Shown here in pieces: positions 1-64,000 of a stretch of 64,000 bases of DNA. Made by a program: the position numbers and the translations under genes. The notes beneath the pieces were generated by a model that did not search any database, was not told where the DNA came from, and worked only from the letters and a program-made list of their open reading frames with translations. Source of the stretch: Prorocentrum cordatum (lineage: Eukaryota > Sar > Dinophyceae > Prorocentrales > Prorocentraceae); assembly GCA_963575745.1 (NCBI GenBank), contig CAUYUJ010020706.1, positions 1 to 64,000 of the forward strand, in the 5' to 3' direction. Position 1 is the stretch's first letter. Each line of letters starts with the position of its first letter.

Positions 1-37
1 CTCTCTCTCTCTTCTCTTCTCTTCTCTTCTCTTCTCT

Positions 38-89
<52 letters not shown>

Positions 90-280
90 TCTCTATCTCT
101 CTTCTCTCTCTCTCTCTTTCGCTCTCTCGCTCTCTCTCTTGCTCTCTCTCGCTCTCTGTCGCTCTCTCTCGCTCTCTCTCTCTCTCTCTCGCTCTCACTC
201 GCTCTCTCTCGCTCTCTCTCGCTCTCCCTCGCTCTCTCCCGCTCTCTCTCTCTCTCTCTGCTCTCTCTCTCTCTCTCTCG

Positions 281-336
<56 letters not shown>
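1..336. repeat. (CT)n microsatellite, 5' flank of LINE copy 1
   Basis: Almost pure pyrimidine CT/CTT repeat with occasional G or A interruptions, ending in CTCTCTAG where the retroelement starts. The Leu/Ser-rich open frames across it are translation of the repeat and not genes. Confidence 0.97.
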
Positions 337-337
<1 letters not shown>

Positions 338-824
338 GTCTCGGCTCGAGAGTGCCCTGCGCTCAGACCGCAGCCGCGACGCGAAGCGCCCCGCCTCGGA
401 GCCAGACTCCCAGGCCTCGCGAGACCGGAGGGGTCCCAGCAGGACCCTACTGATTCGCGTCACCTCCCCCCACCAGAGCGCCCGCAGCAATGGCCCCCAG
501 TAAGCCGGAGCGCCGTCGCTCTTCCAAGCAGCCCCAGAGCTCACGTCCTGCTGCTGAAGGGTCTCTCCTCCAACGCAAGCAGGACTGCGTCGCAGCTTTC
601 AAGCAAGCGGGGTCTGACCGCCCCACGGCCGCATACAACGGGCTTGCCGAGCTGAACGCGGATGAGCTTCAGGCCACGTACGACATGCACAAGACCAACA
701 CGAAGAAGCTCGGCAGTGCCTTGATCCGCATGTGCGCCGCCAACCAGATCAGCTACACGCTGGATCACCACCAGCGCAGCAAGCCTAAGCGCATTGGCGG
801 TGACACATCACACCCACCAGCTGG

Positions 825-849
825 GTCCGCACGTCTTCAGGCTGCGGAC
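825..849 (+). repeat. Bulged-C hairpin H0 (ORF1)
   Basis: Outer stem GTCCGCA/TGCGGAC, bulged C, inner stem GTCT/AGGC (one T.G wobble), loop TC. Encodes ARLQAA in ORF1. Copy 2 match at 53238. Confidence 0.8.
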
Positions 850-2157
850 ACCCAATTCATGCCTTGGACCCGGCCTTTTGGAAGGTCCCAGTCCTCGCCG
901 AACCCACATCACCTGACGACGGCAAGACGTACAAGCCCAGTATCAGCCTCCACGACTACGAGAGCGGTGAACGGCTGCTGCAACACCACCTCGAGCAGGG
1001 TAAGCGTACCACGGGTCAGCTTGCGATTGCTGTCATGGGCCCAAAAAACGACAACTACGTCGGTACCGAGCTCGCCGTCCCCGTGCTGAAGCGTCACCCC
1101 AAGGCGCCCAAAGTGGTCCACACGCACGTCCCCGTGACCGTGTACCAGCTGGGCACCAAGGAAGTCGCCTGCACGGAAAAAGTTGCCGTCGCCACCATCG
1201 ACCCTGCCGACCACGTATGCTGGATTCGGGTGACCATACATGAAACCGAGGCCATCGCCGCAGTCCCCTCCATGCATCAGGCCTTCGAGGACCAGTTCTC
1301 GGGAGGTGCCCCCGTGAACCACGCGCCAAGGGTCCTTTCCGACTCCGCTCCACAGGACAAGGCGCGCCAAAACCAAAAGCACAGGGAGTCCAAGAAAGAC
1401 GCTCGCCGCCAGGAGCTCGATAGTCAGCTCCAGGACACCTTCAAGGCCCTCTTCCACGGCAACTTTAAAGCCGTCACCATCCTCGAACCCTGCAAAAGCC
1501 TAGGCAGGTTTGGATCGGGCGTCGGAAAGAGGTCCCTGGCTGCCACCTTCGGCGTCAGTCTTCAAGCGGTCGACAAGGTCTTGGCGGGTTCAGGGCAACT
1601 CGGCGCCACCTACGACCTCAGCAACGTAGGTGCAGACGAGCCCACTGCAGACAAGTACCAGACCGTGTGGTTCCCTGAGGACCAGCCCATCACGATGGCA
1701 GATGCGTTCCAGAAGTCGGTGGATTTCAAGGCCCTGGGAGTCGTCAGGCACGGCAAGTCAGGCTTATTGGGGATCCGTGTTTCACGAGGGTCAGACGCCG
1801 CCAAGGCTGCTGCCGTCAGCATCCGCGGCTGCGAAGCCACCCTCGCCAAGACGCGCTACCGTATCACTGGCATTGCGGCACGCCACGCCACGCTGACCCA
1901 GCTCGCCAAGACCCTCACGGGCCCGTCCGTTAAATGGGACTGTGAGGTCTACCACACCGCCTGGGACCCAGCCACTTCGGCTCAGTTTGCCTTAGTGCGC
2001 GCCCATCGTCCCCCACTCACATATACGGTACGGGTCGCAGGGTGCCCCATCCCGTGGAGCATCACCGAGGCCCCGCTGGCTGAGGTGGTGCCGAAGAGGG
2101 ACAACGTTACCATCGTCACGCCTACCACCATCACAGAGCCTGTGACGCCGCCAGCCC

Positions 2158-2182
2158 GTGGTGGCGGCTTCAGCCCCGCCAC
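2158..2182 (+). repeat. Bulged-C hairpin H1 (ORF1)
   Basis: Outer stem GTGGTGG/CCGCCAC with one T.G wobble, bulged C, inner stem GGCT/AGCC, loop TC. Encodes GGGFSPA. Confidence 0.85.
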
Positions 2183-3047
2183 TGGCACACTCCTCACCAA
2201 AGCGGCCCAGAGCCCTTACCTCCACGACCTCATGACTGCCACGCCCAAAGGCAAGGGCGTCGCACCGCTCCTGATCCCCAAGGAGGAGCCTTTAGCCAAG
2301 CGCCACCGATCCTCCAGTGGGAAACGCGACGCCACGCCGCACGCAAGATCACACGGCGCCCCAGGCCGCAGCTCCTCTGCACCCCCGCACGGCACGGACG
2401 GAGCTGCCGAGCAGACGGCCGTCCAAGGATCAGGTGGTCATGACCCGCAGCTTGGCACGGTGGCGGCTGAAGGTGGGGGCCACACCGAAGGGGACGCTGC
2501 CACAGCCGCCGAAGTACCAGGCGACGCTGACGACGTCGAGATCCTCTCATCAGGTGATGAATACAGCGTGGCTTCCCACGAACTCAACACCTTCGGCGAA
2601 CGCTTCGCATCGGCACCCAAACTGCCAGATGCCGCCACAACCCGCATCCAACACATGGAACAACAGCACGAGCTGCTTGCCAACACGGTGGATAACATGC
2701 AGGTTCAGCTTGCGGGCGTTCTCTCCTCCCAGGCCACACTCACGGAGCACGTCTCAGGTTTGGAACGGGGGCTTGCCACCGTCGTCACCCAGCAACAGAC
2801 GGCAACCGCCGAAGCCGCTGCACTGCGTGGCGACATCCAGGCCCTCCTCGGGCACCTCACGGGGGGCACCATCCACCTGCCACAGGTGGCCACTCTCGAA
2901 ACTAAGAAGGAGGAAGCTGCATCAGTTGCCGATCCCGTGGTTGTCTGCGGGTGGATCGACCAGCCAGGCCAGGTCACCCCAGGGACGGGGCCCCCAGGGG
3001 CTGACAAAGGCAAAGACAAGGGTCGGGTCACCCAGGAACCCTATTGA

Positions 3048-3218
3048 AGGTGCCTCAGAGAGCCTGCCTCAGCCCTCCGAGGAAGCGCCTTCAGAGGCAT
3101 CTCTCCCCTCTTCGCGTCGTATCTCTTTCTTGTCATATCATGTCAGTTTTGGCAGCAGCACGCGCAAGCTATCTGGTGTAGGGACACCCGTCATCTTGCA
3201 GGGGGCGTGATTGTTGCA
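3048..3218 (+). other. ORF1-ORF2 spacer of LINE copy 1
   Basis: 171 nt without a long frame, strongly conserved in copy 2 (55466-55636). No promoter or structure was recognised apart from short inverted repeats around the CCTCAG repeats at 3051-3090. Confidence 0.6.
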
Positions 3219-6200
3219 ATGTACATGAGCATGCAGGGGTATCTGAGGATGCGTGCTGACATGCAGCTTTTGGCTCATCGCTCGCGCCGCCCGCCAGGCC
3301 TCGCCATCATGTGGCGCCTTGCCTGCAGCCTGGCCCTCCCCTCGCTCGCTGGAGCACACCCGTCTTCAGGCGGTGCGCCCCAGCATGGAGGTGAGGTTTT
3401 CCTGCGACATGCTGAACGTGGGACTCTTTTCTACCTTTACGATGACAGCATCTACAAGTACGATCACTGCACCATTTTGGACCCGATCGTGAACAGCACC
3501 GCCGCCGCGGGTCCGTGCGGCAACGGATCGCTGGGCGCCATCGTGAGCGCATGCACGCCCTTGTCAACTACGACACATGCATCGAAATCCACCCCCAGCG
3601 TGGCCTCGACCGTGGTGCAGCAGATCCTTGACGGGGACGTTGATACAGGCCAGGCACGCAGTGGCGGCTTCAGCCCCGCTGTCGTGCCCCGCTATAGCCC
3701 CACGGGTCTCACCACCCCCCTGTGCGCTAGGGGCGAACCCGAGGAGGACCCCGCTTTCTGGCACCTGATGATGATCCGCGGCCGGCTCATACCGTGCGCT
3801 GAGGCGTGGGCACCAGGTGAGGACCACCAGGACGTGTTCTGGGCATGGCTCGAGGACTGCGTCCCGTACATCCTGGCGACGCTTCATCTGCCACAGTACG
3901 ATCACCTCTTCCAGGAGGACTCTGAGGACACAACCGACGCCCTGCGCCAGCTCACCGCGTTCGACATGTGCGAGGACATCTGGTATAGAGCGGGCCCCGA
4001 CAGACAGCGCACAAACCGCAACCTCACTCGTATCCAGGGCAGCCGCGAGTATTCCACCCGCTACTTTGGCCTCCTTCTGGAATACCAGGGTGCTCGTGCC
4101 CAGCTTGTCGGCCCTGAAGCTTTCACGGCACCTTTGCCGCCATACCTCTCACGGGCCCACGCCTTACTACCAAGAGGCCTTCCCCCACCCGACCAAGACG
4201 CCCTGGCGTACCTCGCTGATGCGATCCTGCACCACCCGACAGACATGCAGCCGCTTGTCGAGGCGGAGCTCGCCGCGGCACCTATGGAACCGCTTAACCC
4301 ACCACCGCCAGCTGGCCTCGCCCAGCACGCCACGGGTGATCAGGCCGCAGACGACCCCGTATCATGGCTGCTCCAGCACATCGCGGCCAGCGACACACCC
4401 CTGGACTCGTTCCACGCGTCGGACGATATCAGCAACATATCCCTGGGCTCGGTCCATGTGGACGATAGCCAGGACGACATGGAAACCCAGGATCGCGACG
4501 GCACGACACCACCAGGCGACACGGCCCAGCGTGACCGTGACAGTGAACCCCACTTAGGGCACACCTCGTCGCACAGCAGTCCGCCCAACAACTCGGCCCA
4601 GGCCGACCCCTGCGCACAGCTCAACGACGCTGAAGGCGCCACTGCCGCCGACGCGACAAGCCATGCCACTGCATCGCCAGCTCATGCCAGCCCGCGCAGT
4701 GGCGGCTTCAGCCCCGCTGCAGCACTGGCTGGACCTGGACATCCCCAGACCGCAGGTGGCAGCACCACGCCCCGCACCTCTGTCTGCCGTGTTAACGTGA
4801 CTGACTCCAACCCCAGTGTCATTGATCACTGGCAGGCCGACATCGACAACGACCCCATCGATGACGAGTACCCAGATGCCAGCGGTTCCCACGAGCTCCA
4901 GCACAGCGCAGCGGCATCACGACACTGTGGCTGCCTCATCTGCCTCTTTGTGGCCACGTACGCCATCGTGATAGCAATGCCGTACAAGGACCAGATCGAT
5001 GGGTACTTGCCGACACCGAGCCGAGACCCCAGCTACCGACAACGACGACGACGCGAAGCGGCGGCACCAGGCCCATCTGTGCCCACCACATCCCGACGCA
5101 CAACGACATACAACGTCACGTCCGCATTGTGGGCCACTCTCAAGTGGACCAGCGTCAAACTCAGAGATAGCGTCTCGGGCGGAGCCAGCGCAGTCGGGGT
5201 CGGCCTCGGGGGTGTCCTGAAATGGGCCAGCGGCAAACTCGGGGCTATTGCCACGGGCGGAGTGGTGTGCGGTCTTCTTCTTGTCGGCGCCAAACTCCTT
5301 GCTCAAGGAGCCGTCGGACACGTAGGAGCCCGCATCTGTGCGCGTGCCCTGGACTCATCCACAGCCCAATGGTGCCTCCGCTGTTGCCAACCGAGCAGGA
5401 GGCCGCGCGATGAGGCCACATGCACAATGCCGTGCACGCTTGCCGACGAACACGACGACCAGCACGTGCACTCACTCCGACATCCGCTGCTGCAGGAACA
5501 CTACGCCGCTGCAGTTGCCGCCGCAGTCGCCGATGTCACCACCGCCACCACCGCCGCCATCGTCGAAGTCACTGCCGCCGTATCGCGAGCCTCGTCCGTC
5601 ACACCACGATCGACCAGCCCGTCCCCGCGAGACGGCTCCAAGAGCGGCGCGGCATACGGTAATCCACCGACTCACGAAGACGCCACAGCACACGGCAGCG
5701 ACACCGAGGCAAGGGAAACACGTGAGTGCACCCACGTTAGGCCGTGGTCCATCTTCCGACATGCAGATGCTCGTGGTTCCTCTCCCGACGCGGACACCCA
5801 ACCACCACGACGGCGAGCACGCTATGCATCACCCGCCAGGCCCCAGGCGCCTTCAGGCCCTGGTACGCCCCATCTAGCCCTCAAGCCACCGACGCGCAAC
5901 TTACGCAACACTATTCAGCGCGACCCAGCGGTCCCCGTGCCGCCGACGAGCATCCTCAACGCCCTGTACCAAAACGGCTTTGCGCTTGGTAACAGTGGCG
6001 TGTCTACAGAGGACATCAAAGACGCTCTGCGACTTCACGACCATCCTCGATTCACCCATGATCTAACACTCCAAGCGCTGGGGCCGTGGACTGACATCAT
6101 GCAGAGGCCCCCGAACCGCCTCACTTGGGTGCTCGAAGACTCGGGCGGAAACTCAGGCGAGACGATTTTCCCCTACCTCACGTGGGACCTCCGCAAACCC

Positions 6201-9200
6201 ACCACCGACGCGCCCACTGTCTTCTGGCATGGGACCCGTGGCGACCTTGCGGCCCGTCTCGCCGCCAGCGGAGGGCACCTCTTGCCAGGCCCCCGCCGTG
6301 AAACGAAGGGTCGAACTGGCACCAACGTTGGCCGCACGTACGTGAGTGTGCACCCTTCGCTGGCCGCGTGGTACGCAGTGCCGCCCCACCCGCCCTACAG
6401 CCTCGAAGACGACACCCTCGCGTGGGGACCCATCGCGCTCTGGATGTGCGAGGCCACCCAACCACCGAGCGGTGAAAACTGGCACAACTTCGTGAAAGGG
6501 GAGGCCCACGGAGCGCGCCTCATCTACCCTCGGGTCCTGGGCCTCCTCATCCGCATGGACTGGTGTGCCCCCACGGAAGCTGCCTCCAGGTGCCGTGCCT
6601 TGCCACAAGTATTTGGCATGGGCGACTGTGCGCACGCCCTCCACATCGCTGGCTACGATCATCCAGATCTCCGTGAGGCCGCTGAAGCCCACGACCAGGA
6701 AGCTAGCACTCGGCGCAGGCTGGGCATCGCGGCAGCGTGGCCACCGCCGCAGGCACTATACTCGCCAGAGGCAGCGCGAGCATGGGCCAAACAGCATTAC
6801 GACACTGAAGCAGCCACCAGGGCCGACCCCAACCAGCCCCGGCCACGCGTCTCGCTGCGCAGGCTCCAGCTGGACCCGCAGTCACTGATCGACCTTGTGT
6901 ACACTGGCTTGCAAGCCGTCCCCGTGCGGGGGCACCCCGAAGCACGCGAGTCGCGCCCCAGCGGCTCCAGCCCTGGGGCCGCGTCTGGCCCACCGCGCAC
7001 CTACCAGTCAGGTGCCGCCCTGGGACACAGTCCAGACCGCTCATCGACGACATCGGGAGCCGACGACCGCCGTACGCCTTCCCTCATCAGCGCGGCCGCC
7101 GCCCTCGCCCGAGGCCACGCCCGCCCACGGCGATCCGCCTCTCGTGCGTCACGGCAGAGTGGCGAAAACTCCACCTCGGACTACAGCGACATCGAGACGT
7201 GGGAGCACATCGTGACGGAAGTGGAGCCGACCGCCTACCACGTTCTCGCCTTCCACGTCCGTGATGTGCGGGCCCGTGTCAATGCCCCTGGCATCGAGGT
7301 CTGGCTTGACCCTGGCGATCACCACGACGGCGCCTACTTACCGTGGGGGACGACCGTCATGGGCCATCGCGTTATCGACCCTGAGGTGGTGGGTCGTGAC
7401 GGCTGGGTCATCCTCCACCACGACCATGGCGATACCACTACCAAGCTCTGGGCACCGACCCAAGTCCACGTCAAGGCGGATGACACGTGGCGCACGGTCA
7501 TGGTACCAGCGGACATGGGGCCCCAGTGGATAGAGCGCCACGCCGATGACGCTCGCCTCCCCGCCGAGGTCGTCCGCACTACAGGCCAGTCCTGGTTTGC
7601 CGACGTCTGGCCCTTGTGGGATCGACCTCGTCCCCACCCTGACGACCCAGGCACAAACGAGCAAGCGCTCCCGCCCCTACCAGGACGCTGGTCATGCCTA
7701 CAGTGCCGATTTCAATGCTGCCAGTACTGTGCGGCCCGCCGCAACACGCAGCTCGGCACCTCGGGCCAACCAACGTGCCCAGACTGCGCCCTCAGCGGAC
7801 TACGTGCACCTATGGACTGGTCCACGGACTACTCTTGCAACAGCTGGACGTGTGCATTCAGCACCGACAACAGGGACTCTGACACATGCTGCCTCTCCAG
7901 CAGGTGCCCTCACCCGCCCAGTCCACACAGCCTGCTCGACGTCCGTGCCACAGGGATGCCGCCGCACATCCTTGCCCGCCAATTTGGCAACGCGCCAGCC
8001 CACCACGACCTCAAGGAGCCCCCCCGAGCGCCTTCAGGCCCCGGGGGGGAGCCTCCACAACCAGGCCAAGCTGGTTACCAGGGTCAATGGTACCTTCCAC
8101 CGAGGCCGCGGCGCGTCCCCAGGCAGGGATTGCCCGACGGCACGCGGCGGCCACCTGGGTTCACAGGAACGGGGATGCCTGAAGTCCCGTCCCCCGACCA
8201 ACCTCTCTGGAGGGAAGGCTACGTGCTCTTCGGCCCCCACCAGGCCCTCAAGGAGGAATTCACCTTCAACAAGACGGTACGCCGACCCTACTCCCTAGCC
8301 ATCACCAACATGTACAGGGACCGTGTCACGGTCAGGACCGTCTGCGAGTCGATCGCCGAGCGCATCCACACTACCCGCACCCGCTGGCGAGATGTGGTAC
8401 TGTACTGGGACGCCGAGGGTGGTCCTGGGCCTCAAGCTCTCGACTATGACATGCGACTCTGCGACGCCATGGTGAGCCGTGCCACGACCGAAGCCGAGCT
8501 AAACCACGACCGCAGCAACCGTGGTAGTTTCTGCCTCTATGGACCAGCGCACCAGCGCGCCGTAAACATCACGGCGATCTCCGAGCCGCAGAACATCGAC
8601 TACATGGAGCATGTGCGGCGATACTCACCCGTAGGGGAGACCTACCCAGACCACGCCTTCGAGCACGTCTATCGGGGCTGGCAGCGGCCCGACGTGCCCA
8701 CCATCCTCCCCGACACCCGCCCCCTCTCGAGAGCCGACCAGCAGCGATATCAACAGCACCAGCAGCGCATTCAGCAGCGCGACCAACGCGACGCAGGTCA
8801 GCCGAGCACGCCACGCTACCGCTCTCCCGCGCGAGTCCCGACAGGCGGCAGCACGGCCTACGGCGGGGCTGCCGCCTATTACCGTGGCCCCATTGGCGCC
8901 AGGCCCGCGGCGGCTGGAGCAGCCGCCTCCAGCTACGGCCACGCCCCTCACGCCAGGGTGCACCCAGCGGTCATCGGCTACCCGCGTGCACTCGTGCAGG
9001 CCCCCCCACGGGCCACCTCGCCCGTGCCAGGGTCCACGCGCGCCTGGGGCCACTACTCAGGCCGACATGATGGCACCCCCAGCAACCAGCCCGCAGTGAT
9101 TACCCCTGCGGCTTCAGCCCAGGGGGCTGCAACAAACCGTGGCAGGACAGGGCGCCCTGAAGGATGGCGCGATGCGAACGTGCGTGCTTGGCAACCGCGC

Positions 9201-11384
9201 CAGCACACGCCCCCGCCAAACGTGGCCGCAGCGCTGCGCCCTGCCCAGGCAAAACCTGCCCCACCTGAGCGGGAGAGGCAGCCGCTCGTCCCGCTCGTCC
9301 TCACGTACACCCAGGCGCACCACAGCGCCTCCCCGCGGCACAGCGAGGGAAGCGCCCACCACATCAGCCCCCGCCCCGACGCTGTCGACCCTGACCAGGC
9401 CACAGCCACGGCGGAGGGCGGCACAAGCGCCTCCCGCCAGCCCAGCCCATCACCCTGCGCGGCGCCGATCCGATCCCCGAGCAGGGCGGATTCCGAGCGC
9501 GCTAATGCCCAGGCGACCTCGCCACGCGACCGCCACACGGGCGGGCGCGTCCCGCGCAGCAGGTCCTGCAGCCGCCACAGCTCACGCAAGGCACCAGGGA
9601 GCTCCACGAGCTCGCCGCCTCGCGAGACTCAGGCTGATGGCCGAGCTTCCGAAGTGGTGCCACGCTTCGGTGCCAGCGTCATCGAACCTGGCCAGGTGGA
9701 CCTCTCTCCGACGCCGTCCACGGACCACGAGCCGCCGCTGCCCACCCGCGTGATCGTCCCCATCGACGAGGCGCCGACCTTCGACCCGTACAAGAACAAG
9801 TACCGTGTCAAGGACCTTGCGGCGGGTTTCGGCGGTGGCTCACCGCTCTCACCTCAGAGTCGGGGCGGAGCCCCCGCCACCTCAGCCGCTGCCGCGGCAG
9901 CGGCGGCCCCGCGGGGAATCAGCCCTGTCCGCAACGCGGGCCTCACGGCAGCGGGCATGGACGAGGCCCAGCGCCAGGCCACCGACCGCGCTGCTCGAGC
10001 TGTTCCACCAGATGCTGCTCATCAAGATACTGACGGGGCGGGCGCGCCACCGCAGGACGGACCAGCGGTGTCGCGTGCGCAGTATATGCGCGTGCGTTGT
10101 GCCGCTGCCGCGCCGAGCCGCCGCCGCTGGTTCGCTTTTGCTTTTGTGCTCGGCAGGACGGATCGAGGAGTCGCCTCCCTCTCCCTCTGCTGCCGTCTCA
10201 CCTCTCCTCCCCTCGTCCCCTATGGTACAGGAGTGAGGAGGATTTTTCGAGACAGTTTCATTGACGTTTATGAACCCCCCCTGGCGCAGTGCCGACCATG
10301 TCTCGCCTATACTTCTGGCCTGACGGCGGCTTCAGCCCCGGTCAAGCTAATCCATAGGAACGCCATGAGCTCCTACTGTGGCCAAGCCTTCTACCTGGGC
10401 GAGGGTCAGGCTGACCTACACCGTGCGGGGCGTGCAAACCCCAGCTCCACCGATGGAGACGGGCCAGGTCGCTCCATACACCTCGTCAGCCTAAACATCA
10501 CCAGTCTCTCAGCGAACTGGCCAACCATCACCGCTCTTGGTGTCGACCACAACGCCGCAGTCATAGCACTGCAGGAGACCCGACATGCCAAGCCGACCAG
10601 ACAAGCCATCGCTACCAGCGCCGCCAATCCACACCACGGGGGATACCACGCCAGTCTTGGACCTGACCTGGATCTGGCGCGAGCCCAGCGCAGAGCTGCC
10701 CACGGCGGCACAGACCACACCGTCGTGGGCAACACTGGCGCCTCGGGAGGGGTCGCCATCCTCTCTAAGGATGCCATTGTCGACTCCACTGTCGACGACA
10801 CTGCGCCCTGTATCGTCGCCCTCAAGGCCAAGAAAAGATGGCACGAGGCCTTTCTCCCGCTCTGCACTCAGCACCGCCGCAGGCGGCGACGAAACAACCA
10901 CGGGCCCGCTGGGATCTACATAGCGAGCCTCTACGGGGTTGCTGGAGGAGACAGCGCAGATCTTTTTCGGCTCGCTGACTGCGCCGCCGCAAGGGTCGGC
11001 TCAGCCCCGTATTTCATCTGCATGGACGCCAACACGAACATCGACGACAATCCACACCTGCTGCACATGATGCAGCACGGATGGTTTAACGTCGCTGAGG
11101 GCACACCAGACCACACCATGCACACATACGGCAATATCCCTGACTGGGACCGCGTCACCAAGTGCCCCCGCACTTCGCGCATCGATTATATCATTGCCAA
11201 CCAAGCGGCGCGATCCCTTGTCACCGACTTCTGCTATCTGCGCGACTTGCCAGCGAAGTCCCATGTTGGCCTGCAGGTCACGCTTGACCTCAGTCGCCTC
11301 GACCATACGGCCCGACGCCTTCTTGCCCCCACGCCCTACCCTCCCAACGATGGAGCTCACGAGGGTCACGAACTGCAGGCTTAG
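3219..11384 (+). CDS. LINE copy 1 ORF2: membrane/ART-like/Cys-rich/APE endonuclease polyprotein
   Basis: One uninterrupted frame of 2,721 codons from the first ATG (3219). A second in-frame ATG at 3309 gives MWRLACSLALPSLAGAHP, a convincing signal peptide, and may be the true start. In order: two hydrophobic helices near residues 569-589 (CGCLICLFVATYAIVIA) and 676-698; an ADP-ribosyltransferase-like segment near 999-1055 (FWHGTR, then TYVS...WYA); a Cys-rich zinc-ribbon-like block near 1491-1567 with many CxxC pairs; an unrecognised conserved block near 1661-1822; long Pro/Gln/Ser-rich linkers; and an APE/EEP endonuclease at about 2420-2708. The endonuclease shows LNITSL, LQETR, CMDANTN, SRIDYI and SHVGL, matching the Asn, Glu, Asp/Asn, SxIDxI and His motifs of LINE endonucleases. 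TAG at 11382 ends it just before the reverse transcriptase ORF, which is in another frame. The nicking role of the endonuclease is family knowledge; the functions of the N-terminal modules are unknown. Confidence 0.88.
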   Translation: MYMSMQGYLRMRADMQLLAHRSRRPPGLAIMWRLACSLALPSLAGAHPSSGGAPQHGGEVFLRHAERGTLFYLYDDSIYKYDHCTILDPIVNSTAAAGPCGNGSLGAIVSACTPLSTTTHASKSTPSVASTVVQQILDGDVDTGQARSGGFSPAVVPRYSPTGLTTPLCARGEPEEDPAFWHLMMIRGRLIPCAEAWAPGEDHQDVFWAWLEDCVPYILATLHLPQYDHLFQEDSEDTTDALRQLTAFDMCEDIWYRAGPDRQRTNRNLTRIQGSREYSTRYFGLLLEYQGARAQLVGPEAFTAPLPPYLSRAHALLPRGLPPPDQDALAYLADAILHHPTDMQPLVEAELAAAPMEPLNPPPPAGLAQHATGDQAADDPVSWLLQHIAASDTPLDSFHASDDISNISLGSVHVDDSQDDMETQDRDGTTPPGDTAQRDRDSEPHLGHTSSHSSPPNNSAQADPCAQLNDAEGATAADATSHATASPAHASPRSGGFSPAAALAGPGHPQTAGGSTTPRTSVCRVNVTDSNPSVIDHWQADIDNDPIDDEYPDASGSHELQHSAAASRHCGCLICLFVATYAIVIAMPYKDQIDGYLPTPSRDPSYRQRRRREAAAPGPSVPTTSRRTTTYNVTSALWATLKWTSVKLRDSVSGGASAVGVGLGGVLKWASGKLGAIATGGVVCGLLLVGAKLLAQGAVGHVGARICARALDSSTAQWCLRCCQPSRRPRDEATCTMPCTLADEHDDQHVHSLRHPLLQEHYAAAVAAAVADVTTATTAAIVEVTAAVSRASSVTPRSTSPSPRDGSKSGAAYGNPPTHEDATAHGSDTEARETRECTHVRPWSIFRHADARGSSPDADTQPPRRRARYASPARPQAPSGPGTPHLALKPPTRNLRNTIQRDPAVPVPPTSILNALYQNGFALGNSGVSTEDIKDALRLHDHPRFTHDLTLQALGPWTDIMQRPPNRLTWVLEDSGGNSGETIFPYLTWDLRKPTTDAPTVFWHGTRGDLAARLAASGGHLLPGPRRETKGRTGTNVGRTYVSVHPSLAAWYAVPPHPPYSLEDDTLAWGPIALWMCEATQPPSGENWHNFVKGEAHGARLIYPRVLGLLIRMDWCAPTEAASRCRALPQVFGMGDCAHALHIAGYDHPDLREAAEAHDQEASTRRRLGIAAAWPPPQALYSPEAARAWAKQHYDTEAATRADPNQPRPRVSLRRLQLDPQSLIDLVYTGLQAVPVRGHPEARESRPSGSSPGAASGPPRTYQSGAALGHSPDRSSTTSGADDRRTPSLISAAAALARGHARPRRSASRASRQSGENSTSDYSDIETWEHIVTEVEPTAYHVLAFHVRDVRARVNAPGIEVWLDPGDHHDGAYLPWGTTVMGHRVIDPEVVGRDGWVILHHDHGDTTTKLWAPTQVHVKADDTWRTVMVPADMGPQWIERHADDARLPAEVVRTTGQSWFADVWPLWDRPRPHPDDPGTNEQALPPLPGRWSCLQCRFQCCQYCAARRNTQLGTSGQPTCPDCALSGLRAPMDWSTDYSCNSWTCAFSTDNRDSDTCCLSSRCPHPPSPHSLLDVRATGMPPHILARQFGNAPAHHDLKEPPRAPSGPGGEPPQPGQAGYQGQWYLPPRPRRVPRQGLPDGTRRPPGFTGTGMPEVPSPDQPLWREGYVLFGPHQALKEEFTFNKTVRRPYSLAITNMYRDRVTVRTVCESIAERIHTTRTRWRDVVLYWDAEGGPGPQALDYDMRLCDAMVSRATTEAELNHDRSNRGSFCLYGPAHQRAVNITAISEPQNIDYMEHVRRYSPVGETYPDHAFEHVYRGWQRPDVPTILPDTRPLSRADQQRYQQHQQRIQQRDQRDAGQPSTPRYRSPARVPTGGSTAYGGAAAYYRGPIGARPAAAGAAASSYGHAPHARVHPAVIGYPRALVQAPPRATSPVPGSTRAWGHYSGRHDGTPSNQPAVITPAASAQGAATNRGRTGRPEGWRDANVRAWQPRQHTPPPNVAAALRPAQAKPAPPERERQPLVPLVLTYTQAHHSASPRHSEGSAHHISPRPDAVDPDQATATAEGGTSASRQPSPSPCAAPIRSPSRADSERANAQATSPRDRHTGGRVPRSRSCSRHSSRKAPGSSTSSPPRETQADGRASEVVPRFGASVIEPGQVDLSPTPSTDHEPPLPTRVIVPIDEAPTFDPYKNKYRVKDLAAGFGGGSPLSPQSRGGAPATSAAAAAAAAPRGISPVRNAGLTAAGMDEAQRQATDRAARAVPPDAAHQDTDGAGAPPQDGPAVSRAQYMRVRCAAAAPSRRRWFAFAFVLGRTDRGVASLSLCCRLTSPPLVPYGTGVRRIFRDSFIDVYEPPLAQCRPCLAYTSGLTAASAPVKLIHRNAMSSYCGQAFYLGEGQADLHRAGRANPSSTDGDGPGRSIHLVSLNITSLSANWPTITALGVDHNAAVIALQETRHAKPTRQAIATSAANPHHGGYHASLGPDLDLARAQRRAAHGGTDHTVVGNTGASGGVAILSKDAIVDSTVDDTAPCIVALKAKKRWHEAFLPLCTQHRRRRRRNNHGPAGIYIASLYGVAGGDSADLFRLADCAAARVGSAPYFICMDANTNIDDNPHLLHMMQHGWFNVAEGTPDHTMHTYGNIPDWDRVTKCPRTSRIDYIIANQAARSLVTDFCYLRDLPAKSHVGLQVTLDLSRLDHTARRLLAPTPYPPNDGAHEGHELQA
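3357..3375 (+). repeat. Bulged-C hairpin H2 (ORF2)
   Basis: Outer stem CACC/GGTG, bulged C, inner stem GTCT/AGGC, loop TC. It lies just after the signal-peptide codons. Confidence 0.7.
3653..3688 (+). repeat. Bulged-C hairpin H3 (ORF2), extended
   Basis: Core C-GGCT-TC-AGCC with stem AGTGG/CCGCT below it, then a small internal loop and a further stem GGCACG/CGTGCC. Encodes SGGFSPA. Confidence 0.85.
4696..4720 (+). repeat. Bulged-C hairpin H4 (ORF2)
   Basis: Outer stem GCAGTGG/CCGCTGC with one T.G wobble, bulged C, GGCT/AGCC, loop TC. Encodes SGGFSPA. Confidence 0.85.
5843..5863 (+). repeat. Bulged-C hairpin H5 (ORF2)
   Basis: Outer stem CCAGG/CCTGG, bulged C, inner stem GCCT/AGGC (covarying with GGCT/AGCC elsewhere), loop TC. 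Encodes QAPSGPG. Confidence 0.85.
6955..6979 (+). repeat. Bulged-C hairpin H6 (ORF2)
   Basis: Outer stem GCCCCAG/CTGGGGC, bulged C, GGCT/AGCC, loop CC. Encodes PSGSSPGA. Confidence 0.85.
8019..8049 (+). repeat. Bulged-C hairpin H7 (ORF2)
   Basis: Core C-GCCT-TC-AGGC, one G-C pair, one A.C mismatch, then an eight-pair stem CCCCCCCG/CGGGGGGG. Encodes RAPSGPGG. Confidence 0.8.
9103..9125 (+). repeat. Bulged-C hairpin H8 (ORF2)
   Basis: Outer stem CCCCTG/CAGGGG, bulged C, GGCT/AGCC, loop TC. Encodes PAASAQG, a different codon phase from H1 and H4. Confidence 0.85.
10321..10344 (+). repeat. Bulged-C hairpin H9 (ORF2)
   Basis: Stem TGAC/GTCA and GG/CC around one extra G, bulged C, GGCT/AGCC, loop TC. 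Encodes LTAASAP. Confidence 0.8.
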
Positions 11385-11416
11385 GGACCCTCATCGCTGG
11401 GCGATATCAGGACCGC

Positions 11417-14400
11417 ATGGAGCAGGCCGACGCACGCGACGACGTGGAACGCATGTTCGCCCTGGCTAACGAGGCCAGTCATGAGTACCATCTCACCCGT
11501 CTGCGCGACCTGCCACCTCCACCGCCTGACCACCCAAAAAAGAAGCCCCCCACCATGCACGGGCTCACGCCCATGTTCGAGGAGCGACCAGTTGTCCCCC
11601 GTGCCTTCCCCACCTACGGAGCTTCCACGATACACATGAACCGACTGCGCAAGCTCCATCGGCAACTCTGTGAGCTTCGCTTCATCGGACAGCACCATCA
11701 TTTAGACTGCCGTGCCATCCCGCCGTACCTAGCGCAGCGCATCGACTGCACGTGGACCGCGGCCCGCCTCCTATGTCACAAGCTGCGCCCCACGGTTCTC
11801 CTAGACTTCCCCGAGGCCTGGACCCCCGACGAGCCAGCACCTCACGGAGAGCACCTTGACGGTTTGATCCAAAACCTCGACCTAGAGCTGGCGCGACGTG
11901 CGAACCGTGCCAAAGCTGAACGCATCAAGATATGGGCTGAGGGCGTCCGCGAGCCAAGCGGGCGAAAGGCGGCCATATACGCACGGGCTGCTGACAGCTC
12001 GCCCACGGCGTATCTCCGCACGCCTACCACACCTGACGATACGCAACTCCACTGCGACACCAACGCCTTCAAACCTGACAAAGCTAGCACGGACGATAGC
12101 GACGCTGACACCGAAGCTGGCGGCTTCAGCCCCAGCGACGGTAGTTCGCCCGACACGGACAACGACGAAGACCACACTTGTGAACCACCACCTGCACAAG
12201 TCCCCGACATTCTCCCTGCCAACGCCATTGTTGCTAATACCAAAGACATGCTTAAGCTCATGGTCGACACCTGGGAGCCCATCTTGGGCAGGTACCGCGC
12301 CCGTGCAGGACATGACGCCGAAGCCATGCCGACGTGGGCTGACTTCTACGACGAGTACCGACAAGAGCTGCCTACGCCATCACCAGCTACCCCTTTCCAC
12401 CTCACCGACGACCAACTCATCCACTTTATTCGCACCCGTTCACCGCGCCGTGCGGGGGGACTGGACGGCTGGACTACTAAGGAGGCTAAGGAGTTACCCG
12501 ACGACATCCTTCGCCTCTTCGCCAGCGTCTTACGCGCTATGCAACGCACTGGCACCATCCCAGAACCCCTCCTCCATGTGCCAAACCCGTGCCTCCGAAA
12601 AGGCCGAGGCGAACTCCCAACGGACCAACGACTTCTCTCGGTGCTTTCCGTTTGGATGTATGCGTGGGAAGCGCCAGCTTACCGCAGCCTCACGGACTGG
12701 CGGAAAGGATGGACCCACGCCACGAGCTTTGGCGCTGTCCCCAAAGCTACCATTGGGGACGTCAGCACCTCTCTTGCCCTGCGCATCGAACACGCCAGGG
12801 CCTTACTCCTTCCCTTAGCTGGGGCTGCCCTTGACCGACAGAAGTGTTTCGACTACCTCATCACGGACATCTGCCTTAACCTTGCGCTTCACGCGGGGTG
12901 CCCCCAAGACATCGTTACTGTCCGCAGAAACTTCTACAGTCGCCACAAACGCTACATCCGCATGAACGGAGCGTACTCTAAGGAATTGGCCAGGACCAAC
13001 GGTCATCTCCAGGGAAGCTCTTGGTCCCTGGACGACATTAAGCTGCTCATGTGTGTGTGGACCAAGAGACAGCATCGATACGTTCCGCGATCACTCAGCA
13101 CTACCTTTGTTGACGACAGCAACTCCACTACTCACACCGCGCCTGAGTTGCAGAAATCTCTTGATGAAACCGCCAAGTTTGATCGATTTTCAGGTCAACG
13201 CATTCACCCTGGCAAAGTGGCGGGGTGGGCGCTCACCGACGAGCTTCACGCCGCCGTTACCCAGCTCACTCTGGCGGAACGGCCCTTACGCGTGGTCGAC
13301 TCCTTCAAGCTCGTCGGGAGTTACATCAACGCCGAGGCAGCGCCGGCTCCAGCCGCGCTTAACCTCACGGCCACCGCTGACGCCCGTGTTCGGAGGGCGA
13401 CTAGTCGCCTGCCGCGCATTGGCAAGCTCCCATCGCCGATGCTTATTAAGGCGCGGCACGCCCGTTCCCTTGCTGCCAGCGTCTGTACCACGGGCACCGA
13501 CATTCAAGCCCCATCAGGCCCCGTCAAAACTGCCTACAACCATGCCCTTAAGGCGGCTATCCGCCCCAAGGGAAACAAGTGGGTCGAGTTTTGGACTCTC
13601 ATGGCCGTGTGCGTCCCAGGACACGCCCTGGAGATTGACGCCATCACGCAGCGTGAAGTTTTCCTGTGTCTGCGGCGACAGGTTAATCGCGACGCTACAC
13701 TCTGCGGTCTCGTCAGGGATCTCCAACACCACGTTCAGACCCTGTTTGGTGGAGGACCTGTCGGACGACTTGTCCAGTCGCTCCAGCAGCTCCGTTGGAC
13801 CTGGCCCACATTTGGCATCATGTACGACGACTGGGGCTGCCAGATCAGTTGGCTGAACTTACCCCAAAACGCCTTCCTTCACATGCTGCGGGCCTCACAA
13901 CGCAGAGCCTTTCTGAGGAGGATCAAGCCACGGCGTCACGACCTTGGATACCTTGCCTCTGTCAGACAGGGCCTCGACCTCTTCGCCAGCACGTGGCTCG
14001 CCCGAACGAAAGGAGCAGCCAAATGCACTGCCTGGCAGCTGGCGCTCCTCCTGAACTACCTGTCGGGCGGGGACCACACCCAACAGCGACGATCCCGATC
14101 AAACACGTCTGCTGACCCCAGCCCCATCTGCCGATACTGCGACGAGGAAGAGGAAACTCAGGAGCACACTGTCCGCGACTGCAAGTGCTGGGCCCGAGAA
14201 AGACTCCCTCTCACCACCCTCATCAGTGACGAGCAGTGGGCCCGTCTTCCGCCGCACACAAGACACTGCGGGCTCTTCGATGAAGACCCAGCCCTCCTCG
14301 ACCTGCAGGCCGACCTCGCGAGGGACCCGCTACCTCAGCCCATACCGCGGCCCCCACCTGAGGGAGATCCTGCGGCTTCAGCCCAGGACTCCTACACCAC

Positions 14401-16195
14401 CTACCTTGACCACGACACTGGTTGGACATGGGTCTACGCTGCCACGGACGGTGCATGCACCAACCAAGCCATCCCATTGCTAGCACGAGCGGGCTACGGC
14501 GTCTACTACGGCATCGACCACCGCATGAACTACAGTGCACGCGTTCACGGCATTACGCAGAACGCACAGCTTGCGGAGACCCTCGCCATTGTCCACCTCA
14601 CGGCATGTGCTGAACGGCCCGTACACGTTTTCGTGGACAACCAGGCGGTGGTCGATGGGTTCCAAAGTATCATCGACGGACACTCACCACCGCAGGGCAC
14701 GCACGTGGAGCTCTGGGAAAAGATCCACCGATGCGTCATGGCCAAGCCCAACATGTTCCGCGTCGAGAAAATCGCAAGCCACCTGGGAGACATGGGCATC
14801 GACCTCGGGCTCATCGGGCCCATCGCGGAGGAGTTCAATCGTCAGGCTGACGCCCTCGCCACAACGGCGGCACGTACTCATAACCTTCCAGACGACATTG
14901 TCGAAGCTGCCAAAACACGACATCGCCAAGCGACCGTGCTTCATGGAGTCGCTGTCGCCATATACGAGCGTAGACACCGCACACTCCCCCTCCCACACCG
15001 CAGGGCTGGGTTTACAGCTGCGGAACTCAACAAAATGGAACCAAACCCCCTGCTGTCTGACCAGGCACCACCCGCGGCTGGACCAGACATCCCACAGAAC
15101 CCGGACGAGCTCTGGGCCGAGGCCCAACGGGCGATATTCGACGAACAGGAGGACGACCCGTTCGGCTTTGGCGGGGGCCTTGACTTCCTAGGCGACGGGC
15201 CAGCCAGCGCCAACCTTGCCCCGTCGGGCACCCGCACGTCGCCCTCGACTCCGCCACTGAGAGCGGCATCGCACCCACATGACAACGCCGCTCACCTTCA
15301 AGACGCTGACGAACAGGAGGACGACCTGTTCAGCTTCGGTGGGGGATCGGACGCTTTGGACGACGGACAAGTCAGCGAAAACCCTGCCCCGTCGGGCAAC
15401 CTCTCGACGCCTACCGCGACTCCGTCCCCGAGAGCGACATCGCCCCCATACGATGATATCGGCCACCGCCAAGACGCCGACGACGACCTGGGTGACCCCC
15501 GCGGACTGAGTGGCATAGACGACGCACCGCCGACACCCCACGCTGCCGACCATGCCGCTCTACCGAGACGCCACCCTTCTACGCGGCCGACCTCAGAGCC
15601 CTCGCACGGCATCATGATTGGCCCCACCGCGCAAACCACTCCGCCCCCCCACCAGCGGCAGCCCGCGGGGGCGGCTTCAGCCCCCCCGCAGGGCACTGAA
15701 CCAGACAGGCCCTCGCGCCCCGTCCGCGCTTCCATCGTTGCTGAGCGAGAGGATGCGGCTCTCCCAACCTCTCGGGGCGTGGCCCTAGCGGCTCCAGCCC
15801 TGGGGTCGCGTGTTCCCCCCCAGTCACCTTTCAAGGGTGACGGACGACAGCGTACAGGGTGCCGCACTACGCTAGTCCACCATCTGGACAGGCGTACCGA
15901 GGACCTCGCCTCTGTCTCGAGGCCCTCGGCCGCTGGCATTGAGCAGCCACCCCTCACCGACCGCGAAACCGAGCTGTCCCAGGCTATGGCTGCTCTCCAG
16001 CAGAGGTGCGTTGCTCTCGCCGCGGACCTCGCCGCCGCCCAAGCTCGCCAAGGCCCTCTACTCCAGCGCCTCCACAGCGCCGGGCGAGCCTTCGCCGAGC
16101 TGCTCACGCCCTCGCCCGATGGTGCCGTGCCGTCACTCACCATCCAAGCTATGCTGTCATCGTTCCGCGGCGCTCCACCTGGTGCCCCGCGCTAA
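11417..16195 (+). CDS. LINE copy 1 ORF3: reverse transcriptase - zinc motif - RNase H
   Basis: 1,592 aa. It copies the element RNA into cDNA by target-primed reverse transcription (family knowledge). Visible RT motifs: ALDRQKCFDYL (motif A, near residue 470), GHLQGSSWSL (motif B), TFVDDSNS (motif C, an FVDD box in place of the usual FADD/YADD, near 564), a Gly/Lys motif D and DSFKLVGSYI (motif E). Near 905-922, CRYCDEEEETQEHTVRDC is a CxxC..H..C zinc motif of the kind found downstream of LINE RTs. RNase HI follows (about 1003-1155) with TDGAC, AETLA, FVDNQAV and RQADALA, supplying the D-E-D-D set. The tail carries a tandem duplication around EQEDDxFxFGGG and ends in a Leu/Gln coiled-coil-like segment. 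The start at 11417 is the first ATG of the frame, but the frame is open further upstream and overlaps the end of ORF2, so ribosomal frameshifting or a lost fusion is possible. Confidence 0.9.
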   Translation: MEQADARDDVERMFALANEASHEYHLTRLRDLPPPPPDHPKKKPPTMHGLTPMFEERPVVPRAFPTYGASTIHMNRLRKLHRQLCELRFIGQHHHLDCRAIPPYLAQRIDCTWTAARLLCHKLRPTVLLDFPEAWTPDEPAPHGEHLDGLIQNLDLELARRANRAKAERIKIWAEGVREPSGRKAAIYARAADSSPTAYLRTPTTPDDTQLHCDTNAFKPDKASTDDSDADTEAGGFSPSDGSSPDTDNDEDHTCEPPPAQVPDILPANAIVANTKDMLKLMVDTWEPILGRYRARAGHDAEAMPTWADFYDEYRQELPTPSPATPFHLTDDQLIHFIRTRSPRRAGGLDGWTTKEAKELPDDILRLFASVLRAMQRTGTIPEPLLHVPNPCLRKGRGELPTDQRLLSVLSVWMYAWEAPAYRSLTDWRKGWTHATSFGAVPKATIGDVSTSLALRIEHARALLLPLAGAALDRQKCFDYLITDICLNLALHAGCPQDIVTVRRNFYSRHKRYIRMNGAYSKELARTNGHLQGSSWSLDDIKLLMCVWTKRQHRYVPRSLSTTFVDDSNSTTHTAPELQKSLDETAKFDRFSGQRIHPGKVAGWALTDELHAAVTQLTLAERPLRVVDSFKLVGSYINAEAAPAPAALNLTATADARVRRATSRLPRIGKLPSPMLIKARHARSLAASVCTTGTDIQAPSGPVKTAYNHALKAAIRPKGNKWVEFWTLMAVCVPGHALEIDAITQREVFLCLRRQVNRDATLCGLVRDLQHHVQTLFGGGPVGRLVQSLQQLRWTWPTFGIMYDDWGCQISWLNLPQNAFLHMLRASQRRAFLRRIKPRRHDLGYLASVRQGLDLFASTWLARTKGAAKCTAWQLALLLNYLSGGDHTQQRRSRSNTSADPSPICRYCDEEEETQEHTVRDCKCWARERLPLTTLISDEQWARLPPHTRHCGLFDEDPALLDLQADLARDPLPQPIPRPPPEGDPAASAQDSYTTYLDHDTGWTWVYAATDGACTNQAIPLLARAGYGVYYGIDHRMNYSARVHGITQNAQLAETLAIVHLTACAERPVHVFVDNQAVVDGFQSIIDGHSPPQGTHVELWEKIHRCVMAKPNMFRVEKIASHLGDMGIDLGLIGPIAEEFNRQADALATTAARTHNLPDDIVEAAKTRHRQATVLHGVAVAIYERRHRTLPLPHRRAGFTAAELNKMEPNPLLSDQAPPAAGPDIPQNPDELWAEAQRAIFDEQEDDPFGFGGGLDFLGDGPASANLAPSGTRTSPSTPPLRAASHPHDNAAHLQDADEQEDDLFSFGGGSDALDDGQVSENPAPSGNLSTPTATPSPRATSPPYDDIGHRQDADDDLGDPRGLSGIDDAPPTPHAADHAALPRRHPSTRPTSEPSHGIMIGPTAQTTPPPHQRQPAGAASAPPQGTEPDRPSRPVRASIVAEREDAALPTSRGVALAAPALGSRVPPQSPFKGDGRQRTGCRTTLVHHLDRRTEDLASVSRPSAAGIEQPPLTDRETELSQAMAALQQRCVALAADLAAAQARQGPLLQRLHSAGRAFAELLTPSPDGAVPSLTIQAMLSSFRGAPPGAPR
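12116..12136 (+). repeat. Bulged-C hairpin H10 (ORF3)
   Basis: Outer stem GCTGG/CCAGC, bulged C, GGCT/AGCC, loop TC. Encodes AGGFSPS. Confidence 0.85.
13339..13359 (+). repeat. Bulged-C hairpin H10b (ORF3, RT domain)
   Basis: Outer stem AGCGC/GCGCT, bulged C, GGCT/AGCC, loop CC. Encodes APAPAA, the third codon phase of the motif. Confidence 0.8.
14368..14388 (+). repeat. Bulged-C hairpin H11 (ORF3)
   Basis: Outer stem TCCTG/CAGGA, bulged C, GGCT/AGCC, loop TC. Encodes DPAASAQ just before the RNase H domain. Confidence 0.85.
15661..15694 (+). repeat. Bulged-C hairpin H12 (ORF3), extended
   Basis: Outer stem GCGGGGG/CCCCCGC continued by GCCC/GGGC across one bulged A, bulged C, GGCT/AGCC, loop TC. 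Encodes GAASAPP. Confidence 0.85.
15783..15805 (+). repeat. Bulged-C hairpin H13 (ORF3)
   Basis: Outer stem CCCTAG/CTGGGG with one T.G wobble, bulged C, GGCT/AGCC, loop CC. Encodes LAAPAL. Confidence 0.75.
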
Positions 16196-16565
16196 TCTCC
16201 TCCTTTCTGCCTGCCCGTGTGTACGCGTGGCTCCGCGTCCACGGTGTCAGGGCGTGGGGGCGGGGGGTGCCCCGTCACTGCGCGCCGCTTTGCGGCCAAG
16301 CGCCCAACTGGCGGTCTGCCAAGCCGCCTAGCCACGTGTCAGCACGTCGCCTTTCTTGTCGGGGCCTCTTTCTTTACGCGGTCTGACAGGTGAGATCATC
16401 ACCGTCTGTCCGCCGTCTGTAGCGTCTGTCGCACTGCGCCGGGGGAGGGGGTCTCTTTTTTGTTGCCCGCCCTCGTATCTAAAGGCTGCACCGCCGCAAA
16501 TAGTGTTTAGCGAGTTGTCGCACCGCAGTGCGCCTCGCGGACGGACCCTGGTCCGCCTAATTGTC

Positions 16566-16567
<2 letters not shown>

Positions 16568-16630
<63 letters not shown>

Positions 16631-16640
16631 CCTCTCCCAC
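16568..16640. repeat. (CT)n microsatellite at the 3' end of LINE copy 1
   Basis: Uninterrupted CT repeat to about 16619, then CT-rich to TTCACTTTGCAG at about 16645-16656, which also looks like a polypyrimidine/AG splice acceptor. It mirrors the tract at the 5' end of both copies. Confidence 0.95.
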
Positions 16641-16720
16641 TCCTTCACTTTGCAGGGGACCGGCATGCAAGCGCTTCCTATGGCCAGCATTGCCAGCGCT
16701 GCACTTGCGCGCCACTGAGA

Positions 16721-17440
16721 TTACTGGAAGCTGCTGGCGTCGAAAGTGACGGAGGCGCTCGCGTAGACGGCGGGCCTAACGCACACGTAAGCAGGCTGCC
16801 ATTTATCGCCGCAAATTCTGTCGGGGCCGAGCGCGGGGCACACCCAGTCGAAGTCCTCGACGTCTTGCAGGCCTGCTACGGCCACGATGCCGCTTGCATC
16901 CGCCTCCATGTCGTTGAGCCTATCGCGCAAGCCCGCTGCAGCTTCGCGACGAACCCGCTCCCGAGCGCACTCCCAAGCCAGCTGCGCTGCAATCGGCGGG
17001 CCGACGACTGCGAGCGAGCGAAGGCCATTGCGTCGCGCCCGGAACGACGCCTTGCAGCCGGACATCTCGCGGACCGCCGTCTTGTCCTCAGTAGTCAAAT
17101 TGCCCGCCATCGGCTCGGGCCCGATCCGCTCGATCTGGCAGCCACGGTCTGCGGCACTACCACTGCTGTCGGCCGACGACGCCCTGCCGCTTGTCTGCGG
17201 AGCCGCTCGCCACTCGCGCAGATCGCCCGCCATGCGTCCCAACCTCGGCGTCGCGAGCGCCTCAGCCGCTGAGCGGCCACGGCCGTTCGCAGCGAGGGGC
17301 GCCCTGCCAGCTGCAGCGGTCGTCGGCCGCCGCCCCGATCGCCCCGGCATCGAGCAGCTCCCGGACGCGTGGTCGAAGGCCTTGGGCGACGGCCTGTCCG
17401 TCGCATGCAGCGAAGTCGCCGCGAGCGCGCGCAGCGCCAT
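16721..17440 (-). CDS. Uncharacterised intronless ORF behind a spliced-leader relic
   Basis: 239 aa, ATG at 17440 and TAA at 16721. I do not recognise the product: the N-terminus is Ala/Arg/Gly-rich, and the C-terminal half (QLAWECARERVRREAAAG..., then DFDWVCPALGP) looks globular without a known motif. No membrane segment is visible. What marks it as real is context: 40 nt upstream of the ATG, on the same strand, lies a 20/21 match to the DinoSL. DinoSL is added to mRNAs by trans-splicing, so finding it in the genome directly before an uninterrupted ORF is the known signature of an mRNA that was reverse-transcribed and reinserted. The stop lies about 80 nt from the (CT)n at the end of LINE copy 1, so any poly-A remnant may have been lost. 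It could alternatively be a truncated retrocopy without function. Confidence 0.5.
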   Translation of the reverse strand: MALRALAATSLHATDRPSPKAFDHASGSCSMPGRSGRRPTTAAAGRAPLAANGRGRSAAEALATPRLGRMAGDLREWRAAPQTSGRASSADSSGSAADRGCQIERIGPEPMAGNLTTEDKTAVREMSGCKASFRARRNGLRSLAVVGPPIAAQLAWECARERVRREAAAGLRDRLNDMEADASGIVAVAGLQDVEDFDWVCPALGPDRICGDKWQPAYVCVRPAVYASASVTFDASSFQ

Positions 17441-17480
17441 GAGGTTGCAGGCGCGCGCAGCACCTCGCCAGCGGAATGGA

Positions 17481-17501
17481 TTGAGCCAAAATGGTTACGG
17501 A
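17481..17501 (-). other. DinoSL relic (spliced-leader sequence embedded in the genome)
   Basis: Read on the minus strand it begins TCCGTAACCATTTTGGC and continues CTCAA. The consensus DinoSL is (A/T/G)CCGTAGCCATTTTGG followed by CTCAAG. The match is 20 of 21, with one G-to-A change, and the final G is T here. No second tandem relic is visible upstream. Confidence 0.85.
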
Positions 17502-19611
17502 TACTCAGCTCAGACAGGACGGCATCCCAAGGAAACGAATTCTTGACGCTTCGCGCACCCCACCAGCCCATCCTACACCAGGCGCTCGAACGAAGAGCGC
17601 CGATGATCGGCAGCTGTTCTCCTCCCCCTCTTCCTCCTCCTCCGCCTTCTCCTCCTCCTCTTCTCCTCCTCCTCCCTCACCTCCTGCTCCTCCTCCTCCT
17701 CCTCCTCCTCCTCTTCCTCCTCATCTTCCTCTTCCCTGGTGGCGTCTTGGAAGCATCTTCGAACGTTTTGGTGGGCTCTTGGGCCTTGCGGGCGGGCGGG
17801 CGGCGCTCCGCCCGCCTGCGCGCAGGGCCCAAGAGGGGGTCCAAGACGTCTCTCGGAGCCATCTTGGAGGAGACCGATCAACGAAGGGGGGTTCCTAACT
17901 TTCAGCCCCCCCCCCTCAGGAGCCACGATCCTCGTGAGGGGTGTCGAATTTTAGCCCTCCCAGGGGTCGATCTTGGACGCTCTGACCGACCGCGGCCCCC
18001 CCTGTCCAAGTCAGTGGGGAGGGGGTAGGGGGAGGGGTAAACCCCTCCCCGAAGGGGAAGAAGGAGTGGTGGAAGAGGAAACTCGTTAAACCACCGACGC
18101 CCTAAAGGGCTGGTGGGATTATATTCTGTCCTCCGTTGATGTAGCAGCGGAAGGAGGAGGGAGGGGGAAAAGGAGACGGGCGCTGGACAGGGCACGAAGG
18201 AAGCTGCGCTGGAGGATAATACGAAAACCAAGGGCGGAGCGCGAGGAGGAGAAGTGATACAAAAACGAGTGCAATATATCATAAAGTGGATAGGGCCGAC
18301 CAAACCCGAGGAGGCTTTGTCTCGTGTGCTCGGAGGTTATATGTTTGCCCCCCCCCCCCCTCTGCTAATTAAAGCTGTGCGTGGCCCGCTTTGCTTTGAT
18401 CGGAAGAGGCTCAACCTCGACCCGCGGATCCAACAGTTCGGAGGTTATACGAGCCCCCTGCAACCTTCTGAGACACATCGAGGTCCTCTGAGATCATACG
18501 TGCCCTTGCTCTCCTGCAAGCGCCTGCGAGCCTGTGAAGGCCCCTGAGTATCTCTGAGAGGCTAACTCTGCAATCTTCTGGGATATATCCTGCAATTGGG
18601 AACCTCGGAGAATTCCTGAATGCCTCCTGGAACTTGAGAGCCTCTGGTACCTCCGAGGGCCTCTGGGAACCCCCGAGAGTCCCTGCACCCTTCTGACAGC
18701 TTTACATCCGAAAAGCTTCGAAGCGGCATCCCTGGGACACCTTGTGAGGAGCCTTGCGAGGGCCCCACGAACCCTGCGGGGGGCCTTCTGAGGGCCCCAC
18801 GAACGAGGAGCCTTGTGAGGGCCTCGTGAGGAGCCTTGTGAGGGCCCCACGAACGCTCGCCCTCCTCTCCCGCCCCCCAAGAAAGAGTCGGGCCTGCGCC
18901 GCTGCCGCAGCGCCCGGGCCCGCGAGGCGGAGCGGGCCACGCTGGGCGGCGCGGGCCGCGCCACGCGGAGCCAGAACGCGGCAGCGGTGCCCCGCGATCC
19001 CCGACGGGTCCAAAGCCCCCCCAAAACCGCCCTCTCGAAGCAAGAAAACAATGGAACGTTATGGTCATAGATGCGGACCTCGGGTTTTCCCTCCTTCTCC
19101 TCCTCCTCCTCCCTCCTCCTCCACCTACTCCCTTTCCTCCTCGTCGCCGTCCTCTTCCCAAAGGGCCATCTTGAACATCATCAGGGGGGGGGGGGGGAGG
19201 AAGAGAGGGCGAGGAAGATGCCTCCCCCGCGCGCCCGCCTGGCGGCGGCGCGGTGCGTTCGCCGCGCGGCGGGGCTCCCTGGCCACCATCGTTTAGTTTT
19301 TGTTTGAACTGTCGGTGTCGAAGCCGCCCCCCTCCCCTCATCATAGATGGTCCCCCGTCAATCAGATTCACTCATGCTCAGACTCACTCACAAGCATCGC
19401 TGGTTTGTAGCTGTTTCGTAACTGTTTCGTAACTGTTTATAACTGTTTCGTAACTGTTTCGTAACTGTTTATGACTGTTTCGTAAAAGTTTCGTAACTGG
19501 TTCGTAACTGTCTAAGTACCACGGCCAAATATATGTGGGTTGCTGCCAGGCCGCATCTAGGTTAGCGATGCTTCTATCTCACTTGTGTTCCAGCTGCACT
19601 ATGTCGATATG
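17502..19611. other. No recognisable gene: CT-rich and degenerate repeats
   Basis: 17610-17740 is a (CTC)n-rich tract. 17741-18540 shows no gene or ordered repeat. 18540-18860 is a degenerate tract of short CTC-GAG-GGCC units, partly tandem (GCCTTGTGAGGGCCCCACGAA repeated around 18770-18860). 19075-19150 is again (CTC)n. 19188-19198 is a G run. Confidence 0.6.
19395..19515. repeat. Short-period tandem repeat (AACTGTTTCGT)n
   Basis: About ten imperfect copies of an 11-bp unit AACTGTTTCGT or AACTGTTTAT, AT-richer than its surroundings, just downstream of the 3' end of the tyrosine-recombinase-like ORF. Confidence 0.85.
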
Positions 19612-21549
19612 TCAGCTTGTATGTGGCGACGGAACATAAGTTTCAGGACTTATATGTTGAGTTGTCCATGTTATATGCTGACATGCGTGGGTTATAAGTT
19701 GTAACTGCTCAAAGCCAGGCGCGCGCGAATATATGGTACCTAGGGATAGGGACTCGCCCTGACTTGCCAATTCAGTCGCTCTCCCTGCCCGGAACGACTT
19801 CAGGGAGAATGCTGCCGCTCCTGGTACCAAAGCCAGGGTGAGAAATCGCCGCAAAGTGCTGACAAAGACGCTGCCGCTGAAATTAAAGAATTTCTGACCG
19901 CAAGCTCTGCTTTGTAAGAACGCTCCTATCCTGTGCACAGGGCACAAGCGTTCGCCTATATGAGTACACGAACACTTTCTGGCGAGATGGGAGCCGGCTG
20001 GACGGTGCTTCCTTCGCCAGAAAAGCAGGTGCAATGCTCCGTCTGCAATCCAGACTGAAGAATGCCTCCCTACCGGCAACGCACCTTCCTCCCGCGCAGC
20101 TCCAGCTTCCAGCGGGATTCCCTCTGACTGAACTCTCAAGAGAAACGCCCAGCTGATTATCACTAGCTCCTGGAAGCCATCTTGCACGTTCGCTGCGTCA
20201 GCAAGCTGCACTACTTTGTTCAGGATTGGCGATGCGAGCAGTTGCGAGACTCTGGCTGGCCCACCTGCGAACCGCATAGCTCTCTTATTTACTCCTGCCA
20301 GGGTCTGCTTCACCTCCTCGCCATACCATGAAACGTCCAGGCCCAAATGGACGCAGGTCCACCTCACGTACCCGACGTAGTCGCTGGCTGTTTTCCCCGA
20401 CTGGAAAATTGCCAGAAACTCGCACGCCAGGGCCTCTGAGCGCGGTGGTAGAGTAGCACGCGCTGGAAGCCCCTGAATATGGACTGCGAAGGCGTGCCAG
20501 GCACGGAGGGCACTTGAGACACTTGCTAGCGATGCTCTAGCCAACTCCATTTTAAGGGGCCTCGCTCTCTCTTGGAGCACACTCTCAGGATTACCTCCCT
20601 GTTCCCTCGCAGCCTTCAACTTATTGATGACTTCCATGGGTCTCGCTCCCTGGTCCAGGTCCGTGATGCCCATGCCCTTCAGCTCTGCTAGAACGTGGCT
20701 TTCAAGTTCCTGCACTACCTGCGGTGATATAGAGTCAACGAAACTCTCAGCAGATGACGTCGCTGGCCGGGCCTGCGCTCCTGCGTGGCTCAGCTGCGCC
20801 GTCGGCTGCACCAGTGACGCACGTGCCAGCAAGCGTTCCAACGCAGCCTGAAGCACCGGCGAGTCCGTGACTCCTTTGAGCTCGGCGGCCGTCAAACCAC
20901 CCAGATGACTGATGTGGTTGAAACCGCACAATGTGAGTATGAGCCCTAGACGCTGGCGTACATGACGCGGCAGCGGCGGCGAGTCCATCTCTTCTAGCAC
21001 ATCTGACCATGCGTTCACCGCGCAGAGGAAAGATTCGTTCTTGAACCCTTTCAACTCGCCCCGCAAATCCGCACGCATTATGTCCAGCGTGTCCGTCCCT
21101 CTGACGTCCAAGAGCCATTTCTGCTTCAACACCCTAGCACATATTACTGCGCGGGGGCGCGGCGACCGTCCCCAAAGGGACGCATCCGCAACAAGGTGGC
21201 CAATTCCCGTTACTGCCAGAATCTGCCTCGTCACCTTCAATTGGTCCAAAGACTTCAGCGATGGGAACATCCGAAGATGGTCGCCTCGCACGAGCGCCGC
21301 AAGGACTTGGTCTCTCAGGGCAAACGCCCTAGCACATTCATGCGGACAGTCAACCCGCGACGTGATGTCTTTGGACCTTTTGGGGAGTAAGACACCTGCT
21401 GCACGAAGTTGTGTGGTAGACCACCTCGCTTCTCCAGCCGGCACGGCACTGCGTTCGTGGCTGCTCTTGGACATCTCTGGCTGCTCAGCGCACCACCTCG
21501 AATGAACAAGACAACAGATGACTGCTGCCCTTGCCAATATGGAATACAT
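19612..21549 (-). CDS. Tyrosine-recombinase-like protein (DIRS/Crypton-type), intact 645-aa ORF
   Basis: An uninterrupted 645-codon frame with ATG at 21549; a second ATG at 21474 (MSKSSHER) is an alternative start. The C-terminal third is clearly related to the recombinase of the DIRS-like element at 26.7 kb. Both share FLLRVxSE (first catalytic Arg), an RRKxRPxGSxLxRK block, a C.C......CPVH cysteine motif and a box-II segment. Here box II reads SLKSFRAG, so the usual HxxR is KxxR, a variant known in this superfamily. The final Trp/His and the nucleophilic Tyr cannot be assigned; the last 40 residues diverge from the family. The N-terminal 300 residues are unrecognised and largely helical in composition. 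The enzyme class joins DNA by cut-and-religate recombination; activity here is unproven. An 18/21 DinoSL match lies about 50 nt upstream on the same strand. Confidence 0.75.
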   Translation of the reverse strand: MYSILARAAVICCLVHSRWCAEQPEMSKSSHERSAVPAGEARWSTTQLRAAGVLLPKRSKDITSRVDCPHECARAFALRDQVLAALVRGDHLRMFPSLKSLDQLKVTRQILAVTGIGHLVADASLWGRSPRPRAVICARVLKQKWLLDVRGTDTLDIMRADLRGELKGFKNESFLCAVNAWSDVLEEMDSPPLPRHVRQRLGLILTLCGFNHISHLGGLTAAELKGVTDSPVLQAALERLLARASLVQPTAQLSHAGAQARPATSSAESFVDSISPQVVQELESHVLAELKGMGITDLDQGARPMEVINKLKAAREQGGNPESVLQERARPLKMELARASLASVSSALRAWHAFAVHIQGLPARATLPPRSEALACEFLAIFQSGKTASDYVGYVRWTCVHLGLDVSWYGEEVKQTLAGVNKRAMRFAGGPARVSQLLASPILNKVVQLADAANVQDGFQELVIISWAFLLRVQSEGIPLEAGAAREEGALPVGRHSSVWIADGALHLLFWRRKHRPAGSHLARKCSCTHIGERLCPVHRIGAFLQSRACGQKFFNFSGSVFVSTLRRFLTLALVPGAAAFSLKSFRAGRATELASQGESLSLGTIYSRAPGFEQLQLITHACQHITWTTQHISPETYVPSPHTS

Positions 21550-21600
21550 GCACGAGGGGGCGGGCGGGCGGCAAGTTTCCGTGCAACACCCTGTGAGCCA

Positions 21601-21622
21601 CCTGAGCCCAGATGGCTACGGA
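21601..21622 (-). other. Diverged DinoSL relic upstream of the recombinase ORF
   Basis: Minus strand begins TCCGTAGCCATCTGGG and continues CTCAGG. It matches the DinoSL at 18 of 21 compared positions (T to C, T to G, A to G), is on the coding strand, and ends about 50 nt before the ATG at 21549. Confidence 0.55.
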
Positions 21623-21736
21623 CCCTGCCGTGCAGACCACAAGATGCCTGCTCTCTCCGGGTGTGGGGACACCTGCCAACAGGGATCGGGTCCAGACCTC
21701 CTGGCGCAACCAAGATGCCGAGAGCACCTGGTCGGT

Positions 21737-21860
21737 GGGACGGGGTCAAAGAGCTCCAGGGCCCACGACAAACGACCACGCACCAGCGCACCCTGCCGAC
21801 CGGGACGGGGTCAAAGAGCTCCAGCGCCCCCCCCAAAAAACGACCACGCACCAGCTGGAA
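21737..21860. repeat. Two-unit tandem duplication
   Basis: GGGACGGGGTCAAAGAGCTC and the following ACGACCACGCACCAG occur twice, about 67 bp apart. Confidence 0.8.
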
Positions 21861-22231
21861 GGTGCAGAGTTCCCTCCACGAGCGGCGCCGTCAAGACACC
21901 CCACAGCACCGACGAGGCAGAAAAAGAGCCTCCTGGGGACGGGGTCGATAGCTCCGGGGCGCGCAAAACGACAGAGGGACCACCGTCCTCGCGCCCGCTC
22001 TGCTCTGGAGGCCTGTGCGCTGACTGCTCGCTACGTCCCCCTGCTGCTTTTGGGTCAGGCGTAGAAGACGACCGAGGGGGAAAAGGAGGAAAAGGGGGAG
22101 GGAAACCGGCTCAAGGCGCAAAGGGGGACAAGTCAAACCCCCTTCGCCGGAGCTCAGGCTCCCTGCTCCAGCCCCCCAGTCGCCGTTACGACAGAGTGTT
22201 CGTTGTCAAGCTCATTTGGGCAAGCACCCAA

Positions 22232-22720
22232 CGAGTTGGGTTTCCGGACAATGGTGGGAACAGTGGGGACAGTGGACAGTGGTGGGGACGGTGGTGGTGG
22301 GGACAGTGGTGTGGGGACAGTGGGAATGGGGTGGAAACAGCGGGACAGTGGAGGGTACAGTGGAGGTGGGGCTGGGGACAGTGGTGAAGGCGGTGGCGAG
22401 GACGGCGGTGGGACAATGGAACAGAGGTACAGTGGGGACAGTGGTGGGGACAGTGGTGGGAACAGTGGGACAGCTCAGTGGGATAGCCGAGGAGTCAGTG
22501 GGACAGTGGGGACAGTAGGGATAGTCGGGCAGTGGTTGGGGCCGTGGAGAAAGTGGGGAGAGTGGAAACGTGGTGGGAACAGTGGTGGGGACAGTGGGGA
22601 CAGTGCGACAGTGGTGGGGGCACTGGTGGGGACAGTAGGGACAGTGGTGGAACTAGTGGGGACAGTGGTGGTGAGGACAGTGGCGCTGGGAACAACAGCG
22701 GGGGATGTGATGCGGACGGT
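22232..22720. repeat. GGGACAGTGGTG minisatellite
   Basis: About 490 bp of imperfect 6/12-bp units (GGGGACAGTGGT and variants). The open frames across it (WGQWGQ-type) are repeat translation. Confidence 0.95.
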
Positions 22721-22769
22721 GGTAGGGACCGGGAGTCGTTTGCTGGCGGTGAGTGCGAACCGGTAGTGA

Positions 22770-22965
22770 CCCCCCCTCTGGTTTTCGAGGGGGGGGGGGT
22801 TCGAACCGGTAGTGACCCCTCCCCCCCGGTTTTCGAGGGGGGGGGGGGAGGGTTAGGGGAGGGGGGGGGATTGCCGGGGGAGGGGAGGGGGGAAGGGTTC
22901 CAGTAGGGGGGGGGATTTTCGGAGGGGGGGGGGAGGGGACCCCCGGGTTCCGGAGGAAGAGGGGG
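22770..22965. repeat. Strand-asymmetric G-run tract
   Basis: Many runs of 5-12 G separated by 1-6 bases, including a local duplication of GGTAGTGACCCC...GGTTTTCGAGGGG (22762-22840). It is a strong G-quadruplex candidate on the plus strand. Confidence 0.85.
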
Positions 22966-24190
22966 GCAATTTTCCACAGTAAAGCGGCGGTGGATCACGC
23001 TCTCTCAGTTATCCAGATCGCAGCTGTGACACAGTACCGGCCGAGGGGGCACCTTCCTCATGAGCATGATTCAGACACCAAACGATTCATTGATTGACCC
23101 ACGCGTTGCTAATTGAACTGACGTAAGTCGGATGTGGAGAAGAAGGGGGGAAAAGCGAGGACGGGGAGAAAACGCGCGCCCCGAGCCTGGACATGAGAGC
23201 GATTTGAATGACACCCGCGGGAGAGTTGGAGGCGTCGTATTGCATGAATGGAAAAAGCGCCACAATGTGAGCGGCCAGATCGTAGTACACCACGAAGCCC
23301 GACACTCTGGCTGCATCGAGTGGCTGTGTGAATTCGGGGTGGTTCATGGCAGTTCGCAAAAATACACCATCCTGAGAAAATGATATGATGTGGTACTGTA
23401 CCTTGCCCGGCGGGAGCGACAATGAGCTCGATGCGATGACGAATGAAACCTTTTCGCACGCCTGGTCACCACACCACAACGAGTCGTTCGCAGACGAGCT
23501 CGGCAGCGAGAGACGACGACAGCAGTAGCGACGATGCCGACGATACCAAATACTGCGGGGGCGGAGCCTTCTCGAGTTTGGCCTTGTCGTCCTGGTCGCC
23601 AGTCGCCTGCGAGTGAGCTGGAGGCGAATGACGACGACGAGGAGAAGGGGGGGTCGGAGAATGAAGACCACCGGCCCTCGAAGCGCCGGAGGTCTAGCAA
23701 TTTACGTCTCCCGGCGCACGTCTCCCCCATACCCCTTCTCCCTCGATCTGGAACCCTCCCCCCGCGACGCGTTGAGCCGTCCAATATGGCCATGGCCCCA
23801 CATTGCCCAGGATGGCATCCAACATCGCACAATTTAGCACAACATGGCTGAATGTAGCCTCCAACATGCCTTCGCGAGGCGCCATGACCGTCCCAAAACA
23901 GCCCATGTGGCCACGGAGTCCCCAAAGGTTCCTTCCCCGAGAGCTCTCAAATCCTGCCAAAACCTGAGCGCAACCAGCGATCTTTGTATTCTTGCCTTTT
24001 CGCCTTCGATGAGTTCTTGAAGCCACCGCACGGCTACAAAATCGCCAGAGGAAACCCAAGAGGGGCCCAAGAGGGCTCCAAGACGGCTCCAAGAGAGCGC
24101 AAAAGCTACACAACAACTGTTTAAGAAAGTTTCAAGAGGTAGTGGTTCGGATTCCGACGCGGATATACAAATTAAGGACACCCTTGAATT
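22966..24190. other. Mostly featureless; one coding-like minus-strand segment
   Basis: No recognisable gene. A minus-strand stretch at about 23160-23460 reads as ordinary-looking protein (VQYHIISFSQDGVF, VYYDLAAHIVALFPF) inside an open frame from 23671 to 23087 and could be an exon or a decayed fragment. I cannot assign it to a family. Confidence 0.3.
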
Positions 24191-24194
24191 TGAT

Positions 24195-24300
24195 ACGTGG
24201 CATCCAAGATGGCCCCAGTAGGGCCCCCAAGGGCCGCCAAAAGGGTTTCAAGCGAGCCTTGACAGGGCCCCACAAACCCCCACAATGGCACCAAAGGGGG
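24195..24300. repeat. CCCAAGAnGGC degenerate repeat, block 1
   Basis: Short blocks such as CCAAGATGGCCCC, GGGCCCCCAAGGGCC and CCACAAACCCCC with 9-12 bp spacing. The same family recurs at 24880, 25490, 38225, 38840, 39110 and 51950. Confidence 0.6.
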
Positions 24301-24552
24301 CAAATTAAGCTGCCCGTGGGGCTCCCTTATCGAAAAGCCCACGAATGCGTGTATGATTCACCTGGGCCTGATCAGGTTGATCCCGATATTCGGTTTGACA
24401 GATGCCCCCCCCGTTGACCCACGTCTGCCCCTAAGCTTCCCTGGTCGCCGTGCGTCGTGTATGAACATCGTTCATGGATCGACGGGTCGAGATACACCAA
24501 GCATCTAGAGCTGGCACAAGGAGAACGAAACAGAGAAGTATATCTGATGTTT

Positions 24553-24681
24553 ATACATACATACATACATACATAAATACATACATACATACATACATAC
24601 ATACATACATACATACATACATACATACATACATACATTTGTATGTATGTGTCAATATATATATATATATATATATATATG
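24553..24681. repeat. (CATA)n and (AT)n microsatellites
   Basis: (ACAT)n to about 24640, then (AT)n at 24654-24680. Confidence 0.97.
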
Positions 24682-24879
24682 GATCCGCAACCCTGCCGCT
24701 GTGCACGGAATGTGCGTGTCCTTGGGTCCTGCCACTATCCCTTTTAAACCCGGGTCCTCACTACTGAGGAATTATTCAGGGGTCCTGAGCCACTCGGGCA
24801 CGATTTTCTGGGACTTCCCGCGGTTCCCCTGGGGTACCCTGCATTTTGTCGCGTGACTTGTTTTGTCCCGACAGGCCCC

Positions 24880-25035
24880 GAAAGGCTCCGAAAAAAAAAC
24901 CCATGAGGCCCCCGTGAGGCCCAAAGGAAGCCCCAAGAAACCCCCAAACGGCCCCCAAGAGACGCCCAAACTGCCTCCTAGAGGCCATCGAGAAACCCCG
25001 CACGAGATTCCAACGAACACCCAATGGGCTTCATC
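24880..25035. repeat. CCCAAGAnGGC degenerate repeat, block 2
   Basis: GCCCCAAGAAACCCCC, GGCCCCCAAGAGACGCCC and similar units on the plus strand. Confidence 0.65.
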
Positions 25036-25084
25036 ACCAGAGCCCAAGCACGGTGGCGGGATGGGCTGAAGGCCATTATAGATA

Positions 25085-25232
25085 CACCTACATAATTATA
25101 CATATACATGCACATACACATATACATTTATACACACTCGTATATATATATATACATATATATATATATACACACACACGTACTCCCACAATTAGACATA
25201 CAACATGACGAGACGCCCCCGGATGGCCCGCA

Positions 25233-25288
<56 letters not shown>

Positions 25289-25320
25289 CACACACAAACA
25301 AACAAACACACACCGGAAAA
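25085..25320. repeat. (AT)n/(AC)n microsatellites
   Basis: AT/ACAT-rich to about 25185, then (CA)n at 25238-25312. Confidence 0.97.
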
Positions 25321-25489
25321 TCCTAGGAACCCTGTCGGACGGCCTCCCCTTTCCCCTGGCCCGGAGCGCCTTGCGGACAGTCTCCCCCGTCCCAGGCCTC
25401 CCAGGCTAGCCAGCCGCACTCCTCTTGACGCTGCGGACGGCCCCAATAGCCTCGCAGCGACCCTCAACTTGGACAAAAGGGCCGGACGA

Positions 25490-25872
25490 CGGCCTCCAAA
25501 TGGTCCCAGGACGGCCAAAACACGACCCAGCAGCCTCCCAATAGGGCTCCAGAAGACGCCCAAGAGGGGCGCGCGATGCAAAAATCTATGATTTATTGTT
25601 GTGGGTGTCTGATGAACGTTAGCGTCTTCGCTTTTCCTGGCATCCTATACGCCACGAAGGCCCCACGAGTTTCCGAGATCGCCCCAAGACGGCCCAGGAA
25701 ACTTCCGAGACGGCCCCGAGACGGCACCAACGCGGCCCAAAACGGCCCACTGAGCTTCAGAGACGGCCCCGAGACGGCCCAACAGAGCACCAACACGGCC
25801 CAAGACGGCCCCCAAGACAGCCCCCGAGGACCCGAACGCGGTCCAGGAGGGCCCCAGGACGGCGCACGAGGT
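25490..25872. repeat. CCCAAGAnGGC degenerate repeat, block 3 (left flank of the DIRS-like element)
   Basis: Repeated GCCCCAAGACGGCCC, CGGCCCCGAGACGGC and AACACGGCCCAAGACGG units. The element was inserted inside this array, whose continuation appears after 34146 (CCAAACCGCCCCTGAGG and onwards). Confidence 0.75.
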
Positions 25873-26027
25873 CCACAAATCGAGCCGCGCGCGCAGGGCC
25901 TCGACCCCGCCTGCTGCCGCCGTCGGTGGGAGCGGCGCGGCGCGAGGCTGCCCCCCGCGGGCGGCTGCCACGGGCCCAGGCCCGACGCACCGCCGCTTGG
26001 GCGGCCTCGCGCCACGCCTGCGCGCAG
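25873..26027 (-). repeat. Split direct repeat B2 (right terminal)
   Basis: 155 bp, gap-free match to B1 at 26412-26566 with a single C/G difference. Confidence 0.95.
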
Positions 26028-26047
26028 CAGACAGGGCGGAAGGTGGA

Positions 26048-26413
26048 AGAAAGAACGCGCGCCAGGGAGGCACCCGCCGCGCGCGCGCGCGGGGCGCGCG
26101 CGCGGCGCCTCCTCCAAATGCAAATCGCCTGCGAAGCGCACGCGCCGCGGGGGCAGCGACCCCCCCCCGCGGCGACGCAACCCCGGCGCTAGCAAATCAC
26201 CTGCGAAGCGCACGCGCCGCGGGGCAGCGACCCCCCCCCCCCGCGACGCGCAACCCTGGCGCGCGACGGCGCGATGGCCCGCGCCTGCGCAGCGAGGCCG
26301 CGGTCGCGTCGCACTGCCGCGCGCGCGACCTACGCGCAACCGTGGCCGATTTGTGCCCGCCCACAACGGTGAACGTCCGCGTCTGCGAGCGGACTTGCCG
26401 CCGTGGGCCTACC
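26048..26413 (-). repeat. Split direct repeat A2 (internal)
   Basis: 366 bp, matching A1 at 33784-34145 with small length differences in G/C runs. It touches B1, sharing CC at 26412-26413, which marks the likely circle-junction crossover. Confidence 0.95.
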
Positions 26414-26566
26414 ACAAATCGAGCCGCGCGCGCAGGGCCTCGACCCCGCCTGCTGCCGCCGTCGGTGGGAGCGGCGCGGCGCGAGGCTGCCCCCCGCGGG
26501 CGGCTGCGACGGGCCCAGGCCCGACGCACCGCCGCTTGGGCGGCCTCGCGCCACGCCTGCGCGCAG
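26412..26566 (-). repeat. Split direct repeat B1 (internal)
   Basis: 155-bp partner of B2. It lies immediately downstream of the recombinase coding region. Confidence 0.95.
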
Positions 26567-26710
26567 ACCCAATGCCACACGGCACGCAGGCGACACGGGC
26601 CGGCAACGCGCGCCCAGCCGCTGCCGAACGCGCGGGGGCAGAGCACGGGCGCCGTCGCGCGCACCCGCCCACGCACAGAAGCGAAACGTGGCGGCGCTGG
26701 CCGCCGGCGC

Positions 26711-28273
26711 CTAGCAGGCACCCTCGTCCGAATCCGACTCCAGCATGTGCGCCTGGCGCGAGCAGCGCGCCGCGGCGCGGGCGGAGGGCGCGTGGCCCCG
26801 CCTCCACGACCGCGTCCCTTTCCAGATCGTCGCGGTCGAGATGCGCCATGAAAGCGCAGGACCGCCACTCCCCGGCCGCGAGAATCTCGGCCAGCGTCGC
26901 GCCAGCCTCCTGCAGGTCCTTGGCGTGGCCCCTGCGGAGGTCATGCAACCGAAACAGGCTCGCCCCCTGGACACCGAGGGCAGCGAGCATCTCGCGCAGG
27001 GTCCGCAGCGCAGCAGCCGCCGAGATGCCTCCGAAGAGCCCGCGGCCCAGCCCGCAACGCGCCACCCAGGGGCCCAGGGTGTGCACGGGGCACGTGGCGC
27101 GGCACGATGAGCACCAGCACTTCCGCGACAGGCGACTGCCCTGCGGCCGGTTCTTCCGCCGCCGCAGCAGCAGCGTGAGCTCCGATTTGCCCGGCACTAG
27201 CGCCGCTTGAAAGGGCGGCGCGTCGCCGGCGTCGGCCACGCGCACGGCCGGCAACGCCTCGCTGGGAACACGCAACAAGAACGTGTAGGCGAAAAGGAAA
27301 AGCATCGACGCGCGGAGCCACTCGGGGCGGCGCGCGCCCAACTCGACCAGCGCGGCGACCGCGCTCTTACGGATGAACAAGCGCGGGCGCGGAGTCCAAT
27401 CGGCCCGCGCCCGGACGGCGGCGCGCGCGCGCCTGACCTCGGGGCGGTCGAACACGGCGACGCAGACCCCAGTCAGGAGGCAGCCGATCTTAACGTAGCT
27501 GCAATAATTTGCGTACGTCTCCCCGCAGCGAAAGAGGGCGCTCCAGGCGACCAGGTCCGCGCAGGCTGGCGGGAGCTACATGCACGGGTATTTCAACATT
27601 CTGATGCAGTAGGCCTCCCAGCATTTGAGGCCGCTTCTCACGCTTGGGGGCGACCGTGCGCATGGTTGCAGCATAGCGCGAACGCGTTCCTCCTCCCGCC
27701 AGCGGGCCGCGTCCGCCGGACTGCGGAGGCGAGCAGCGGCCTCGGCGAGCGCCGCCCGGGGCCCGCGCGTTATTGGCAGCGCGACCGGCGCGCCCAGCTG
27801 GTCGAGGACGCTCGGGACGGGCGCCTCGCGAGCCACGGCGCGCGGGCATGCGCAAGCGCGCGGGGCCGATGACGCGCGCCTGTGGCGGCCCAGGGGGTGA
27901 CCCCGGGGCGCTCGGCGCCGCGCGTCTCGCCGGCGACCGGCTGCGGGCGGGCGCGCGCCCTCCAACTGCCGAGCCCACGGCGACGGGCGCGCCTGCGAGG
28001 CGCACGCGCGGCGGGGGGGGGGGCCGCGCGCGCCAAAAACCCTCGCGCAGCCGAGCCTCGGCGCGCAGCAATCTTCGCGGCTCTGAATAATTCGTGCAGG
28101 ACTTCGACATTGGCCTGCGCGGTGACCGGCCAACCTTCCAGGTCTGCGGCGTCTGCACTGGCGAGCTCGCAGGCTCGTGCGAAGCCGTTCTCAGCCAGGA
28201 AATCAGCAGCCCAGGCGACGGCCGTCCTGGGCGCTGTCGGGCGCAAGGAACACAATTCAAGGAATAACGACAT
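26711..28273 (-). pseudogene. Tyrosine recombinase (YR) of the DIRS-like element, frameshifted
   Basis: The likely start is ATG at 28273 (MSLFLELCSLRP). The frame is lost around 28.05 kb. A core-binding segment continues in another frame (SVRSGLKCWEAYC, about 27.6 kb), and the catalytic domain is open from about 27455 in a third. The catalytic domain shows FLLRVPSEAL (first Arg), RRRKNRPQGS (Lys), a CWCSSCRATCPVH cysteine cluster, LHDLRRGHAKDL (HxxR box) and GEWRSCAFMAHLD. In homologues the last motif reads W.S.AF..Y with the nucleophilic tyrosine at the position occupied here by His (codon CAT). The frame ending in DSDEGAC at 26711 may be the original C-terminus. The enzyme would integrate the circular cDNA by site-specific recombination; this copy is very probably dead. 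Confidence 0.8.
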
Positions 28274-28407
28274 GATGCCGCGCGGCACGCCTGACAATGC
28301 GAGCGACGCGCCTGAGGCACTGGCCGCGTGCACTCCGCTTGCGACAAAACGCGGGACCCTAGGATGACAAGCGCGGCGGCGCGCCGAACGCTTTGCCGCG
28401 CCCAAAC

Positions 28408-29519
28408 TTAAGTATCGCGACGCCCCGACGCACAAGATGGCACCCGGGCGCGACATGGCGCGCGGTTTAGCCGAAGAGGCGGGCCACAGAGAGAGCGCCC
28501 CAGGCATCCGCGTGCCAGAATTCTTCGACGAGCCACGGGCGCGTGCGCACCGCGCCGATGCGTAGCAGGAGTTCGTCGTCCCCCCTGCGACACGCTGCGC
28601 CCGCGGCCAGCCCGCAGCACCGCGCGGCGCGCACGGGCGCGCCGAGAAGGCAAATCGGCCAGATTCTCAGCCGTGGGCACGCGGAAAACCGCGAGGTCAA
28701 CGTCGAGCTCCACCGCGCGCCTCCACATGGAGCGGACGATGCACGAATGTTCGAAGGATTTCGCGGCGCCCTTCCGCAGGCAAGACTCCGCGCCGGTATT
28801 GTCGCTGTAAATCTGCAAATCGCAACCTTGCACTTCCCCTGAGCGCAGCGAAGACGAGGGGCCGGACCTGCCCGCCGGCGCGGGCAGTCGCACGCGAAAG
28901 CAATGCCTGCAAAGGTGCACATGCCCAGCGCGATAGACAGGAGCTCCAGCCCCTGAATCTGGTTGTCCCGGCGACGCTGGAACGACGCCATCAAGGAATC
29001 CGGGACGACCATGGAAGTGAAACGGATGCCCGTGGCGGTGACGAGCACCGCGGCCACGCGCGGTGGTTGGCCCGACGCGTCCGCGAAGAGAGTTGCGCGA
29101 GGCCGCGCCTTGTCGGCCCACGGCCGCGCTTGGCACAAGTCCATGGCCAAGACCTCGCGCCACCACTGCAGGGCAAGCATCAACGGCTCATGGGCCTTCG
29201 ATGCCCCGCGATGCGATTGCGCGTACAACGGCCTGCGAGCACGAAGCGCGGCGCCCCGCCCCCCCGGGCGCGCGGGGGCAGCGCCGCGCCTGAGGAGGGC
29301 GCGCCCCAGGCGGCGGAAGAGATGCGACGCTGCCCAGGCCAAGCCCCCGGCCAGCTTGGACGATGCGCCTGCACAGCGAACGCAAGGTCCCGACACATTA
29401 GGGGGGGCGCGCGAGCCGCCTGGCGCGAGGGCGCGCGTCGCGAGCGCCTCGCCGATGACACGCTGCCACTTGGCGGTCTTCGCGGGTGCGGGACGCGCGC
29501 AGAACGCGCGTGGCAGCAC
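28408..29519 (-). pseudogene. RT connection and RNase H region of the DIRS-like element, frameshifted
   Basis: From about 29519 one frame gives KTAKWQRVIGEAL, then SSKLAGGLAWAASHLFRRLGRAL (RT thumb/connection), then RATLFADASG and QGLELLSIAL, the first Asp and the Glu of RNase H. Near 28.86 kb the frame changes and continues as QIYSDNTGAESC and ENLADLPSR, supplying the remaining Asp residues. All four acidic positions survive across the break. RNase H would remove the RNA template during cDNA synthesis. It is continuous with the RT ORF upstream, in a shifted frame. Confidence 0.8.
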
Positions 29520-31173
29520 CTGGCGATGCGCGCAGCCGGCCGGCCGGCGCGTCGCGCCAAGGCCGCCCCGCCTTGATTTCGAGGCCGAGGATGACCAGCG
29601 GGGACCCCCGGGCGATCTTGTCCGGCGCCACCGCGCCTGGGCCGAGCATCAGCTGAATTAGCTCCGCCAGCTGCGCTGCTGCGTGCTCCACCACTTCGGG
29701 GTGATCCGGCCCAAAATAATCATCCACGTATCGCAGCGCGGCGATCCGCAAGAGCACGCGCGCCGCCTCCGCGATGAAGGCGCCCACTCGCGCCCAGCTG
29801 TGCACCGACGACGTGGCCCCGAAGGGCGCTGCCGCGTGCTGCGCCGCCCAGACCTGCCCAGCGGCGCTGAACACGATCCAAGCGAACCGGCGGTGCTCAG
29901 CGCGAATGGGCACGCGACGAAAGGCAGCGTCGATGTCTGCCTTCCAGAGGGCGGGTGCCCGCCCCGCAACTTCCTGGAAGATGCGAGCTGCTTCGAAAAG
30001 CGCGTCCACGGCATCGTGGTGGAGCCGCATCTGAGGCCGCGTCGCCTCGTTAATCCTAGCCTTGGTCATGTCGTCGACCAACCGGAACTTCGAGGGCCCG
30101 TCTTCACGGAGCTGCTCAACCGCAAACCTCGGAGCGATGACGGCCCCGTCCAGGCACACGTCGCGGAGCGGCACCGGGCAACTGATGCGCCCCAGCTCGG
30201 CCTCGTCCCGTGTCTTGCGGAGGATGGCGTCGCCGTGCGCGCCGTCGCGGAGGCCACAGGAAATGTCGCGATTTGTCGACTCGGCGTTGCCGAGCAGCTC
30301 CGCGATGCCCAGACGGGGAGGGAACACCTCTGGGCTGCCGTGGCCCGACCGCGGGAGCTCGCCGACGAGGGGCGCCCCCGCCCTGAAGAATTCCACGCAG
30401 CCTGGGTCGCAGAAGGCAATGCGCTCCGCGATCTCTGCGCAGAGAGGCCCGTTCACGTGCTGTGCGACGCGCCGCATGGCGGGGTCCACCCCCCGGAACC
30501 ATTCTTCCACGGCGCCACTGGCCCGGAGAGCCCGATCCCTTTCGCGAAGCGCCGCGAGTTCGCCCTCGCGGAAAGCCACCGCGTCGGCGGGGGCGGTCTG
30601 CGCGGCCCACCGCACTGCCTCAGCGGCCGCGGGCGGCAAAGCCGAGGCCGCGGCGGGCCGCCACTTGCCCCAGAGCGCGGGGTCGCCGTCCAGCGCCCTT
30701 GCCAGAAAGGTAAGTTTCTCCGCGTCGCCGCCGCTACAGCCGCCGGCCGCGACGCAGTTGTCGCGCCACGCGCTGTCGCTGCAACGCCGAGACCAATCGC
30801 TCCTGAATTGCGGCCCTGGTGGCGCTGGCGGCGCCGGCATCACCTGGCGCGCGCCGCTGGCTCGCGCGCGACCGAGAGCCGGGAAAGCGCGCCTTGCGAG
30901 ATTTGGCGACGACGCATGCAGCCCCAGGCGCCGCCCGCATTCGCGCGCCAGATGCGGGCGGCGGGGGCGGCACCGGCACGGCAAGCATTGCACAAGATTG
31001 CAAACCGCGGACGTGGACAAGGCGCCAAAGCGCAGCGAAAAGCGCCCTCGGAACGCACGCTGCCCCGCGGAACTCCCCCGCACGCCCCGCCCAGGCTGGC
31101 CGCGGCCAAGCCGGGCACTCGCAGCGCGGCGCGGAAAGCGAAGCGGCCTCCGCGGCAACAGCGCACGCGGCAC
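29398..31173 (-). CDS. Reverse transcriptase of the DIRS-like element
   Basis: 591 codons. The N-terminal 190 residues are basic and low-complexity and may not be native; coding-like sequence starts around SDWSRRCSDSAWRDNC. RT motifs: FRLVDDMTKARINEATRP (finger), LWKADIDAAFRRVPI (motif A), AAPFGATSSVHSW (motif B), LRYVDDYFG (motif C, catalytic YVDD) and VILGLEI (motif E). The D.D.FR.VP and PFG arrangement is typical of DIRS-order RTs. The frame runs out of homology after ILGLEIKAGRPW, and the protein continues in another frame at 29.5 kb. The catalytic domain itself is uninterrupted. Confidence 0.85.
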   Translation of the reverse strand: MPRALLPRRPLRFPRRAASARLGRGQPGRGVRGSSAGQRAFRGRFSLRFGALSTSAVCNLVQCLPCRCRPRRPHLARECGRRLGLHASSPNLARRAFPALGRARASGARQVMPAPPAPPGPQFRSDWSRRCSDSAWRDNCVAAGGCSGGDAEKLTFLARALDGDPALWGKWRPAAASALPPAAAEAVRWAAQTAPADAVAFREGELAALRERDRALRASGAVEEWFRGVDPAMRRVAQHVNGPLCAEIAERIAFCDPGCVEFFRAGAPLVGELPRSGHGSPEVFPPRLGIAELLGNAESTNRDISCGLRDGAHGDAILRKTRDEAELGRISCPVPLRDVCLDGAVIAPRFAVEQLREDGPSKFRLVDDMTKARINEATRPQMRLHHDAVDALFEAARIFQEVAGRAPALWKADIDAAFRRVPIRAEHRRFAWIVFSAAGQVWAAQHAAAPFGATSSVHSWARVGAFIAEAARVLLRIAALRYVDDYFGPDHPEVVEHAAAQLAELIQLMLGPGAVAPDKIARGSPLVILGLEIKAGRPWRDAPAGRLRASPGAATRVLRASRTREDRQVAACHRRGARDARPRARRLARPP

Positions 31174-31258
31174 GTCCCAGCACGCGAGTGGGCGTCCTGC
31201 GCGCGGCGCACGGGGCCATTTTTAGCGACAGAGCGTAGAACTAACGGGCGCGCCCGGG

Positions 31259-32921
31259 TCACGGCCCCGACCCGGCGCGGGCGGAGGCAGGCTTCTGCGC
31301 GCGAGCCGTTCTGACGGCTGAAGGGGCTCCACCCCTACGGGGGCTCGCGCGCGCCCTGCCAGGGCGGCGCCCAGCGCTGCGCCGGGCGCGGCGGCGTCCG
31401 TACCTGCCTCGTGTCCTTTTTCTTCCAATCGCTGCCCCACGAGCGCTCGCGCTTCTGGCCCTTCGGCCAATCGCTGCCCCAGGAGCCGCTGCTCCAGCTC
31501 TGCGCGGCGCGCCGCGGCTGGCTGGCGCCGCCCGCCCCGCGCGCCTTCTCGGGAGCGCGGGCCGCCGGTGCCTGCGCGCGCGGAAACGGCGGAGAAGGGT
31601 GGCAGAAGCGAATCCGCGCGGCGCGACGCTCGCCGTCGCGTGGGTGGCGCCGTCTTCTTTGTCGCAAGCATCCCGCGCCAGCTGTAGGGCGCGCGGGTCG
31701 ACCCGCAGGATCGCCTTCCCCAGCTTGAAATCTGGGCCCCCCGAGCGTAGCTGCTCGGCCCATAGCTGCCACGCGCCGGCCCAGACGCAGGGCGCCGCGC
31801 AAGCACGAACGCAGGGGCGCGCCTTCCGCGCCTCCTCGTCGCACACGATACCGAGGTGCACGCGGCGCTTCGAGGCCGCCGCCTGCGCGGCAACGCGCGG
31901 CGAACAGAGAGCGACGAGAAATCGCGCGCGCGCAGCCTGAACCGCCACCTTCAAGCAGTTGTCGCGACGCGCCTGCACCTCAGCCCACGTGGGCTGGCCC
32001 GTGGCGACCAGCGCGACCATGTACCTGCCGCGCGCGGCGCGATAACAGGCAGGCGCGCGGGGGGGGCGCGCGACGGGCAGGCGGCGCCGGTTCCAAGCCA
32101 GTTGCCACTGGCAGAAGGTTAAGTAGGCCTTCTTCTCGGGCCCTTTCTTCACCGCCGCCACTTCCTGCGGGGCGAGCGCCCGCGCGCGGGCCAGGCAACG
32201 CGCGCGCGGCGCGAGCCTTGGCGAGGTCACGAATGTCCTTGCTGGCGCCGGACGATCCGTCAGCCTCCTCTTCGAAATCGCGAGGGCCCGAGCGGGCCCA
32301 CTCGGGCACCCACTTGCGGATGTCCGAGTACAGGAAGACGCGCGCTTCCTCGCTGGATTCCTTCTTCTGCCGCTTCAAGACTTCTGCGCTCAACGCGTCA
32401 AGCATGTCGGAGCTACCGGCGCGCGGGGCCAGATGCGAGAACCAGCGCGCGCGCGAGCGCGCCTGGGCCAGAACTCTTGCGGGAGGTTGGCCAGCGACGC
32501 CTTGCCGAGGAGAGGGCCCAAGAGCACGCGGGCCGGCTCTGCCTGCGAACGCGCCGCGCGGGGCCACGCGAGCCCGAGATCGCGTCGAGATCGCGTGCGC
32601 CTCGCTGGTGCCCGTCTTGAGCGCGGCCAAGAGGGCGGCCGCGTTCTCCGCCGCCGAGGGCGCTGGAGGGGCGGCCGCCGCCGAGCCCCCAGCCACCGGC
32701 GCCGGCGTGCTCGCCGCGGCGATCCCCGCGCGCACGAGGCGCTTCTGCGCGGCGTCGAGCTCCTTGTCGGCAAAAGAGAAATCCTCGAATGCCGCGCCCT
32801 CTAAATCGGCGATCGTCGCCACACCTTGGCCCTTGAGCGCGGTCACCGCGGCTTCGAGCCAACCAGCCTCGTGCGCCGATGCGCCGTCCAAGGCGCCGAG
32901 AAAACTGCCGAGGTCGCCCAT
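31259..32921 (-). pseudogene. gag-like ORF of the DIRS-like element, frameshifted
   Basis: ATG at 32921 (MGDLGSFLGALDG) opens a frame that looks native to about 32.2 kb (VFLYSDIRKWVPEWARSGP). The continuation lies in another frame from about 32230 (KKAYLTFCQWQLAWNRRRL, YMVALVATGQPTWAEVQARRDNC) and ends at 31259. Together they form a protein of about 540 aa with no zinc knuckle that I can see. By position, first ORF upstream of RT, it is the nucleocapsid-like protein that would bind element RNA. The C-terminus is Arg/Ala-rich. Confidence 0.65.
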
Positions 32922-33019
32922 CGCGAAGAGCGGTGCCGCGCGGCGCGAGACAGCTTGGGCGCCCGAACTCGGCGAGCTGCCGGTGCGAGCGCGCACAGCG
33001 CGGAGACTGCGCGGGACCC

Positions 33020-33783
33020 CAAGAGGCGGCGACCAGGCCTGCGCCCCTCACGAGAGGGGGGAGACCAGGGGCCTGCGCCCAACCCAAGAGAAGGCCCGGG
33101 AGCTCTCCCAAGAAGAAGCCAGAGCCCAGCCAGACGGGGTCTTGGGGCCTGCGCCCTACCCGACACAGGGATCAACGGGATGCGCCCCCCCCCATTTGCA
33201 CAGATGGGTCCTGGGGCCTGCGCCCTACCCAAGACAGGGATCTACGGGATGCGCCCTCCCCCTTTCGCACGATTGGGTCCTGGGGCCTGCGCCCTACCCG
33301 AGACGCGGTGCCAGGGGCCAGCGCCCTCCCCCACACAAGACGAGGAGCCAGAAGCCAGCGCCCTGCCCGAGACAAGGCCCGCGGGCCGACCCACGAGGAG
33401 AGCGGTGCCCAGCAAGACGGGGTCCAGGGGCTTGCGCCCTACCCAAGACAGGGATCAACGGGATGCGCCCTCCCCCTTTCGCACAGTTGGGTCCTGGGGC
33501 CTGCGCCCTACCCGACACACAGGGATCAACGGGATGCGCCCTCCCCCTTTCGCACCACTGGGTCCTGGGGCCTGCGCCCTACCCAAGACAGGGATCTACG
33601 GGATGCGCCCTCCCCCCTTCGCACCATCGGGCCCTGGGGCCTGCGCCCTACCCAAGACAGGGATCAACGGGATGCGCCCTCCCCCTTACGCACGATCGGG
33701 TCCTGGGGCCAGCGCCCGCCCCAAAACACAGGGATCCTAAGGGATGCGCCCTCCCCCGCACGAAACTTGGCCCTGGGGCCTGC
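33020..33783. repeat. About 70-bp minisatellite inside the DIRS-like element
   Basis: About eight full or partial units carrying GGGATCAACGGGATGCGCCC, a pyrimidine run, TCGCAC, TGGGTCCTGGGGCC and TGCGCCCTACCC. It fills the whole leader between A1 and the gag ORF and stops exactly at the A1 boundary. Confidence 0.92.
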
Positions 33784-34145
33784 AGAAAGAACGCACGCCA
33801 GGGAGGCGCCCGCCGCGCGCGCGCGGGGCGCGCGCGCGGCGCCTCCTCCAAATGCAAATCGCCTGCGAAGCGCACGCGCCGCGGGGGCAGCGACCCCCCC
33901 CCGCGGCGACGCAACCCCGGCGCTAGCAAATCACCTGCGAAGCGCACGCGCCGCGGGGCAGCGACCCCCCCCCCGCGACGCGCAACCCTGGCGCGCGACG
34001 GCGCGATGGCCCGCGCCTGCGCAGCGAGGCCGCGGTCGCGTCGCACTGCCGCGCGCGCGACCTACGCGCAACCGCGGCCGATTTGTGCCCGCCCACAACG
34101 GTGAACGTCCGCGTCTGCGAGCGGACTTGCCGCCGTGGGCCTACC
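33784..34145 (-). repeat. Split direct repeat A1 (left terminal)
   Basis: 362 bp, partner of A2. Its outer end (GTGGGCCTACC) meets the host CCCAAGA-type repeat. Confidence 0.95.
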
Positions 34146-34439
34146 CCAAACCGCCCCTGAGGTCTCCAACAGACCCCCAAGAAACCCCCTAGAAGCCACC
34201 TGCACAGCCCAACAGGCCCACCTCCTCCTTTTCTGGACGCCCCGCTGCATTGCACTGCCCTTGCAAGCGCGAGGGGCGAGGAGACGAGGGACAGAACCCT
34301 GTGCTCGCGATAATACCATCCAGGGGATGGTAAAGATCGGGGTCCTGGCGGGATAAAACGCGGTTTCCCGAAGATCCTCGCATAATGATGAAGATGATAA
34401 CGATGATGATGATCATGACGAATGTCTATGAGAATAATG

Positions 34440-34590
34440 AACAAATCCATCGGAGTGTTTCGGAAATCCATAGGAATCCGATGGACATCCATAGAACTCC
34501 TTAGGACATCCATAGGATTCCTTGGGACATCCAGAAGACTCCGTGGGACATCCATAGAAATCCGATGGAAAACCATAGGAGCATTGCTGC
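34440..34590. repeat. ATCCATAGGA-type tandem repeat
   Basis: About eight imperfect units of 15-30 bp around CATCCATAGnAnTCC, AT-richer than the neighbouring retroelement. Confidence 0.85.
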
Positions 34591-36274
34591 GTTGTCCATT
34601 GCGTTTGAACTCCAACGTGGAATCCTGGTCGAGCAGGCCGAAGTGAACAGTGCAGGAAAAAGGCGCAAATAGCAAACGAGAGACGTGCACGCTCAGGAAC
34701 GCGGAAAGCCAGGAGCGAGATGGAGGAGGAAGAGGCGCCGCGCGTCTCCGAGGGCAGCAGCGGGCAAGCACAGCACACACACAAACACACAAAGACACAA
34801 ACACACGCAGACACGCAGACACGCTGACGATATTGGAAGAGGAGCACGAGGGAGCAATACTGGCGAACCCGCATGCGAAATGAAACAAACATGGGCGCGG
34901 AGGTGGCAAGGGGATAAAAGCAGAGCGCGGCGCGCACAGGGCGTCGAGTGATGGGGGCAGGGCGAAAGTGGGGGGAATGCAGCACCGGCAACAGCGAAGC
35001 TACGAGCAGGGGAAAGGCGGGGCTGGGGCCAACGGAGGAGAGACGGCAGGACCAACAGGACGGGGGCAGGGGAAGGAAACGGCGGTACCTCGGAGCTCCG
35101 AGCGCAGCTCATGGCTGGGCTACACACATACTGTTCTGTCGACGAGGCGCATCGCAGCAGTCTAAGACGGGATACAAACCAGCCATCGCTGTTGGATTGC
35201 CGCTATCCAGGGGTAAGTTGCCTAGCGGTCATAAAAGGCTAGCCCGCAAGCGTGCCCTCAGTCGGGGCGCCCAGCAGCAAGAAGAGCCGAAAGGATATGC
35301 CCACAAATGTACGTCCAGTGAGGGCGTTCGGCATCCCAAAGGGTGGCACAGGCCGACACACACACACACACACACACACACTTTTTGTCGCGGCGCAGGC
35401 GGTCGCGCGGCGCGCTGGAGCCAGCGTTGGGGTGCGAAACGGCGGATTTGCACACCGAGGGGGCCGGAGGAGGCGGAGGGCGGCCGCAGAGGAGGGAGGA
35501 ACGGGCGGGCGGCGCGCCCAGACCGCCTTCGGTCGCGGTGTGGCGGCCTCAGGCTCCGGGTGGGGAAATGTTCAGAAAAGGAGGCCCGTCAGACGTTTGC
35601 TGTAAGATGCATGCCGGATGAATCCCTAAAGCGCTTGGTGGAATCGGCGACGACGATCCAACAAAAGAAAAGCAAAACATGCTGTGCACTGGAAGTATGT
35701 TCTGGTAGTACGTTTCCGCATTGGCTGATGGAGGTCTGCATTGGCAGGCGCCCCAATGTGCCAATCGCTGCCACCCCCCCTCAATCCCAAACTTGCGTGG
35801 GAAAACCTTGAAGACACAGAGGTTGCATCGGGCAGATATACACGCTTTCTCCGAAATGAGACGCGGCGATGCGGAAACAGAGTGCGACTGGGATCAGCGG
35901 CGATGCACAGTGCCAGCGGAAGGACAGAACCCCCAGGGAAGCGGCGTGGACGCAGCGGAAGTGGCGCCTGGATCATGGCCCTGGGCCGAGTCAGAACTGA
36001 CACTACACACAAGCACATAAGCAAACATTCACACTCCGGCACATTGCGTCCTCAACGCCATAATGAGGAGGCAATCGCGGTCGAACTGTCACAGGTCACA
36101 CTAAGCCGAAACACTTTGTTCAAGACGCGTGCACAAACCAAGTATTCCCAGTTGGAGGCAGGCTGGGCTGGCAGATGCAGGGAACATAGGTGCGATGAGC
36201 GTGCGATGAGAAGCTGACCGCACACGCACTTGCTCCTATTCTGCAGCGTTGAATCAACCAGTGGTCCCGCACGC
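34591..36274. other. No recognisable gene; short (AC)n tracts
   Basis: (AC)n at 34765-34832 and 35358-35383. The long plus-strand frame over 34948-35811 runs through an (AC)n tract as poly-Thr/His and has no recognisable domain; I do not call it a gene. Confidence 0.6.
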
Positions 36275-36323
36275 ACAAACACCCACACACACAAACAAAA
36301 AACACACAAACACGCACACACAA

Positions 36324-36399
<76 letters not shown>

Positions 36400-36402
36400 G
36401 CA

Positions 36403-36469
<67 letters not shown>

Positions 36470-36500
36470 GGGCGCGCACGCGCGCGCGCACGCGCGCGCC
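36275..36500. repeat. Long (AC)n/(CG)n microsatellite
   Basis: (CA)n with CGCA interruptions, ending in CGCG-rich alternating purine-pyrimidine sequence with Z-DNA potential at 36467-36500. Confidence 0.97.
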
Positions 36501-37485
36501 CACCCAGCAGGCACATACTTCATGAATCTCGCCCTCCTCTGCTAGGTTGCTTCCCAACTCTGGGCTCGTTGGTTCGAGAAAGCGGCTAAGGCCTCGATCC
36601 ACTTGAGCACTCGGCTGTACCGCCGGAACGCGTTGTTGGCATGCTGGTGGACCTGACCAGCGGTCCGTTCTCCCGTCCTCCTGTTCGCTCGAGAGAGAGG
36701 GTCTTGGTCAGATCCCTCCGGGGCCCAGGCTTGGCCTTGACAGGATCGGTGTAGGTGTACAACTGGCCCTCCCCAACTGTCGATCGACGAGGAGCGGCAG
36801 CGGCAACAGCAAGAAACGACGGGGGCTCGGGCTACATACAGCAATGGCTTCCGATACTGCGGGGGCGTGAGCCGGCATCAACCTCACACCAGCTCGACGG
36901 GCCCTGCACGTTTACTCGCGTCGCAACAAGGGTGCCCAAGGCGATTGCGACGGAGCTCCCCATGAGCTTCTTGGCCGCTCAGCGGTTACCGCATCCTGGT
37001 GTCGCTAACCAGCCCGTGCGCTCGTCGACAACAAATCGGCGGACGATCTGGCAGGCCCAACGAGAGCACAACGCCGTACGCTCACGGGAACAGATGGTGT
37101 CCCTGGTGCGTCACTGGCCGTGGCTGCCACGACCGCGCTGAACGCGGAGCGGAGACGCCCACATACGAACTTCAGTATGCACCGACGCGACGATTGAAGC
37201 CTCCCACACCAACCGCACAACGCAGCCACTCATCGCCTATCTGGACCTCCCCCTTCTCATCGCTTCTGCCAGCACCACCAAAGCTCAAGCTTGGCAGTGC
37301 GTTCAGCCTCGCACAGACCAGGACGCCACTTCGTGGTGGAACCAACTCTGGCAACACAGTCATCCTGGCCAGCTGACGGCGACGCCCGCAGATGGGATCA
37401 ATCGAAGAAACTCGAAAACTCAAGAACCGCTTCAAACCGAAACAAGTCCTGAGCACGACCTGGCCCATGGCACGGGTTGGACGGA
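36501..37485. other. No recognisable gene
   Basis: Balanced composition with no repeats seen. Open frames of up to 128 codons (36755-37141, plus strand) have no recognisable motif. Confidence 0.5.
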
Positions 37486-37625
37486 GATGTCAAAATGATG
37501 GGTGAATGGAGGAGGGGATCACCTCGCCTGAGAGCTGCTTGCACCCGCTCCCGACGCTCAAAATGATGGGTGAATGGAGGAGGGGGTCACCTCGCCTGAG
37601 AGCTGCTTGCACCCGCCCCCGACGC
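37486..37625. repeat. 70-bp tandem duplication
   Basis: The segment from TCAAAATGATGGGTGAATGG to CTTGCACCCGC is repeated once, 70 bp downstream, with about two differences. Confidence 0.95.
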
Positions 37626-38224
37626 CACCGTTAACACGCGATTGGCTTGGCATTGCCTAACACAGAAGTCATCGAAGCGCGAGTACAGGAGCCGGCTGGC
37701 CGCTCCAAGGTCAGGTGAGGCCAAGAACAACTTCAGTCCAGCACACAAGGGTACGATAATTGCAAGATGTACCAAACATGACAACTGATTCATGAGGAGG
37801 GCGAAAGGGCTTGTGTTGGCGGCGCGTTCAAGGAGACACGGCGAGGGCCCTGCTAGATGGTAGAGGGCTTCTTGCAAAAGATCTACCCGATTATAAAACC
37901 TTATACGTAACCTGATCGGACAAGAACAGGAAGCGCCGAATGTGTCCATTGGGCTCGTAAGAATCATGGCGACGACAAGGCGAAGGATGACGAGGATGGC
38001 AGAGTGGATGACAGGGAGGCCAGCGATGCAAGCATGAGCACAACGAGTGGAAGACAAGCACGAGGGCGAGGAGGAAGAGATGAAGAGGACAAGTACGAAG
38101 AACGAAGCAGAGGAGGAGGAGAAGAAGGAGGAAAAGGAGAAGGAGGAGGCGGAGGAGGAGGAGGAGGACGAAGGAGGACGTTCATGAGCCCGAGAAAAAA
38201 GTACGTCGAAGAAGGAGGTCCTCG
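37626..38224. other. No recognisable gene; (GGA)n tract
   Basis: 38075-38180 is a GGA/GAA-rich purine tract. The minus-strand frame 38057-37587 has no recognisable domain. Confidence 0.5.
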
Positions 38225-38480
38225 TGATCTTCTGAGGCTACCCTGGGGGCTGTTGGGGTCATCTGGGGCTATCTTTGGGCATCTGGGGGGCCTTTGGGGG
38301 ACCTCTCGGGGTCCTCTTGGGGGCTACTTGGGCTGTCTGGGCGTGTCTTAGGGTTCTGTGGGGGTTCTCTCAAGCCGTCTTGGCGCCATCTTTGGCCGTC
38401 TTGGGCCTTCTGGGGGCCTCCTCTCTGGGGGCCCTTTGGGGGCCCTTGCGGGCCACGGGGGGCCTCCTCCAAGAGCGATT
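38225..38480. repeat. CCCAAGAnGGC degenerate repeat, block 4 (inverted)
   Basis: Same family in reverse complement (GCCATCTTTGGCCGTCTTGG and GGGGGCC units). Confidence 0.75.
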
Positions 38481-38631
38481 CCAAGACGCTGTTGATTCGG
38501 AGCCCCCTCCGAAACCATTCTGTTGAGGATGTCCCGAACGAAACGGCCATGTTTCTGACATCCGCCAGCGAGGTGCGGAGTATCGCCCGGACCGGACCAT
38601 TTACTAGTTGTGCATACATATAGATGGGTGT

Positions 38632-38668
38632 GTATATATATATATATATATATACATATATATATAGA
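38632..38668. repeat. (TA)n microsatellite
   Basis: TATATA tract with one ACAT interruption. Confidence 0.97.
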
Positions 38669-38839
38669 TGCATTAAACCAACAACTTAACACAATGCGTA
38701 CGGTTCACGCCAGAGGCGCTTCCCGTGATCCGCCACCGTGCCCTGAGGCACGAGTTGGGGTGACATCAGGTCCTTGATCAATCCCCTGGAGCCTGTCCTC
38801 AATCCTGAGGATTCTTGAGGGGGCAAGGACCCCAGATTG

Positions 38840-39600
38840 CCAAATCTCCTGGGGCTCCCCGCGCGCCCTCTGGGGCCCGTCGCAGCTTCAAGACGTACCA
38901 AGAAGGCCCCAACAGGCCCCCGAGACGGTCCAAGAGGGCCCCGAATCGCCGAACAATCGGTCCAAGACGGCCAAGATGACCTCCATTCAGCCGAAAAAGC
39001 GCCCAAGACATCCCAAGAGGCCTCAGAGAGCCTTCCCAAGAAGGCCCCTACCACCCAAAATCACTGACATGTCATAGAAATGTTAACCAGGTTCTGCAGT
39101 TTTCGACCTTCCGATGCTCCAAGACGTCCCAAGAGGCCCCCAAGACCGCCCCAAGGCGGCCCAAGAAGGCACCTAGAGATTCCCAAGATGTCCCAAGAGG
39201 GCCCCGAGACGGCCCAAGAGGCGCCCAAGACGGCCGAGAGCCCCAAAACGACCCCAACCATGAGGGGGAACACAAACAAACCACCCAGGAGGCCCCCAAA
39301 GGCCTCGATAGGCCCCCCACGAGGCCCTGTTGGGGCCATCTTGGTGCTCTCTTTGGGCCGTCTTGGGGCCCTCTTCGGCCTTTGTGGGGCTTTCTGGAAC
39401 CGTCTGGGGGCCCTTTTGGACACTGTTCGGCCCCCTTCGGGGCCTTTGTGGCCGTCTTGGAACCTTTGGGGCCTCTCGGGGCGTTTTGAGCCCTTCTGGG
39501 ACCGAAGAAACCAGAAAAAAACACAAAACATTGAAAGACCTGTGGAACATCCATGTGTTTGGCCTCCTGAGGCCTCTCGGGGGCCCACTTGAGGGCCGTT
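38840..39600. repeat. CCCAAGAnGGC degenerate repeat, block 5 (both orientations)
   Basis: Plus-orientation units (CGGTCCAAGACGGCC, GCCCCCAAGACCGCCC) to about 39330, followed by inverted units (GGCCGTCTTGGGGCC) to about 39600. The whole block is therefore a large imperfect inverted repeat with the centre near 39330. Confidence 0.75.
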
Positions 39601-40467
39601 CTGGCACTCTTGGACCGTCTTGGGGCCAGCCCAGTCCCCACACCCAAGCAGCCCAGTCCCCACACCGCCTCTTCTGTTTTTCTGTTGTATCATTTGTTTT
39701 ATAAAGTCGATCGTCGGGGGGGCCCTCGGGGAGGGCGATGGAGGCGTGGGCGCGGTCTTCGAACTTCCAGTGCCCGACGTCCCGGCCGGCGCTGGTAAGG
39801 GGGGATCTCTCGATTACGGTTTCCATATTTCATAAATGTCTGGCGGAGGCGCCTTCGCCGCTCCCTTGGGCCTCTGATCGGAGTCTTCTGGCTTGGTCAA
39901 CGACCTCGGAGTGGCCGGGGGGGCGGCGGCATTGGATTCGCCATGTTATCCGACAGAGATCTCCAAGGATTTCGGTATCCAAGCGGCGGCGCCGCGAGAG
40001 ATAGGTTCCCTTCGTGGGAGTCGTTACCCGATCCAGCAGCCGCCATGCCTCCTTTGCCTGCGGGCGCGGGCGGAGCAGGAGGTCTGGCGGGCCTTGGCGG
40101 CGGAGGCTTCGGCGGCTGTAGAGTTGCAGATGGTGGGGGGCGGTTTGGCGGAGTTTTTCTGCTGCCAGGCGCCGGTGCTACCCAGAAGAACCGACGGCCC
40201 CTGCGCATCAGCGACAGAAGTCGCGCCTGAAGCAGACCCGCCCGCCGGCTGCGCCGGCGGCTTGGCCGTAGCCCCATCGAGGGCCCGATCATCAGCCGTC
40301 CGCTAATCCCCTTCATTTGCCCTGTCCAAAAGCGAGTGTTCAAATTTATGGCGGCGTCCTTTGCTTCTCAAATATGTCCGAACATTTCCCGCTGCATGAT
40401 GATAATCGAGGTCCGGCAAAGAACTGTCCTGCCGATCTATTGGAAAAAGTCCCAAAACCTATTGGCA
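39601..40467. other. No recognisable gene
   Basis: GC-rich, with Pro/Gly-rich overlapping frames on both strands (39893-40343) that look like composition and not protein. Confidence 0.5.
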
Positions 40468-41354
40468 TTACAGATTCCTAACCTTGCTTATCATATCAGC
40501 TCTCTGCTGGTTCCTCGCCCTTTCAACATTGAGGTATTGATATATAGCTTCGCCGTCTTGCAACCGATCCCTTATCAACGTCAAACTGCTACCCCCGTTC
40601 GCAAAGAATGCGGGGGGGGGGGGGCACTTGTAAATGCGCAGCTCAATGATCACGAACTGAGCGGAGTTTTCCGTGCGTTGCTGCGCGGGACCACCGTCAC
40701 CAGTAACGGCTTTCGGATGACTCCGAAACGCAATCTCCACAGTGTTCCAATATCCATCGTTGAACGTCTCCTCCGCCATCGCGCATCTCGCGTGGGTCGA
40801 GGGGTTGTCATCCGCATGTGCAGAATAATGTATCCCAGCGTTTGACTTCCGCAAATTTCCCCAGTGCTCGGGGTCCGAGGGAAGAATGTGGTATCCTTCC
40901 ATGAATGCATGGGGCGCCCCTACGGATGTTCCGCGGGGCTGCCTTGCCCAGCTTCCAACTTATCCTCGTTAACTTTGAGAAATAGCGTCGATTGAACGCA
41001 GCGTTCCTTTTCCGCATGCTCATGATTTGCCACCTTTCCCCACATGATGCGGTCAACTCGCGTTCTCGCCCCCCCCCCCGACACCGAGCGGTCACGTCGT
41101 GCAATAAAGGATGTTGTCCAATTCGGTGTCGCATTTTCTGCAGATAGAGCCGGTCGCTTAGTTGTCTCTTGAAGCAATTGTTCTGCCAACCGCGCTTCCC
41201 CATTTGATGGCGCGCGCAGACGTTTACAAGCCTCGCTGTGCTCGAATGCTTCGTTATTCTTTATCTCCTGCAGCAATTCCTCATAGTTTTCTCGGGGCCA
41301 CAAATTATCACTGCTGCGTAGGCGATTAGCCAGCTCTCCTGCATTCAAGGGCAT
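40468..41354 (-). pseudogene. Decayed coding-like segments, uncharacterised
   Basis: Two consecutive minus-strand frames, 41354-40920 and 40902-40468, read like one protein broken by a shift. The second (YHILPSDPEHWGNL, GIHYSAHADDN, DGYWNTVEIAFRS, QFVIIELRIY) resembles, from memory, an uncharacterised domain common in dinoflagellate predicted proteins, usually with a Gly-Val/Ile-Tyr, Trp and Gln-Trp pattern. I cannot name a function. The first is acidic and helical (ENYEELLQEIKNNEAFEHSEAC). Confidence 0.3.
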
Positions 41355-41402
41355 TTAAAAAAATCTAGCATCGCCCTCAATCGCAGCAGCCGTTGTCTGA
41401 TG

Positions 41403-42246
41403 TTACAACTTAATGGGCAATCTGCGAACATGGTCGTGGCTAGCGGGAAGAAACATATTCCCCTTCTTTCCTACTGATGTTCCTTTCTGCCGCTCAGGGC
41501 ATTTCTCCTCTGCCATTCGCTCGGCGCGAACCGGGGGGGATCCGGCGGCCAGCGCCTTCGCGGGCTCAACTGACCGCGCTCGATGCTTAGTTGGACCTGT
41601 GGCTGTGCCAGATCCAATCAGACCTCCCGCGCTGCCCAGGCTCTGCACGGCTGCGCCGGCAGAGCCCGCAGCTCCTCCAATGCCGACCTGCAACTGATCA
41701 CCTTGTTTGGCAACGGGCTGTGCCTCCAAAGCCCGCCAAACGATCCGATGAGCCGTTTTGGCGGGAGACTGGAGGTCGGGTCGAGGCGCCTCCAAAACTG
41801 CTTTCGCTTGCTGCATGCGATCTATGAGAATATTTTCCCCAGTGCGCCGCGCGCCTTTCCCCCCAGGGGGGCGCGCCGGGAACGCGTGGCAAGCGTCGCT
41901 TGAAAAGAAATGGAATTCGCTCCATTGCAAATGGGCATGATGCCCTGGATCCTCCGAAATAAAATCTCGCCGCTCTTGAGAGAACGTCGAATGTCGCGCG
42001 CCCTGTCCCGCGCCAGTTAAACTGGCCGGGAATAGGTAACACAATGGAGGTTCAGCGAACGGGGGCGCGCCCAACATCGAATTTGGAGTGCCGTTTTCGG
42101 TTGGGCACCAATCAGTCCAATACGACACTAGCCCATCATATGTAGCCTCTACCCGCGCGCATCCGCCTGCTCGGAGATTATAGTCAAAGACAAACTTCTG
42201 GGCGGCTGAACCACCGGAAGGCTGGCAGAAAAACCAAGCCGCAAGC
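41403..42246 (-). other. Open coding-like segment, uncharacterised
   Basis: About 280 codons open from a stop at 42246 to a stop at 41403, without an early ATG. It begins behind a TTTTTCTGCCAG that resembles a splice acceptor, and reads KFVFDYNLRAGGCARVEATYDG, then SYWTDWCPTENGTPNSM. It could be an exon or a piece of decayed polyprotein. No family was recognised. Confidence 0.3.
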
Positions 42247-44810
42247 TAGGCCGCTTTCAACATGTGATCAGCAAACAGCTCGGCCGCAACTACCCTCGTT
42301 GGCACGCCGTCTTTGTCCAGTATGTAGGAATCATGCCGATCGAGAAAATGGCGCGCATCAGACCGAGTATGAGGCAATTTCCTATACAGACTAGCACCAT
42401 CCAGAATCAATATTCTGGGCTGAATCCTGATTCATGCGTGACCGCGGCAAAGTGGCGATATCATCCCACATGGCATCCATCTTTAAGGTACTATTAGCCG
42501 ATTACCAACACCGAGAGTCTCCCCCAACGCAACATATCTGAATTGCCCCCGACTTGGAGCGGTTCACCGCTTCATCGATCATTCTCTCAGCGGTCTCGAA
42601 GAAGGGGCCGAGCACTGCAAGTTGCACGTGGGGCTCGGCGCCATCTTTCTTCGTTCCGCCTAGCCCCTCGATGCTGCAACGATGTCCGTCAGAGGTATCA
42701 TTCAGGGATCAAGGTATACATTGTATCGGCGCATGATGACCTGGGATGAAATTTCCCACATGGATCGCAACTCGGTTGTTCCATAAACCTTGCGTCGTCA
42801 TAGGTTGCAGAAATGATTTGTCCGCAAGCATTCCCGTGTATACTTCCAACCAGGCCATTGAAATTCCCCCGCGCACATTATGGGGGCCCTGCAGAACCAC
42901 CAAGCCTCTTTTCTCTTGCATTGCGAAATTGATACGTTGAGTCGGGGGCTACATGCATGGCAACGGCCAAATACTTGCGTCGTTTTATGGGTCGTTCGTG
43001 TCAGAGGCTGGAGGAATTCACGCGGAGGTCTGCCAGTCCGCGCCATCGCGGCTAGATCTTCGCCGCTGAAAGGAATCCACCCGTGGCCGTGCGCCTCCGC
43101 CAGCCTCTAATCCTCTGAGACGTCGGCATCCTCCAGCGACGCGGCTGCGCCGGCCCCTGTCTGCGCTCCGCGTTGCAGCGCGTTCCAGAGCCCACGTGCC
43201 AAGTGAGGCGGGTCTGTCCCGCCCAAAGCGGTGGAGGTGGGCCCAGACCTGGGGGAGGGCCGCCGCCTCCGCCCTCGCCCGGCGCGCCGGGATTCTGTCC
43301 GGCATTTCCGCAGCTATTCCCTGATCCAGACGACGTTCCCCATGCCCCGGCTGCGCCGGCTGAAGAGAAGATCTGAAGCAGCATTACAGCCAAGATCACC
43401 ATGCGAGGCACCAGAGCCTGAAGAGCCGCCTCCTGCCAGGGCTTTCACGGACCCATCAGAAACACTCATTGAGGTTCCAGAAAAAAATCATCTTTCCTCA
43501 GCGTCGGCGACTTTCTCGACCATGGCAGCCTTGGCTGGCCTCGGTCCTTCCACGTCGCCCAATCGCTTCTGCGGAGAGTTTGCCTCTCGGGTCGGGCAAT
43601 GAACGCCCTTTAAGGGCGATCCTCCTTGCTCAGTCGGCTGCGCCGCCGAGCGAAGTCAGGCCTCTTTGGGATGGGGCTCTGCTTGCAACTCCTTCCATGC
43701 ACGGTGCCCCTCCAGGGCCTCTTCGGTCAGCGCTTGCGCGACTGCACTTATCTTTGCACTGGGGTCTCCCCTGACAGCTCGGAGTGCGAAATGAGTGCCC
43801 CATCCGTCTGCGGCCGTGCCGCGAGGAGGCTTTTTCCTGGAGGGCCCCCAAACATTCATGAAGACAACTCAATCCGCGCATCGGTCAATTGTTCGAATTG
43901 TGACGAGGTTTCCTGCACGTCTCATGTAGGCGCGCCATGCGGCCCCCAGAACTGGTCAAACAAATTTCCCGCGACCGCAGGTTCGAACAAACCTACTACT
44001 TGGATCCCCTGGAGGCACCGTAGAAAACTTGCATTTCAATGTCGCGCTCGGGTCAACGTGGCATTGGAAATATTGCCATTCCGTAGCGCGCGAGAGATAC
44101 GGGGGAGGACCGTCAAACATGCTTCTGAAATTGCCTCGCGAGTCCTTTTGGCAAGATACCCAGAAAACGACCCATGGGCCCACTGACATTTTATCATGCA
44201 GTCTTCGAATGACCGACTCGTTGCAGGACTTCAAATCCTCATTGCGCTTACCAGCGAGATTGTCAGTCCGAGAGTACTTGTGACCGTTCCGAGTCACCAC
44301 AACCTACTGTATCCATAGTCCGCGAGCCATGTGTTGTCCTTCTTCTTCTGGCTCCAAGTGGTATGTGTGTTTCAAGTCAACGCATGTCCACTTCTTGACA
44401 ACATATCTTGCTTCCGAAGGGCACGTTTCTTTAAATTCAGCACCAGTCCGCTCCGAAACAATCATTCCCGAACCGAATATATTAGGGCACCGTGACGATG
44501 TGCATGTAACTGGTACTTTGAGCTGCCCTAGTGGCTTGGCCGTTCGGGAATCAAAGATCCCCAACTTCTCGGCAACCCTTCTTGCTATCCTGGACGGACC
44601 GTTCGGAAGGAACACATACGTATGGCAACCACTATCACGAATCTAGATATCATCATCGTCGCTTCTTCTGGAGTTCTCCAAACAAGTCCTGCGGCAATGA
44701 TCAGACCAATCTACATTCTCGCAACGCTCCCTCGGCTGTGCGGTCATTCCCCAACCAGAGCTTGCCTCTGTAAGGGTCCTGGCGGATTCACATTGTTAAA
44801 TCAAGCATGT
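42247..44810. other. Weakly coding-like minus strand, nothing recognised
   Basis: Minus-strand frames 42921-42709, 44300-43956 and 44615-44304 look protein-like. The last has Cys-spaced TCTSSRCPN and KKWTCVDLKHTYH. No family can be assigned, and no repeat structure is seen. Confidence 0.25.
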
Positions 44811-45575
44811 CGCCGATTTTCGCGGCACGCCCGGGTGCCCGGGTGCCCGGGGGTGCCCGGGTGTCCGGGGGTGCCCGGGGGTGCCCGGGTGCCCGCGGGT
44901 GCCCGGGCGTGCCTGGGGGTGCCTTGGTGCCCGGGTGCCCTGGTGCCGGGGTGCCCGGGCGCGCCCGGGGGTGCCTGGGGTGCCCAGGGGGGCCCTATAG
45001 CCCTATAGCCTCATAGCCCAATAGCCCTACAACTCTATAGACCTACAGCTCTATAGCCTTAGAGCTCAATATTCATACGGTTAGGTTAGGTTAGCCGCCG
45101 ATTTTCGCGGCGCGCCCGGGTGCCCGGGGGTGCCCGGGTGCCCGCGGGTGCCCGGGCGTGCGCCCTGGTGCCCGGGTGCCCGGGCGCGCCCGGGGGTGCC
45201 TGGGGGCGCCCGGGGGTGCCCTATATAGCCCTATAGCCTTATAGCCCAATAACCCTATACCCCTACAGCTCTATAGACCTATAGCTCTATAGCCCTATAG
45301 CTCAATCTTCATAAGGTTAGGTCAACTTTGCCGCCGATTGTCGCTGCACGCACGCCCGGGTGCCTGGGTACCCGGGTGCCCGGGGGCGACCGCGGGCGAC
45401 CCCGGGTGCCCGGGTGCCCGGGTGCCCGGGCGTGTCCGGGCGCGCCCGGAAGTGCCTGGGGGTGCCCGGGGGCGCCCTATAGCCCTATAGCCCACATGCC
45501 CAATAGCCCTACAACTCTATAGCCCTATAGCTCTGTAGCCCTATAGCTCAATAGCCCCCTCTCGCCCTATAGCCC
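44811..45575. repeat. Three-unit tandem array of CCCGGGTG / CCCTATAG blocks
   Basis: Each unit of about 230-280 bp starts with CCGATT(T/G)TCGC, contains (GGGTGCCC)n, then (CCCTATAG)n and CTCAAT. The first two end in GGTTAGGTTAG or GGTTAGGTCA. Units begin near 44811, 45093 and 45331. Confidence 0.9.
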
Positions 45576-45949
45576 AGATTGGGGCTTTTCTCCGGCATCA
45601 TCGATTATTTCGGACGTTCGCTGGTCTACTCCTTCTCACCCGCTGGGGTCGCCGTGGACTGTGTCCAGTTGATCCCAGCGAGGTACCTGCATCCTATCGT
45701 TTTGCACAAAGAGAACCACTCTTCCTTCCCGGTCATCTCGGGCGGTTGCGCCGCCGAGACGCCGGGGAAATGTCGTTCGGGGTCGATGCGCGATCGGGGG
45801 GCTGTGGACTGACGCCGGTCACCTGCGAGGGGGGAGCTGCCGCGGCTAAGCGACGGCTCCGCCGGCGGGGGGCGCGGCCGAAGATGGCCCCGCCCCTGCT
45901 CGCGAGAAAAAAACGGCAGCGGCGCGCAGACCATGGGGGGGGGGGGCAA

Positions 45950-46480
45950 GATCAAGGCAGGAGTGCGATGCCGCGCGCGCACGTGCAATGCGAATGTGCT
46001 TTGCAAATTCATCTGTATAATACCCCTCAAGTTTGCAATCGCTGCCGCGCGCTTCCACGCGCGCGCGTGCCATTGCACTTCCGCCCCAAGCCGCCGGTCA
46101 CAATGTCAGACGTGGAAGCAATGCCCCATGGCTTCTTCATGATGCCCCCTTTCTTTCCCTCAGTCCATGCGCACACCCATGCAACGCTGTCTTCTGCAAA
46201 CCTATCTCTCTCGCAAACGCTTTCACCTGAGGGTCTCTCCAATACTCACACTGGCTAGGCCACTCAATGCAAACTTTCCCCCCCGCATCAACGACGGCGC
46301 GGGCAATCTCCCTGAAATTCCAAAACAGACATCGAACATCCGTTCTAATTCCTCGGAGCCCACGGAGGGGCCTGCGGTCAGCCTCGCGGAAATAGCGGGC
46401 TTCATTAACACATTGCCAGGGGGGGGGCCCGGCGCGTGGGATCGAACCCCAGAGCGACATGCGTCCCCCGTAAAACCGTT
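45950..46480 (-). pseudogene. Ty1/copia-like polyprotein fragment (pre-integrase module), decayed
   Basis: Minus-strand pieces in two or three frames read FWNFREIARAVVDAGGKVCIEWPSQCEYWRD in part, followed by GCAHGL, KKPWGIASTSD and GYYTDEFAKHIRIA. From memory this order (GGKV..EWP...W, DGCACG, KPW.IAT, YTD..) is characteristic of an accessory module in dinoflagellate copia polyproteins. Several frame changes and the missing flanking domains show it is a relic. It lies downstream of an RNase H fragment of the same orientation, so it belongs to a different or rearranged copy. Confidence 0.55.
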
Positions 46481-46848
46481 GATATCCGTAAGTGTTTGGT
46501 TTTTGCCTTCGACGGTTCTCGTATCTTCGCTCTCAGTAGATCGCATGACTCTACAAGAGTTATCAACTAAGTTCGCTGGGTTACCAATTGTGCCATTTGG
46601 CCCGCAGAAGCATTCAAATATCAGTCGTTACCCGTTCCAATCGTATTTGTCCGTTGGTTGTCCCTTTGCTGGTTGGGACATCCATTGCATCGGCCCCTTG
46701 CCATTCGATTTAGCCGCAACCGCATTGGTAATTTTATCGCCGCAATCTCTCTGTTCCCGGGTCTAGGAACAATAATCTGCGCATCTGACGCATCCGATTC
46801 ACTGTCAGTCATTCCAAACACGCCCATCATTTCTCTGTATTCTTTCAA

Positions 46849-47215
46849 GTCTCGCTGATGGGAGCTTCTCGTGGAACCGTCCTTTCCACTATCGGAGGCT
46901 TTCGGGCCGGTTGCACTTTCGGCTATGCCGAGTGCATTGTCAGCCCTTTCCCTGGCTGCTGCCGCTGAGTTCGGGGCGAGTAAAGGATGCGCACTTACTT
47001 CGCCCGATCGGGCTTTGGCCGCATCATTTATCGGCGCGGCCGTCGCGGGTCTGCCTTGGTGACTCTCCTCCGTTTACGCACCTTTTACGTGGCACCGCGC
47101 CTCCTTGGCCCGCCGCAGCCTTCGGACCTATCCGCGGCTCGAGAACTCCCCCGGGTTTCAGGGGGAGGCCGCCAGTGAACGCCGATGCCAGATAATCCTT
47201 GTATCGATTGACTTT
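46849..47215. other. No recognisable gene
   Basis: Ala-rich short frames on the plus strand only; no motif or repeat seen. Confidence 0.5.
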
Positions 47216-48050
47216 CTAGAACGTCGGGGTAACAATGTTCACAAGGTAAAGCACTTTGACCCATGCAAGAGGGTCAGTAAAACGCTCGGTACCGATGCCG
47301 GCAGCTTCGCCACGTGTACGTTCGCGCTGTAAACTAACAACTCCGCGGGTAAATGGTTCAGAAATGGCAGCAGCATCTAGGTGGGTTCTCGGAAGGTGCA
47401 TCGATTCCATTGGGCCCCGCGCTTTGATCACCTTGCAAACTGATTGGCTATCTTCCATACATGCACAGTTGACCTCTCTTTGTCGCAGAATCTCCCACAA
47501 GGGCAGCGCTCGCAGTAATTCAGTGCGCAAAGCCAAATCTTCAGCAACAGTTTCTGCTGCAAGTGCATTGTAGGACACGCAAGTCTGTCGACGAGAAGCC
47601 GTGCTCTGATTGGCTCTCGTGCAGGGTGCAAGAATTTCTTGATGGCTGGCACTTGTGCTGCGATGCGTTCATGGATCGCTAGCGAGGTCTGCATCTGAAT
47701 ACTGCCGTATGGCGATATCCTCCATTCTGTCGCCGACCCAAGACGCCATCTTGCATTGAGTTGTAGATTTATGAAACATATTAATCGGAAGAGATTCATA
47801 TCCTGCGGTTCCGTCCACTTCGTTACGCAGCTGGCTGCGTGACAAACGCGCGCAAAAGATTAAATCGAGCCATTCTCGCCCCATATAAGACTTCCATGAG
47901 AATTCTGGCAGCAATATGCTGAAGGACTCCTGGTGGGTTCTGTGGCTCAGGATCGTCTGGTCCGGGCCCCGCGGCTAAGCCGGGAACCTCAACTGGCTTG
48001 TCCGGGGGACCTCTGTCAATGTGGATCCCGAGTGCCTCTGCTATTGCCTC
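47216..48050 (-). pseudogene. Ty1/copia-like RT C-terminus and RNase H, decayed
   Basis: In minus-strand order and across three frames: RILMEVLYGARMARFNLLRAF (end of RT), WVGDRMEDIAIRQYSDADLASD (start of RNase H with the first Asp), RQTCVSYNALAAETVAEDLALRTELLRALP (Glu motif) and EDSQSVCKVIKARG with HLPRTHLDAAAISEPF (second Asp and the His-Arg-Thr segment). This matches the order of RNase H in dinoflagellate copia elements. The polymerase YVDD box and the integrase are missing. RNase H would digest the RNA strand of the cDNA hybrid; this copy is non-functional. Confidence 0.65.
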
Positions 48051-48069
48051 CTCTGCTGGGGAGTACCCG

Positions 48070-48400
48070 AAGACACCGCTAAACACACCGCGAAACCGCC
48101 CACGACACACCCGACGAAACACCCCACGACCCACCCCACGAACCACCGTGAACCACCCCACGAAAATACCCCACGAAAATACCCACGCACCACCCCAGGC
48201 AACACCCCACGACCCACCACACGAACCACGCCACGAAACACCCCATGACCCGCCCCACGAAACCACCCCACGACATACCCCACGAACCACCTCACGACCA
48301 CACCCCACGAGACATCCCACGAAACCACCCCACGAAACCACCCGACGAACCACCCACAGACACACCCCACGAACCAACCCACGCCACACCCTCGCGGGGT
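48070..48400. repeat. CCACCCCACGAAA minisatellite
   Basis: About 330 bp of imperfect 8-16 bp units (ACCACCCCACGAAAC, CACCCCACGACC), strongly C/A on the plus strand. It separates the copia RT fragment from the methyltransferase fragment. Confidence 0.92.
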
Positions 48401-48417
48401 CAGCTTTGCATGGCTGA

Positions 48418-48810
48418 GGTTTCTCGGGCTCGGACGTCTTCCTCAAAGGCATGCGCTCCCTGCGTAAGGTGTGGCAGGAGCGCTATGGCAAAAGCGTGAA
48501 GATCATCAGCACATTCCAGGTTGAGCGCGGCGCGTTGCAACAACAGTTTCGGATGACATACTTTGCCGACACACGGTTAATGTTTCGCACTGTGGAGGAG
48601 CTCAGCCGAGCACGCGCATACGATTTGAAGAGCCAGCAGCCCGTGATCGGTCCCCCCGTGGACTTGTTTGCTGCCGGCTTCGCGTGCACTACCAAGTCGC
48701 GGATGAAGAGTACCACAAATGGAGCTCGTCTCAGCCCTTGCCAGACGGGCGAGGGCGACACCGGGGGGTATATCGATACCACATATTCCACGTCAACTAT
48801 TGGTTCCACA
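48418..48810 (+). pseudogene. Cytosine-5 DNA methyltransferase fragment (motifs I-IV)
   Basis: The frame opens after a stop at 48415 and reads GFSGSDVFLKGMRSL (motif I, SGSD variant), KIISTFQVERGALQQQF (the motif II region where cytosine methyltransferases have CE), then PPVDLFAAGFACTTKS (motif IV, catalytic Cys in the GFxC position) and CQTGEGDTGGYID. From memory this arrangement matches dinoflagellate C5-methyltransferases of the CSGSD type. Motifs VI, VIII, IX and X are absent: the frame runs into T-rich repeats (48805-48905). It is on the opposite strand to the surrounding copia fragments. DNA methyltransferase genes captured by retrotransposons have been reported in dinoflagellates, which is one possible source. 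As a truncated fragment it is not expected to be active. Confidence 0.6.
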
Positions 48811-48944
48811 TTTTTTGTTTGTTGGTTTTCGGTGTTTCTTTTTAGGTATTTGTGGTTTCGTTTTTCCGGTTTTTTGGAATTTGTGGTTTCTTATTTCCGG
48901 GCAGGAAAATGCCCGATCATCGTTTCCTGAACCCGTGGGGCTCA

Positions 48945-51345
48945 TCAAATTATGGCACTGGCCCACAACGCGCCAATGCCCTGCCATCGCCGCGGATGGT
49001 TTGGCGTGTTCTTCGCAAACCAGCCGTCCTTGCCACGCGAGAAAGCCCCTGTTTCAGTGAACACCCTGCACGGTTTATATGTCCCCTTTCCTTTGCCCTT
49101 ACCTTTTTGCGCGCCGCGACCTTTACTCGATTCGCGGCTTCTCGGGGCACCCCCCGGCACCGCATCGGCGGCATGAGCAGCGGCGGAGTAAGCTTGCCCG
49201 GCGTTTCTCTGGCGGCCCAAAGATTGCCCCGCCTTTAGCTGTGCCTCCTCACATATGTCCCGCTTGATATTCTCGGCCTCGGTCATACCTCTGCGCCGCT
49301 TGCAACATCCGCTCTGCGGGCCCTTACGACTGCGGGGGTCACGCGAGCATGCTTAGCGCGCCATCTCGACCTGACGTTCTCGCGAGGCCTCCGATTAACT
49401 TCTCGCCCGCGACTGCGTCGCATTCGAGTTGCCAAATTCGTCAAACTCGTTCGAAAGGGTCGAGAAGCGAGGTCTGTCCTTGCCATTCGGGCCCTTGCCC
49501 CCCGATCTCTTGCCCCTACCTCTGCGGTCGTTCTTCCCGCCGGCTGCCTTTTGATCATTGCCCGCCCCCGGCTGTGCCAGTGCGGCAGGCGCCTTAGGCT
49601 TCTTACGATTATAGGGGCAACCTTGCCGCGCTTCAGGAAAGTTCTTTCCTTGCTTCGCGAAGCGGCAAGTAGTCTCTCCTTCGGTCCTTCCGCTTGCTGT
49701 TTTATCCGCAAGCAATCCTTATCTGTGCGTTGTCGCTGCCATAGCGGAGGCGCGTCGTCCACCGCCAGCGCCCCCACTCGTTCCTCCTGAAAGGCGAGCC
49801 TGTCTACTTCTAGGATTGAGGGTTGATTCATGTTCAGATAGTTATTGCCCACTTTTCTCGATCGCGCATCATAAGCGACTCAACCTGGCACAAAAGCAAT
49901 TGATACGCACGCATCCCTGCAACTGGAGCGCCCGTCGACAACTCAAACTATTGCATTGCAAATTCAAGCCTCGGAACCTGTTGAATCTGTTCGTAGAAAT
50001 GCGCACGTATTGAAGCCAACACTTTATCCGACGGTTCCCTGGCACCATGCAGTTCTTGGTAGCGCTCCACCCACTCACTGTAGAAGTGATGCAAATCATG
50101 GTTGGGCGTCTGTCGATCAATCGCTATTAAACAGATCGCGACATATCCAGTGTTTTCCGTTTTCGGACCTGACAGAGCACCAAACACACATGGCGTGAAT
50201 CATTTCTCGTCCCGCAAGGAGACACCCCTCAATCTGGCAAGAATGCTCCATGCGGTTGATTTGCGAAAGGAAATGAGCGCGTTGCACTGACAGTTTGCTG
50301 TTGCGCTTCATATTGGCAAACTTGTCAAGTAGCCTTGTGGCGATCAACGTATCAAGGCGCATCAGCGCCCCAGAGTCTCGAAGGCTCTCCTTCGGCACGT
50401 CGGGCCCCCTTGCTTCAATGATCCACGCTTGTGCAGCCTTGACATCGAGCCGCGACCTGGCTACTGCTCTAATGCAATGTTGTCTCCGCTCGCGCAGTGT
50501 CTGGGCGCGCGGGATGTCTAATAGATCTGGCTCTTTATGATATCCAAAGCTTCTCCAATCCGCGCCCATGCGACTGTTATTGAATGGATGCACGGCTGGG
50601 TCACGGTGACCATTCGGTCCCCCACCGCCGTCTCCGCCTGGGCCACCTCCGCCTCCAGGTCCCCCAGGAGGGCCCTTGGGTGGCTCTGGCCTGCCAGTTT
50701 CGTCAAATTGAACTGCTGCAATAATACTGGTACTGGGCGTAGTGCCTCGGTCATCTCGCTGGCCATCGCCATGTCCGCCCGGATCTCCGCCTCCTTCACC
50801 AGTCGCGGCTGAGCCGGCGGTGAGAGGAAGACGACCAGGCAGCTCAAACATGTCAGGAGGCCCTGAAATTTCAATGTTGCACAGAACGCCCCCGGGGCTC
50901 TTTCCCCAAATATACTCTTGCATCGAACCATCATGAGTATCGCGAGATGTCTCAAGAGCCGGCCCCGGAATGAAATGTGACTTTGCGAGAAGATGCGCGG
51001 GTGCAGGCGGACCTGTCAATAGAGGCATTCGATCGAAATCGGGCTTGGTCGATTTGGAAATCGGCATGCCCATCAGATCGGCGAGGTTGCCTACTCTTTG
51101 TTCCGATCTGTCGTCTTTCGGCAAGTCCGAGTGGCTCGGTGGCGTCTCTTTGGGGTCGCCACTGTCACGGGGGGGGGCCACGCGCGCCGACTGCCCCCCC
51201 CCCCCCCTCTCTCGAGATCGTCTCGTCGCCAGAACTGCTCGTTCCAGGCGCGCTCCGCGCGCCTGCTTACAATCGAGCCCAGGTGAACCCTGCGCGCGGG
51301 CAAAGAACATCCCGCGCAGATCTCGACGATAGAAGCTGAACAACT
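48945..51345 (-). pseudogene. Ty1/copia-like gag region, decayed
   Basis: From 51343 a 408-codon frame gives a Pro/Gly-rich N-terminus, then LRDSGALMRLDTLIATRLLDKFA and EGCLLAGREMIHAMCVWC. The gag core continues in another frame (DLHHFYSEWVERYQELHGA, VLASIRAHFYEQIQQVPRLE, 50187-49948). Further down, two CCCH-finger-like segments survive with lost ligands: CRFAKQGKNFPEARQGCPYN (about 49.6 kb) and CRVFTETGAFSRGKDGWFAK (about 49.1 kb). Basic Lys/Gly-rich stretches between them fit RNA binding. The gag shell would package element RNA; the frameshifts and replaced zinc ligands show that it is dead. Confidence 0.55.
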
Positions 51346-51949
51346 ATGACAATACTGACCTGCGTTAGCTGTTCGAGTCTGATCTTGCTCGTCGCCGCTT
51401 CTACGCGCCGGACGAGCAGCTGTCGGGCTCGGAGGCGGTTCAGCATGCATCGGCCGTGCTGGCGTCGACCCAAGCCCCTCAGTCGAGCCCTCCTTTGTCG
51501 TCGAAGAAGTGGGCGTAAACTCAGCTAGCGTCGGAACTTCTGTCGCGTGGGGCCTGGGTGTCCGAGCCCGCCCCAACAATTTCATGTTTTTTTGTTCGTC
51601 GTTGTTCCAGGTCAGCTCTTAACCTCCTGTTCTCTTCGCTCGCTGCGCGAGCGGCAAGAACATGGTTCTTCATTTGCTCATCTGCGCGCCTTCTCAGCTG
51701 GCCCCAGGCAGCGGCCATTTTCCTCTGGCCCTCATTTATGATTGCCTGTGCCTTCTGCTCGCGTTTTCGAAGGGCTCGCAGGGCTTCCGTTCTTACCTCT
51801 GCGGCCTCGAGTCTCGCAGCTTATACATGCAAAGGCGCACCGGGCCCGGGGGCCCGGGGCCGGGACCCCGACCACAAATGTGGGCCCCGGGGGGCCCGGA
51901 GGCTCGTCGGACCGCCGGACGCCGTCCAAGATCGTTCGCAGGCGGCTTC

Positions 51950-52480
51950 GGAACGCGCTCCGATGGCTTCAGATGCCTTCCAAGACGCCTGTCATGACAC
52001 CAAGAAGGTCCCAGAAGCCTCCAAGACGCTCCGAGAGGCAGCCCAAGAGAGGCCCAAGAAGCAAAAATCGTGTCATTCCTATGGGAAAACGTATATTGTT
52101 TCGCATGTTCGCCTCTTGGGCTTTCACCGCGTCCAAGACGGCCCAAGAGGCGCCCAAGACCGCCCCAAGACGGCCCAAGAAGCTTCCAAGAGGGCCCCAG
52201 GACAGCCCAAGAGGGCCCCAAGACGGCCCAAGAGGCGCCCAAGATGGCCCAAGAGGGCCCCAAGACGGGCCCAAGAGGGGGCCCAGAAGGGGACCACGAA
52301 CCGCAAGCTCGAGCCTTCCGCCCCAAGGGCCCGCCAGGAGGCCCCTCAAGAGGCCCCAGGAGACCCCCAAGAGGCCCAAAGGAGGCCCCGAGAAGCCCCA
52401 AATCGGCCCCCAAAATGCTTCGAACCTGCTTCCAGGAGGCCCCCGACAGGTTCAGAGGCCCCCGAGAAGCTACGTCAAAC
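51950..52480. repeat. CCCAAGAnGGC degenerate repeat, block 6
   Basis: The clearest array of the family: GGCCCAAGAGGCGCCCAAGA and GGCCCCAAGACGGCCCAAGA units repeated with 9-12 bp periodicity. Confidence 0.85.
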
Positions 52481-52616
52481 TCCCAGCGAGCGGCCGGACG
52501 AGGCCCCCCACAAAATCACAAGAGGGTTCCAGCATTTGTATCCTTCAGCGCTCTCTGGCCTTCTTCCCCCTGCCCCCCTTCCCTGCGACTTTCGCTGGCT
52601 CAAGCTCGCCTCCTAG

Positions 52617-52654
52617 CTAGAACCTAAGCGCGCGAAGCGCGCGCGTGGTTCTAG
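52617..52654. other. Perfect inverted repeat (hairpin) upstream of LINE copy 2
   Basis: Arms CTAGAACC (52617-52624) and GGTTCTAG (52647-52654) enclose a CGCGCG-AAG-CGCGCG inner palindrome. Rho-independent-like shape, but no T run and no adjacent gene; function unknown. Confidence 0.85.
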
Positions 52655-52694
52655 TTGAATAGATTGCGGAGCTCCTGATGTTCAAGGGCTGCTT

Positions 52695-52696
<2 letters not shown>

Positions 52697-52739
<43 letters not shown>
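52697..52739. repeat. (CT)n microsatellite, 5' flank of LINE copy 2
   Basis: About 20 CT units ending in CTCTAG at the element start, as in copy 1. Confidence 0.97.
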
Positions 52740-52740
<1 letters not shown>

Positions 52741-53237
52741 GTCTCGGCTCGAGAGTGCCCTGCACTCAGACCGCAGCCGCGACGCGAAGCGCCCCGCCTC
52801 GGAGTCAGACTCCCAGGCCTCGCGAGACCGGAGGGGTCCCAGCAGGGCCCCACTGGTTCGCGTCACCTCTCCACACCAGAGTGCCCGCAGCAATGGCCCC
52901 CAAGAAGCCGGAGCGCCGTCGCTCTTCTAAGCAGCCTCCGAGCTCCCGTCCCACGCGCCCTGCTGCCGAAGGGTCCCTCCTTCAACGCAAGCAGGACTGC
53001 ATCGCAGCGTTCAAGCAAGCGGGGTCTGACCGCCCCACGGCCGCCTACAACGGGCTAGCCGAACTGAACGCGGACGAGCTCCAGGAAATGTACGACATGC
53101 ACAAGTCCAACACGAAGAAGCTTGGCAGCGCCCTTATCCGCATGTGCGCCGCCAACCAGATTAGCTACACGCTCGATCACCACCAGCGCAGCAAGCCTAA
53201 GCGCACTGGCGGTGACACATCGCATCCACCAGCGGGC

Positions 53238-53260
53238 TCCGCACGTCTCCAGGCTGCGGA
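53238..53260 (+). repeat. Bulged-C hairpin H0' (copy 2)
   Basis: Stem TCCGCA/TGCGGA, bulged C, GTCT/AGGC, loop CC (TC in copy 1). Confidence 0.8.
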
Positions 53261-54572
53261 CACCCAATTTATCGCCTTGGACCCTGCCTTTTGGAAGGTC
53301 CCTGTCCTTGCCGAACCCACCTCGCCTGACGACGGCAAGACGTACAAGCCCAGCATCAGCCTCCACGACTACGAGAGTGGTGAACGGCTGCTGCAGCACC
53401 ACCTCGAGCAGGGCAAGCGAGCCACGGGTCAGCTCGCGATTGCTGTCATGGGCCCGAAAAACGACAACTACGTCGGTACCGAGCTCGCCGTCCCCGTCCT
53501 GAAGCGCCACCCCAAGGCGCCCAAAGTGGTCCACACGCACGTCCCCGTGATCGTGTACCAGCTGGGCACCAAGGAGGTCGCCTGCACGGAAAAGGTAGCC
53601 GTCGCCACCATCGACCCTGCCGACCACGTCTGCTGGATTCGGGTGACCATACACGAGACCGAGGCCATTGCCGCAGTCCCCTCCATGCACCAGGCCTTCG
53701 AGGACCAGTTCTCGGGAGGTGCCCCCGTGAACGGTGGTCCACGCGCCAAGGGCCCTTTTCGAGGCGACTCCGCTCCACAGGACAAGGCGCGCCAAAAGCA
53801 CAAGGAGTCCAAGAAAGACGCTCGCCGCCAGGAGCTCGATAGCCAGCTCCAGGACACCTTCAAGGCCCTCTTCCACGGCAACTTTAAAGCCGTCACCATC
53901 CTCGAACCCTGCAAAAGCCTAGGCAGGTTTGGATCGGGCGTCGGAAAGAGGTCCCTGGCTGCCACCTTCGGCGTCAGTCTCCAAGCGGTCGACAAGGTCC
54001 TGGCGGGATCAGGGCAACTCGGTGCCACCTACGACCTCAGCAACGTAGGTGCAGACGAGCCCACCGCCGACAAGTATCAGACCGTTTGGTTCCCTGAGGA
54101 CCAGCCCATCACGATGGCAGACGCGTTCCAGAAGTCGGTGGAGTTCAAGGCCCTGGGAGTCGTCAGGCACGGCAAGTCAGGCCTGCTGGGGATCCGTGTT
54201 CCGCGGGGGTCCGACGTCGCCAAGGCCGCTGCTGTCAGCATCCGCGGCTGCGAGGCTACCCTCGCCAAGACGGCTACCGCATCACTGGCATTGCGGCACG
54301 CCACGCCACGCTGACCCAGCTCGCCAAGACTCTCACAGGCCCGTCCGTTAAATGGGACTGTGAGGTCTACCACACCGCCTGGGACCCAGCCACTGCGGCC
54401 CAGTTTGCCTTAGTGCGCGCTCATCGGCCCCCACTCACCTATACGGTGCAGGTCGCGGGGTGCCCCATCCCGTGGAGCATCACCGAGGCCCCGCTGGCTG
54501 AGGTGGCGCCGAAGCGGGACAACGTTACCATCGTCACGCCTACCACCATCACAGAGCCTGTGACGCCGCCAG

Positions 54573-54603
54573 CCGGTGGTGGCGGCTTTAGCCCCGCCAC
54601 CGG
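54573..54603 (+). repeat. Bulged-C hairpin H1' (copy 2)
   Basis: Stem extended to CCGGTGGTGG/CCGCCACCGG, bulged C, GGCT/AGCC, loop TT. Confidence 0.85.
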
Positions 54604-55636
54604 CACACTCCTCACCAAAGCGGCCCAGAGCCCCTACCTCCACGACCTCATGACTGCCACGCCCAAAGGCAAGGGCGTCGCACCGCTCCTGACCCCCAAG
54701 GAGGAGCCTTCAGCCAAGCGCCACCGCTCCTCCAGCGGGAAACGTGACGCCACGCCGCACGCAAGGTCACCCTGCGCCCCAGGCCGCAGCTCCTCAGCGC
54801 CCCCGCACGGCACGGACGGAGCCGCTGAACCGACGGCCACCCCAGGACCAGGTGGCCACGACCCCTGGCTTGGCACGGCGGCGGCAGAAGGTGGGGGCCA
54901 CACCGAAGGCGACGCTGCCACAGCCGCCGAAGTACCAGGTGATGTCGTCGACGTCGAGATCCTCTCATCAGGTGATGAATACAGCGTGGCCTCCCACGAA
55001 CTCAACACCTTCGGCGAGCCCTTCGCATCGGCCTCTAAACCGCCTGATGCTGCCACGACCCGCATCCAGCACATGGAACAGCAGCACGAGCTGCTAGCCA
55101 ACACGGTGGATAACATGCAGGTGCAGCTTGCGGGCGTTCTCTCCTCCCAGGCCACACTCACGGAGCACGTTTCAGGGCTGGAACGGGGGCTTGCCACCGT
55201 CGTCACCCAGCAACAGACGGCATCCGCCGACGCTGCTGCACTGCGCGGCGACATCCAGACCCTCCTCGGGCACCTCATGGGAGGCACCATCCACCTGCCA
55301 CAAGCGGCCACTCTGGAAACTAAAAAGGAGGAAGCCGCAGCGGCCGCCGAGCCCGCGGCAGCCTGCAGTTTGACCGACCAGCCAGGCCAGGCCACCCCAG
55401 GGACGGGGCCCCCAGGGGCCGACAAAGGCAAGGACAAGGGTCGGGCCACCCAGGAACCCTATTGAAGGTGCCTCAGAGAGCCCGCCTCAGCCCTCCGAGG
55501 AAGCGCCTTCAGAGGCATCGCTCCCCTCTTCGCGTCGTATCTCTTTCTTGTTACCTCATGTCTGTTTTGGCAGCAGCACGCGCAAGCTATCTGGTGTAGG
55601 GACACCCGTAGTCTTGCAGGGGGCGTGATTGTAGCA

Positions 55637-58600
55637 ATGTACATGAGCATTCAGGGGTATTTGAGGACGTGTGCTGCCACGCAGCTTTCGGCTCATCGCT
55701 CGCGCCGCCCGCCAGGCCTCGCCATCATGTGGCGCCTTGCCTGCGGCCTGGCCCTCCCCTCGCTAGCTGGAGCACACCCGTCTTCAGGCGGTGCGCCCCA
55801 GCACGGAGGAGAGGCTTTCCTGCGACATGCGGAGCGTGGGACGCTCTTCTACCTTTACGATGACAGCATCTACAAATACGATCACAGCGCCATTTTGGAC
55901 CCGATCGTGAACAGCACCGCCGCCGCTGGTCCGTGCGGCACCGGGCCGCTGGGCGCCCCCGCGAGCGCCTGGCCTGAGCAGCACCAGGGGCCCCGCCCCA
56001 CGCGCTGCCCCCCTGGGACTTCGACGGCTACTACGACGTCTACGACGAGTATCAGCATGTCTCCTACGAGCACGCCCTCGTCAACTACGACACATGCATC
56101 GCAGTCGACCACCGATGTTGCCGCAGCTGAGATGACTCCTGCGTCCTCTGGCCACGCCTCACACCGCATGCAAGTTCAGCTACGAGGGCTACCATCACTC
56201 AACATGACGCTTGCGGTCGACTGTCGTACAGCATATCCTCGATGGTACCCTGTCCTCAGCTTGTCCTCGACCGTCGTGCAGCATATCCTCGACAGGGCCG
56301 CTGGCAAGGCCCAGGCACGCAGTGGCGGCTTCAGCCCCGCTGTCGTGCCCCGCTTCAGCCCCACGAGTCCCACTACCCCTCTGTGCGCCAGGGGTGAACC
56401 CGAGGAGGACCCCGCTTTCTGGCACCTGATGAACATCCGAGCACGGCTCATACCGTGCGCCGCGGCGTGGGCACCAGGTGAGGACCATCAGGACGTGTAC
56501 TGGGCATGGCTCGAGGACTGCGTCCCGCACGTCCTGGCGACGCTCCATCTGCCACAGTACGACCACTTTTTCCAGGAGGATTCCGCGGAGAAAAACGACG
56601 CCCTGCGCCACCGCACCGCGTTCGACATGTGCGAGGATATCTGGCACAGAGCGGGCCCCGACAGACAGCGCACCAACCGCAACCTCACTCGTATCCAGGG
56701 CAGCCACGAGTACCCCACCCGCTACTTTGGCCTCCTTCTGGAATACCAGGGCGCTCGTGCCCAGCTCGTCGGCCCTGAGGCTTTCGCGGCACCACTGCCG
56801 CCATACCTCTCACGGGCCCACGCCTTGCTGCCAAGAGGCCTCCCTCCGCCCGACCAAGACGCCCTGGCGTATCTCGCGGATGCAATCCTGCACCACCCGC
56901 CAGACCTGCAGCCGCTTGTCGAGGCGGAGCTCGCCGCGGCACCGATGGAACCGCTAAACCTACCACCGCCAGCTGGCCCCCTCGCCCAGAACGCCACGTG
57001 TGACCAGCCCGCGGCCGACGCCGAACCGCTTCTGCTCCAGCACACCGCTGCCAGCGATATCAGCAACATATCCCTGGACTCGTTCCACGTGGCGGACGAT
57101 AGCCAGAACGACTCCATCCACGACACGGAAACCCAGGACCTCGACGGCACGACACCGCCAGGTGACACGGCCCAGCGCGACCGTGACAGCGAACCCTACA
57201 CAGGGCGCCCCCTGTCGCACAGCAGTGCGCCCATCAACTCGGCCCAGGCCGACCCCAGCGCACAGCTCAGCGACGCCGAAGGCGCCACCGCCGCCGACGA
57301 GACAAGCCATTCCACTGCACTGCCAGCTCTCACCAGCCCGCGCAGTGGCGGCTTCAGCCCCGCTGCAGCATTGGCTGGATCTGGGCGTCTTCAGACCTCA
57401 GGTGGCAGGACCCCGCCCCGCACCCTTGTCTGCCGAGCTAACGCGACTGACTCCAACTCCAGCGCCGTCGACCACTGGCAGGCTGGCATCGACAATGATC
57501 CCATCGAGGACGCGAGCCCTGACGCCAGCGGCTCCTACGAGGCCCCGCACAGCGCAGCGGCCTCCCGACGCTGCGGCTGTCTCATCTGCCTCTTCGTGGC
57601 CACGTATGCCATCGTGGTAGCCATGCCGTACAAGGACCAGATCGACGGGTACCTGCCGACACCGAGCCGAGACCCCAGCTACCGGCAGCGACGACGCCGT
57701 GAAGCTGCGGCACCAGGCCCATCCGTGTCCACTACGCCCCGACGCACAACGGCATACGACGCCGCGCCCGCCTTGTGGGGTATTCTCAAGTGGACCAGTG
57801 CCAAACTCAGAGACATCGTCTCGGGCGGAGCCAGCGCAGTCGGGTCTGGCCTCTGGGGTGCCCTGAAATGGGCCAGCGGCAAACTCGGAGCTATTGCCAC
57901 AGGCGGAGTGGTTTGCGGTCTTCTCCTGGTCGGCGCCAAACTTCTCGCTCAAGGAGCCGTCGGACACGTAGGAGCCCGCATCTGTGCGCGCGCCCTGGAC
58001 TCACCCACGGCCCAGTGGTGCCTCCGCTGTTGCCAACCGATCAGGAGGCCGCGCGATGAGGCCACACACACAATGCCGCGCACGCATCCCGACGACCCCG
58101 AGAGCCAGCACGTGCACTCTCTTCGACACCCGCTGCTACAGGAACACTATGCTGCTGCAGTTGCCGCCGCAGTCGCCGAGGTCACCACCGCCACCACCGC
58201 CGCCATTGTTGAAGTCACTGCCGCGGTATCGCGAGCCTCGTCTGTCACACCACGGTCGACTAGCCCGTCCCCGCGAGACGGCCCCACAAGCGGCGCGGCC
58301 TATGGCAACCCGCCGACTCACGAAGACGCCACAGCTCAGGCCACCGATGCCGAGGCAAGTGAAACACGTGAGCGCACCCTCGACAGGCCGTGGTCCATCT
58401 TCCGACATGCAGATGCTCGTGGTTCCTCTTCCGACATGGACACCCAACCACCACGACGGCGAGCACGCTACGCATCACCCGCCAGGCCCCAGGCGCCTCC
58501 AGGCCCTGGTACGCCCCACCCAGCCCTCAGGCCACCGACGCGCAACTTACGCAGCACCATCCAGCGCGACCCAGCGGTCCCCGTGCCGCCGACGAGCATC

Positions 58601-61600
58601 CTCACCTCCCTGTACCAGAACGGCTTTGCGCTTGGTAACAGTGGCGTGACTACAGAGGACATCAAAGACGCCCTGCGACTCTACGACCATCCTCGATTCA
58701 CCCATGACCCAACGCTCCAAGCGTTGGCGCCGTGGACTGACATCATGCAGAGGCCCCCGAACCGACTCACTTGGGTGCTGGAAGACTCGGGTGGGAACTC
58801 AGGCGAGACGATCTTCCCCTACCTCACGTGGGACCTCCGTGAACCCACCACTGACACGCCCACGGTCTTCTGGCACGGGACCCGCGGCGACCTTGCGGCT
58901 CGTCTCGCTTTCAACGGAGGTCACCTCCTGCCGGGCCCCCGCCGTGAAGCGAAGGGTCGAACCGCCACAAATGTCGGCCGCACGTACGTGAGTGTGCACC
59001 CGTCGCTGGCCGCGTGGTACGCGGTGCCGCCTCACCCGCCCTGCAGCCTCGAAGACGACACCCTCGCCTGGGGACCCATCGCGCTCTGGATGTGCGAGGC
59101 TACCAAACCGCCGCGCGGTGAGAACTGGCACAACTTCGTGAAAGGGGAGGCTCGCGGAGCGCGCCTCATCTACCCACGGGTCCTGGGCCTCCTCATCCGC
59201 ATGGACTGGTGTGCCCCCACCGAAGCTGCCTCCAGGTGCCGTGCCCTCCCACACACCTATGGCATGGGCGACTGTGCGCACGCCCTCCACATTGCCGGCT
59301 TCGATCACCCAGACCTCCGCGAGGCGGCTGAAGCCCGCGACCAGGAAGCAAACACCTGGCGCCGGCTGGACACCGCGGCAGCGTGGCCACCGCCGCAGGC
59401 ACTATACTCGCCAGAGGCAGCGCGAGCATGGGCTACACAGCACTACGACACCGAAGCAGCCACCAGGGCCGACCCCAACCAGCCCCGTCCGCGCGCCTCG
59501 CTTCGCAAGCTCCAGCTGGACCCGCAGCCACTGATCGACCTGGTGTACACTGGCTTGCAGGCCGTTCCCGTGCGGGGGCAGTCCGACGTACGAGCGCCGC
59601 GCCCCAGCGGCTCCAGCCCTGGGGCCGCGTCTGGCCCATCGCACACCTATCAGCCAGGTGCCGCCCTGGGACACAGTCCAGACCGCTCATCGACGACATC
59701 GAGAGCCGACGACCGCCGTACGCCGTCCCTCATCAGCGCGGCCGCCGCCCTCGCCCGAGGCCATGCCCGCTCACGGCGATCCGCCTCGCGTTCGTCACGG
59801 CAGAGCGGCGGAAACTCCACCTCTCACAGCAGCGACATCGAGACGTGGGAGCACATCGAGACGGAAGAGGAGCCGACCGCCTACCACGTCCTCGCCTTCC
59901 ACGTCCGCGATGTGCGGGCCCGTGTGAACGCCCCTGGCGTCGAGGTCTGGCTTGACCCGGGCGAGCATCACGATGGCGCCTACCTACCGTGGGGGGCGAC
60001 CGTTGTGGGCCACCGCGTTATTGACCCTGCGGTTGCGGGTCGCGACGGCTGGGTCATCCTTCACCATGACCATGGCGATACCACTACCAGGCTCTGGGCA
60101 CCGACCCAAGTCCACGTCAAGGCGGACGACACTTGGCGCACGGTCATGATCCCAGCGGACCTGGGGCCCCAGTGGATCGAGCGCCATGCTGACGACGCTC
60201 GCCTCCCCGCGGAGGTGGTCCGCACTACAGGCCAGTCCTGGTTCGCCGACGTCTGGCCCTTGTGGGATCGACCCCGACCCCACCCAGACGACGCAGTCAC
60301 CGACGAGCAAGCGTTCCCGCCCCTACCAGGACGCTGGACTTGCCTACAGTGCCGATTCCAATGCTGTCAGTATTGTGCTGCCCGCCGCAACACGCAGCTC
60401 GGCACCTCGGGCCAACCAACGTGCCCGGACTGCTCCCTCAGCGGACTACGGGCACCTATGGACTGGTCCACGGACTACTCTTGCAACAGCTGGACGTGTG
60501 CGTACAGCACCGACAACAGGGACTCCGACACATGCTGCCTCTCCAGCAGATGCCCGCATCCGCCTCGTCCGCACAGCCTGTTCGACGTCCGTGCCACAGG
60601 GATGCCTCCGCACATCCTCGCCCGCCAATACGGCAACGCGCCAGCCCAGCACGACCTCAAGGAACCCCCCCGAGCGCCTTCAGGCCCCGGGGGGGAGCCT
60701 CCGCAACCAGGCCAAGCAGGATACCAGGGTCAATGGTATCTACCACCGAGGCCGCGTCGCGTCCTCAAGCAGGGATTGCCCGACGGCACGAGGCGGCCAC
60801 CAGGGTTCACAGGAACGGGGATGCCTGAAGACCCGTCTCCCGACCAACCGCTGTGGAAGGAAGGCTACGTGCTCTTCGGCCCTCACCAGGCCCTCAAGGA
60901 GGATTTCATCTTCAACAAAGCGGTCCGCCGACCTTACTCCCTAGCCATCACCAACATGCACAGGGATCGTGTCACAGTCAGGACCGTCTGCGAGTCTATC
61001 GCCGAGCGCATCCACACTACCCGCACGCGCTGGCGAGATGTGGTACTGTACTGGGATGCCGAGGGCGGCCCTGGGCCTCAAGCTCTCGACTACGACATGC
61101 GCCTCTGTGACGCCATGGTGAGTCGTGCCACGACCGAAGCCGAGTTGAACCACGACCGCAGCAACCGTGGTAGCTTCTGTCTCTATGGACCAGCGCACCA
61201 GCGGGCTGTGAACATCACGGTGCTCCCCGAGCCGCAGAACATTGACTACGTGGAGCATGTACGGCGCTACTCACCCGTCGGGGAGACTTACCCAGACCAT
61301 GCCTTCGAGCACGTCTATCAGGGCTGGCGGCGGCCCGACGTGCCGCCCATCCTCCCCGACACCCGCCCGCTCTCGAGAGCCGACCAGCAGCGCTACCAAC
61401 AGCACCAGCAGCGCACCCAGCAGCGCGACCAACGTGACGCAGGTCAGCCGAGCACGCCACGCAACCGCTCTCCCGCGCGCGTCCCGACAGGGGACAGCGC
61501 GGGGTACGGCGGGGGCGCCGCCTATCACCGCGGCCCCATTGGTGCCAGGCCCGCGGCGGCAGGAGCATCCGCCTCCAGCTACGGCCACGCCCCCCACGCC

Positions 61601-64000
61601 AGGGTGCACCCAGCGGTCGTCGGCTACCCGCGTGCACTCGGGCAGGCTCCCCCACGGGCCACCTCGCCCGTGCCAGGGTCCACGCGTGCCTGGGGCCATT
61701 ACCCAGGCCGCCACGACAGCACCGCCAGCAACCAGTCCGCAGTGGCACCCCCTGCGGCTCCAGCCCAGGGGGCTGCGCCAAGCCGTGGCAGGACAGGGCG
61801 CCCCGAAGGATGGCGCGAGGCGAACGTGCGTGCCTGGCAACCGCGCCAACACACGCCCCCGCCAAACGTGGCCGCAGCGCTGCGCCCTGCCCAGGCAAAA
61901 CCTGCCCCCCCTGAGCGCGAGCGGCAGCCGCTCGTCCCGCTCGTCCTCACGCACATCCAGGTGCACCACAGCGCCTCCCCGCGGCACAGCGAGGGTAGTG
62001 CCCACCACGTCAGCCCCCGGCCCGACGCCGTCGACCCTGACCAGGCTGCAGCCTCGGCGGCGGGCGGCACAGGCGGCTCCCGCCCGCCCAGCCCATCACC
62101 CTGCGCAGCGCCGATCCGCTCCCCGAGCAGGGCGGACTCTGCGCGCGCTAACGCCCAGGTGGCCTCGCCACGTGACCGCCACACGGGCGGGCGCGTCCCG
62201 CGCAGCCGGTCCTACAGCCGCCACAGCTCGCGCAAGCCCCCTGGGAGCTCCACGAGCTCGCCGCCTCGCGAGACTCAGGCTCACGGCCAAGCCTCCGAGG
62301 TGGTGCCACGTTTCGGTGCCAGCGCCATCGAACCTGGCCAGGTCGACCTCGAGCCGACGCCGTCCACGGACCAGGAGCTGCCACCGCCCACCCGCGTTGT
62401 CGTCGCCTTCGATGAGGCGCCGACCTTCGACCCCTACAAGCACAAGTACTCCGTCAAGGGCCTCGCGGCGGGCTTCGGCGGCGGCTCACCGCTGCCCCCT
62501 CCGAGCCACGGCGGCGGCCCCGCCATCTCAGCCGCTGCCGCGGCAGCGGCGGCCCCGCGTGGAGTCAGCCCTGTCCGCAACGCGTGCCTCACGGCAGCGG
62601 GCATGGACGAGGCTCAGCGCCAGGCCACCGACCGCGCCGCTCGCCACGCCCAGCTAGTGGCTGACGCGCTGGCAGGGCGTGCGCCGCCGCAGCCACAGGG
62701 CCCACCGCCCGAGGCGAGCGCGGAGGGTGCACACGAACAAGCTGTTCCAGCTGATGCTGCTCATCACGGCACTGACGGGGCGGGCGCGCCGCCGCAGGAC
62801 GGACCAGCGGTGTCGCGTGCGCAGTATTTGCGCGCGCGCTGCGCCGCTGCCGCGCCGAGCTGCCGCCGCCGGTTTGCTTTTGCTCTTGAGCTCGGCAGGA
62901 CGGATCGAGGAGTCGCCTCCCTCTCCCCCTGCTGCCGTCTCACCTCTCCTCCCTCCGTCCCCCACGGTACAAGAGTGAGGAGGATTTTTAGAGGCAATTT
63001 TGCCGACGTTTATGAACCCCCCCCGGCGCAGCGTCGACCATGCCTTGCCTATACTTTTGGCCCGACGGCGGCTTCAGCCCCGTCCAAGCCAATCTGCCGC
63101 GACGCCATGAGCTCCTACTGTGGCCAAGCCTTCTACCTGGGTGACGGCCAGGCTGCCCTCCACCGTGCGGGGCGTGCTAACCCCAGCTCCACCGACGGAG
63201 ATGGGCCAGGTCGCTCCATCCACCTCGTCAGCCTCAACATCACGAGTCTCCCAGCGAACTGGCCAACCATCACCGCTCTAGGTGTCGACCACAACGCCGC
63301 AGTCATAGCTCTGCAGGAGACCCGACATGCCAAGCCTACCAGGCAAGCCATCGCTACCAACGCCGCCAATCCACACCACGGAGGATACCAGGCCAGTCTG
63401 GGACCTGACCTGGATCTGGCGCGAGCTCAGCGCAAAGCTGCCCACGGTGGCACGGACCACACGGTCGAGGGCAACACCGGCGCCTCGGGTGGGGTCGCCA
63501 TCCTCTCTAAGGACGCCATCGTCGACTCCACCGTCGACGACACTGCGACCTGTATCGCCACCCTCAAGGCCAAGAAACGATGGCACGAGGCCTTCCTCCC
63601 GCTCTGCACCCAGCACCGCCGCAGGCGACGACGAAACAACCACGGTCCCGCTGGGATCTACATTGCGAGCCTCTACGGGGTCGCTGGAGGGGACAGCACC
63701 GATTTGTTTCGGCTTGCTGATTGCGCCGCCGCGAGGGTCGGCTCAGCCCCGTATTTCATTTGCATGGACGCCAACACGAACATCGACGACAATCCACATC
63801 TGCTGCACATGATGCAGCACGGATGGTTTAACGTCGCTGAAGGCACACCAGACCACACCATGCACACATATGGCAATATCCCTGACTGGGACCGCGTCAC
63901 CAAGTGCCCCCGCACTTCGCGCATCGATTATATCATCGCCAACCAAGCTGCGCGATCCCTTGTCACCGACTTCTGCTATCTGCGTGACTTGCCAGCGAAG
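55637..64000 (+). CDS. LINE copy 2 ORF2 (partial, open at the window end)
   Basis: From ATG 55637 the frame stays open for 2,788 codons to the last base of the window. I checked phase at the FWHLM segment (56414) and in the endonuclease (63281), and both are in phase with the start. It encodes the same modules as copy 1: signal-peptide-like start at the internal ATG (MWRLACGLALPSLAGAHP), two membrane segments (about 57580 and 57905), the ART-like FWHGTR segment (about 58868), a Cys-rich block (about 60340-60560) and the endonuclease from about 63225, cut after the SRIDYI motif. The lack of stops over 8.4 kb suggests recent activity or continuing constraint. Confidence 0.85.
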   Translation, partial: MYMSIQGYLRTCAATQLSAHRSRRPPGLAIMWRLACGLALPSLAGAHPSSGGAPQHGGEAFLRHAERGTLFYLYDDSIYKYDHSAILDPIVNSTAAAGPCGTGPLGAPASAWPEQHQGPRPTRCPPGTSTATTTSTTSISMSPTSTPSSTTTHASQSTTDVAAAEMTPASSGHASHRMQVQLRGLPSLNMTLAVDCRTAYPRWYPVLSLSSTVVQHILDRAAGKAQARSGGFSPAVVPRFSPTSPTTPLCARGEPEEDPAFWHLMNIRARLIPCAAAWAPGEDHQDVYWAWLEDCVPHVLATLHLPQYDHFFQEDSAEKNDALRHRTAFDMCEDIWHRAGPDRQRTNRNLTRIQGSHEYPTRYFGLLLEYQGARAQLVGPEAFAAPLPPYLSRAHALLPRGLPPPDQDALAYLADAILHHPPDLQPLVEAELAAAPMEPLNLPPPAGPLAQNATCDQPAADAEPLLLQHTAASDISNISLDSFHVADDSQNDSIHDTETQDLDGTTPPGDTAQRDRDSEPYTGRPLSHSSAPINSAQADPSAQLSDAEGATAADETSHSTALPALTSPRSGGFSPAAALAGSGRLQTSGGRTPPRTLVCRANATDSNSSAVDHWQAGIDNDPIEDASPDASGSYEAPHSAAASRRCGCLICLFVATYAIVVAMPYKDQIDGYLPTPSRDPSYRQRRRREAAAPGPSVSTTPRRTTAYDAAPALWGILKWTSAKLRDIVSGGASAVGSGLWGALKWASGKLGAIATGGVVCGLLLVGAKLLAQGAVGHVGARICARALDSPTAQWCLRCCQPIRRPRDEATHTMPRTHPDDPESQHVHSLRHPLLQEHYAAAVAAAVAEVTTATTAAIVEVTAAVSRASSVTPRSTSPSPRDGPTSGAAYGNPPTHEDATAQATDAEASETRERTLDRPWSIFRHADARGSSSDMDTQPPRRRARYASPARPQAPPGPGTPHPALRPPTRNLRSTIQRDPAVPVPPTSILTSLYQNGFALGNSGVTTEDIKDALRLYDHPRFTHDPTLQALAPWTDIMQRPPNRLTWVLEDSGGNSGETIFPYLTWDLREPTTDTPTVFWHGTRGDLAARLAFNGGHLLPGPRREAKGRTATNVGRTYVSVHPSLAAWYAVPPHPPCSLEDDTLAWGPIALWMCEATKPPRGENWHNFVKGEARGARLIYPRVLGLLIRMDWCAPTEAASRCRALPHTYGMGDCAHALHIAGFDHPDLREAAEARDQEANTWRRLDTAAAWPPPQALYSPEAARAWATQHYDTEAATRADPNQPRPRASLRKLQLDPQPLIDLVYTGLQAVPVRGQSDVRAPRPSGSSPGAASGPSHTYQPGAALGHSPDRSSTTSRADDRRTPSLISAAAALARGHARSRRSASRSSRQSGGNSTSHSSDIETWEHIETEEEPTAYHVLAFHVRDVRARVNAPGVEVWLDPGEHHDGAYLPWGATVVGHRVIDPAVAGRDGWVILHHDHGDTTTRLWAPTQVHVKADDTWRTVMIPADLGPQWIERHADDARLPAEVVRTTGQSWFADVWPLWDRPRPHPDDAVTDEQAFPPLPGRWTCLQCRFQCCQYCAARRNTQLGTSGQPTCPDCSLSGLRAPMDWSTDYSCNSWTCAYSTDNRDSDTCCLSSRCPHPPRPHSLFDVRATGMPPHILARQYGNAPAQHDLKEPPRAPSGPGGEPPQPGQAGYQGQWYLPPRPRRVLKQGLPDGTRRPPGFTGTGMPEDPSPDQPLWKEGYVLFGPHQALKEDFIFNKAVRRPYSLAITNMHRDRVTVRTVCESIAERIHTTRTRWRDVVLYWDAEGGPGPQALDYDMRLCDAMVSRATTEAELNHDRSNRGSFCLYGPAHQRAVNITVLPEPQNIDYVEHVRRYSPVGETYPDHAFEHVYQGWRRPDVPPILPDTRPLSRADQQRYQQHQQRTQQRDQRDAGQPSTPRNRSPARVPTGDSAGYGGGAAYHRGPIGARPAAAGASASSYGHAPHARVHPAVVGYPRALGQAPPRATSPVPGSTRAWGHYPGRHDSTASNQSAVAPPAAPAQGAAPSRGRTGRPEGWREANVRAWQPRQHTPPPNVAAALRPAQAKPAPPERERQPLVPLVLTHIQVHHSASPRHSEGSAHHVSPRPDAVDPDQAAASAAGGTGGSRPPSPSPCAAPIRSPSRADSARANAQVASPRDRHTGGRVPRSRSYSRHSSRKPPGSSTSSPPRETQAHGQASEVVPRFGASAIEPGQVDLEPTPSTDQELPPPTRVVVAFDEAPTFDPYKHKYSVKGLAAGFGGGSPLPPPSHGGGPAISAAAAAAAAPRGVSPVRNACLTAAGMDEAQRQATDRAARHAQLVADALAGRAPPQPQGPPPEASAEGAHEQAVPADAAHHGTDGAGAPPQDGPAVSRAQYLRARCAAAAPSCRRRFAFALELGRTDRGVASLSPCCRLTSPPSVPHGTRVRRIFRGNFADVYEPPPAQRRPCLAYTFGPTAASAPSKPICRDAMSSYCGQAFYLGDGQAALHRAGRANPSSTDGDGPGRSIHLVSLNITSLPANWPTITALGVDHNAAVIALQETRHAKPTRQAIATNAANPHHGGYQASLGPDLDLARAQRKAAHGGTDHTVEGNTGASGGVAILSKDAIVDSTVDDTATCIATLKAKKRWHEAFLPLCTQHRRRRRRNNHGPAGIYIASLYGVAGGDSTDLFRLADCAAARVGSAPYFICMDANTNIDDNPHLLHMMQHGWFNVAEGTPDHTMHTYGNIPDWDRVTKCPRTSRIDYIIANQAARSLVTDFCYLRDLPAK
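55775..55793 (+). repeat. Bulged-C hairpin H2' (copy 2)
   Basis: Stem CACC/GGTG, bulged C, GTCT/AGGC, loop TC. Confidence 0.7.
56314..56349 (+). repeat. Bulged-C hairpin H3' (copy 2)
   Basis: Same extended structure as H3, with both stems conserved. Confidence 0.85.
57342..57366 (+). repeat. Bulged-C hairpin H4' (copy 2)
   Basis: Stem GCAGTGG/CCGCTGC, bulged C, GGCT/AGCC, loop TC. Confidence 0.85.
58489..58509 (+). repeat. Bulged-C hairpin H5' (copy 2)
   Basis: Stem CCAGG/CCTGG, bulged C, GCCT/AGGC, loop CC (TC in copy 1). Confidence 0.85.
59601..59625 (+). repeat. Bulged-C hairpin H6' (copy 2)
   Basis: Stem GCCCCAG/CTGGGGC, bulged C, GGCT/AGCC, loop CC. Confidence 0.85.
60665..60695 (+). 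repeat. Bulged-C hairpin H7' (copy 2)
   Basis: Same as H7, with seven C and seven G in the outer arms and the same A.C mismatch. Confidence 0.8.
61748..61772 (+). repeat. Bulged-C hairpin H8' (copy 2)
   Basis: Stem CCCCCTG/CAGGGGG, bulged C, GGCT/AGCC, loop CC (TC in copy 1). Confidence 0.85.
63064..63084 (+). repeat. Bulged-C hairpin H9' (copy 2)
   Basis: Stem GACGG/CCGTC, bulged C, GGCT/AGCC, loop TC. The extra unpaired G of copy 1 H9 is absent. Confidence 0.85.

Follow-up and report, generated by a model that had tools for sequence, protein, structure and literature searches.

Bulged-C hairpins conserved along a LINE-type element of a dinoflagellate and shared with a non-autonomous partner element

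In a window of 64,000 nucleotides of DNA from the dinoflagellate alga Prorocentrum cordatum, we found, spread along a LINE-type element of 16 kb, a family of small hairpins with conservation at the nucleotide level. The same hairpin family recurs in a separate repeated element, here called the partner, for which no coding homology to the LINE was detected. The features are listed in Table 1.

Results

The hairpin described in a sequence-only reading of this DNA was present at all 15 of the positions given there. All 15 sites follow a common plan, consisting of an outer stem of free sequence, a single bulged C, three base pairs of the form GNC/GNC and a UYCA loop. Eight core positions are invariant across the sites, and the pair N2-N9 is GC at 11 sites, CG at two and UG at two. 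An outer stem of 4-10 bp had been claimed; at least four contiguous outer pairs lie below the bulge at 13 of the 15 sites. The claimed 4-bp inner stem with a two-base loop was not borne out, since all 15 isolated segments folded as 3 bp with a four-base loop. At site 8029 (hairpin 8) the second outer pair is an A.C mismatch, and at site 10327 (hairpin 10 of copy 1) only three outer pairs are contiguous. When 150-base flanks were included, the predicted pairing was below 0.5 at four of the 15 sites (832, 4703, 9109 and 10327). Fold energies showed no strand bias (sense lower at six sites, antisense lower at seven, equal at two). Rfam gave three sub-threshold matches in window positions 1-17000 (up to E 5), none of them at a hairpin site.

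Table 1. Features in the window. Bit scores of the hairpins in both copies are from a model trained on the 15 copy 1 sites.
Feature	Position	Strand	Score or remark
Element copy 1	337..16560 (ends approximate)	+	LINE-type, between (CT)n tracts; blastn to other copies
ORF1 first frame	490..1089	+	frame broken in copy 1, open onward in copy 2
ORF1 second frame	864..3047	+	C-terminus coiled-coil-like (by eye)
ORF2, 2725 aa	3207..11384	+	SAM-like stretch (weak) 3870-3974; APE endonuclease domain near 10500-11300
ORF3, 1592 aa	11417..16195	+	putative reverse transcriptase, and RNase H; 46% identity to P0001
Hairpin 1	825..849	+	31.7 bits
Hairpin 2	2158..2182	+	35.7 bits
Hairpin 3	3354..3378	+	29.7 bits
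Hairpin 4	3658..3682	+	35.1 bits
Hairpin 5	4696..4720	+	36.4 bits
Hairpin 6	5841..5865	+	32.2 bits
Hairpin 7	6955..6979	+	35.7 bits
Hairpin 8	8022..8046	+	32.2 bits
Hairpin 9	9102..9126	+	34.8 bits
Hairpin 10	10320..10344	+	28.9 bits
Hairpin 11	12114..12138	+	31.8 bits
Hairpin 12	13337..13361	+	27.9 bits
Hairpin 13	14366..14390	+	32.2 bits
Hairpin 14	15665..15689	+	36.9 bits
Hairpin 15	15782..15806	+	33.4 bits
Element copy 2	52740..64000 (continues to window end)	+	90-92% identity to copy 1
Copy 2, homologue of 825	53237..53261	+	23.8 bits
Copy 2, homologue of 2158	54576..54600	+	29.4 bits; loop C to T (loop TT), still a hairpin
Copy 2, homologue of 3354	55772..55796	+	29.7 bits
Copy 2, homologue of 3658	56319..56343	+	35.1 bits
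Copy 2, homologue of 4696	57342..57366	+	36.4 bits
Copy 2-only hairpin	57379..57403	+	21.5 bits; inner pair U-A; copy 1 counterpart not such a hairpin (by eye)
Copy 2, homologue of 5841	58487..58511	+	30.1 bits
Copy 2, homologue of 6955	59601..59625	+	35.7 bits
Copy 2, homologue of 8022	60668..60692	+	32.2 bits
Copy 2, homologue of 9102	61748..61772	+	34.2 bits
Copy 2, homologue of 10320	63062..63086	+	26.1 bits; outer stem pairs better than in copy 1

We compared the number of hairpins with a C bulge, a YC loop and at least five outer pairs with several controls. Copy 1 holds 12, whereas 60 dinucleotide shuffles gave 0.1 on average and never more than 2. ORF2 and ORF3 together hold 10, and their 60 synonymous-codon shuffles averaged 0.15 with at most 1. 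Copy 1 has one such hairpin on its antisense strand, and the 36 kb that separate copies 1 and 2 have none on the plus strand and two on the minus strand. All eight variable pairs change on both sides among the 15 sites, a count that 19 of 500 shuffles likewise reached; the covariation score was 0.629, against 0.145 in shuffled sites (reached by none of the 500), and slid controls scored at most 0.204.

Eleven hairpin sites are found in copy 2. Comparison of the two copies showed no change at any of the 48 four-fold sites that fall within hairpins, whereas 242 of the 1384 outside them had changed. For ORF2, the scarcity of changes within hairpins is seen at codon position 3 (0/64 inside hairpins against 414/2658 outside) and is slight or absent at positions 1 (4/69 against 167/2659) and 2 (2/67 against 158/2659). 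The loop Y is changed at three of 10 sites. In further element copies the hairpin was kept at 82 of 85 sites, where 'kept' means a C bulge, four inner pairs and at least as many of the first five outer pairs as in copy 1, the loop being ignored; the count covers alignments of more than 90 bases of the 132-base probes and leaves out short ones, such as those of site 3665 in C2, C37 and C67. Differing positions in these copies amounted to 17 of 2115 in hairpins against 521 of 8892 in flanks. No compensatory double change was found inside any single site across copies. The core was intact at the weak-stem site 3361 in all seven copies and at site 10327 in three of four. Among 19 distinct hairpins, the cells departing from Watson-Crick pairing comprised 10 G.U, two A.C and one other, and this excess of G.U over A.C is what folding of the sense strand predicts. 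The sequence-only reading had taken covarying arms around a fixed core to indicate a selected structure and had asked whether arm complementarity persists in other copies; the shuffles, the covariation, the model matches in the window, the four-fold sites and the further copies support such a structure well.

The hairpins are also evenly spaced, a feature that the earlier reading did not mention. They occur about once per 1.1 kb, and 11 of the 14 intervals in copy 1 measure 1029-1333 bases, which none of 200,000 random placements matched. The 26 best matches of the trained model in the window (at least 21.5 bits) all lie on the sense strand within the two element copies. The earlier reading had named equally dense matches of such a model in unrelated sequence as a refuting outcome; in 13 other loci (130 kb) the best match was 17.4 bits. 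C3524 is one of the distant P0001-like families, which also include C1856 and C7480. It was read for 3.6 kb, of which some 2.6 kb belong to the element and about 1 kb to a (CAT)n-like repeat, and in this short extent no match rose above 7.6 bits and no hairpin was seen.

The host element is an APE-type LINE flanked by (CT)n tracts. Copy 1 showed no long terminal repeats, its first 2 kb and its last 2 kb having nothing in common beyond stretches of 29 and 21 bases. The endonuclease of ORF2 matched PF03372 (7.9e-8, 32.7 bits against a cut-off of 24.5) and is APE-like, and the RNase H of ORF3, a domain of some LINE clades, matched PF00075 (5.2e-7, 30.4 bits against 25.8). The match of ORF3 to RVT_1 (0.023, 14.9 bits) stayed under the cut-off of 29.6; a profile built from ORF3 and P0001 retrieved P0003 and P0004, both carriers of PF00078. 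The SAM-like stretch of ORF2 scored below cut-off with SAM_1 (0.063), and the SARM1 SAM domain gave 0.17. The second frame of ORF1 had no Pfam match, and the Pfam domain search gave no RNA-binding domain above cut-off in ORF1-3. A protein search with ORF2 residues 900-2720 returned no relative, and none was confirmed in the viral contig and genome contig collections. Predicted folds were poor (mean pLDDT 31.3 for an ORF1 segment and 47.8 for the SAM-like stretch). In C21, element copies stand head to tail, the next beginning 31 bases past the end of the previous one.

The partner is a 6.9-kb element that shares the 3' tail of the LINE (87% over 363 bases) and carries six core hairpins, against none in 500 shuffles. 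At E 1e-3, tblastn with ORF1-3 detected no homology in it, and blastn against the LINE found nothing beyond the tail and 40-41 bases around two hairpins. Its three longest open stretches, the longest of them scanned over 926 of its 986 codons, yielded no Pfam-A hit above cut-off. With the LINE tail and no recognised endonuclease or reverse transcriptase domain, it has the features of a non-autonomous partner. One of its hairpins lies past the end of the longest open stretch, the spacing is less even than in the LINE, and the bulged base is A instead of C in two of the six; a variant copy has an additional hairpin with a C bulge. The two hairpins with longer matches resemble LINE site 15672 beyond the hairpin itself and may therefore be copies. 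A genome-wide first look gave 505 candidates for the family, and all 40 that were scored matched, including the query's own place.

Discussion

We propose that the hairpins are a tag recognised in trans for RNP assembly, by which element and partner RNA are selected into a particle; we give this reading an even chance. Several results weigh against it: no single site has a compensatory double change across copies, ORF2 shows a slight or absent deficit of changes at codon positions 1 and 2, four sites pair poorly in context, fold energies lack a strand bias, the two candidate protein segments gave poor predicted folds, two partner hairpins have a bulged A and two may be copies, and the stretch read of the distant family has no hairpin. 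Each hairpin of the sense RNA would be bound by a single protein that reads both sequence and shape. This putative reader would most likely be a product of the LINE itself, the candidates being the protein of ORF1 and the SAM-like stretch in ORF2. Because the sites are many and evenly spread, such a protein could coat, count or compact the long RNA, so that the element's own RNA and that of the partner, rather than host mRNA, would be admitted to the retrotransposition particle. The labour may be divided, with the 3' tail used by the reverse transcriptase and RNP assembly relying on the hairpins. More tentatively, and with some doubt, the LINE RNA may bear a full-length 'barcode' of about one putative protein-binding hairpin per 1.1 kb, parasitised by non-autonomous elements that gain hairpins and 3' tail. 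A retroelement that is not a virus would then use multi-site packaging, and the size of the RNP unit would set the spacing.

Other explanations have to be weighed against such a tag. Similar peptides (GGFSP) are encoded at sites 2165, 3665, 4703 and 12121, which would suit a repeated peptide motif. However, the hairpins use all three codon frames, their four-fold sites are unchanged and one partner hairpin lies outside the long frame, which rules out such a motif; the shuffles of copy 1 and of the partner do the same for chance and base composition. Any explanation of this kind is thus extremely improbable. A mobile micro-hairpin of fixed sequence is unlikely because the arms differ between sites, though certain partner sites appear copied. 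A more serious alternative, although we consider it rather unlikely, is that the hairpins bind a host protein that acts not in particle assembly but on the fate of the RNA, through export from the nucleus, stability, escape from silencing or translation of a very long message. The structural data fit equally well, a stability or export element could well have many sites along the RNA, and the finding of no RNA-binding domain above cut-off in ORF1-3 agrees with it. On the other hand, other long transcripts might be expected to carry a host signal, and within the DNA read, the 13 other loci included, only the LINE and the partner have the hairpin; that DNA is a small fraction of the 4.13-Gb genome.

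We regard as improbable a local action, whether pausing of the reverse transcriptase or ribosome or a mark for RNA processing. Pausing demands stability rather than a fixed bulge and loop, the core persists at weak-stem sites and the partner is less regular, although the even spacing in the LINE could be a processivity limit and hairpins in three frames and after the long partner frame accord with such a role. Since hairpins and tail are common to a partner with no coding homology detected, recognition in trans is likelier than a purely local role. Slightly less probable still is a DNA structure, single-stranded or cruciform, acting in recombination of head-to-tail arrays or as the site of a DNA-binding protein. 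Head-to-tail copies do occur, and the fold energies of the two strands show no consistent difference; against this stand the predominance of G.U over A.C and the bulge and loop, which specify one strand, as do the best matches in the window.

The iron-responsive element also has a single 5'-side bulged C beneath a short upper stem, with a CAGUGN loop after 5 bp. The LINE hairpin is alike in its bulge, but it has UYCA after 3 bp at all 15 sites and no Rfam match near them. In R2 and other LINEs, an element protein binds one or two large terminal RNA structures at the 5' or 3' end. The putative reader proposed here would likewise be an element protein that recognises LINE RNA by structure, although through a repeated small hairpin. 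To our knowledge, it is not settled by what means, besides cis preference and the 3' tail, LINE proteins locate the RNA of their element.

In the dispersed packaging signals of RNA viruses such as phage MS2, many hairpins on one RNA have a common small core and varying stems, and those of MS2 have a 5'-side bulge and a short loop, with a bulged A and (x)xYA (PMC6281560). Compared with that description, the LINE hairpins similarly share a small core with variable stems, a 5' bulge and a short loop, and at the DNA level they run through what we infer to be one spanning RNA. They differ from it in belonging to a LINE-type element with no known capsid, in having a bulged C and UYCA at all 15 sites instead of the bulged A and ANYA loop of the MS2-type operator, in their even spacing and in being common to a partner element; their binding is putative. 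In LINE/SINE pairs, a non-autonomous element shares the tail of the autonomous LINE with a common 3'-end stem-loop (PMC6510757). The partner resembles these in its 3' tail, which it has in common with an autonomous LINE, but at 6.9 kb, with long open stretches of its own and hairpins over its length, it differs from the pairs described there.

A hairpin with a conserved bulge and loop, common to a LINE and a partner with no coding homology detected, provides a defined 25-nt probe for a reader protein. It can also serve to recognise, from nucleotide sequence, element families overlooked by protein domain searches, and the system offers a test of whether retrotransposons, like RNA viruses, use multi-site packaging.

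Results

Hairpin sites and their shape

A strict scan of the window for a C bulge, four inner pairs, a YC loop and at least four contiguous outer pairs gave 22 sites on the + strand, all within 832-15789 or 53244-63069, and nine on the - strand, with different inner stems. The 15 sites that the sequence-only reading had described in the first copy of a LINE-type element (copy 1) were all recovered once the scan tolerated mismatches. The bulged-C hairpin proposed there was upheld, but its 4-bp inner stem with a YC loop was not, as isolated-segment folds of all 15 sites gave 3 bp and a four-base loop. The core, CGNCUYCAGNC, has eight positions that do not vary among the 15 sites. One hairpin of copy 2 (57379-57403) has a copy 1 counterpart that is not such a hairpin, a possible gain or loss beside an existing site.

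Positions of the element, of its copy 1 hairpins (by their bulges) and of the partner hairpins
Feature	Position	Strand	Remark
LINE-type element, copy 1	~337-16560	+	flanked by (CT)n tracts
Hairpin bulges, copy 1	832, 2165, 3361, 3665, 4703, 5848, 6962, 8029, 9109, 10327, 12121, 13344, 14373, 15672, 15789	+	pattern scan
Core hairpins of the partner element (six)	1026, 1155, 2057, 4135, 4249, 5893		core pattern scan; unit in contig C2

Controls, spacing and covariation

For a control count, we kept the architecture, allowed any bulge and loop, required at least five outer pairs, and counted the C/YC subset apart. The sense strand of copy 1 held 17 such hairpins, 12 of them C/YC, and its antisense strand four, one of them C/YC; in the 36 kb between the copies, the + strand held 11 (no C/YC) and the - strand 17 (two C/YC). 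The 12 C/YC hairpins of copy 1 compare with a mean of 0.1 and a maximum of 2 in 60 dinucleotide shuffles, and the 10 in ORF2 and ORF3 with a mean of 0.15 and a maximum of 1 in synonymous codon shuffles. The core pattern alone was observed 12 times in copy 1, against once in total over 300 shuffles. We also ran R1, a model trained on the 15 copy 1 sites, over the window with filters off; ranks 1-26 (36.9 to 21.5 bits) were these 15 and 11 sites of copy 2, which are outside the training set but 10 of which are homologous to it, and rank 27 scored 15.5 bits.

The successive bulge-to-bulge intervals are 1333, 1196, 304, 1038, 1145, 1114, 1067, 1080, 1218, 1794, 1223, 1029, 1299 and 117. Eleven of the 14 fall within 1000-1350, a number reached by none of 200,000 random placements (maximum 8); when every draw was allowed its own post hoc interval class, the highest count among 100,000 placements was nine. 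Related copies in contigs C2, C37 and C67 have a near-identical lattice, in which sites 3 and 4 are 181-182 apart and not 304. In copy 1, the bulge is at codon position 1 in one site, 2 in nine and 3 in five.

The claim that the arms covary was borne out: 92.1% of 165 cells are paired across the 15 sites (65.7% when shuffled), 35 cells are altered on both sides (10.4 shuffled), and the covariation score is 0.629 (0.145 shuffled; at most 0.204 for slid structures), although this is covariation among repeats and not among orthologues, because the sites may partly share descent. Eight pairs show a both-side change against 5.7 shuffled, and 19 of 500 shuffles also gave eight.

Conservation between copies

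Copy 2 shares 90-92% identity with copy 1. At the 10 sites common to both, 9/250 positions of the hairpin (-7 to +17) are changed, compared with 36/250 and 32/250 in the flanks; the fixed core differs at 1/80 positions and the loop Y at 3/10. None of 48 four-fold sites of ORF2 changed inside hairpins, against 242/1384 outside, the chance of which is about 1e-4 (0.825 to the power 48, by hand arithmetic). ORF2 differences inside hairpins and in the whole frame were 4/69 and 167/2659 at codon position 1, 2/67 and 158/2659 at position 2, and 0/64 and 414/2658 at position 3; the signal thus lies at third positions, which is expected if the protein already constrains the first two.

Further copies were read in C21 (a head-to-tail pair whose second member is cut), in C2 (a whole copy and a cut one), and in C37 and C67. 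Together with copy 2, they answer the question of whether other copies retain the hairpin: of 85 site copies, 82 retain it, the three lost or weak ones all being in C21, and 17/2115 hairpin positions differ against 521/8892 flanking ones, counts that are not independent events because the copies are related. The 17 distinct pair changes among these copies include no compensatory double change; three restore a pair, three keep it, two remain unpaired and nine break it, six of the nine belonging to one disrupted site copy.

A partner element with the same hairpin

Between two element copies in C2 lies a 6.9-kb unit, here called the partner. Its first 17 bases are identical to those of the LINE, and its 3' tail matches the LINE tail at 87% over 363 bases; the only other blastn matches are of 40-41 bases around two partner hairpins. 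No part of the partner matched ORF1 (in either frame), ORF2 or ORF3 by tblastn at E 1e-3. Its open stretches of 621, 718 and 986 codons had no Pfam match above cut-off (926 codons of the longest were scanned). Six core hairpins were observed, against none in 500 shuffles. The bulge is A at 1026 and 1155; the arms at 2057 (UCGGCGG/CCGCCGA) are absent from the 16 LINE sites compared; and the hairpin at 5893 lies past the end of the longest open stretch, though overlapped by a 119-codon one.

An internal partner probe gave 505 first-look candidates genome-wide, and all 40 that were scored matched. They form two classes, 21 matching across the whole probe and 19 across its last ~430 bases. A 2.7-kb piece of a copy of the second class has four hairpins, including a new one, GGGUGC-C-GUCUUCAGGC-GCACCC; the segment that holds it resembles, at 83%, the segment with the A bulges in the first partner copy.

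Distribution and genome setting

The concern that such a model would match unrelated DNA at the same density was not realized in 13 comparison loci (L008-L020, 130 kb; 12 arbitrary, and L008 chosen at genome pattern-match places): all lacked blastn similarity to the element, and their best R1 score was 17.4 bits. R1 had no match in L023 and L024 (E up to 2) or L029 and L030 (E up to 1), and its best scores were 14.6 bits in L026 and 7.6 bits in 3.6 kb of contig C3524 with a distant family resembling P0001, a database protein related to ORF3. Given these low or absent R1 matches, the hairpin may be specific to CT-flanked elements and their partners. The distant family (L032, C3524:40700-42900) adjoins ~1 kb of a (CAT)n-like repeat, not (CT)n, and recurs in the contig at ~15.65 kb. 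Different element families may insert into different microsatellites.

No long terminal repeat was found in copy 1. The C-terminal end of ORF2 is an APE endonuclease domain (PF03372, 7.9e-8), and ORF3 has an RNase H match (5.2e-7) and a weak RVT_1 match under the cut-off (0.023); P0001 (46% identity) is the sole database relative found for ORF3 alone. A stretch of ORF2 starting PTVFWHGTRG (~residue 1002, window 6213 onward) resembles ADP-ribosyltransferase folds by eye and has no Pfam match. ORF1 of copy 1 shifts frame soon after hairpin 1 (864-1089), where copy 2 reads through, and the ORF3 C-terminus (~15140-15480) contains an internal direct repeat of ~170 bases, which shows up in related copies as 77-79% matches between the two halves of a copy.

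The genome searched comprises 4.13 Gb in 21,875 contigs, and a 3' tail probe gave 1555 first-look candidates; each of the 40 scored was a match, among them the tail in the window itself. Both C21 (L001-L004) and C2 (L005, L021, L022, L025) have elements in head-to-tail order; in C21, the next copy begins ~30 bases past the end of the previous one. This pattern would fit insertion of newer copies into the CT tail of earlier ones. On the - strand, 17481-17501 is a relict dinoflagellate spliced leader, with one mismatch to the spliced-leader sequence, near - strand open frames, as for retroposed mRNA genes; it suggests a dinoflagellate host.

Discussion

The LINE-type element carries conserved hairpins on one strand, with one core and even spacing, and has a partner. 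Among the open-access titles and abstract starts listed, none described a LINE with a repeated hairpin array, and the novelty of the array is judged within that scope.

We infer that the hairpins function at the RNA level. A predicted protein reader would recognize them, and this recognition would lead to RNP assembly. Some SAM domains bind RNA hairpins, and therefore a SAM-like stretch of ORF2, weak by its matches (SAM_1 0.063; SARM1 SAM 0.17), is a candidate reader only; the predicted folds of this stretch and of an ORF1 segment are both of low confidence. Our strongest inference is that the partner implies recognition in trans, because two elements between which no coding homology was detected share both a tail and a set of hairpins.
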